Assembly: GCA_902510415.1 (NCBI GenBank) | Contig: CABXBH010000001.1 | Span: 73,596 to 107,968, forward strand | Length of the DNA stretch: 34,373 nucleotides | Source: an uncultured Bacteroidota bacterium | GTDB lineage: Bacteria > Bacteroidota > Bacteroidia > Flavobacteriales > Flavobacteriaceae | Direction of reading: 5' to 3' | Shown here: positions 1 through 34,373 of the stretch, piece by piece | Layout of the letters: every line of letters starts with the position of its first letter | Numbering within the stretch: position 1 is the first letter of the stretch | Translations under genes and position numbers: made by a program | The notes under the pieces: generated by a model | What the model was told of the DNA's origin: nothing | Databases searched by the model: none | The model's input: the letters and a program-made list of their open reading frames with translations, nothing else

Positions 1-37
1 TGAGAAGGTTTATTCATAATTCTTGTGACAAAAGTAT

Positions 38-45
38 TAATTTTG
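38..45 (+). promoter_or_regulatory. Candidate -7 element upstream of the NUDIX gene
   Basis: TAATTTTG matches the Bacteroidota -7 consensus TAnnTTTG and lies 16 bases before the ATG at 62. No good TTG -33 element sits at the usual distance, so this is a motif match only. The left 61 bases of the window hold no gene I can support. Confidence 0.25.
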
Positions 46-61
46 ATTTGTATTTAGATAA

Positions 62-646
62 ATGTTACAAGTTTTTTACAAAGATAAACCCATAATTATT
101 TCAGATAAAAAATCTGATTTGAAGGATAGTATTCTAATAGATATCAAATTATTAGAAGATCTTGATTTAGTAAAACTTTTAAGTAAAAAAAAAGTTAATT
201 CAATTGGGATCAAATCTAAAAAATCAGAAAAGGTAATTAATATTATAAAAAAGAAATTTCCTGAAATTATTGCTGCTGGTGGTAAAGTTTATAACGATGC
301 TGCAGAAGTGTTATTTATTTATAGAGATAAGAAATGGGATTTACCTAAAGGAAAAGTAGAAAAAAAAGAAAATATTTCACAAACTGCATTAAGAGAAGTA
401 ACTGAAGAAACAGGAATTAAGAATTTATCTATTACAAAGCCACTAGAAAAAACCTACCACATATTTAAAAGAAATAACAAATATTTTCTCAAGACCACCT
501 ATTGGTTTGAAATGAAATCAGACTTTAAAGGTAAATTTAAACCTCAAACAGAAGAAGGGATTAGCAGGGTAGAGTGGATAGGAATTGATAAGTTGTCTGA
601 AATATTACCTAAAAGTTATGCTAATATAAAGTTGCTAATTGGTTAA
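62..646 (+). CDS. NUDIX hydrolase
   Basis: A 194-residue NUDIX-fold pyrophosphohydrolase, probably cytoplasmic since no signal peptide is seen. The Nudix box is intact at about residues 97-119 (G-x5-E-x7-REVTEETGI), giving the metal-binding REx2EE core. The first ~70 residues form a lysine-rich N-terminal region ahead of the hydrolase domain, an arrangement I know from flavobacterial NUDIX proteins near coaD. The substrate (nucleoside diphosphate derivative, dinucleotide or oxidised nucleotide) cannot be read from the sequence. The gene converges on coaD and the two stop codons share the four bases TTAA at 643-646. The ATG at 62 is the first start in frame. The family assignment is firm; the specific reaction is open. 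Confidence 0.9.
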   Translation: MLQVFYKDKPIIISDKKSDLKDSILIDIKLLEDLDLVKLLSKKKVNSIGIKSKKSEKVINIIKKKFPEIIAAGGKVYNDAAEVLFIYRDKKWDLPKGKVEKKENISQTALREVTEETGIKNLSITKPLEKTYHIFKRNNKYFLKTTYWFEMKSDFKGKFKPQTEEGISRVEWIGIDKLSEILPKSYANIKLLIG

Positions 647-1095
647 AAAGAAACTGATTTAGGAACAAACTTTCTGTAATCTCCGTTATTGTCAATTATT
701 TCCCTAACTATTGATGATGAAATAAATGCATAATTAGGGGACGTTAAAAAGAAAATAGTTTCTATTTTTTCTAAGCTATTATTAAATAATGCTATTTTTT
801 TTTCAAATTCAAAATCTGCAGGGTTTCTTAGGCCTCTAACTATATGATTAACATTCATTTTTTTACAAAATTCTGCAGTTAAACCGTCATAACTCTTAAC
901 GATTACTTTTGGATTATTTTTAAATTCAGAAGAAATAAATTCAAGTCTTTTATCCAAAGTAAACTTGTATTTTTTCTCATAATTATTTCCAACAGAAACA
1001 ATCAGTTCATCAAAAATTTGAGTTGCCTTTTCTATAATTTCACAATGTCCCAAAGTAAGCGGGTCGAATGAGCCTGGAAAAATTGCTTTTTTCAT
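643..1095 (-). CDS. coaD: Phosphopantetheine adenylyltransferase
   Basis: CoaD transfers AMP from ATP to 4'-phosphopantetheine, giving dephospho-CoA in the penultimate step of coenzyme A synthesis in the cytoplasm. The 150-residue length is close to the family norm. The N-terminus carries the nucleotidyltransferase signature FPGSFDPLTLGH with the T-x-G-H motif at residues 15-18, and the C-terminal ISSSIVREI motif binds nucleotide. It is preceded by ddl on the same strand with only 14 bases between, so the two are probably co-transcribed. Its stop overlaps that of the convergent NUDIX gene in TTAA. Confidence 0.96.
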   Translation of the reverse strand: MKKAIFPGSFDPLTLGHCEIIEKATQIFDELIVSVGNNYEKKYKFTLDKRLEFISSEFKNNPKVIVKSYDGLTAEFCKKMNVNHIVRGLRNPADFEFEKKIALFNNSLEKIETIFFLTSPNYAFISSSIVREIIDNNGDYRKFVPKSVSF

Positions 1096-1109
1096 AATTC
1101 AAATTTAGT

Positions 1110-2090
1110 TTAAATTATTGCTTCATTAATAGCATTGACAAACAAATCATTCAATGAAATATTAGCAGATTTTGCTTGTTGTGGTAAAATGCTCTCCGCT
1201 GTTAAACCTGGAACAGTATTAGTTTCAAGGTAATATATACCACTTTCATTAACAATAAATTCACTCCTTGAAAATCCTTTCAATTTTAAATGCATGTAAA
1301 TGTTTTTTGAAATAGACTCTAAATCAAATTTTAAAATATCAGAAATATTAGCAGGAGTAATTTCATTCGATTTTCCCTCGTATTTTGCTTCATAATCAAA
1401 AAAATCGTTTGAGCTAATTATTTCTGTAATTGGAAGAACTATTACTTTATTTTTAAAAGTTATTACTCCAATTGAAAATTCTCTACCCTCAATATGTGCT
1501 TCAATTAACACATTGTCATCAACTTCAAATGCTGAGTTTAAGCAATTATTTAATTCTTTTTGGTTGTATACTTTATAAACTCCAAAACTACTTCCTGATT
1601 TACTTGCTTTAACAAAGCAAGGAAAACCAATTTTATTTTCTAAATCTGCATAATCAATCTTAATACCTTTATTGACCACTAATGAATTTGCTGTTTTAAT
1701 TCCTTTTAAAGAAAGAAATTTCAAACATTTTATTTTGTCAAAGGTTAATTCTGATTGAAATGATTCGCAGCCAGTAATTGGGATATTCAGTTTGTTAAAA
1801 TATTTTTGAATGATACCATCCTCTCCAGGTGAGCCATGTATTGCATTGAATATACAATCAAACTTTAGTGCAGGATTATTTTTAATGCTGAAGCTTGACT
1901 TATCTATTTCATATTTCTCTTCGTTTTCATCAAATAGAATCCAATTTTTTTTATTTATTTGGATTTTGTAACAATTAAATTCTGATTTTAAGGTTTCGTA
2001 GACTACTTGACCACTTTTGATAGATATCTCAAATTCGTCGGAATATCCACCCATAATAATTCCTATATTTTTCTTTTTACTCAGATTCAC
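1110..2090 (-). CDS. ddl: D-alanine--D-alanine ligase
   Basis: Ddl joins two D-alanines using ATP to supply the D-Ala-D-Ala end of the peptidoglycan stem peptide. The 326-residue protein shows the ATP-grasp layout: N-terminal GIIMGGYSDEFEIS, the NAIHGSPGEDG segment near residue 83, and the C-terminal metal-binding LETNTVPGLT near residue 290. The start is GTG at 2090; no in-frame ATG lies between it and the upstream stop at 2109-2111. A TACTTTTG match lies at 2096-2103 on this strand, so close to the start that transcription from it would give an almost leaderless message. It is followed by coaD after 14 bases. Identification is firm; the start is less certain. Confidence 0.95.
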   Translation of the reverse strand: MNLSKKKNIGIIMGGYSDEFEISIKSGQVVYETLKSEFNCYKIQINKKNWILFDENEEKYEIDKSSFSIKNNPALKFDCIFNAIHGSPGEDGIIQKYFNKLNIPITGCESFQSELTFDKIKCLKFLSLKGIKTANSLVVNKGIKIDYADLENKIGFPCFVKASKSGSSFGVYKVYNQKELNNCLNSAFEVDDNVLIEAHIEGREFSIGVITFKNKVIVLPITEIISSNDFFDYEAKYEGKSNEITPANISDILKFDLESISKNIYMHLKLKGFSRSEFIVNESGIYYLETNTVPGLTAESILPQQAKSANISLNDLFVNAINEAII

Positions 2091-2130
2091 AACTTCAAAA
2101 GTAGCTAATTAAAGTTATTTATAAATTAAT

Positions 2131-2138
2131 TAAGTTTG
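2131..2138 (+). promoter_or_regulatory. Candidate -7 element for the PASTA-rluD unit
   Basis: TAAGTTTG fits TAnnTTTG and sits 16 bases before the ATG at 2155, with a TTA 19 bases upstream (2109-2111) at about the -33 position. It lies in the 64-base divergent gap between ddl and the PASTA gene. Motif and position only. Confidence 0.35.
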
Positions 2139-2154
2139 TATTTCAATTGTTGTT

Positions 2155-2706
2155 ATGTCCATGTTAAATTATTTATTAAGTAAGTCCTTCTTTAAAAACT
2201 TATTTTATATAATAGTTACTGGTTTAATTTTATTTGTTTTATTAATACTTTTTTTAAGAATAAACACTAGGCATGGAGATTTTGTTATTGTTCCTGATCT
2301 TATTGGAAAAACAATTGAAGAGTTCGATTCTGAGCTTAATGAACTTGATTTAAAATATATTATTTCTGATTCTGGAAATTATAATCCAGATTTTAAGATT
2401 AACTCTGTCTTAGATCAACTTCCTAATGCAAATTCTAAAGTGAAGGAGGGTAGAAAGATATATATAACTTTAAATGCATCAGATTTTGCAGTGGTAAAAA
2501 TCCCTAAAATTACAAGGATAACAGTCAGGCAAGCTAGAAAGATGATTGAATCTCTTGGATTTGTTTTTGGTGAGATTGAATATGTTGATGATATAGCAAG
2601 AGATGAGGTGATTTCTATTTCCAGTGAAGGCATTGAGCTGAATGAAGGAGATTTTTTGAAAAGAACTTCGGTAATTGATTTTAAACTGGGTAATGGAAAG
2701 CAATAA
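2155..2706 (+). CDS. Membrane-anchored PASTA domain protein
   Basis: A 183-residue protein with a short cytoplasmic N-terminus, one transmembrane segment at about residues 17-36 and an extracytoplasmic part of two PASTA-like repeats (about 43-110 and 112-178). PASTA domains occur in penicillin-binding proteins and Ser/Thr kinases and can bind muropeptides, so a cell-wall role is plausible. This protein has neither a kinase nor a transpeptidase domain. It is divergent from ddl (D-Ala-D-Ala ligase), which supports a peptidoglycan context. The rluD-type gene starts inside its last codons (ATG at 2693), indicating translational coupling. The precise role is unknown. Confidence 0.85.
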   Translation: MSMLNYLLSKSFFKNLFYIIVTGLILFVLLILFLRINTRHGDFVIVPDLIGKTIEEFDSELNELDLKYIISDSGNYNPDFKINSVLDQLPNANSKVKEGRKIYITLNASDFAVVKIPKITRITVRQARKMIESLGFVFGEIEYVDDIARDEVISISSEGIELNEGDFLKRTSVIDFKLGNGKQ

Positions 2707-3697
2707 TTCATTATTTGAACATTTTTCATTTAAAGTTGATAAAGGTCAAGCACCACTAAGAATAGATAAGTATCTAATGAATTTTGTTGAAAATGCAACT
2801 AGAACAAAAATTCAAGCAGCAGCAAAGAAGGGTTGTATTCAGGTTAATGGTATTGTTGTTAAATCCAATTATAAAGTTAAGCCTCATGATAATATTAAAG
2901 CGTTATTTGAATATCCACCACACGAGAATTTATTAGTTGCAGAAAATATAAGTATTGATATAGTTTATGAAGATGACGATTTGGTTATTGTTAATAAGCC
3001 TGCAGGCTTAGTTGTTCATCCAGGGCATGGAAATTATTCAGGAACATTAATAAATGGCTTGATTTATCATTTTGACAACCTACCCAATAATTCATCCAAT
3101 AGGCCAGGTTTGGTACATCGATTAGATAAAGATACAAGTGGTTTACTAGTGGTTGCAAAAAATGATAATTCAATGGTAGATTTGTCAAATCAGTTTGCGA
3201 ATAAAACTTCAAAAAGAGAATATATCGCGATGGTTTGGGGTAATGTGAAAGATAATTTAGGAAAAATTGATAATTATATTGGAAGAAATCCTAAAAACAG
3301 ATTGCAAAATATTGTTCTAGATGAGGATAAGAAAGATTTAGGAAAAAGAGCTATTACCAATTTTGAGGTTATTAGTAGGATGAATTATGTAAGTCTAGTA
3401 AAATGTACCCTTGAAACAGGAAGAACACATCAAATAAGAGTACATATGAAGCATGTTGGTCATACATTATTTAATGATGAAAGATATGGTGGTAATCTTA
3501 TATTAAAAGGAACTACTTTTACTAAATATAAACAGTTTGTTGAAAACTGTTTCAAAATCTTACCTAGACAAGCATTGCATGCTAAAACTCTTGGTTTTAC
3601 ACATCCAAGAACAAAAGAATTTATGGAATTTGATTCCGATCTACCAGATGATTTTAAGATGTGTATTGATAAATGGGAAAAATATTCATCTGATTAA
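2693..3697 (+). CDS. rluD: RluD-family 23S rRNA pseudouridine synthase
   Basis: RluA/RluD-type enzymes isomerise specific uridines of large-subunit rRNA to pseudouridine. The chosen start gives 334 residues. An S4-like RNA-binding domain lies at about residues 20-65 (RIDKYL...), followed by the catalytic domain with the hallmark HRLDKDTSG, whose catalytic Asp is near residue 145. Further motifs are the NKPAGLVVHPG stretch and the C-terminal GRTHQIRVH. An earlier ATG at 2675 would add only MILNWV, encoded inside the PASTA gene; the ATG at 2693 matches the usual N-terminus better and overlaps the upstream stop by 14 bases. Family firm; RluD rather than another paralogue is inferred from the S4 domain. 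Confidence 0.92.
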   Translation: MESNNSLFEHFSFKVDKGQAPLRIDKYLMNFVENATRTKIQAAAKKGCIQVNGIVVKSNYKVKPHDNIKALFEYPPHENLLVAENISIDIVYEDDDLVIVNKPAGLVVHPGHGNYSGTLINGLIYHFDNLPNNSSNRPGLVHRLDKDTSGLLVVAKNDNSMVDLSNQFANKTSKREYIAMVWGNVKDNLGKIDNYIGRNPKNRLQNIVLDEDKKDLGKRAITNFEVISRMNYVSLVKCTLETGRTHQIRVHMKHVGHTLFNDERYGGNLILKGTTFTKYKQFVENCFKILPRQALHAKTLGFTHPRTKEFMEFDSDLPDDFKMCIDKWEKYSSD

Positions 3698-3767
3698 TTC
3701 AGTATATTAATTATTTTTCTTGAATAAATTAATTTTGTTAGTTATTTTTATTCATAAATTGTTTGTA

Positions 3768-4526
3768 ATGAAAATCTTATTATCACCTGCAAAATCTTTA
3801 GACTTTAAGTCAAAACTACCTACTGAAAAACTGACAAATTTTTGTTTTGAAGAAGAGGCGAAGCATTTAAACTCAATTTTGAAAAATAAGAGTCCTAAGG
3901 AATTATCTGATTTAATGAGTGTTTCATCAAAAATTGCTGATTTGAATTATGAAAGGAATAATAACTGGTCAACTCCTTTTAATCTTAGTAATTCAAGACA
4001 AGCTGTATATGCATTTAGTGGTGATGTATACAAAGGTTTAGATGTTTATTCAGTTGCTGAAGATAAATTAGATTTTATGCAAAATAGTTTAAGAATCATA
4101 TCTGGGTTATATGGTTTGTTGAAGCCTTTTGATTTGATTCAGCCATACAGATTAGAAATGGGTACAAAATTACAAGTTGACAACAATAAGAATTTGTATG
4201 AGTTTTGGAGGGAAAAAATCACAAATGAACTTAATGATCAATTGACTGAAAATGAACCAGTTTTGAACTTAGCTAGTAATGAATATTTTAAAGCGATTGA
4301 TACTAAAGTCATAAAAACAGATATTTTCACAGCTAATTTTAAGCAACTAAAAGATGGTCAATACAAAACCATAGCAATATTTTCAAAAAGGGCAAGAGGT
4401 ATGATGGCTAGGTTTATTATTGATAATAATATCACAGATATAAGTGATTTAAAATCATTTAATTGTGATGGATATTTGTATCATGAATCTTTCTCTACAG
4501 ACAAGGAGCTCATTTTTTCTAGATAG
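3768..4526 (+). CDS. yaaA: YaaA family peroxide-stress protein (DUF328)
   Basis: YaaA/DUF328 proteins lower free intracellular iron and protect DNA under peroxide stress in E. coli; they bind DNA, and the biochemical details are not visible here. The family N-terminus MKILLSPAKSLDF begins at the ATG at 3768, giving 252 residues, the usual length. Further upstream in-frame codons from 3720 encode a hydrophobic stretch not found in the family and are unlikely to be translated. The SGLYGLLKPFDLIQPYRLEMG segment and the C-terminal IFSKRARGMMARF segment are family-typical. The gene follows rluD by about 70 bases and no hairpin terminator is apparent after it. Confidence 0.9.
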   Translation: MKILLSPAKSLDFKSKLPTEKLTNFCFEEEAKHLNSILKNKSPKELSDLMSVSSKIADLNYERNNNWSTPFNLSNSRQAVYAFSGDVYKGLDVYSVAEDKLDFMQNSLRIISGLYGLLKPFDLIQPYRLEMGTKLQVDNNKNLYEFWREKITNELNDQLTENEPVLNLASNEYFKAIDTKVIKTDIFTANFKQLKDGQYKTIAIFSKRARGMMARFIIDNNITDISDLKSFNCDGYLYHESFSTDKELIFSR

Positions 4527-4622
4527 TATAAATTTCTTAATAACATAATAGCAGACATTCTAATATCTAATGTAAAATTGATCTCAAATGCTCTAATTTA
4601 AGGACTTATTAACAATTTTTAC

Positions 4623-4630
4623 TATATTTG
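4623..4630 (+). promoter_or_regulatory. Candidate -7 element for the T9SS protein at 4660
   Basis: TATATTTG is a perfect TAnnTTTG match 29 bases before the ATG at 4660, implying a leader of about 20 bases. A TTA lies at 4598-4600, 22 bases upstream, in place of the preferred TTG. It lies in the 133-base gap after yaaA. Confidence 0.45.
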
Positions 4631-4659
4631 CTGGTTCAAAGGTATTTAAATTAACGAAT

Positions 4660-6543
4660 ATGAAAAAAATATTACTATTAATGTTAGCTTTTGCAACAAG
4701 TTTTTCATTCGCACAAGCTACATATGAAACTACAGGAAACGCAACTGATTGGGATAGTTCTTCTACTTGGACTCTCGCATCAGGATCTGCTGCTGATAGT
4801 GATTCTAATGGTGTGCCTGATTCAAATGATAATGTCCAGATTAAACATGATGTTACTGTTGATTCAAATAATGCATGTAACAACTTATCTACATATTGGG
4901 TAAGTGGTTCAAGAAAAATTATTACTGTTATAAATTCATCAACATTAACTGTTAGTGGTGACATAACAAATGAGGGTGAAATTATTTTAGGAACTGGAGC
5001 TGGTGGAAAGGGAACAATGAATATTTCTGGTGATGTAGATAATGATACTTTTATTACAATTAATGAGGGTTCTACTATGATATTAAGCTCAACATCAACT
5101 ATGTATAGTGATGGACAGCTTACAATCAATTCATCTAGTTCAACTTTCGGCTCTCTTGTTATGCCAGGTACATACACTGCTGATGGTGGGGGTTCTGGAT
5201 TTGAATATGGAAGATATGTAAACTCTGTTGCAGGCGGATGGGATTTAATTAGTTCTCCTGTTTCTGGACTAACTATATCAAGTTTTATAAGTACAAATTC
5301 TGACGTAGCTACAAACGGATCTGACCCTGTCCAATATGCAGTTGGCGTATATTCTAATACACAAGCATCGCATAGCGCTGGTAATGATTGGTTAAATTAC
5401 ACATCTACGTCTGTTGGTTCAACTGAGTTTGAAGATAGCAAAGGATATCAAATGGCTACAACGGGTGGTTCTAAAGTAGAGTTTACCGGTACTCCGCATA
5501 CAGGTTCACAATCAATTTTAATATCATTCAACGAAAATGGAAGTACAAATGTTAATGATGGAACAAAATTTAATCTTGTTGGAAACCCTTATCCAAGTTA
5601 TATAACTGTAACTGATTTCATCAACGGAAACACCTCTGTTCTTCATGCAGGCCATAAAGCTGTTTATGGATGGAATGGTTCAAGTTATACCACTAAAAAT
5701 TTAGCAAGTGCAGGTTATATAGCACCTGCTCAAGGATTTATGGTTGCTGATATCGGTCCGAATCCTGGAGATACTTCTTCACTTATATTTACAGTTACTA
5801 TGATGACATCAAGCGCCAATGGTGCAGACGATTTTGTTTCTAGTTTAATGGATGATAGAGCTGAACTTTTTTTAAGTTATAATCAAAGTGATATCTCTAA
5901 ATCTACAGAAATATATTTTTTAGATAATGTTAATGATCAAATGAATCCAGGTTATGATGCTGGAGTTATCGCTTTAGCTGATACTAGAATTTATACAAGA
6001 CTTGTAGAGGGAGATGAAGGTCTTAATCTATCTATTCAATCCCTTGCTTATTCAGAAATGTGGGACAAAGTAATTCCAATTGGGGTTAATGCTTTAGTAG
6101 GTGAAGAAATGACTATTGGTATTTCTCACAGAACGACTCCTGCTGATCTTAACATTTACTTAGAAGACACTGAAGAAGGAACAATGACTAATTTACTTGA
6201 AGGAGACTTTGTTTACACACCAACAAGTGATTTAGAAGGAGTTGGAAGATTCTTTATCCACATGAGTGCTGATACAATGAGTAATGAAGATGTATCAACA
6301 AGCTTATTAAATGCTTACAAAGAAGTAGATGCTAGTTTTATTACAATTGAAGGATTAGCTACTCAAACAAACGAAACTAAAGTTAGTTTATACAATATTC
6401 TTGGTAGAGAAGTATTATCTACTACTTTTAACAATAACATGAATACACAAACCATCTCAACAGTCGGAATGGCAAGTGGTATTTACGTAATTGAATTAGA
6501 GTCAGGAACTGATAGATTAACCAAGAAACTTATAATACAATAA
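4660..6543 (+). CDS. Secreted beta-rich protein with T9SS type A sorting domain
   Basis: A 627-residue exported protein of unknown function. A Sec signal peptide occupies residues 1-18 (hydrophobic core, cut near SFAQA). Residues ~20-190 are rich in Ser, Thr, Gly and Asn with short repeated beta-strand patterns, opening with an NATDWDSSSTW motif and resembling the beta-helical starts of other flavobacterial surface proteins. The middle region has WDLISSPVSG and LVGNPYPSYI, phrases common in T9SS cargo. The last ~75 residues form the sorting domain, with VSLYNILGREV, GMASGIYVIELE and a lysine-rich end (LTKKLIIQ). It is expected to pass the outer membrane by the T9SS and be anchored or released. 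A 48-residue exported peptide gene follows after two bases. Confidence 0.88.
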   Translation: MKKILLLMLAFATSFSFAQATYETTGNATDWDSSSTWTLASGSAADSDSNGVPDSNDNVQIKHDVTVDSNNACNNLSTYWVSGSRKIITVINSSTLTVSGDITNEGEIILGTGAGGKGTMNISGDVDNDTFITINEGSTMILSSTSTMYSDGQLTINSSSSTFGSLVMPGTYTADGGGSGFEYGRYVNSVAGGWDLISSPVSGLTISSFISTNSDVATNGSDPVQYAVGVYSNTQASHSAGNDWLNYTSTSVGSTEFEDSKGYQMATTGGSKVEFTGTPHTGSQSILISFNENGSTNVNDGTKFNLVGNPYPSYITVTDFINGNTSVLHAGHKAVYGWNGSSYTTKNLASAGYIAPAQGFMVADIGPNPGDTSSLIFTVTMMTSSANGADDFVSSLMDDRAELFLSYNQSDISKSTEIYFLDNVNDQMNPGYDAGVIALADTRIYTRLVEGDEGLNLSIQSLAYSEMWDKVIPIGVNALVGEEMTIGISHRTTPADLNIYLEDTEEGTMTNLLEGDFVYTPTSDLEGVGRFFIHMSADTMSNEDVSTSLLNAYKEVDASFITIEGLATQTNETKVSLYNILGREVLSTTFNNNMNTQTISTVGMASGIYVIELESGTDRLTKKLIIQ

Positions 6544-6545
6544 TC

Positions 6546-6692
6546 ATGAAGAAGACAGGTATTACTAGAAAACAGGCAATTAAGAAGATGGGGAAATATG
6601 CAGCATTGACTGCTATTGGAACCTTCGCAATACTGAATCCTAAAAAGGCTCAGGCACAATCAACACCGCCAGGACCTCCAGGTTGGGACTAA
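6546..6692 (+). CDS. 48-residue exported micro-protein with proline-rich tail
   Basis: This short reading frame begins at the ATG two bases after the stop of the T9SS protein and ends at the TAA at 6690-6692. The first ~37 residues look like an export signal: a basic N-terminus (MKKTGITRKQAIKKMGKY), a hydrophobic core (AALTAIGTFAIL) and a cleavage-like NPKKAQAQ. Cleavage after AQA would leave only QSTPPGPPGWD. The tight spacing and the strong terminator just downstream argue that it is real and co-transcribed with the T9SS gene. I recall similar short precursors in flavobacteria but know no function. Options are an exported signalling or structural peptide, or a T9SS accessory. The TRKQ sequence is not a true twin-arginine motif. 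Confidence 0.7.
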   Translation: MKKTGITRKQAIKKMGKYAALTAIGTFAILNPKKAQAQSTPPGPPGWD

Positions 6693-6719
6693 GATAGTCT
6701 TTTTCTTACAGATTTAATG

Positions 6720-6767
6720 ATAGCTCTGTTTGTTTTTAATTGAAACGAACAGAGCTATATATTTTTT
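6720..6767 (+). terminator. Strong intrinsic terminator after the micro-protein
   Basis: A 16-base-pair stem (6720-6735 with 6743-6758, one G-T wobble) closes a 7-base loop and is followed by ATA and a run of six T (6762-6767). It would end the transcript carrying the T9SS protein and the 48-residue peptide. The left arm starts ATAGCTCTG and the right arm ends CAGAGCTAT. Confidence 0.85.
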
Positions 6768-6770
6768 ATG

Positions 6771-6799
6771 GCATATCATTTGATAACCATATGATATGC
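6771..6799 (+). repeat. Inverted repeat covering the start codon of the TlpA-like gene
   Basis: GCATATCAT (6771-6779) and ATGATATGC (6791-6799) are perfect 9-base inverted arms around an 11-base loop. The right arm contains the ATG at 6796-6798. Folded in RNA it would bury the start codon; as DNA it could be an operator. Sequence observation only. Confidence 0.5.
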
Positions 6800-7287
6800 T
6801 TAAATTATTCACTAAATGTTTTTTGGTCTTTTCTTTAGCTACTATCTCGTGTGCAGATAGTTCTAATAATACTATAGAGATTGTAGATTTTGAAGGTTTT
6901 TATAGTAAAATAGATCTTTCCACTAACAATACTTATGTTATTAATTTTTGGGCAACTTGGTGTTCACCATGTGTAAAAGAACTTCCATACTTTGAACAAA
7001 TTAATAAGGAATACGCAGAAAATAACGTAAAAGTTATCCTTGTTAGCTTAGATTTCCCATCTCAAATAGATTCAAAGCTAAAACCCTATATAAAAACCAA
7101 TAATATAAACTCTAGAGTAATTTTACTTGATGATTCAAAAATTAATACCTGGGTTCCTAAAGTTTCTGATAAGTGGGATGGAGGTATACCTGCAACACTT
7201 ATAGTAAACAAGAATAATTACAATTTTTACCCACAACCCTTTGAAAAGGATGAGCTAATTGCTGAATTGAATAAATTATTAGAATAA
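6796..7287 (+). CDS. TlpA-like thioredoxin-fold lipoprotein
   Basis: A 163-residue thiol-disulfide oxidoreductase of the TlpA/ResA type. The N-terminus is a lipoprotein signal with candidate lipid-bearing Cys19 (LATISC). The thioredoxin active site WCSPC is at residues 55-59 within FWATWCSPC, and GIPATLIV near residue 132 holds the cis-proline. Such proteins act in the periplasm, reducing or isomerising cysteines, for instance in cytochrome c maturation, but no cytochrome gene is near. The residues after the lipid Cys lack the acidic surface-export signal, so it probably faces the periplasm. A rhodanese follows after 23 bases and a second one after that, suggesting a small sulfur or redox unit. 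Translation start lies inside an inverted repeat. Confidence 0.85.
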   Translation: MLKLFTKCFLVFSLATISCADSSNNTIEIVDFEGFYSKIDLSTNNTYVINFWATWCSPCVKELPYFEQINKEYAENNVKVILVSLDFPSQIDSKLKPYIKTNNINSRVILLDDSKINTWVPKVSDKWDGGIPATLIVNKNNYNFYPQPFEKDELIAELNKLLE

Positions 7288-7310
7288 ATTTATTTTATAT
7301 CTTTATCTCA

Positions 7311-7619
7311 ATGGATTTAGATCAAATTATTTGGAAAAACCAATTAGAATCAGACAGAAGTGCTGTCATTATTGATGTAAGGACTCCGGAAGAATATAAT
7401 TTATCTCACATCCCTAATTCTAAAAATATAGATTTTTACAATCCGCAAAATTTTATGCAGGAGATTGAAAAATTAGACAAAGAACATTCATACTATATTT
7501 ATTGTAGAACAGGTGCTAGAAGTGCTAATTCTTGTATTTTAATGTCTGAATTGGGCTTTAATAATATTTATAATTTGATTGGGGGTATTGTTGAATGGAA
7601 AGGAGAAATAAAAAATTAA
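7311..7619 (+). CDS. Single-domain rhodanese, cytoplasmic
   Basis: A 102-residue rhodanese domain without a signal peptide. DVRTPEEYNLSHIPNSKNIDF is the standard N-terminal CDC25/rhodanese motif, and the active-site loop CRTGARS places the persulfide-forming Cys at residue 65. Single-domain rhodaneses carry or transfer sulfane sulfur from donors such as thiosulfate or persulfides. The gene lies between the TlpA-like lipoprotein and a second rhodanese that is itself a lipoprotein, with only 4 bases to the latter. The physiological donor and acceptor are not evident. Confidence 0.9.
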   Translation: MDLDQIIWKNQLESDRSAVIIDVRTPEEYNLSHIPNSKNIDFYNPQNFMQEIEKLDKEHSYYIYCRTGARSANSCILMSELGFNNIYNLIGGIVEWKGEIKN

Positions 7620-7623
7620 TCAT

Positions 7624-8010
7624 ATGTCTAGACTTTTACTTATATTTCTCTTTTTAACAATCTCTTGCAATTTTCTTACTCCGGAAATAAATTTTATTTC
7701 TAGTTCTGATCTAAATGAACTTGAAGAAGCTGAGTATATTCTAATAGATGTTAGAACAACTGATGAGTACGAATCTGGATTTATTCAAAATGCTATAAAT
7801 ATTGATTATTATTCGGAAATGTTTAATTCAGATATTCTGTCATTTGAAAAAGATTCTAAAATTATCCTCTATTGTAGAACAAATAATAGAAGTGCCAAAA
7901 GTGCAAATTTGTTATTGGATAATGGTTATCGAGATATCAGCGTAATTGAGGGTGGAATTACTTCTTGGGTTAAGAGTGGTAACGATGTTGAATATTCTAT
8001 TAAAGATTAA
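7624..8010 (+). CDS. Rhodanese-like lipoprotein
   Basis: A 128-residue rhodanese domain preceded by a lipoprotein signal (MSRLLLIFLFLTISC, Cys15). The IDVRTTDEYESGF motif and the loop CRTNNRS with candidate catalytic Cys84 are intact. The lipid anchor would put this domain in the periplasm, in contrast to the cytoplasmic rhodanese encoded 4 bases upstream. With the TlpA-like protein it may handle periplasmic persulfides or disulfides; that is inference. The stop is shared with the convergent nucleotidyltransferase gene in TTAA at 8007-8010. Confidence 0.88.
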   Translation: MSRLLLIFLFLTISCNFLTPEINFISSSDLNELEEAEYILIDVRTTDEYESGFIQNAINIDYYSEMFNSDILSFEKDSKIILYCRTNNRSAKSANLLLDNGYRDISVIEGGITSWVKSGNDVEYSIKD

Positions 8011-8894
8011 TTGTTCCAGAGTGGTGTAGGATAAATACCATTCTCACTGTATAGCTTTAATTTTTCAACACTGTTTTCTTTGTCTTCTTTATAAGTAATT
8101 CCAAACCATTCTGAATTCGAATCAACAACATCAATGGTTATTATTTCTTCAGATAGAAGTTTTTGTGCTGCAAATGGGAGATAAATTTCACTTTTCACGA
8201 TATCATTTAAATTTTCCATTTCCTCCCTTATATAATTCTCAAGGTGATTTAAGAAATTAGCTCTACAGAGCCAAAAATTCATTGAAACAAAATCGTTTTC
8301 ACTTAAAATGTTTCCGCTGTCGTAGTCTTTAATAATTTCCCCTGACTCTTGTATTTTTAAATGCTCATTTATTGAGATTAGTTTTCCGTTAGACACTTTA
8401 CATACTCCTCTAGATACAGAGCCAAATTTGGAGAGAGTATTTTTTAATTTGTAACTAACTAAGCCGTAATTATTTTGATCAACAGAGTTCTTAAGGAACT
8501 TAGCTGCATTTTTAAACGCTTCTGAACCATAATAGTCATCGGCATTTATTATTGCAAAATCAGTGCTTATATAATCTTTTGCACACCAGACAGCATGAGC
8601 AGTACCCCATGGCTTTTCTCTTTTTGTATTTGCAATCATTCCTTTGGGTAGATTGTGAGTCTCTTGTACTACTACATCAATTTTTATTGAATTATCAATT
8701 TTAGCCCTTAAGTATTCAAATAAGAAATCTTTATTTTCTTTTTTTGTTATTAAAACAATATGATTAAATCCACTTTGAATCGCATCATAAATGCTAAATT
8801 CCATTAAAAATTCATTTCTCGGACCTAATTCATCAAACTGCTTTAGTTTTCCATATCTACTACCACTACCTGCTGCCATTATCAGTAATACCAT
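8007..8894 (-). CDS. NTP transferase (sugar-nucleotidyltransferase fold)
   Basis: A 295-residue nucleotidyltransferase with the GT-A-like fold used by sugar-1-phosphate and choline-phosphate nucleotidyltransferases. The N-terminal LIMAAGSGSRYGKLKQ is the nucleotide-binding G-x-G-x-R loop, and IINADDYYG near residue 116 is the metal-binding Asp motif. The segment TKREKPWGTAHAVWCAKD matches the family GTA motif. The substrate is not clear; MurNAc-1-phosphate, hexose-1-phosphate or choline phosphate types are all possible. It begins 3 bases after the stop of the HprK-like kinase gene on the same strand, so the two are almost surely translated from one message and may act in one pathway: kinase first, nucleotidyl transfer second. 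Confidence 0.85.
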   Translation of the reverse strand: MVLLIMAAGSGSRYGKLKQFDELGPRNEFLMEFSIYDAIQSGFNHIVLITKKENKDFLFEYLRAKIDNSIKIDVVVQETHNLPKGMIANTKREKPWGTAHAVWCAKDYISTDFAIINADDYYGSEAFKNAAKFLKNSVDQNNYGLVSYKLKNTLSKFGSVSRGVCKVSNGKLISINEHLKIQESGEIIKDYDSGNILSENDFVSMNFWLCRANFLNHLENYIREEMENLNDIVKSEIYLPFAAQKLLSEEIITIDVVDSNSEWFGITYKEDKENSVEKLKLYSENGIYPTPLWNN

Positions 8895-8897
8895 AAT

Positions 8898-10016
8898 CTA
8901 GAATATATTATTTATTAATTTTACAACCTCCTCGTTATCGCTGTAGGTTAAATCATAAAACATGCTTTTTTTGACCCAGTTAATAAAAGCTATAGAGTGA
9001 TTTCTGTCCTTAGAAATCCATGCATCTGGTAAAATTCTTTGTAAAGCAATTCCTTTGTTAATCAATTTAATTTCATTTTTAAAATTCTTGCCAAATTTAA
9101 CATTAATTACTTTATTACATTTAACAGATAATCTTAAATTATTTTGGTCATTGTTAGGAAGATATTTTACATTTCCTTTTATTTCATTAATATAATATTC
9201 TTTTAATTTACTAAATGATTTAAAAAGGGTTTGTGCAGTTGGATAAAAACCTTCTTTTATAGAAATTGCTGAAGGAAAATGATAATGGAAACCTTTATTA
9301 TTCATTGGGCTAAAATCATCGGCTACTAGAGAAAAATTATTAGCCATTAAAATTGTACTTAGTGAACTTTTTCCGTTTCCAGATTCACCTGTTAGCATTA
9401 CAGAATTATAGTCATAGGATAATGTTGAGCCATGAAAAACTGCTGACCAATCTTTATCCTCCATATTATGAAAAAAAGAGGTTAGCTCCATAGAAATTTT
9501 ACCCTGTAATTCATGCATTTTAGAAAGTCCCCACCCTCCTAAAAATAAATCCTCTTTAAATAAATATATCTTTTTATTTTTTTCAAAAATCTTAAATGTT
9601 ATGTTTTCCTTTTCTTGGGTCTTTAGATGAATAAACTTAGGATCTATAAGATTTCTTAAATTTTCATTTTCATATAAAATCTTTACAACTCTATTATTGA
9701 ATTTAAATGAGCTTTGACATTTTAAAAAGCCATTATTTATATCAATTTTTTTATTTTCTTCCTCTTTTTTTTCAGTATTACATTCTAATATCAGATTTTC
9801 TAAATCCTTATTTATATCCTTGAGCTTTGAAGAATTAATTCGATGTTCTCTTATAAAATCCTTATTTATAGGGTATAGTGAAGGTTTTAATTTATTTAAT
9901 AACAAAATATTGATCGTATCATTGAGTACAATATATTTATTTGATTTTTCAAACCATATAATATTGGTGTTTGAATCAATTTTTTCTGAAATAAAGTAGG
10001 TGAAATCAGAATTCAT
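8898..10016 (-). CDS. HprK-like P-loop kinase with extra N-terminal domain
   Basis: A 372-residue protein whose C-terminal half resembles HPr kinase/PEP-carboxykinase-type P-loop enzymes. VFHGSTL has the candidate catalytic His near residue 195, followed by the Walker A loop GESGNGKSS at about 210-218 and LVADDFSPM with paired Asp near 233-234. These match the spacing of HPr kinase. The first ~80 residues (NKYIVLNDTINILLL) vaguely recall PqqD-like domains, which is a weak inference. I see no HPr or PTS genes nearby. HprK-like proteins outside the PTS are known to phosphorylate small molecules such as serine or lasso peptides. The ATG at 10016 is preferred over a TTG at 10022. It directly precedes the nucleotidyltransferase gene. 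Confidence 0.75.
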   Translation of the reverse strand: MNSDFTYFISEKIDSNTNIIWFEKSNKYIVLNDTINILLLNKLKPSLYPINKDFIREHRINSSKLKDINKDLENLILECNTEKKEEENKKIDINNGFLKCQSSFKFNNRVVKILYENENLRNLIDPKFIHLKTQEKENITFKIFEKNKKIYLFKEDLFLGGWGLSKMHELQGKISMELTSFFHNMEDKDWSAVFHGSTLSYDYNSVMLTGESGNGKSSLSTILMANNFSLVADDFSPMNNKGFHYHFPSAISIKEGFYPTAQTLFKSFSKLKEYYINEIKGNVKYLPNNDQNNLRLSVKCNKVINVKFGKNFKNEIKLINKGIALQRILPDAWISKDRNHSIAFINWVKKSMFYDLTYSDNEEVVKLINNIF

Positions 10017-10036
10017 ACTCAATAGATTTTAGATAT

Positions 10037-10064
10037 AAAAAAACCCTCACTAGGAGGGTTTTTT
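10037..10064 (-). terminator. Bidirectional intrinsic terminator after the 64-residue gene
   Basis: AAAAAACCCTC (10038-10048) and GAGGGTTTTTT (10054-10064) form an 11-base-pair stem around ACTAG. Read on the minus strand the stem ends in a T run, so it terminates the 64-residue gene (which stops at 10085) before the HprK-like gene. The T tract on the plus side makes it potentially bidirectional. It implies the kinase gene has its own promoter or depends on read-through. Confidence 0.85.
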
Positions 10065-10084
10065 ATAATAATATTAAATACTTA

Positions 10085-10279
10085 TTACTTCCCTTTACAG
10101 AAAGGAAGTCCAGTTTTTGTATTTTCAACTACAGTTTTACCTGCAGGAAGATCACAAGCGCCATCTCCAGCTACTTTAGCAAAATAATAAATAGTTTGGT
10201 TTCTTCCTCCTTTTAATACTACGTCTTTTGAGTGAAGGAAGTAAGTTTTTCCTTTACTATTGGTGTGTGAATAACCCAT
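10085..10279 (-). CDS. Conserved small protein, 64 residues
   Basis: A 64-residue, basic protein without signal peptide or membrane segment. It has the look of a conserved small family I have met in bacteria, with the pattern SKGKTYFLHSKDVVLKGG, QTIYYFAK, LPAGKTVVENTKTGLPFCKGK. Two cysteines are present (residues ~47 and ~61). No function is known to me; the aromatic and glycine pattern suggests a compact beta fold. It stands alone: a 155-base gap precedes it, containing a TATATTTA (10309-10316, minus strand) that resembles a -7 element, and a strong terminator follows it. This single-gene arrangement suggests a well-expressed independent unit rather than part of the kinase operon. Confidence 0.8.
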   Translation of the reverse strand: MGYSHTNSKGKTYFLHSKDVVLKGGRNQTIYYFAKVAGDGACDLPAGKTVVENTKTGLPFCKGK

Positions 10280-10434
10280 ATCTTTTTAGTTTTTAAATTA
10301 TTAATGCTTAAATATAGGATATTTTTTTTCAAAAAAGAAGATTTTAACCATATAAATCTCAATTTTATTAACAATTTTAATTTAATGCTTATTTTTTTGC
10401 TACTCTGTTGGAGATTTTTGAATATTAAATCAAA

Positions 10435-11472
10435 CTAATTTTTTTCTAAATTAAAAAAACTGTTTACTCGATTTTTTGCATTCTCAGAGATATCTTTCCA
10501 AAATATATTTATATCACCAAAGTGATAATTTCTTATAAGTTTAAGTATGATATTACCTTTTATTCCTCTTGGAACGGAAGACCATAATAACCCATCATAA
10601 ATCTCAATACTTACTGATTTAGGGTAAATATTTTTATCATAAAATAATAACCCTTTATGTTCTTCAATTGGTGCTACTCTTGAAATATTCCATCTAATCG
10701 GGTTTGTGACAAATTGGTTTTTATTCCACGAGAAGTGTGCAGGATGTTTACCTTCTTTGGGTTTTCTGTTTTTTCTAAAAGTATTCCAAGATAGATATCC
10801 CTTAATGTCATTTGGATCTTTCATTGGATGAATTGTTTCAAATTCATTAATATCTACTCTAGTACCAGGTAAATAGGCTGCAACTAATTGATTTTGTAGT
10901 TCTTTTCCATCAAAAAATTCTTTTAACAATAGTTTGCAATGATAAGCGCCTTGACTATGTCCTGCAATAATAATTGGTCTTCCATCATTTAAGTTTTGTA
11001 AATAAAATATAAATGCTTTTCGAATATCATCATATGCAATTTCTCCTGCTTTTTTACCACCGCTAGAAGTATATGGTTCATAAAATGACCTATAATGAAC
11101 TTGACGATATAAAGGACTATATATTTTACCTGCATTTGCCCAGGCTGAAGCTTGAAATTTAATAGCTACGTTCTTAACCATATTGTTTTGATATACATCA
11201 TTAATATCTGAATTCCATGAATCATTTTTATTATCAGTAAGAAGGGTTGGGTATATATAAAATACATCAGCTTTGAGTTTATCTTTGCTTGTATTATAAA
11301 AAACATCAATAATAGAATCAGCTTTGTTAGGATGTGCAGCCCAACTATTTAGATTACTGTAATCAGGAACTTTAGGTATTTCAGAAACTTTAAATTCTTT
11401 TGTTGCATATTTTGTTTTGCAGCCTAATAGAGATAAACTTAATAATAATACAATTAACCTTAATGCATTCAT
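10435..11472 (-). CDS. DUF3089 alpha/beta-hydrolase lipoprotein
   Basis: A 345-residue protein with a lipoprotein signal (MNALRLIVLLLSLSLLGC, Cys18) and the DUF3089 core. The nucleophile elbow GHSQG places the candidate catalytic Ser near residue 173, preceded by IIIA and followed by a helix, as in lipases and esterases. ADVFYIYPTLL and the WANAGKIYSPLYRQ segment are typical for the family. The natural substrate is unknown. The lipid Cys is followed by KTKYATK, without the acidic surface-export signal, so a periplasmic location is likely. The start at 11472 is chosen because it begins the signal peptide; an ATG at 11502 would add ten unneeded residues. It is divergent from the CotH gene. Confidence 0.82.
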   Translation of the reverse strand: MNALRLIVLLLSLSLLGCKTKYATKEFKVSEIPKVPDYSNLNSWAAHPNKADSIIDVFYNTSKDKLKADVFYIYPTLLTDNKNDSWNSDINDVYQNNMVKNVAIKFQASAWANAGKIYSPLYRQVHYRSFYEPYTSSGGKKAGEIAYDDIRKAFIFYLQNLNDGRPIIIAGHSQGAYHCKLLLKEFFDGKELQNQLVAAYLPGTRVDINEFETIHPMKDPNDIKGYLSWNTFRKNRKPKEGKHPAHFSWNKNQFVTNPIRWNISRVAPIEEHKGLLFYDKNIYPKSVSIEIYDGLLWSSVPRGIKGNIILKLIRNYHFGDINIFWKDISENAKNRVNSFFNLEKN

Positions 11473-11532
11473 AACTATGTTTGAAATAGTAATATTAATC
11501 AATATAATCTATACACTTTTAATCAATAGATT

Positions 11533-11540
11533 TATATTTG
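11533..11540 (+). promoter_or_regulatory. Candidate -7 element for the CotH gene
   Basis: TATATTTG matches TAnnTTTG exactly and lies 28 bases before the ATG at 11569, in the 96-base divergent gap with the DUF3089 gene. No TTG is present at the -33 distance. Confidence 0.4.
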
Positions 11541-11568
11541 CATTTTAAGTGACAATAATTGTACCACG

Positions 11569-14500
11569 ATGCTGTTGAGGATTTTTTTATTTTTTCTTCT
11601 AATATTTAATTTTTCTTATTCACAGTCTATAAGAATTAATGAGGTAGTTGCATCTAATTCTATTTTTTTAGATGAGGATGGCGATACCCCTGATTGGATT
11701 GAGTTATATAATTATGGCTCAGACGAAATATCTCTTAATAATTGGAGTTTGACAGATATTTTAGACGATAATAATCCATGGGCATTTCCTGATATTACAA
11801 TTGATGCAGATGAATATCTGTTAATATGGGCATCAGATAAGGATAGGTCTGGTATTACGTACGCAAGAACTTTAATAAATGAAGGCGATTCGTTTAGATA
11901 TGAAATTCCAAATCAGAACACTGATGAAAATTGGATGAGTTCAAATTTTGATGATGACGAATGGAGTAGTGGTGTTTCTGGTTTTGGTTATGCTGATGGT
12001 GATGACAATACCTATATCGCTGCAGGTACAATAGCTGTTTATCTAAGAAAACCATTTTCTGTTCAAGATGTCTCAGAAATAAGTTCTTTAATTTTAGATG
12101 TCGATTATGATGATGGATTTGTTGCATATATAAATGGAGTTGAAGTAGCAAGAGCAAATATTAATGGAACTCCACCAACCTATAATACAACAACACAAAT
12201 TGATCACGAGGCTCAAATATACACTGGAGGAAATCCAGATAGATTTTCAATTGATAATTTCCAAGACATACTGATTAATGGTGATAATATTTTTAGTATT
12301 CAGGTTCATAATATCTCGAACAACTCATCTGATATGACGATAATTCCTTTTCTTTCAGCTATATACGAGAACGAAACAGATGAAGGGGTAAATCCTCCAG
12401 AAATTCTGGGATTGCAAAGTGAATCATTTCTTCATACAGATTTCAAATTATCTTCTTCTGGAGAATCTATCTATTTAAATGATGCATTAGGAAATCTTGT
12501 TGATTCAATCATTTTTGGTGCACTTCCGTCAAATATTTCCTATGGAGTTTCTTTTGAAGATGAGGTTTATGTTGCATATCAAGATCCTACTCCAGGCGAA
12601 GAAAATGACACTTTCGAATATTCAGGTGTCCTAGGTGTGCCACTAACTTTCTCACACGATGGAGGAAGTATCACTGGTTCTATTAGTCTTGAAATTATTG
12701 GGGATGGTAACGAGGATGAAATTAGATATACAACAGATTTTACCGAACCTGATGAAAACTCAAATTTATATACAAGTCCATTAACAATTGATGAAACTTC
12801 TATAGTTAGAGCTAAAGCATTTAAAGAAGAATACATATCGCTACATTCCAATACAAGAAACTATTTTTTTGAAATTGACAGCGAACATCCAATAATTCAT
12901 CTTGTTTCTGATGAATATAATTTATTTGACTATAATTATGGTATATATTCATATGGTCCTGAAGATTACGGAGGATATCCATATTTTGGAGCAAATTTTT
13001 GGGAGGATTGGGAAAGGCCTGTTCATATTTCATATTATGTTGATAATTCACTAGAGTTTAGTGCTAATGCAGGTATAAAAATCGCTGGAGCTTATAGTAG
13101 AGGATGGGATCAAAAATCACTTGCTCTATTTGCAAGAGGCGAGTATGGTGTTGGAGAATTTCAATATCCTTTCTTTGATAATGTTGATTATGATTCTTTT
13201 GAATCTTTAGTTTTAAGAAACTCTGGAAATGATTGGATGAGAACAAATATGAGAGACGCTGCAATAACAAGTTTAATGGAGGGTTCCCATATTGATTATC
13301 AAAGTTTTAAAACAGTTTCATCATATATCAATAAAGAATATTGGGGGTTATATAATTTGAGAGAAAAAGTCAGTGAAAATATGCTTGCATCAAAACATGA
13401 TGTTAATCCTAATGATATAACCATGTTAGAGTTTGACGGAGAAGTTGTTGACGGAGATAATCAAGAATACTTAGAATTAAGACAGTTTATACAGGAAAAT
13501 GATTTATCGCAAGATGAAAATTATAATTATGTAATTAGTCAAATTGATATCGAAAATTTTATGGAGTATCATGCTGCTCAAATCTATATGGATAATCGTG
13601 ATTATCCTGGGAATAATATAAAATATTGGAAGATTCCGGGTGGTAAATGGAGATGGGTATTATATGATACCGATTTTGGTTTTGCTGGTCAATGGTGGTC
13701 AGATTGGGACCAGGATTATGCTTATTTTTTTGATACTTTAGATTTTGTTCTTTCGGGAAATCAAACGACTTGGGCTAATCCGCCTTGGGCTACACTTTTT
13801 CTTCGAAAACTAGTAGAAAATAATGAGTTTAGAAATAAGTTCATAAATCGCTATGCAGATGAAATGAACACTAGATATCTGCCTACTAATGTAACTTCTC
13901 ATTTTATTGATGTATATGAAAACATGTATGATGAAATGGAAAATCATATTGAGAGATGGACTGAAAGTGAGCCATGGGTTTCTGAAGAGTCTGTTTATCA
14001 ATTTGTAGATAATATGAATAATTTTGCAGCAAATAGACAACCAGAAGCTAAATTTCATATTTTAAATCAGTTTGATCTTGATTCTTATCACGAGATAGTA
14101 TTATTTAATGAAACTCCTGAATTGGGATATGTAATATTAAATAACAATTTAAAAATTCAAGATGATGAATGGAGTGGAGATTATTTCGAGGATGTTCCAA
14201 TTATTTTGAAAGCTATCCCTGAATCAGGATATGAATTTTCACACTGGAGTGGTGTTGTTAATTCAACAGATTCAGAGATTGAAATTAATATTACTGAAAA
14301 TTCAGAGATTGAAGCTCACTTCATAAATAGTTCTGGTTTGAATTTAGTTATAAATGAAATAAATTATAAGTCTTCAGATAATTTTAATCCTGGAGATTGG
14401 GTTGAGCTGTATAATCCAAATCAAGATGATATCAATATTACAGGATGGATTTTAAAGGATAATAACGACTCAAATGAATTTATTTTTCCTGAAGATACAT

Positions 14501-15093
14501 ATATAGATGGCAATGATTATTTAGTAATTGTCCGCAATTCAGATGATTTTTCGGAACTCTATCCAGATATTGATTCTTTTGTTGGTGAATTTGATTTTGG
14601 GCTTTCTGCTTCGGGAGATGCGGTAAGATTATTTGATTCTGATTTAATTTTACATGATGAGGTTTATTATGAGTCAACATCTCCGTGGCCACCATTATCT
14701 AATGGAGATGGTTATACATTGGAGCTAATTGACCCATCCTATGATAATTCCATTCCAACCAGTTGGAGTAATATAAACTATCATGGAAGTCCAGACGCTA
14801 TAAATTCTGCTACAGCATCAGTTAATGAAGAAGATTTATTATTTACAAGGGTCTATCCAAACCCTTTTGTTGAAAGTTTATATATATTATTAGATTTGGA
14901 AACAAGTGATTTTGTAACCATTAATATATTTGACCTAAAAGGTTCACTTGTTGATAATATTCATTCAGGAATATTAAATTCTGGTATGCAAAGAATTAAT
15001 AAAAATTTAGAAAAATTAACTCAAGGAATATATATTCTTAAAATTAAGACAAGGTCTGGTATTACTCAAACAGAAAAAATTATCAAGTTTTAA
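11569..15093 (+). CDS. Multidomain CotH-kinase protein with lamin-tail domains and T9SS sorting domain
   Basis: A 1174-residue exported protein. Order: signal peptide 1-18; lamin-tail domain ~20-110 (RINEVVASNS...DWIELYNYG); a galactose-binding-like sandwich ~110-265; a chitobiase C-terminal-like beta domain ~354-434; a CotH kinase domain ~440-780, with SYINKEYWGLYNLREKV and, at 677-705, NIKYWKIPGG and WRWVLYDTDFGF; an InlB-type repeat ~880-917 (YEFSHWSG); a second lamin-tail domain ~924-1030; and a T9SS sorting domain ~1090-1174. CotH of Bacillus spores phosphorylates proteins with an atypical kinase fold, so this may phosphorylate extracellular proteins, or use its modules to bind surfaces. 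The gene converges on GH125 with shared TTAA stops. Domain calls are by eye; substrate unknown. Confidence 0.85.
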   Translation: MLLRIFLFFLLIFNFSYSQSIRINEVVASNSIFLDEDGDTPDWIELYNYGSDEISLNNWSLTDILDDNNPWAFPDITIDADEYLLIWASDKDRSGITYARTLINEGDSFRYEIPNQNTDENWMSSNFDDDEWSSGVSGFGYADGDDNTYIAAGTIAVYLRKPFSVQDVSEISSLILDVDYDDGFVAYINGVEVARANINGTPPTYNTTTQIDHEAQIYTGGNPDRFSIDNFQDILINGDNIFSIQVHNISNNSSDMTIIPFLSAIYENETDEGVNPPEILGLQSESFLHTDFKLSSSGESIYLNDALGNLVDSIIFGALPSNISYGVSFEDEVYVAYQDPTPGEENDTFEYSGVLGVPLTFSHDGGSITGSISLEIIGDGNEDEIRYTTDFTEPDENSNLYTSPLTIDETSIVRAKAFKEEYISLHSNTRNYFFEIDSEHPIIHLVSDEYNLFDYNYGIYSYGPEDYGGYPYFGANFWEDWERPVHISYYVDNSLEFSANAGIKIAGAYSRGWDQKSLALFARGEYGVGEFQYPFFDNVDYDSFESLVLRNSGNDWMRTNMRDAAITSLMEGSHIDYQSFKTVSSYINKEYWGLYNLREKVSENMLASKHDVNPNDITMLEFDGEVVDGDNQEYLELRQFIQENDLSQDENYNYVISQIDIENFMEYHAAQIYMDNRDYPGNNIKYWKIPGGKWRWVLYDTDFGFAGQWWSDWDQDYAYFFDTLDFVLSGNQTTWANPPWATLFLRKLVENNEFRNKFINRYADEMNTRYLPTNVTSHFIDVYENMYDEMENHIERWTESEPWVSEESVYQFVDNMNNFAANRQPEAKFHILNQFDLDSYHEIVLFNETPELGYVILNNNLKIQDDEWSGDYFEDVPIILKAIPESGYEFSHWSGVVNSTDSEIEINITENSEIEAHFINSSGLNLVINEINYKSSDNFNPGDWVELYNPNQDDINITGWILKDNNDSNEFIFPEDTYIDGNDYLVIVRNSDDFSELYPDIDSFVGEFDFGLSASGDAVRLFDSDLILHDEVYYESTSPWPPLSNGDGYTLELIDPSYDNSIPTSWSNINYHGSPDAINSATASVNEEDLLFTRVYPNPFVESLYILLDLETSDFVTINIFDLKGSLVDNIHSGILNSGMQRINKNLEKLTQGIYILKIKTRSGITQTEKIIKF

Positions 15094-16529
15094 ATTGAAT
15101 AATTAAACTTCAATAAATGAGGTCTTTCATCTTGAATTTTAATTATCAACTCGCCAAAAAGAGTATTTGCCCATGCAAACCATGTTCTAAAGTAATTATT
15201 TGGATTATCCTTGTCAAAAGCCTCATGCATAAATCCTGTTCCTGCATGAGTATTAACAAGCATCTTTAAACATTTTTTTATTTCATCATCATCTTTGCTT
15301 GTCATAGCTCTTAAAATAATTCCCATAGGCCATATTTTATCTTTTCCAGTATGTGGACTTGCTTGGCCTTCAGCTGCTTTTCCCTTAAGGAAATAAGGGT
15401 TGTTATTACTTAGTAAAAATTTTCTAGTATTTATATATGTTTGATCTTCTTCAAATTTTGAATCTAAGTACGCTAATGACATTAATGAAGGAACATTTGC
15501 ATCATCCATATATAAATTATTTCCAAAACCGTCAATTTCGTAAGAATAAATTTTTCCAAAATCGAGATGTTCCTTAATAGCATATTTTTTAACTGCATTA
15601 TCAATTTCTATTGACATTATTAAGCATTTTTCTGAAAAAGAATTGTCAATTTTTTGTTTGAGATATATTTCAGATAATTGATTCATTGAAATTGACGCAA
15701 AAATATTTGATGGAATTAAAAATGGATACATGGTAGCATCATCAGATGGTCTAAACATTGAACAAATTAAACCGTTAGGTTTAAACGGTCTTCCAGTACC
15801 TGAGAATAAAGGTGCATCTACCATTGCAGTACCATTTCTAATAAATATATATGGTGATTTACCGTCTTTTCTTTGTTCGGTTAAAAAAGTATCATATATA
15901 AGTTTTGTAGACTTAATCCAATTTTCATCAAAAATTGAATCATCTTTAGTCAATTTGTAATAATTATAACTTAATCTGATTACATAACAAAGAGAATCAA
16001 TTTCCCATTTTTGTTCGTGTACTCCTGCAATTGGTGTGGGTATGTCTTTGTTGTGAGCTGAAACCTTTGTAAGGTCTTTGTAAAAAGAGTTTGCATATGA
16101 GTCTCTGATAACACATTTAGCCTGTCTATTAATTAACCCTTTTATTAAATTTTTAATTTTTTCATCTTTTGTAACAAGAGGTAGGTAGGGCCAAACTTGT
16201 GCAGTTGAGTCTCTTAGCCACATAGCATCAATATCACCTGTTATGATGAATGTATCAGGTTTGCCGTTAATAACCTCATAATCAACAGTTGTGTCAAGGG
16301 TATTAGGGTAGCAATTTTCAAAAATCCAAGATAATTGAGGGTCACTTATTTTGGATTTGATAAATTTTATTGTTTCCTCAACTGCTAAACTAGTGAAGGT
16401 TCTATCATTAGTATTAGGTCTGTTTGTAATGTATCCATCAATATTATTTTCTACTTGACCAAGTAATCTATAACTAGTTAATCCAATTCCAGCTAAACTT
16501 GCATTTTTTAAAAATTTTCTTCTTTTCAT
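15090..16529 (-). CDS. GH125 exo-alpha-1,6-mannosidase
   Basis: A 479-residue glycoside hydrolase of family 125, metal-independent inverting exo-alpha-1,6-mannosidases. Hallmarks seen are the GDIDAMWLRDS segment at ~98-108, QAKCVIRDSYANSFYKD, and near the end THAGTGFMHEAF with FRTWFAWANTLFGELI. The N-terminus MKRRKFLKNASLAGIGLTSY is a signal sequence with an RRKFLK start that could be read as a Tat signal, so export to the periplasm is expected. The ATG at 16529 begins this signal; one at 16538 would add three residues. It sits beside the SusC/SusD operon and points to a mannose-containing substrate such as alpha-mannan or glycoprotein glycans. Confidence 0.92.
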   Translation of the reverse strand: MKRRKFLKNASLAGIGLTSYRLLGQVENNIDGYITNRPNTNDRTFTSLAVEETIKFIKSKISDPQLSWIFENCYPNTLDTTVDYEVINGKPDTFIITGDIDAMWLRDSTAQVWPYLPLVTKDEKIKNLIKGLINRQAKCVIRDSYANSFYKDLTKVSAHNKDIPTPIAGVHEQKWEIDSLCYVIRLSYNYYKLTKDDSIFDENWIKSTKLIYDTFLTEQRKDGKSPYIFIRNGTAMVDAPLFSGTGRPFKPNGLICSMFRPSDDATMYPFLIPSNIFASISMNQLSEIYLKQKIDNSFSEKCLIMSIEIDNAVKKYAIKEHLDFGKIYSYEIDGFGNNLYMDDANVPSLMSLAYLDSKFEEDQTYINTRKFLLSNNNPYFLKGKAAEGQASPHTGKDKIWPMGIILRAMTSKDDDEIKKCLKMLVNTHAGTGFMHEAFDKDNPNNYFRTWFAWANTLFGELIIKIQDERPHLLKFNYSI

Positions 16530-16554
16530 AAAATTCATCTTTTTTAAATTTAAT

Positions 16555-16562
16555 TATCTTTG
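16555..16562 (+). promoter_or_regulatory. Candidate -7 element for the DoxX gene
   Basis: TATCTTTG fits TAnnTTTG and lies 25 bases before the ATG at 16587, in the divergent gap with GH125. No TTG is seen at the -33 position. Confidence 0.35.
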
Positions 16563-16586
16563 TTCATCAAACCAAAAAAAATAAAA

Positions 16587-16958
16587 ATGAATAATATAGC
16601 CTTACTTATATTAAGGGTGGTTTTTGCAGGTTCAATGCTTTACGGTCATGGATTAGGAAAACTAAATAGATTACTTGAAGGAAACTTAAGTTTTTCTAAC
16701 CCGCTTGGAATCGGAGAAATTCCTACTTTAATTCTAGCTGTTTTTTCTGAATTTTTAGCTCCTATTTTTATAATTATAGGATATAAGACCAAATTTTTCA
16801 GTTTTTTTCCTGCAGCAACGATGTTTGTAGCAGCTTTTATAGTTCATTGGGGCGATCCTTTTGGAAGAGTTGAAAAAGCTCTATTATTTTTAACTGTTTT
16901 TGTCATACTAATGATGACTGGCCCTGGAAAATATTCGATTGACAGAAAGTTCTCTTAA
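16587..16958 (+). CDS. DoxX family membrane protein
   Basis: A 123-residue integral membrane protein with about four hydrophobic segments, beginning LLILRVVFAGSMLYGHGLGKL, the typical DoxX first helix. DoxX proteins are small four-helix membrane proteins of mostly unknown function, associated with thiol or redox stress in some bacteria. The ATG at 16587 starts the membrane segment; the region upstream to 16560 is rich in lysine and lacks family character. It is between GH125 (divergent) and susC (same strand, 68-base gap that holds a TATTTTTG element), so whether it belongs to the PUL is unclear. Confidence 0.85.
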   Translation: MNNIALLILRVVFAGSMLYGHGLGKLNRLLEGNLSFSNPLGIGEIPTLILAVFSEFLAPIFIIIGYKTKFFSFFPAATMFVAAFIVHWGDPFGRVEKALLFLTVFVILMMTGPGKYSIDRKFS

Positions 16959-16988
16959 AAAGATTACTCTCAAGACTTAAAATAGTTT

Positions 16989-16996
16989 TATTTTTG
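16989..16996 (+). promoter_or_regulatory. Candidate -7 element for the susC operon
   Basis: TATTTTTG matches TAnnTTTG 30 bases before the ATG at 17027. A TTA at 16964-16966 is 22 bases upstream. It would drive susC, susD, the DUF4959/5000-like gene and GH5, all spaced by 3-11 bases. Confidence 0.4.
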
Positions 16997-17026
16997 CCCA
17001 AAATTAAATTAAATCGATTTCTTAAA

Positions 17027-20000
17027 ATGAATCAAAGAAATATACTACTAATATACATGTTGTTGTTTTCATCAATAATTTATTCTCAGTCAATTCTTGT
17101 GAGCGGAATTGTTGTTGATGAGGGGGGGAATCCGCTTCCAGGTGTTACAGTATTAATTGAGGGTACAAATAGAGGTGCCTCAACTACTTTTGAAGGTACA
17201 TATGCGATAAAAGCGGACAATGAAAATCAAAATATTCAGTTTTCTTATATTGGTTTTGAAACTCAATCTATTTTAATTGGCAAACAAAAAAATATTGATG
17301 CTATAATGCTTGAAAGTCTCGAATCTTTAGAGGAAGTTCAGGTTGTAGCATTTCAAAAGCAGAAAAAAAACAGTGTAATAGGTTCTATTAATACAATAAA
17401 TCCGTCCGAATTAAAAATCCCTACATCTAATATCACAAATGCAATGGCAGGAAAATTGGCTGGAATGATTTCTTACCAAAGATCTGGTGAGCCAGGTGCA
17501 GATAATGCTGAATTTTTTATTAGAGGTGTTACAAGTTTTGGTTATGCAAACAACCCTCTTATTTTGATCGATGGATTAGAAGTTACTACTAACGATTTAG
17601 CTAGGATAGAACCGGATAACATAGCGAGTTTTTCAATCATGAAGGATGCTACAGCAACTTCACTTTACGGAGCAAGAGGTGCTAATGGTGTAATCTTAGT
17701 TACAACAAAAGAAGGTAAGAAAGGAAAGGCTAAAGTTTCTTTTAGATATGAAAATTCAATATCGTCACCGTCACAAACTAATGAATTTTTAGGAGGCGTT
17801 GATTATATGAACTTATATAATCGTGCAATTAGAACAAGAGATCCATCAGCTCCATTAACTTACAGTATATCTAAGATTTATGGAACATTGAATGGTGGAG
17901 ATCCTAATATTTATCCTAATGTAAATTGGTATAATGAATTATTTAAGGATTATACTATAAATAGAAAAGCAAATTTGAATGTTAATGGAGGAGGAGATAT
18001 AGCACAGTACTACCTTTCAGTCTCACACAATAATGATACTGGTTTATTAAAAGTAGATCCTTTAAACAACTTTAATAATAATATTGATATCAAAAGGTCT
18101 AATTTAAGAGCCAATATAAATATAGACTTAACAAGTACAACAAAAATTGCCGTTAAATTTTATTCCTTATTTGAAAGATATAATGGTCCCTCAGTTTCGG
18201 CAAATGATATATTTGGTTCTGTAATGCAGGCTAATCCTGCAAACTTCCCAAAGTATTTTTCTTACGAAGATAATTTAGGATATAATCATACTCTTTTTGG
18301 AAATAAAGGTAATGGTGGATTTCCTAATCCTTATGCTGATATGGTAAAGGGTTATAAAGATAGATTTACGAATACTATTTTTTCCCAAGTTCAAATTGAG
18401 CAGGACCTTAAGTTTATTACTGAAGGACTAAAATTTCGTGGGATGGCTTCTGTTCGAACATATACTATGAATGAAAACTCGAGGGAGTATACACCATTCT
18501 ATTATGGGATGGCTGAGGTTGAAACAGAACAAGGAATTTTAAATTATTTATACAGAATTCAAGAAGGAACAGAGTTTTTGAATAATCCAAGTGTAAATAA
18601 CTTGGGTACTAGTAGATTTTATTATGAATTTGTAACAGAATATAACAGAAAATTTAACGAGCTACATGATATAGGAGGTTTGCTTGTATTTAATTTTAGT
18701 GAATCTTTAAACACTATAGGAGGTAATAGTGCTTTTGCTACATTACCTTCAAGAAATATGGGGCTTTCAGGAAGATTTTCATACAATTATGATTCGAGAT
18801 ATTTCACTGAATTCAACTTCGGCTATAATGGCTCTGAAAAATTTGCTAAAAATAATAGGTTCGGATTTTTTCCATCAATTGGTCTTGGCTGGATTTTATC
18901 AAACGAAGAATGGTTTAATGAAAAGCTGCCTGATGTAAATATGTTTAAACTTAAACTTACACATGGGTTAGTTGGTAATGATGGAATTTCAAGTGCTGAT
19001 GATAGATTTTTCTATTTATCAGAAGTTAATTTACAAAGTGATAGTTACGGTTTTACATGGGGTTCTGATTTTAACAATTACTACCAAGGTTATGTTATTG
19101 ATAGATATTCTAATCAAAATGTGACTTGGGAAGTAGCTGAAAAAACAAATTATGGTTTAGAGTTAGGTTTGTTTAATTCTTTGAACTTGCAAGTTGATTA
19201 CTTTACTGAGCATAGATCAAAAATTTATATGTCTAGAGACTATATCCCATCTACTATGGGGTTAACAACAACAATCAGTAGTAACTTAGGTGAAGTTGAT
19301 TCAAGAGGTATTGATTTATCAATCGATTACAACAAAGCTTTTGACTCAGGTTTGATACTTTCAGGAAGGGGTAATTTCACTTATTCTACTAACGAAGTTC
19401 TAATTAATGGAGAACCTGATTACACTTATGATTATTTGAGTAGAATTGGCTATCCAGTAAATCAATCATGGGGATTAATCGCAGAAAGATTATTTATTGA
19501 TCAAGCAGATATAGAAAATTCACCTGAACAATTTAATGGATTTTCTTCTTCTTCAAATTCTTATATGCCAGGTGATATTAAATATACTGATGTTAATAAT
19601 GATGGCGTTGTAAACGAGTTAGATAGAGTCCCAATAGGTAAACCAATAGTTCCAGAAATTGTTTATGGATTTGGAGTGTCAGCTTCTTACAAAGGGTATG
19701 ACTTTTCTATTTTTATGCAAGGTGTTGCTAGAACATCTTTCTTTATAAACCCAAATGATATATCGCCTTTTGTAAATGAAAGAAATGCCTTAAATGTGAT
19801 AGCTGATAATCACTGGTCTATTAATAATCCAGATCCAAATGCATTTTGGCCAAGACTTTCAACTTACTCAATTGCTAATAATGAACAACAGTCTACATGG
19901 TGGCAAAGAGATGGTGATTTTATAAGATTAAAAAATTTAGAAATAGGTTATACGTTCCCAGATAATGGAACAGGTTTATTTTCAGGATTAAATACAAGAG

Positions 20001-20128
20001 TTTATTTTACTGGATTGAATCTTTTAACCTTTTCAAAATTTGATTTATGGGATACAGAAATGGGAGGAAATGGATTGGGGTACCCTCCTCAAAAGGTTTA
20101 CAATATCGGATTACAAGTTAATTTTTAA
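17027..20128 (+). CDS. susC: SusC-type TonB-linked outer membrane transporter
   Basis: A 1033-residue TonB-dependent outer-membrane channel. After the signal peptide (cut near YSQS, ~20) comes a carboxypeptidase-regulatory-like beta domain at ~22-100 (VVDEGGNPLPGVTVLIEGTN), the plug domain at ~105-225 with GVTSFGYANNPLILIDGLEV and KDATATSLYGARGANGVILV, and the barrel, ending in NIGLQVNF with the C-terminal Phe of outer-membrane barrels. SusC pairs with SusD to bind and import oligosaccharides using the proton motive force. The ATG at 17027 starts the signal peptide; upstream codons from 16994 lack one. SusD follows after 6 bases. Substrate cannot be read from SusC itself. Confidence 0.95.
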   Translation: MNQRNILLIYMLLFSSIIYSQSILVSGIVVDEGGNPLPGVTVLIEGTNRGASTTFEGTYAIKADNENQNIQFSYIGFETQSILIGKQKNIDAIMLESLESLEEVQVVAFQKQKKNSVIGSINTINPSELKIPTSNITNAMAGKLAGMISYQRSGEPGADNAEFFIRGVTSFGYANNPLILIDGLEVTTNDLARIEPDNIASFSIMKDATATSLYGARGANGVILVTTKEGKKGKAKVSFRYENSISSPSQTNEFLGGVDYMNLYNRAIRTRDPSAPLTYSISKIYGTLNGGDPNIYPNVNWYNELFKDYTINRKANLNVNGGGDIAQYYLSVSHNNDTGLLKVDPLNNFNNNIDIKRSNLRANINIDLTSTTKIAVKFYSLFERYNGPSVSANDIFGSVMQANPANFPKYFSYEDNLGYNHTLFGNKGNGGFPNPYADMVKGYKDRFTNTIFSQVQIEQDLKFITEGLKFRGMASVRTYTMNENSREYTPFYYGMAEVETEQGILNYLYRIQEGTEFLNNPSVNNLGTSRFYYEFVTEYNRKFNELHDIGGLLVFNFSESLNTIGGNSAFATLPSRNMGLSGRFSYNYDSRYFTEFNFGYNGSEKFAKNNRFGFFPSIGLGWILSNEEWFNEKLPDVNMFKLKLTHGLVGNDGISSADDRFFYLSEVNLQSDSYGFTWGSDFNNYYQGYVIDRYSNQNVTWEVAEKTNYGLELGLFNSLNLQVDYFTEHRSKIYMSRDYIPSTMGLTTTISSNLGEVDSRGIDLSIDYNKAFDSGLILSGRGNFTYSTNEVLINGEPDYTYDYLSRIGYPVNQSWGLIAERLFIDQADIENSPEQFNGFSSSSNSYMPGDIKYTDVNNDGVVNELDRVPIGKPIVPEIVYGFGVSASYKGYDFSIFMQGVARTSFFINPNDISPFVNERNALNVIADNHWSINNPDPNAFWPRLSTYSIANNEQQSTWWQRDGDFIRLKNLEIGYTFPDNGTGLFSGLNTRVYFTGLNLLTFSKFDLWDTEMGGNGLGYPPQKVYNIGLQVNF

Positions 20129-20134
20129 AAAATT

Positions 20135-22030
20135 ATGAATAAAAAAATTATAGTCATTGGTTTATTGTTAAGTATGTTCGGTTGCGATGAATACTTGGAC
20201 ATTGTACCAGATCAAACGCAACAGATTGATTTGTTGTTTGAAAGAAAAGAAGTTGCATATACCGCATTAGCTACATGTTATGCTTATTTACCTAAAAATG
20301 ATGGAGTATATACTTCGTTTATGCTGATGAGTGACGAAGTTACAACTCCTATTGCAAAAGAAACTGATGGAATTAGAATTATGAAAGGTCAGCAGTCAGC
20401 CTCTAATCCAAAATTTGGATTATGGTCAGGTTGGCAAGATCAAGGACCACTTTGGGAGGGTATAAGACATTGTAATGTTCTGATCGAAAATATTTATAAT
20501 GTTGTAGATATGACAGAAGCTGAAATGAATGAGTGGGCTGCCGAGGCTAAATTTCTGAAAGCTTATTATCATTTTCTTCTTTTTACGTATTATGGTCCAA
20601 TCCCAATAGTTGACGAAAATCTACCAATTTCTGCAAGTGATACTGAGGTTAGGGTAAAAAGAAGGACAGTAGACGAATCCGTTGATTATATTGTTGAAAC
20701 AATTGATGAGGCATTGATTCATTTACCATCAAGAGTTTTATCTTCAAATGATTTAGGTAGAATTGATCAGGTCATTGCTAAGGCTATAAAGTCAAGAGTT
20801 TTGACATATGCTGCAAGTCCTTTGTTTAATGGAAATTCTGAGATGTATTCGGGATTTGTAAATGACGATGGAGAACATTTTTTTAATCAATCTTATGATC
20901 AAACTAAGTGGGATAGAGCAAGAGAAGCTTCTCTAGAAGCTATAAATGCATCTATAGAAAATGGGGTAAGTTTATACGAATTTACCTCAACACCTCCTAA
21001 TTATGAAGATGAATACGAGGAAGAAGAGTTTATTCAGACTTTATACAATCTAAAATATTCTATTGTTGATAAATGGAATGCAGAATTGATATGGGGTAAT
21101 TCAAATCCAGTTCGTAATAATGATTGGTGGCAAATGCAGGCTGCATGTATGATGAAAAATCCAAATGCTTCATCTGTTGAGGCTGCTTGGCAATGGATAG
21201 CGCCAACATTGAGAATAGCTGAATTATTTTATTCTGAAAATGGATTACCTATAGATGAAGATTTATCCTATGACTATCAAAATAGATACAACACAACATC
21301 TGTAAATGGTTCACAAAATCTTCAAGCTCAATATGGTGCTAGCACTGCGAAACTTAATCTTGATAGAGAGCCTAGATTTTATTCATCACTTGGATTTGAC
21401 AGAGGTTACAATAGAACATGGGGTAATTTATGGCAATTAAGAATGAAAAAAGGTGAAAGTCATGGTCGAATTGCAAATTCTGATGATTATTTAATTACAG
21501 GATATGCTCTTAAAAAACTGGTTCATCCCGATTCTGAAGGAGATGGATATTCTAAAATTGTCACTTATGCTTGGCCAATGATTAGACTTTCTGAATTGTA
21601 TTTAAATTATGCTGAAGCTATAAATGAATCCAATGGTCCAAATTCAGATGCTTACAATGCATTAAATGTGGTCAGAGAAAGAGCTGGAATAAGAACTGTC
21701 GAAGATGCATGGGGTGATGCAACGATTTCAGCAAATGTAAATAAGCACACCACTCAGGATGGTTTAAGAGAAATTATAAGACAGGAAAGATTAATTGAGT
21801 TATCCTTTGAAGGAAATAGATACAATGATTTAAGAAGATGGAAATTAGCTGATGAGTACTTTAATTCTCCTGTATTTGGATGGTCTGTTGATGAAACTAC
21901 AGTGAGTGGTTATTATAATATAACTCAGGTTGGAATAAGATCATTTAATAATCCTAGAGATTACTTTCATCCAATTAGTATAAATGAAATAACAATTAAT
22001 CCAAACCTGATTCAAAATCCAGGATGGTAA
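20135..22030 (+). CDS. susD: SusD/RagB family surface lipoprotein
   Basis: A 631-residue glycan-binding lipoprotein that forms the lid over the SusC channel. The lipoprotein signal MNKKIIVIGLLLSMFGC puts the lipid on Cys17, followed by acidic residues (DEYLD), as expected for surface export. The SusD helical-repeat pattern is clear: EAKFLKAYYHFLLFTYYGPIPIV near 145-170, the TPR-like middle, and the C-terminal RLSELYLNYAEAIN and LSFEGNRYNDLRRWK. It is slightly longer than many SusD proteins. It begins 6 bases after susC and is followed by the DUF4959/5000-like gene after 11 bases. Confidence 0.95.
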   Translation: MNKKIIVIGLLLSMFGCDEYLDIVPDQTQQIDLLFERKEVAYTALATCYAYLPKNDGVYTSFMLMSDEVTTPIAKETDGIRIMKGQQSASNPKFGLWSGWQDQGPLWEGIRHCNVLIENIYNVVDMTEAEMNEWAAEAKFLKAYYHFLLFTYYGPIPIVDENLPISASDTEVRVKRRTVDESVDYIVETIDEALIHLPSRVLSSNDLGRIDQVIAKAIKSRVLTYAASPLFNGNSEMYSGFVNDDGEHFFNQSYDQTKWDRAREASLEAINASIENGVSLYEFTSTPPNYEDEYEEEEFIQTLYNLKYSIVDKWNAELIWGNSNPVRNNDWWQMQAACMMKNPNASSVEAAWQWIAPTLRIAELFYSENGLPIDEDLSYDYQNRYNTTSVNGSQNLQAQYGASTAKLNLDREPRFYSSLGFDRGYNRTWGNLWQLRMKKGESHGRIANSDDYLITGYALKKLVHPDSEGDGYSKIVTYAWPMIRLSELYLNYAEAINESNGPNSDAYNALNVVRERAGIRTVEDAWGDATISANVNKHTTQDGLREIIRQERLIELSFEGNRYNDLRRWKLADEYFNSPVFGWSVDETTVSGYYNITQVGIRSFNNPRDYFHPISINEITINPNLIQNPGW

Positions 22031-22041
22031 TAATTTATCAT

Positions 22042-23241
22042 ATGAAAACAAATAAAATTTTATCAATATTATTATTTTCTTTTGTCATTCTTTTAGGTTG
22101 TAAAGATGACGATAGTCAGGATACAACTCCTCCGGGTTCTTTGTCTATTGAAAATATTGTTCCTACTAACGGTGGGGGTATAATTTCATATTCTTTGCCA
22201 AATGATTCAGACATACTATTTGTTAGAGCTGAATATACAAATTCAATTGGTGTGGATGTGTATCGTGTTTCAAGTTCACATAATAACTCTATTGAAATTG
22301 ATGGTTTAAATCAAAATACACCTCTTCAAGTTAGATTATTTGTAGTTGATGAAAATGAAAATGTATCACAACCTATTGAAGTTGAATTTACTCCTTTACC
22401 ATCATTTATTTTTCTGGTGCAAGAAAGTATAACAATAACACCCGATTTAGGCGGGGTCAAACTTGAATGGGAAAATATTGCTGAAAAAACAGTATATGTT
22501 CATTTACATATTGTAAATGGAGCTGATCAAGATATAAGAATCCTCTCTTCAAATAGTTTAAGTGAAAGCATATTTGTTAGAGGTCTAGAATCTGTTGAAA
22601 TGATCTTCCTAACAAAAGTTGAAGATTTTGACGGAAATATTACTGATTTGGAGGAAAAAGCTACTTTAACTCCTCTTTTTGAAGAAATGATTGACAAGTC
22701 TACATGGACATTAATGAGTCAATTATCTGTCAACGGTAATGCTTGGGAAGGGGAAACAACTGCTTTTTGGGATGACGTTGTTGATACAGCTGAAACAAAT
22801 TCTGACAACAGTTATTTTATTATATGGAGAGATCAGAACGGAGGTACTTTAAATTGGCCATTAGATATAGTAATAAGCCTAAATAAAAATGTGAGAGTTC
22901 ACAGATTTAAAGTTTGGCAAAGAGCTTTTTGGTATGGTGGTCCTACTGGAGTCCCGTATTATTACCAGGAGGAAAATATGAGGTCATTTAATTTGTATGC
23001 AAGTAATAATTCTGTTGATTGGACTCTCCTAGGTGAATATGATATTGGTGATCCAAGTGATGAAAATGGTAATATTCCTCAAGATTTCATCGATGCAGCT
23101 GCAAATGGACACGATTTTGATTTAGAAGGTGTCTCAGAAAAGTTTAGGTATCTAAAATTTTCGATTACTTCTAATTATGGAAGTGATACCTATGTACATG
23201 GTTCTGAAATTACCTTATGGGGGCTGGATAATGTAGATTAA
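22042..23241 (+). CDS. DUF4959/DUF5126/DUF5000-type surface lipoprotein
   Basis: A 399-residue lipoprotein (lipid Cys20) with the acidic KDDD immediately after the Cys, a Bacteroidota signal for export to the cell surface. The N-terminal part (~27-125, TPPGSLSIENIVPTNGGG) resembles a fibronectin-like DUF4959 module, the middle (~130-215) a DUF5126-like sandwich, and the C-terminal part (~220-395, with FWDDVVDTAE and RVHRFKVWQRAFW) a DUF5000 discoidin-like carbohydrate-binding domain. It takes the SusE-like place directly after susD and probably binds the same glycan. The ATG at 22042 begins the signal; the frame from 22024 overlaps susD. Domain naming is by recollection of pattern. Confidence 0.8.
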   Translation: MKTNKILSILLFSFVILLGCKDDDSQDTTPPGSLSIENIVPTNGGGIISYSLPNDSDILFVRAEYTNSIGVDVYRVSSSHNNSIEIDGLNQNTPLQVRLFVVDENENVSQPIEVEFTPLPSFIFLVQESITITPDLGGVKLEWENIAEKTVYVHLHIVNGADQDIRILSSNSLSESIFVRGLESVEMIFLTKVEDFDGNITDLEEKATLTPLFEEMIDKSTWTLMSQLSVNGNAWEGETTAFWDDVVDTAETNSDNSYFIIWRDQNGGTLNWPLDIVISLNKNVRVHRFKVWQRAFWYGGPTGVPYYYQEENMRSFNLYASNNSVDWTLLGEYDIGDPSDENGNIPQDFIDAAANGHDFDLEGVSEKFRYLKFSITSNYGSDTYVHGSEITLWGLDNVD

Positions 23242-23244
23242 TTA

Positions 23245-25911
23245 ATGAAGAGATATCTAACGTTTATTTTTTTGTATTTTTCAATTTTTGGTTATTCCCA
23301 AAATTTAAGTACTCTTGGTCCATACTTAAAAGATGATAATAGTAATAATGTTATTTTAAGGGGGATAAATTTAGGTGGATGGATGCTTCAAGAGCCTTAT
23401 TTATTTCAATTTACCGGTGCTGCTGATTCCCAGCACGAGTTTAAAGAAAAATTAGTTGAATTTATAGGTCAAGAAAATACAGATAATTTTTACAATTCTT
23501 GGTATGAAAACTTTATAACTCAGGCAGATGTAGATTCTTTAGCCAGTTATGGTTTTAATAGTATTAGACTTCCAATACACTATGATTTATTTACTCTACC
23601 GATTCAAGATGAGCCTGTTCAAGGAGAAAATACGTGGATTGATTTAGGTTTTTTAATGGTAGATAATTTGCTAGATTGGTGTGAATCTAATAATATGTAT
23701 TTAATATTAGACCTCCATGCTGCACCCGGCGGGCAAGGGTTTGGCTCTGACATAAATGATTACAATCCTAATTTACCATCTCTATGGGAAAGTGAAGAAA
23801 ACAAGAATAAAACTATTGCTTTATGGGGTAAACTTGCTGAAAGATATAATGGTGAGCCCTGGATTGGAGGATACGATTTGTTAAATGAGACTCATTGGGA
23901 TTTAGGTGAAAATGAGTTAAGAAATTTTTATATGGATGTCACAGATGAAATAAGAGAATATGATCAGAATCATATAATTTTTGTTGAAGGTAATTCATAT
24001 GCAAACGATTTTTCTGGTTTAACACCTCCTTGGGATGATGAGATTGTATATAGTTTTCACAAATATTGGTCCTACAATGATTCTTTGGATTGGGTTACTT
24101 GGATTAGAGATCAATACAGTGTTCCATTATGGATGGGTGAGGGGGGTGAAAATTCTAATCAGTGGTTTACAGAAGCAATTAAAATATTTGAGGATAATTA
24201 TATTGGATGGGCATTTTGGCCGTGGAAAAAATTAGAATCAATCTCAGCTCCATATGCTATTCCTTCAAACTCTAATTATGAATCTTTAATAAATTATTTT
24301 AGGGGTGATTCTGGAGCTCCTTCATTAGAAAATGCTGTAAGTGGTTTAATGCAGTTGGCTGAGGATTCACACATTTCAAATAATATATTTCAAAAAGATG
24401 TAGTTGATGCAATGATAAGGCAAATTAATTCAAATGAAACCTTGCCTTTTAATATATCTAATAATATTCCTGGAATTTTATATGCATCAGATTATGATTT
24501 AGGCCCAATGGGTTATGCTTATTCAGATGATGATTATGCAACTTATCATATAAATACTGATAATTTTCAGGCATGGAACCAAGGATGGCAATATAGAAAT
24601 GATGGAGTTGATATTGAAAATAGTAACGACTCAGAAGGAAATGGTTATCAAGTTGGATTTACCTATGAAGATGAATGGTTATTATTCACTGTGGAAATTC
24701 AAGAGTCTGGTTTTTATAATATAGTAACTAGGTATGCGTCTACAGCTACTGGAATATTTTCAATGGAGCTTGACGGAATTCCAATAGTTGATAATATTAT
24801 TTTATATAATACTGGTAGTTATTCAAACTTTGTAAATAAATTGTCGCAGGGAATTTATATGCCACAAGGGACATATAAATTAAAAATGAAAATGATTACA
24901 GGGGGATATAATTTATCTAGTGTAACCTTTGATTTATCTGATGAAATCCCTGAATTTTCAATTGAATATGCCGAAGCTCAAGAGGATCTATCTACTATTT
25001 TCCTTTTGCTTAATCAACCTCTTAATATTGATCAAGGAATTGATTATTCACACTTTGACGTTTTTATTAATTCAGAAGAAGTATCCATTTCAGATATAGA
25101 AATCAGTGAAGAGAATCCGCAAGTAATCTATATTTCTCTTGATGAAGAATTCAATTTTCAAGATGATATAACAGTGAGTTTTTATCAAGAATCTGAATTG
25201 GAATCAGTATTTAATGAATACCTGTTAACATTTTCAGCATTTCCTGTTTATAATAATGTTAGTGAAAGAATATTAATTCCAGGTTATGTTGAAGCAGAAG
25301 ATTTTATTTTTCAAGAAGGAATTTCGACAGAAGATACTTCTGATTCAAATGGTGGATTAAATATTGGTTATACTGATGTAGGTGACTATGCTGATTATTT
25401 GGTATTGGTAACCGAATCAGGCGAGTATGATATTAACTTTAGAGTAGCATCAGAAAATCAGTCAGGATCAATTCTTCTTCAATTGATTGATGGGTCAAAC
25501 ATTCAAAATCTGACTCAGATTTCTCTACCCATTACAGGGGGGTGGCAAACTTGGCAAACTGTTTCAGCTTCTACAACTTTAAATACAGGGTCTTATAAGT
25601 TAAGAATGAAAGTAATTCAAGCTGGGTTTAACCTAAATTGGATTGAATTTGATTACACTGGAAATTCAATGGGTTTAAATGAAAATAAAACAGCCAACAT
25701 TTTGTTATATCCTAACCCAACATCTGAGATTTTAAATATAAGCACTAATCTTGATAATTTTAAAATTGAAATTTTTGATTTAATTGGTAAAAAAATATTT
25801 GAAACCATAAATTCTAAGTCGTTGCATATCAATGAATTTGATAACGGAATTTATTTATTAAAAATTTCACATGGAATGTATTCACAATCAAAATTATTTA
25901 TAAAAAAATAA
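23245..25911 (+). CDS. GH5 glycosidase with two CBM6-like modules and T9SS sorting domain
   Basis: An 888-residue secreted enzyme. Order: signal peptide 1-18; GH5-like catalytic barrel ~25-350, with acid/base candidate E215 (DLLNETHW), SFHKYWS near 270 and nucleophile candidate E299 (WMGEGGEN); CBM6-like module ~402-568; a connecting beta domain ~570-670; a second CBM6-like module ~673-805 (VEAEDF, DVGDYADY); and a T9SS sorting domain ~812-888 (LLYPNPTSEIL). RGINLGGWML recalls exo-beta-1,3-glucanases of GH5, so a beta-glucan is a reasonable guess, though GH125 nearby suggests mannan. It starts 3 bases after the DUF5000-type gene and is last in the susC operon. Confidence 0.88.
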   Translation: MKRYLTFIFLYFSIFGYSQNLSTLGPYLKDDNSNNVILRGINLGGWMLQEPYLFQFTGAADSQHEFKEKLVEFIGQENTDNFYNSWYENFITQADVDSLASYGFNSIRLPIHYDLFTLPIQDEPVQGENTWIDLGFLMVDNLLDWCESNNMYLILDLHAAPGGQGFGSDINDYNPNLPSLWESEENKNKTIALWGKLAERYNGEPWIGGYDLLNETHWDLGENELRNFYMDVTDEIREYDQNHIIFVEGNSYANDFSGLTPPWDDEIVYSFHKYWSYNDSLDWVTWIRDQYSVPLWMGEGGENSNQWFTEAIKIFEDNYIGWAFWPWKKLESISAPYAIPSNSNYESLINYFRGDSGAPSLENAVSGLMQLAEDSHISNNIFQKDVVDAMIRQINSNETLPFNISNNIPGILYASDYDLGPMGYAYSDDDYATYHINTDNFQAWNQGWQYRNDGVDIENSNDSEGNGYQVGFTYEDEWLLFTVEIQESGFYNIVTRYASTATGIFSMELDGIPIVDNIILYNTGSYSNFVNKLSQGIYMPQGTYKLKMKMITGGYNLSSVTFDLSDEIPEFSIEYAEAQEDLSTIFLLLNQPLNIDQGIDYSHFDVFINSEEVSISDIEISEENPQVIYISLDEEFNFQDDITVSFYQESELESVFNEYLLTFSAFPVYNNVSERILIPGYVEAEDFIFQEGISTEDTSDSNGGLNIGYTDVGDYADYLVLVTESGEYDINFRVASENQSGSILLQLIDGSNIQNLTQISLPITGGWQTWQTVSASTTLNTGSYKLRMKVIQAGFNLNWIEFDYTGNSMGLNENKTANILLYPNPTSEILNISTNLDNFKIEIFDLIGKKIFETINSKSLHINEFDNGIYLLKISHGMYSQSKLFIKK

Positions 25912-25938
25912 TTGTTTTTAAGTCTATTTACATTTTTG
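25912..25938 (+). promoter_or_regulatory. Candidate promoter for the tyrosine-degradation operon
   Basis: TTG (25912-25914), 16 bases, then CATTTTTG (25931-25938), an imperfect match to TAnnTTTG, 26 bases before the ATG at 25964. This 52-base gap is the only space ahead of the operon. No clear terminator separates it from GH5, so read-through is possible. Confidence 0.28.
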
Positions 25939-25963
25939 TAATTTTAAGCAAACAAACTAAAAT

Positions 25964-27130
25964 ATGCCTAGATATCATAAACTAGGAGATATACCCAGTA
26001 AAAGACATACTGTTTTTAAAAGTAAAAGCGGTGATTTCTATTATGAAGAGCTTTTTGGCACAATTGGATTTGATGGAATGTCATCTCTGATGTATCACAC
26101 CCAAAGACCTACACAAGTAAAAGAAATTGTCAAGACTTACTCTGTATCTCCAAAAGCTGCCATTGAAAACAATATGAAATCAATGATGTTAATGGGATTT
26201 AACATTAATAAAGAAACTGATTATTTAAAAAGTAGAAAAGTAATTTTATTTAATAGTAATTGCCAAATATCTTTAGCTTCTCCTTCAGAATCATTAAAGG
26301 AATATTATTACAAGAATACCGATTCAGATGAAGTATTGTTCATTCATAAAGGATCTGGAAAGTTAAGAACCTTTTTAGGTAATATTGATTTTAAATACGG
26401 AGATTATTTGGTTATTCCTAGAGGAGTTATCTATCAGATTGAATTTGATGATGAAGATAATCGATTATTTATTGTTGAATCTAAATCGCCTATTTATACT
26501 CCAAAGAGATATAGAAACTGGTTTGGTCAACATCTAGAAAGTTCTCCTTATTGTGAGAGAGATTTACACCCTCCTACTGAGTTAGAAACATATAATGAGT
26601 TAGGAGATTTCCTTCTTAAAATTAAAAAAGACGATTCGATACATGAGTGTAATTATGCTGCTCATCCTTTTAGTGTTATAGGTTGGGATGGTTATAATTA
26701 TCCTTATAAGTTTTCAATTCATGATTTTGAGCCAATAACAGGAAGAGTTCATCAACCACCACCTGTCCACCAGACATTTGAGACAAGTAATTTTGTGATT
26801 TGTTCTTTTGTACCAAGACTGTATGATTATCACCCAGATGCAATACCCGCACCATATAATCACAGTAATATTGATTCTGACGAAGTAATATACTATGTAG
26901 ATGGAGATTTTATGAGTAGAAATAATGTTAACGAAGGATATATTAGTCTTCACCCTGCTGGTATTCCTCATGGACCACATCCAGGTCTTATGGAGAAGAG
27001 TATAGGAAAAAAAGAAACTAAAGAGCTAGCCGTTATGGTTGATACCTTTCAACCACTAATGGTAACTGATTATGCTCTTAAAATAGACGATGGTAAGTAT
27101 TACAAATCTTGGTTAGAAAAAAACAAATAA
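25964..27130 (+). CDS. hmgA: Homogentisate 1,2-dioxygenase
   Basis: Opens the ring of homogentisate with O2, giving maleylacetoacetate, in tyrosine breakdown. The 388-residue length suits the shorter bacterial form. The iron ligands are visible as His300 (YNHSNIDSDE), Glu307 and His336 (AGIPHGPHPG), following the cupin pattern of the family, and the N-terminus YHKLGDIPSKRHTVFKS is typical. It is cytoplasmic. The stop TAA overlaps the start of the next gene by one base (TAATG), and it heads the operon, implying coupled translation. Confidence 0.95.
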   Translation: MPRYHKLGDIPSKRHTVFKSKSGDFYYEELFGTIGFDGMSSLMYHTQRPTQVKEIVKTYSVSPKAAIENNMKSMMLMGFNINKETDYLKSRKVILFNSNCQISLASPSESLKEYYYKNTDSDEVLFIHKGSGKLRTFLGNIDFKYGDYLVIPRGVIYQIEFDDEDNRLFIVESKSPIYTPKRYRNWFGQHLESSPYCERDLHPPTELETYNELGDFLLKIKKDDSIHECNYAAHPFSVIGWDGYNYPYKFSIHDFEPITGRVHQPPPVHQTFETSNFVICSFVPRLYDYHPDAIPAPYNHSNIDSDEVIYYVDGDFMSRNNVNEGYISLHPAGIPHGPHPGLMEKSIGKKETKELAVMVDTFQPLMVTDYALKIDDGKYYKSWLEKNK

Positions 27131-28263
27131 TGGAAACAAAAAAAATGGAGATTGATAAAATTTTTTCAGAAGCAAAAGATTTTTTACCAATATTAGGTAT
27201 AGATTATATTGAATTTTATGTTGGTAATGCAAAACAATCAGCATATTTCTATAAATCTGCATTAGGATTTGAATCTGAGGCATATTCTGGACTTGAGACA
27301 GGAGATAATGATAAGGTGTCATACGTAATAAAACAGGAAAAAATAAGATTTGTTTTAACATCATCATATACAGGTAAATCTGAAATTAATGACCATTACC
27401 TAAAACACGGTGATGGGGTAAAGATTGTTGCATTTTTAGTTGAAGATTCTGAAAAGTCATATAATGAGACTATAAAAAGAGGTGCAAAGTCTTTTTTAAA
27501 GCCAACAAAAATTTCTGATGAAAATGGTTTCATAATAAAATCTGGAATTTATACATACGGAGAAACAATTCATTTATTCATTGAAAGAAAAAATTATAAA
27601 GGAACATTTCTTCCAGGATATAAAGAATGGGAAAGTAGATACTCTCCAAATTCAGTAGGGTTAAAATATGTTGATCATGTAGTTGGTAATGTTGGCTGGA
27701 ATGAAATGGATAAATGGTGTAAATTCTATCAAGATGTTTTAGGGTTTACACAAATAGTATCTTTTGACGACAATGATATCTCTACAGAATATACAGCTTT
27801 AATGAGTAAAGTTATGAGTAATGGAAATGGAAGGGTAAAATTTCCAATTAATGAACCTGCTGAGGGGTTAAATAAATCTCAAATAGAAGAATATTTAGAT
27901 TTCTATAACGGACCAGGTGTTCAGCATTTAGCTTTAGCAACTGATAATATCATTAAAACTGTTAGTGAAATGAAAAATAGGGGAATAGAATTCCTATATG
28001 TTCCTGAAACCTATTATCATGATTTAATCGAAAGAGTTGGACATATTGAAGAAGATGTTGAATTATTAAGAAAAAATGGAATTTTGATTGATCGTGACGA
28101 TGATGGTTATCTTTTACAAATTTTCACTAAACCTTTAGTTGATAGACCAACAATATTTTTTGAAATCATTCAAAGAAGAGGAGCAAACTCTTTTGGAAAA
28201 GGGAATTTTAAAGCCCTTTTTTTAGCTATTGAAAGAGAGCAGAGAAATAGAGGAACACTTTAA
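27130..28263 (+). CDS. hppD: 4-Hydroxyphenylpyruvate dioxygenase
   Basis: Converts 4-hydroxyphenylpyruvate to homogentisate, using non-haem iron, O2 and no external 2-oxoglutarate. The 377-residue protein has two vicinal-oxygen-chelate halves. The iron-binding 2-His-1-Glu set is His183 (YVDHVVGN), His266 (GVQHLALATDN) and Glu345 (FFEIIQRRG), and the C-terminal helix region GANSFGKGNFKALF is conserved. The start at 27130 forms TAATG with hmgA; a second possible Met is five codons later. Confidence 0.95.
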   Translation: METKKMEIDKIFSEAKDFLPILGIDYIEFYVGNAKQSAYFYKSALGFESEAYSGLETGDNDKVSYVIKQEKIRFVLTSSYTGKSEINDHYLKHGDGVKIVAFLVEDSEKSYNETIKRGAKSFLKPTKISDENGFIIKSGIYTYGETIHLFIERKNYKGTFLPGYKEWESRYSPNSVGLKYVDHVVGNVGWNEMDKWCKFYQDVLGFTQIVSFDDNDISTEYTALMSKVMSNGNGRVKFPINEPAEGLNKSQIEEYLDFYNGPGVQHLALATDNIIKTVSEMKNRGIEFLYVPETYYHDLIERVGHIEEDVELLRKNGILIDRDDDGYLLQIFTKPLVDRPTIFFEIIQRRGANSFGKGNFKALFLAIEREQRNRGTL

Positions 28264-28269
28264 TTTTTT

Positions 28270-30021
28270 ATGCCAAAAGACAAAGATTTAGAAATAGAAT
28301 TCAATGAAGTAACTTCAAAATTACCAAAGAGCTTACATGCTTTCATAGTAAAACAACCTTATACTGAATATACTTTCCAAAATCAGGCTGTTTGGAGATA
28401 TGTCATGCGTTTAAATGTTGATTTTTTAAAAAATGTTGCACATGGTTCATACATAAACGGACTTGAGCTAACAGGTATATCTATTGATGAAATTCCAAGA
28501 ATGGAGGGTATGAATAGAATTTTAAAAGATATTGGTTGGGCAGCAGTAGCCGTCGATGGTTTTATTCCTCCCAATGCATTTATGGCGTTTCAAGCACATA
28601 ATGTTCTTGTTATTTCATCCGAGATAAGAACCATAAATCATATTGGATATACTCCTGCACCAGATATAATACATGAAGCAGCTGGACATGCACCAATTAT
28701 TGCTAATCCTGAATATTCTGAATATTTGAGAAGATTTGGAGAATTAGGCAGTAAGGCAATTTCTTCAGAGGAAGATGATAAAATATTTGAGGCAATTAGA
28801 GAGCTTTCAATATTAAAAGAAAATCCAAATTCATGCCCTAAAGACATTAGTATAGCAACAAAGAATGTTGAAGAAATACAGAAAAATGTTACTGAGTTAT
28901 CGGAAATGGCAAAAATAAGAAATCTTCATTGGTGGAGTGTTGAATATGGTTTGATAGGAGAAATTGATGATCCAAAAATATACGGAGCAGGTCTATTATC
29001 ATCAATAGAAGAAAGTAAGGAATGTTTATCCAATAAGATAAAAAAAATACCATATTCAATTAAAGCTGCTGAAACTAATTTTGATATAACTTCGGCACAA
29101 CCTAATCTCTTTGTTACTCCAACATTTTCACATTTAAGCTATGTCTTAGAAAAATTTGCTAACAAAATGTGTGTTAGGGTTGGGGGGTTGAGTTCTGTAA
29201 ATAAAGTTATTAATTCACAAAAGATGGGTACTATCGAATTATCAACTGGTATTCAAATCTCCTCAATATTTACAAGGGTTATATCTTCAAATGATAAGCC
29301 TATTTATATTCAATCTTCATCTCAAACGGCGCTATCAAATAAGAATAAAGAATTAATAGGCCATGGGGTTAACTATCATAAAGATGGATTTGGTTCTCCT
29401 ATCGGTAAGTTAGATGGTATAAATCTAGCAATTGAAGACATGTCACCTAAGGATTTGGAGGCTTATGGAATTATTGAAGGAAAATCTATTAATCTTAATT
29501 TTGAAGGAGGCGTATTAGTTTCAGGAAAAATAATTACAGGAATAAGAGACGTACAAGGTAAAATTCAACTCATGAGTTTTAGTGATTGCACAGTAACTTA
29601 TAAGGAAGAAATTTTATTTAAACCTGAATGGGGTATTTATGATATGGCTGTAGGAAAAGAAGTTGTTTCAGTTTTTGCTGGACCAGCAGATGATAATTCT
29701 TTTACCAATTCATTTAAATTGCCAGAATCAACGTCACCAGAAATTGTATATAGTGATAAAGAATTGAAACTTCATAAATTATATGGTGAAATTAAATATT
29801 TAAGAGAATTGGGAACTATCGAAATTAAAAAAATCACATCAATTTATAATGAGATTATGTTAAGTTATCCTCTGGAATGGCTTATATTACTTGAAATTTA
29901 TGAGTTAATAGTAGATTCTGAATTTGAACTTAAAGATAAACTTAGAGAAGATTTATCTGAGTTAAGAAAAATTGATAAGTATACAGATTTAATTGATAAT
30001 GGATTAAAATTAATCAAATGA
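28270..30021 (+). CDS. phhA: Aromatic amino acid (phenylalanine) 4-hydroxylase with long C-terminal extension
   Basis: A 583-residue protein whose first ~300 residues are the pterin-dependent aromatic amino acid hydroxylase fold. Iron ligands are His135 and His140 (PDIIHEAAGHAP) and Glu225 (WWSVEYGL). It would turn phenylalanine into tyrosine, feeding hppD after transamination. Typical bacterial phenylalanine hydroxylases have about 260-300 residues; here ~280 extra residues follow, with no domain I recognise. They include a beta-rich stretch near 390-490 (INLNFEGG, DCTVTYKEE) and an alpha-helical tail near 500-583. I recall a similar long form in other flavobacteria, so this is probably not a local fusion. 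It overlaps fahA by 4 bases (ATGA). Confidence 0.9.
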   Translation: MPKDKDLEIEFNEVTSKLPKSLHAFIVKQPYTEYTFQNQAVWRYVMRLNVDFLKNVAHGSYINGLELTGISIDEIPRMEGMNRILKDIGWAAVAVDGFIPPNAFMAFQAHNVLVISSEIRTINHIGYTPAPDIIHEAAGHAPIIANPEYSEYLRRFGELGSKAISSEEDDKIFEAIRELSILKENPNSCPKDISIATKNVEEIQKNVTELSEMAKIRNLHWWSVEYGLIGEIDDPKIYGAGLLSSIEESKECLSNKIKKIPYSIKAAETNFDITSAQPNLFVTPTFSHLSYVLEKFANKMCVRVGGLSSVNKVINSQKMGTIELSTGIQISSIFTRVISSNDKPIYIQSSSQTALSNKNKELIGHGVNYHKDGFGSPIGKLDGINLAIEDMSPKDLEAYGIIEGKSINLNFEGGVLVSGKIITGIRDVQGKIQLMSFSDCTVTYKEEILFKPEWGIYDMAVGKEVVSVFAGPADDNSFTNSFKLPESTSPEIVYSDKELKLHKLYGEIKYLRELGTIEIKKITSIYNEIMLSYPLEWLILLEIYELIVDSEFELKDKLREDLSELRKIDKYTDLIDNGLKLIK

Positions 30022-31256
30022 AAAGTTGGATAAACATACCTAAAGACTCAGATTTCACAATTTATAATTTACCTTTTGGAGTATTTTCTACTTCAGAAAA
30101 ATCAAAAAGAGTTGGTGTAGCAATTGGAAATAACATCATTGATTTACTTGTATGTAATCGCGTTAATATTTTTGAAGGTTTAACTATTGATGACTCGATA
30201 TTTGAGAATGATTATTTAAATGAATTTATCAATCTAGGAAAAAAGAAAACTAATAGAATCAGGGAAATAATTCAAAATGAACTTTGTAATGATCAATCAG
30301 TTTTAAAAAGTAATAATGATGTAATTCTTTTAAAGAAAACTGCTAAAATGCATATTCCTGTTAAAATTGGTGATTATACTGACTTTTATTCAAGTATTGA
30401 ACATGCATCTAATATTGGCTCCATGTTCAGGGATGCTTCAAACCCACTACTCCCTAATTGGAAGCATTTACCAGTAGGCTATCATGGTAGAGCTTCCTCA
30501 ATTATTGTAAGTGGAGTTGATATTCGAAGACCTAAGGGCCAGATTAAACCAATCGATTCTGAAATACCTGTATTTTCATCATCTAAAAGATTAGATTTTG
30601 AATTAGAAATGGGATATATAATTGGAAAAAACTCATCTTTGGGTAGTTCAGTTTCTACTAATGAGGCTGAAGATTATATTTTTGGAAAGGTCTTGTTCAA
30701 TGATTGGTCTGCAAGAGATATACAAAAATGGGAATATGTGCCATTAGGACCCTTTTTAGGAAAAAGTTTTGCTTCATCTATATCTCCATGGGTTGTTACT
30801 TTAGAAGCATTAGAACCTTTTAAAGTTGAAGGGCCAATCCAAAAACCTGGTGTTTTAGATTATCTAAAATTTTCAGGTTTAAAAAATTATGATATTAATT
30901 TATCAGTTTCTATTATTCCAGATGAATCAAATGTTGAGTCTCAGATATGTGAATCAAATTTCAAATACATGTATTGGAATATGAGTCAACAAATTGCTCA
31001 TCATACAGTGAACGGATGCAACTTAAATATTGGAGATATAATGGCTTCGGGAACAATTAGTGGTAAATCTAAGAATTCGTTTGGTTCAATGCTTGAGTTA
31101 TCATGGGGAGGAAAGAATAAGATTAAATTAGACGATGGTTTAACCAGAACGTTTATTGAAGATTATGACTCTATAGTAATGAGAGGATATTGTGAAAAGA
31201 ATGATATTAGGGTTGGTTTTGGAGAAGTTAGATCGAAATTATTACCTTCATTTTAA
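30018..31256 (+). CDS. fahA: Fumarylacetoacetase
   Basis: Hydrolyses fumarylacetoacetate to fumarate and acetoacetate, the last step of tyrosine degradation. The 412-residue length is typical. The metal-binding and catalytic residues are visible: Asp122 and catalytic His129 in DYTDFYSSIEHA, Glu195 and Glu197 in FELEMG, and Asp229 in NDWSARDIQKWEY. PVGYHGRASSI is the conserved substrate loop. The start overlaps the hydroxylase stop by four bases, and the flavin-reductase-like gene begins one base after its stop, so translation is tightly coupled. Confidence 0.96.
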   Translation: MKSWINIPKDSDFTIYNLPFGVFSTSEKSKRVGVAIGNNIIDLLVCNRVNIFEGLTIDDSIFENDYLNEFINLGKKKTNRIREIIQNELCNDQSVLKSNNDVILLKKTAKMHIPVKIGDYTDFYSSIEHASNIGSMFRDASNPLLPNWKHLPVGYHGRASSIIVSGVDIRRPKGQIKPIDSEIPVFSSSKRLDFELEMGYIIGKNSSLGSSVSTNEAEDYIFGKVLFNDWSARDIQKWEYVPLGPFLGKSFASSISPWVVTLEALEPFKVEGPIQKPGVLDYLKFSGLKNYDINLSVSIIPDESNVESQICESNFKYMYWNMSQQIAHHTVNGCNLNIGDIMASGTISGKSKNSFGSMLELSWGGKNKIKLDDGLTRTFIEDYDSIVMRGYCEKNDIRVGFGEVRSKLLPSF

Positions 31257-31257
31257 T

Positions 31258-32151
31258 ATGGAAAAATTTAAAACTTTAGACCCTAAAAATCTTTCAACCA
31301 AAGAAATACATAAAATTCTTTTGAGCTCCATTACTCCACGCCCAATAGCACTAGCAAGTACAATAGACAATAATGGAATTGTAAATCTTAGCCCTTTCAG
31401 TTATTTTAATGTATTTAGTGCTTCACCACCTATTTTGATTTTTTCTCCAGCAAATAGAGTTACAGATAATTCAAAAAAGGATACATTAAATAATGTTAAA
31501 ACTAACAGTGAAGTAGTTATAAATCTTGTTGATCATAAAATTGTTGAGCCGACATCATTATCTAGTGTCTATTTTGATAGTGGAGTTGATGAGTTTATTA
31601 AATCTGGATTAACAAAATTAAAATCTACTAAAGTTTCACCTCCAAGGGTTAAGGAATCCCCTGTTTCTTTTGAATGTAGAGTGAATGATATAATCAATTT
31701 AGGAAAAGATGGTGGCGCAGGAAATCTAGTTATTTGTGAAGTGTTAATGCTTCATATAAATGAAGAGTTTACAGATTCAAATGGAGATATAGATCCATTG
31801 AAAATGAATTTAGTAGCTAGAATGGGAGATAATTATTATTTAGATATACAACCTGATAATTTATTTGAAATTAAAAAACCAGTAGGAATTAATGCAATTG
31901 GAGTAGATAGATTACCTGAACATATCCATCAAACTAATATTTTATCTAAAAATGATTTAGCAAGGTTAGGAAATATAGAAAAAATTCCAGAAAATAAAGA
32001 AATCATCGAATTCTTAGCGTCTTCAGAAACAGAAAAAATTATTGGTTTAGTCGACGAATCTGAAAAAGTAAAACTTGTTCATAAAAAGGTCAAAGATTTG
32101 CTTGAATCAGATGAGATAGAAAAAGCTATTTTAACATTATTTTCAATTTAA
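31258..32151 (+). CDS. Flavin-reductase-like FMN split-barrel protein
   Basis: A 297-residue cytoplasmic protein with the split-barrel flavin-reductase fold: SITPRPIALASTIDNNG near 28-44, NLSPFSYFNVFSASPP, and a barrel ending near residue 210, followed by a helical C-terminal tail. Such proteins bind FMN or FAD and reduce it, or use it for other chemistry. It starts one base after fahA, so it belongs to the aromatic operon, where no flavin-dependent step is known. A role in completing or supporting the pathway is inferred; see findings. Starting at 31258 gives a family-typical N-terminus; frame-open codons upstream overlap fahA. Confidence 0.85.
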   Translation: MEKFKTLDPKNLSTKEIHKILLSSITPRPIALASTIDNNGIVNLSPFSYFNVFSASPPILIFSPANRVTDNSKKDTLNNVKTNSEVVINLVDHKIVEPTSLSSVYFDSGVDEFIKSGLTKLKSTKVSPPRVKESPVSFECRVNDIINLGKDGGAGNLVICEVLMLHINEEFTDSNGDIDPLKMNLVARMGDNYYLDIQPDNLFEIKKPVGINAIGVDRLPEHIHQTNILSKNDLARLGNIEKIPENKEIIEFLASSETEKIIGLVDESEKVKLVHKKVKDLLESDEIEKAILTLFSI

Positions 32152-32155
32152 ATTT

Positions 32156-33334
32156 GTGAGAAAAATATTCATCCCTCTATTGTTTATAATTTTTAATCAA
32201 CAAAACGCACAAACTGTATATGTTGAGGATAGAAAAATATATGTAGAAAATCAAGAGTACAGAATAAACGGTGTATGTTATGCTAGAGGAGAGGGTAATG
32301 GTGAAAACTCTGGGTTTACTTACAATGATGATATTCCGTTGTTAGTTGAGGCTAATATAAATACAATTAGAACCTATGCTGCAATAACGAATGTAGCAGA
32401 GTTAAATGCTTTTGCAAATGCTGGTATTAAGGTAATTATGATGCTAAATGAAAATAGTTATACTTGGTATGTAAATCAATTCAAAGACCATCCAGCTATT
32501 CTGATGTGGGAGTTTGGAAATGAATTTAATTATCATCCTGAATGGTTTGGTAATAATATTCAAAACTGGTATAATATCCTTGAAAATTGTGCAGCTACCG
32601 TAAATTCTTTAGACCCTAATCATCCGGTTAGTACTGGTCATGGAGAGGTACCTAATAGCCAAGCTTTAAATTCTTGTCCTAGCGTTGATGTATGGGGTAT
32701 GAATATATACAGATGGTTAAGTCCAGATTCTGCAATAAACGATCTAGCATCAATAACTGATAAAGCTATGTATATTTCTGAAGCAGGAGCAGACAGTTTT
32801 AATACAAATTCAAACTCAGAAAATCAAGCACAACAAGCTCAAGCAACTGAAATAATTTTAAATTCTATTATTCAGCAGTCTGATTTATGTGTCGGGGTAA
32901 CATTATTTGAGTTTTGTGATGAATGGTGGAAGGCAGGTAATCCAAATCAGCAAGATCCAGGAGGATTTTCTAATGCTATTCCTTATGATAATTTTGCCAA
33001 TGAAGAATATTGGGGTATAGTTACAAGAGATAGAGTGCCTAAGTTATCATATTATGTGGTTCAAGAAATATACGAATCAACAAGTCTTTCTATTGATGAG
33101 AATTTTATTGATATTAATGTTTATCCTAACCCTGTTTCAGATGGGTTTTTAAATATTATAAATCCGTCAAATGAGCCTTTAAATATTTCTGTTTATGATA
33201 TGAATGGAAGAAAGGTTCATTCAAAGCAAATTATTTTTGATTCTATTGATATTTCTGATTTATCTAGTGGCTTTTATTTATTGGAGATAAAAAGTGGAGA
33301 AAGAACTACGACTAAAAAGATAGTAGTTAAATAA
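32156..33334 (+). CDS. Clan GH-A secreted glycosidase with T9SS sorting domain
   Basis: A 392-residue exported glycoside hydrolase. Signal peptide 1-18 (cut near QNAQ). The (beta/alpha)8-type domain at ~20-305 has acid/base candidate E123 (MWEFGNEFN), and nucleophile candidate E209 (MYISEAGAD), plus a WGMNIYRW strand. The pattern is that of clan GH-A (GH2 C-terminal barrel, GH5 or GH72-like); I cannot fix the family. A T9SS sorting domain occupies ~312-392 (VYPNPVSDGFLN, LSSGFYLLEIKSG). The start is GTG, four bases after the flavin-reductase stop, so it may be read on the aromatic operon's message. It ends in an 8-base overlap with the convergent photolyase gene. Confidence 0.85.
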   Translation: MRKIFIPLLFIIFNQQNAQTVYVEDRKIYVENQEYRINGVCYARGEGNGENSGFTYNDDIPLLVEANINTIRTYAAITNVAELNAFANAGIKVIMMLNENSYTWYVNQFKDHPAILMWEFGNEFNYHPEWFGNNIQNWYNILENCAATVNSLDPNHPVSTGHGEVPNSQALNSCPSVDVWGMNIYRWLSPDSAINDLASITDKAMYISEAGADSFNTNSNSENQAQQAQATEIILNSIIQQSDLCVGVTLFEFCDEWWKAGNPNQQDPGGFSNAIPYDNFANEEYWGIVTRDRVPKLSYYVVQEIYESTSLSIDENFIDINVYPNPVSDGFLNIINPSNEPLNISVYDMNGRKVHSKQIIFDSIDISDLSSGFYLLEIKSGERTTTKKIVVK

Positions 33335-34373
33335 GTTTTTTTCTGATTTTATTCCAGTATTTGAAAAAGGATAAATATTCACCTTCAATTTTAAAAAGCC
33401 AGTCTCGTTGGTCTTCAAGCCCTGAATAGTGTTTATTTAAAGGGTGTTCTTTGAAAATCAGATTTGACACATTATACTTTGAACAAAATTTTTCAAAATT
33501 TCCATAGAATATCTGAATGTCTTTAATATTTTTTGATAGGTTTAAAGAAAAATCTATGCACTTTTGTGAAACTGGATATTCTCTGAAAACTTTAGGTTCA
33601 AAAATTAAAACTCTATTTGCCTTTTCATTTTTTCTCCAATTAGGGTCAATATTATAGTAATTGTAAATTAAAGTTGGTAGTGAATTATCAATTCTGAGTT
33701 CTTTATTATTTTGAAGGTTTGAGTTAAGCTTTAAATCATATTTCTGTTCAACTTCATTAGGAATATTCATTGATGAAATAAACTCATAGCTATTATCTAA
33801 AAAGGTATTTTTTTGATTGCTATTAAAATACTTGTTAATATTATCTTGGTTTGCATAGTACTTTTTGTTTGAATTAGAACCTGCTACCCATTGCCAACTA
33901 AGTGCGTTACTAGCCCAATCTCCATCTAAAAGATTATAATACATCCATTTTGCTGGAGTTTTCCAATGACTTTTAGCAATATTTGTGGCAATCGATGCAA
34001 CATACATGCGCATATGATTGTGCATGTATCCATTCTCATATAGATCACTTATTTCTTTATCAACAGAATTAATACCAGTTTTAGCTTCAACCAAAGATTT
34101 TGATATTTTAAAATCATTTACATCTTCTTGAGCTCTTTTTAAATCTTTATTGATGAGGGAGCCTTTATTTACCCATATTTGTTGCCAGAAATCCCTCCAT
34201 GCTAATTCTTGAATAAACTTTTCGCACTTTTTTAAGTTAATTCCATTTTCAACTAGTTTTTCATAAATAAACCTTGTTGATATTACACCTCTTGAAATGT
34301 AGGGGGAAAGTTTAGTTACATTTCCGTTTTTGTAGTTCCTAGTGCTAGCATACTTAATTGGCTGAATTAAGTC
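33327..34373 (-). CDS. Photolyase/cryptochrome FAD-binding domain protein, 5' end outside the window
   Basis: The reading frame is open from the stop at 33327-33329 to the right edge, at least 348 residues, with no start visible inside. At its edge-proximal end it reads DLIQPIKYASTRN, then KLSPYISRGVIST and IQELAWRDFWQQIW, the FAD-binding domain of photolyases and cryptochromes, followed by ENGYMHNHMRMYVAS and DGDWASNALSWQWVAGS. These are the FAD- and DNA-contacting segments. Photolyases repair UV pyrimidine dimers with blue light; cryptochromes sense it. In the flavobacterial form I recall, the protein starts shortly before this point, without the N-terminal antenna domain, so only a few codons may be missing. 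Photolyase and cryptochrome cannot be told apart here. Confidence 0.9.
   Translation of the reverse strand, partial: DLIQPIKYASTRNYKNGNVTKLSPYISRGVISTRFIYEKLVENGINLKKCEKFIQELAWRDFWQQIWVNKGSLINKDLKRAQEDVNDFKISKSLVEAKTGINSVDKEISDLYENGYMHNHMRMYVASIATNIAKSHWKTPAKWMYYNLLDGDWASNALSWQWVAGSNSNKKYYANQDNINKYFNSNQKNTFLDNSYEFISSMNIPNEVEQKYDLKLNSNLQNNKELRIDNSLPTLIYNYYNIDPNWRKNEKANRVLIFEPKVFREYPVSQKCIDFSLNLSKNIKDIQIFYGNFEKFCSKYNVSNLIFKEHPLNKHYSGLEDQRDWLFKIEGEYLSFFKYWNKIRKKLI

Follow-up and report, generated by a model that had tools for sequence, protein, structure and literature searches.

A split-barrel protein as a candidate glutathione-independent maleylacetoacetate isomerase in the tyrosine catabolism of the Bacteroidota

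The last of five closely spaced genes for tyrosine catabolism in an uncultured member of the Flavobacteriaceae encodes a split-barrel protein, which we propose as a candidate FMN-type, glutathione-independent maleylacetoacetate isomerase. That the gene belongs to the tyrosine catabolism pathway is well supported, whereas we infer the activity and the mechanism, and we give the isomerase reading an even chance of being right. Because the gene accompanies the pathway in sampled relatives without the textbook isomerase, we rank its product first among the candidates for this step. The observations that we count in its favor are the vacant isomerase step, a phylogenetic profile shared with hmgA, clustering with genes for fumarylacetoacetate hydrolases (FAH), a shared position in the trees, the complementarity with another protein family, here called family B, and the rarity of phhA.

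The window analyzed here is a stretch of 34,373 nt (positions 73,596-107,968) of contig CABXBH010000001.1 in assembly GCA_902510415.1, from an uncultured Bacteroidota bacterium. With hmgA, hppD and fahA encoded together, it contains a homogentisate (tyrosine) catabolic operon, located on the plus strand. The operon consists of hmgA for a short-type homogentisate 1,2-dioxygenase (25964..27130, 388 aa), hppD for 4-hydroxyphenylpyruvate dioxygenase (27130..28263, 377 aa; TIGR01263, 446 bits, cut-off 277), phhA for a long-type aromatic amino acid hydroxylase (28270..30021, 583 aa; NF010657, 769 bits, cut-off 346), fahA for fumarylacetoacetase (30018..31256, 412 aa; TIGR01266, 551.5 bits, cut-off 375.3) and the split-barrel gene (31258..32151, 297 aa). 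HmgA scores far under the TIGR01015 cut-off (59 versus 511) and was assigned from the Pfam domain HgmA_N (44.2, cut-off 20.2; HgmA_C, at 20.6, is just below its cut-off of 21) and from 51.7% identity to the annotated homogentisate dioxygenase of Priestia plasmids. The sequence-only reading of this DNA had described the four pathway genes as present and coupled, with the split-barrel gene following fahA after one base. Both statements hold: hmgA and hppD overlap by 1 base, phhA and fahA overlap by 4 bases, and the ATG of the split-barrel gene lies one base past the fahA stop. Its further suggestion that the operon ends in the split-barrel gene is less certain, as only four bases separate the stop of this gene from a gene for a secreted glycoside hydrolase that starts on the same strand at 32156. 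A promoter and terminator scan of 25700-32600 did no better than on shuffled sequences; the two terminator-like sites that it gave are positioned elsewhere and are no more numerous than in the shuffles.

The window had also been said to lack maiA, and a search with TIGR01262 confirms this and extends the absence to a much broader sample. There were no matches at E<=1e-3 in the window's own genome (67.8% complete, 63 contigs), and maiA is equally absent from eight genomes of the same family that are given as 100% complete. No match over the cut-off was recovered from any of the 295 sampled genomes of the class, where weak GST matches were confined to a single genome (G150), or from the 75 sampled genomes of other classes in the phylum. 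In a control set of 14 genomes, the model gave matches in 3, over the cut-off in 1. The search for a GST-type isomerase that had been recommended as a check has thus come out negative in the own genome, at 68% completeness, and in the sampled relatives, and we reject a GST-type MaiA as the solution. By contrast, fahA was identified over the cut-off in 184 of the 295 class genomes and in 20 of the 75 others. The maleylacetoacetate isomerase gap is general and no peculiarity of one operon.

Glutathione-independent isomerase activity was reportedly observed in Gram-positives in the 1980s. In the available parts of the literature, the gap is stated for a Bacteroidales bin (PMC8674449) and for a Bacillus (PMC4457819). 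The cassette in the former, Bacteroidales 4484-276 bin11, resembles the window in that it brings a flavin reductase-like gene together with hmgA, hppD and fahA. The authors likewise detected no gene for maleylacetoacetate isomerase in their data, which in the available text come from a single bin, from three metagenome clusters and from some isolates. They point to an isomerase/cyclase-like neighbor, whereas the flavin reductase is given no role in the available section on the cassette. In our literature search, which largely covered sources outside subscription, PMC8674449 was the only paper to join a flavin reductase to this cassette. The legend of a homogentisate cluster in PMC6498646, as far as available, lists hmgR, hmgA and hmgB, no isomerase, with an NADH-FMN oxidoreductase in a different cluster; HmgC of Cupriavidus is named in the accessible part of PMC11889516, and maleylacetoacetate does not occur in that of PMC9007349.

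The distribution of the split-barrel gene follows that of the pathway. Among the 252 class genomes that are at least 90% complete, counted by hand with a homolog threshold of E<1e-20, 222 carry both hmgA and the split-barrel gene, 4 only hmgA, 6 only the split-barrel gene and 20 neither, such that the presence of the gene matches hmgA status in 242 of 252. The co-occurrence with isomerase-less hmgA/fahA pathways that had been put forward as a check is thereby found. Furthermore, both genes are missing together from single genomes inside otherwise positive families (G256 in f41 and G035 in f36), and a strong fahA is kept in three of the six genomes with the split-barrel gene and no hmgA. The exceptions are four near-complete hmgA-positive genomes with no strong split-barrel homolog (G005, G023, G039 and G168) and three hmgA-negative genomes with no strong fahA that have one (G061, G098 and G291). 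In the separate set of 75 genomes from other classes, the corresponding numbers for both, hmgA only, split-barrel only and neither are 23, 8, 1 and 43. There, 14 of the 24 split-barrel positives are shorter (open frames of 206-260 aa) and could be paralogs. Two more general points weaken the profile: the sampled genomes are related, such that our Fisher values overstate independence, and hmgA may simply track aerobic life.

Genes for fumarylacetoacetate hydrolases of two types adjoin the split-barrel gene in eight family codes. Of 78 fahA regions, 8 have the gene at a distance of up to about 1 kb from fahA, among them 5 of the 6 regions with hmgA; in 5 of 40 split-barrel regions it lies directly or one ORF after a short FAH-family protein of 331-335 aa. 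The order hmgA-fahA-split-barrel is seen in all five genomes of family f84 with a full-length gene, and of the 80 best-scoring named split-barrel loci, 20 have a co-oriented FAH gene upstream. Adjacency to fahA alone is nevertheless a weak argument, because two housekeeping-type neighbors are more common near it: within three genes of fahA in the 78 regions, we found, by eye, serine hydroxymethyltransferase at 21 loci in 10 families and a RelA/SpoT-like gene at 15 loci in 10 families, compared to 8 loci in 5 families for the split-barrel gene. It also counts against the isomerase reading that 41 of these 80 loci have a DUF3127-like gene near the split-barrel gene. A function bound to a single operon is rejected because the split-barrel gene is located away from fahA in most of the fetched class regions. 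In the trees, both fahA and the split-barrel gene of the window branch with the cassettes of other families rather than with those of their own family, which suggests that the two genes have moved together.

The AlphaFold2 model of the protein (pLDDT 89.4, pTM 0.86) and its match to PF01613 Flavin_Reduct (58.9 bits, gathering cut-off 27) establish a predicted FMN split-barrel fold, whereas NCBIfam models gave no matches at E<=0.001. Foldseek and VIA both match the model to 3bpk, 1eje and 4z85, with a VIA Z of 23.4 for 3bpk_A. These PF01613 relatives, DIM6/NTAB-like FMN split barrels, comprise component B of NTA monooxygenase (3bpk), NbaA (4z85) and an FMN-binding protein (1eje). They resemble the window protein in profile comparisons (9e-36, 2.2e-32 and 2.4e-26, respectively) and share the fold with its residues 26-201 (Z 22.5 to 23.4, rmsd 2.0-2.2 A, 163-168 aligned residues). 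However, their chains are only 192-216 aa long, whereas the window family has a barrel at about residues 27-201 followed by a conserved C-terminal extension at about 205-297, with a motif around GIGVD..P..I..S..L..N.LG.LGN, and unlike them it is tied to homogentisate catabolism. This motif lies near residues 213-240, and H166, K74 and R188 are invariant. Sequence matches stop by residue 206 and no VIA rows go beyond residue 211; that the extension has no listed fold carries little weight, as it was modeled as part of the full-length protein. A narrow pattern scan recovered no viral relatives. It counts against the isomerase reading that component B and NbaA, which among solved structures with an assigned function are the nearest to the window protein, are reductases.

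Our hypothesis is that the split-barrel gene is a dedicated tyrosine catabolism gene of the Bacteroidota, the product of which would convert maleylacetoacetate into fumarylacetoacetate without glutathione. The protein would bind FMN and, by means of its barrel together with the family-specific extension, could position the maleylacetoacetate enone above this cofactor. Reversible addition to the enone, or electron transfer into it, might then allow the C=C bond to rotate, and the trans product would pass to FahA. The sequence-only reading had pointed out that the classic isomerase uses glutathione and had stated that most Bacteroidota do not make it. In the Proteobacteria, maiA is found beside the gene for fumarylacetoacetate hydrolase. 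The GST-zeta enzyme MaiA/HmgC (TIGR01262) thus has the same place and the same proposed reaction as the window protein, but it belongs to another protein family, to which the window's genome has no match.

A comparable position is taken by family B, a group of unnamed proteins of about 290-360 aa. Outside the class, eight genomes have hmgA and fahA and neither maiA nor the split-barrel gene; in four of the seven that we viewed, the gene immediately preceding fahA belongs to family B. In the other three no family B gene was found near fahA, and the genome G311 carries both family B and the split-barrel gene; both observations count against the isomerase reading. Family B genes adjoin hmgA or fahA in Bacteroidota classes other than that of the window and also in Priestia, Streptomyces, Pseudonocardia, Rhodococcus and Kovacikia; fahA is an adjoining gene in Priestia, Streptomyces, Pseudonocardia and one cyanobacterium. 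A profile search of 80 genomes from the window's class recovered none, with a control (195-234 bits on five other-class ORFs) that validates the model rather than the search. The members scanned match no Pfam or NCBIfam family and have no PDB relative by sequence. Despite the similar operon slot, family B is unrelated in sequence to the window protein (best BLAST match of three members, E=0.01 over 39 residues in a five-sequence comparison). It is conceivable, at somewhat less than even chances, that the isomerization was invented at least three times: as the glutathione-dependent GST MaiA, as the FMN split-barrel with its C-terminal extension in the Bacteroidota, and as family B, which is without a Pfam assignment, in Gram-positives, a cyanobacterium and Bacteroidota of other classes. 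The split-barrel and family B versions would both be glutathione-free and would replace each other even within f84.

Alternatively, the protein could serve the redox side of the pathway as an NAD(P)H:FMN oxidoreductase, either by maintaining the iron of HmgA and HppD in the Fe(II) state or by returning benzoquinone acetate, which forms from homogentisate, to homogentisate. The flavin reductases and FMN-binding proteins among the nearest solved structures, the tight co-occurrence with hmgA and the short split-barrel genes immediately beside hmgA in three genomes (G308, G350 and G311) are in line with such a role. The usual linked neighbor is however FAH, even where no hmgA lies inside the fetched flank (L094, L095, L097, L149 and 7 of the 20 FAH-linked named loci), and fahA is retained in half of the six genomes with the split-barrel gene and no hmgA. 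The oxidoreductase function would also leave the vacant step and the complementarity with family B unexplained, and we consider it rather unlikely. The sequence-only reading had offered both roles, coverage of the missing step or support of the iron enzymes; membership in the pathway is upheld by the profile, the FAH clustering and the trees, whereas the case for a particular link with the iron dioxygenases is weakened because FAH is the usual neighbor. A recycling partner for the pterin of PhhA, that is, a dihydropteridine reductase, could be imagined from the phhA gene in the operon and from the reducibility of dihydropterin by a flavin reductase. This role is rejected as highly improbable because the split-barrel gene mostly occurs without phhA in an 80-genome subset, where phhA of any type is present in 21 and a strong split-barrel homolog in 69 genomes. 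Nor is phhA correlated with hmgA in 74 near-complete genomes (16/51/1/6 with both, hmgA only, phhA only and neither; p=1).

Two further explanations, both of which we regard as improbable and to the same degree, would remove the isomerization from the split-barrel protein. One is that FahA hydrolyzes maleylacetoacetate directly, or that isomerization is spontaneous or aided by any thiol, with a secondary task for the split-barrel protein such as removal of a toxic by-product. The absence of maiA from the whole phylum sample would be expected, and the available text of PMC4457819 cites some Bacillus species as having a maleylacetoacetate hydrolase activity. Against this, short and long FAH types both accompany the split-barrel gene, which is unexpected if one type of hydrolase suffices, and the long fahA beside it is of the ordinary TIGR01266 type. 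The other is that the isomerase is an unlinked protein, cyclase-like or of a thiol-dependent DinB type, and that the split-barrel gene merely accompanies the pathway. The available text of PMC8674449 points to its "isomerase/cyclase-like" neighbor, leaving the function open, and PF04199, to which we assigned this protein by assumption, is correlated with hmgA across these 74 near-complete genomes (49/18/0/7 in the order given above; p=2.7e-4). Yet PF04199 is missing from 18 of the 67 near-complete hmgA-positive genomes of the 80-genome subset and a strong split-barrel homolog from 3, and we therefore reject the cyclase as the general isomerase; it also had no match in the incomplete genome of the window. 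Moreover, the non-pathway neighbors of fahA that recur in at least three family codes in the 78 regions look, by eye, like genes for housekeeping, regulatory or membrane proteins and unlike isomerase genes.

Our findings underscore that hmgA and fahA are common in the sampled Bacteroidota, while the step between them is without a known gene. The split-barrel gene provides a conserved single-gene candidate for this step, so that the question can be put to a direct test in laboratory strains, and family B represents a parallel candidate for the Gram-positives. If the split-barrel protein is indeed the isomerase, a fold known for flavin reduction would perform a cis-trans isomerization that needs glutathione in the GST family, and the annotation of tyrosine catabolism could be completed in many genomes.

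The sequence-only reading had described hmgA, hppD, phhA and fahA as present and coupled in the window, with the isomerase missing, and both observations stand. These four and a fifth gene are arranged in tandem on the + strand (25964-32151); the fifth, which encodes a 297-aa split-barrel protein with a flavin reductase-like domain (PF01613; 31258-32151), starts one base past the fahA stop, as had been noted. The window's own genome, in an assembly only 68% complete, gave no match to TIGR01262, the model for the GST-type isomerase MaiA, and in 8 of 8 further genomes sampled from its family, with completeness given as 100%, fahA, hmgA and a split-barrel homologue were present and maiA was unmatched. 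In an even sample of the Bacteroidia, maiA exceeded the cut-off in 0 of 295 genomes as against 184 for fahA, with weak GST matches in a single genome (G150), and in other classes of the phylum in 0 of 75, with fahA over its cut-off in 20. The gap at the maleylacetoacetate step is real, and general beyond this operon.

The HmgA of the window is of a short type that falls far under the TIGR01015 cut-off, passing the Pfam model HgmA_N and narrowly missing HgmA_C. Upstream of the operon lie genes for GH125, a TonB-dependent receptor, SusD and GH5 with CBM6, and a secreted glycoside hydrolase gene starts four bases downstream (15090-33334 for the whole array). The surroundings look like a glycan-degradation locus, as if the catabolic cassette had landed between two genes for secreted hydrolases.

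The co-occurrence with hmgA that the earlier reading had proposed to examine was borne out. Among 252 genomes of the class (at least 90% complete, at most 5% contaminated), presence of the split-barrel gene matched that of hmgA in 242 when homologues were required to be strong (E<1e-20, a limit chosen post hoc, with the match list known): both were present in 222 and neither in 20, with hmgA alone in 4 (G005, G023, G039, G168) and the split-barrel gene alone in 6 (G049, G061, G086, G098, G198, G291), three of which (G049, G086, G198) carry a strong fahA. With the limit relaxed to E<=1e-3, at which distant flavin reductases are picked up as well, the numbers were 224 for both, 2 for hmgA alone, 16 for the split-barrel gene alone and 10 for neither. 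Fisher's p for the strict table (1e-20) is too small given the relatedness of the genomes, but coupled absences within otherwise positive families (G256 in f41, G035 in f36) argue against a mere lineage effect. A separate set of 75 genomes from other classes had both genes in 23, hmgA alone in 8, the split-barrel gene alone in 1 and neither in 43; of the hmgA matches, four were weak (E 9e-8 to 5e-12), and of the 24 split-barrel matches, 14 were to shorter proteins that lack the C-terminal part, the match being over by residue 209.

Two other readings were rejected. Recycling of the pterin would tie the protein to phhA, which was found in any type in only 21 of 80 genomes, against 69 of the same 80 with a strong split-barrel homologue. 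The PF04199 cyclases, taken to be the kind of cyclase meant in PMC8674449, were missing in 18 of the 67 near-complete genomes that have hmgA.

Gene order was compared in several partly overlapping samples (L303 and L095 come from one genome). Regions around fahA were fetched from 80 of the 184 fahA genomes and from the window, and 78 of these 81 yielded a fahA ORF (L088-L090, where ORF calling missed it, were left out). Among the 78, eight had the split-barrel gene within about 1 kb of fahA; hmgA was also present in six of the 78 regions, and five of those six are among the eight, the exception being L076. In 40 regions hand-chosen around split-barrel genes of the class, a short FAH-family protein (331-335 aa) was encoded just upstream in five, directly in four and with one intervening ORF in L151. 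Such short genes occur at L163:4838-5833, L164:6594-7589, L149:5170-6177 and L324:4899-5915, as well as in L151 and L160, with a divergent hmgA-hppD pair at all of these loci other than L149; that of L163, the sole member of the five scanned, belongs to PF01557, and the five sampled genomes matched the long-type model TIGR01266 only weakly. In G308, from outside the class, the order is hppD-short FAH-hmgA-split-barrel gene.

Among named loci, the best 80 of at least 589 relatives and thus biased towards the window's own type, 20 had a same-strand FAH gene upstream, no further than about 450 bases away in 19 of these, and 13 of the 20 had hmgA in the fetched flank; the window's gene order recurs in L263 and L283. 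In the fahA, split-barrel and f84 regions taken together, the adjacency was seen in eight family codes (f1, f2, f16, f32, f68, f41, f51, f84). A DUF3127-like gene stood in the fetched flank at 41 of these best 80. Unlinked copies in many genomes, including 16 of the split-barrel regions, are followed by a gene for 115-130 aa (e.g., L155:6897-7250), presumably DUF3127. On Sinorhizobium meliloti pSymA, a 241-aa relative with 40% identity and no C-terminal part directly follows an Asp/Glu racemase-family gene (L190:5207-6720).

Outside the class, 5 of 5 f84 genomes with a full-length protein have hmgA-fahA-split-barrel gene followed by an ORF of 651-656 aa; the one scanned (L228:10336-12291) is an AMP-binding enzyme, by eye an acetoacetyl-CoA synthetase. 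CoA transferase subunits follow fahA in Streptomyces (L188:9289-10670), and both kinds of enzyme may use acetoacetate.

Recurrence can arise from inherited gene order alone, since within three genes of fahA a gene resembling serine hydroxymethyltransferase (21 loci; L066 and 20 others) or RelA/SpoT (15 loci; L083 and 14 others), both judged by eye, often accompanies the lone fahA of the class, as against 8 loci for the split-barrel gene; the order of fahA and these two neighbours is conserved. The pairing of the split-barrel gene with FAH genes is different, being found within operons of the pathway and in surroundings that are unrelated.

A quick tree of 95 split-barrel proteins (the window, 48 class regions, five f84 genomes and 41 of the 80 named loci, with every one of the 20 that are FAH-linked and a further 21) placed the window protein as sister to L263 (support 86) in a set of 18 rows (support 95), 17 of them FAH-linked with the window counted. 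The FAH-linked set draws on Lewinellaceae, Rhodothermia, Lentimicrobiaceae and others, and the five proteins of the window's own family fell in a clade of 27 rows that shows no FAH linkage. The label "FAH-linked" requires at least 9 changes on this tree, 3 of them forced by well-supported branches alone. In the fahA tree (113 rows), where the program flagged the composition of the window sequence, the window grouped with L263 and L283 (support 96) and eight fahA genes of its own family formed a separate clade. Because both trees place the window away from its own family, fahA and the split-barrel gene appear to have been acquired jointly.

A second family, here called family B (about 290-360 aa, with the motifs K.RTGG, K.TAGLHH and G.CS), is encoded directly beside fahA in Gram-positives, in a cyanobacterium and in Bacteroidota of other classes (L186:1186-2202, L188:7209-8087, L191:7158-8036, L189:3261-4157, L250:449-1498, L252:2755-3750, L254:327-1394, L262:354-1436 and L249:403-1431). 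It adjoins fahA, with hmgA next or nearby, on plasmids of Priestia, Streptomyces and Pseudonocardia and on one of the cyanobacterium Kovacikia. Two queries of 72,556 plasmid records returned 17 and 18 records, 24 in all; in the 16 of the 24 that were checked by annotation, ORFs or coordinates, family B adjoins hmgA or fahA, and the remaining eight are from Streptomyces. The members scanned matched no Pfam or NCBIfam family, no relative in the PDB was found by sequence, and a profile search with a separately checked model found none in 80 Bacteroidia genomes. Eight other-class genomes have hmgA and fahA and lack the split-barrel gene; in the seven whose fahA flanks (about 1.5 kb each side) were seen, family B lies directly upstream of fahA in four (G326, G336, G356, G359) and was seen neither there nor in 16-kb hmgA regions in G314, G323 and G335. 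It was unseen in 5 of 5 f84 split-barrel cassettes (12-17 kb each), and G311 carries both, family B beside fahA and a short split-barrel gene beside hmgA. Of the hints that the two families act at the step ahead of FahA, this pattern of replacement is the strongest, and family B is a candidate isomerase in the Gram-positives, the cyanobacterium and the other Bacteroidota classes.

In the predicted structure of the window protein (pLDDT 89.4), a split barrel extends to about residue 201; its nearest matches are 3bpk, 1eje and 4z85. Some of its invariant residues, such as C140, are common to these proteins, whereas the extension 205-297 has a conserved motif of its own. FMN and this extension could together form the maleylacetoacetate site, where the double bond would be rotated via reversible addition or electron transfer.

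PMC8674449 reported that the isomerase is missing, described a Bacteroidales bin whose cassette includes a flavin reductase-like gene, and singled out a different neighbour; according to PMC4457819, it is unclear what becomes of maleylacetoacetate in B. anthracis. No assignment of the step to either family turned up in a literature search, mostly short of full text. Both fold and pathway are already known; what would be new, if true, is the assignment of the isomerisation step.
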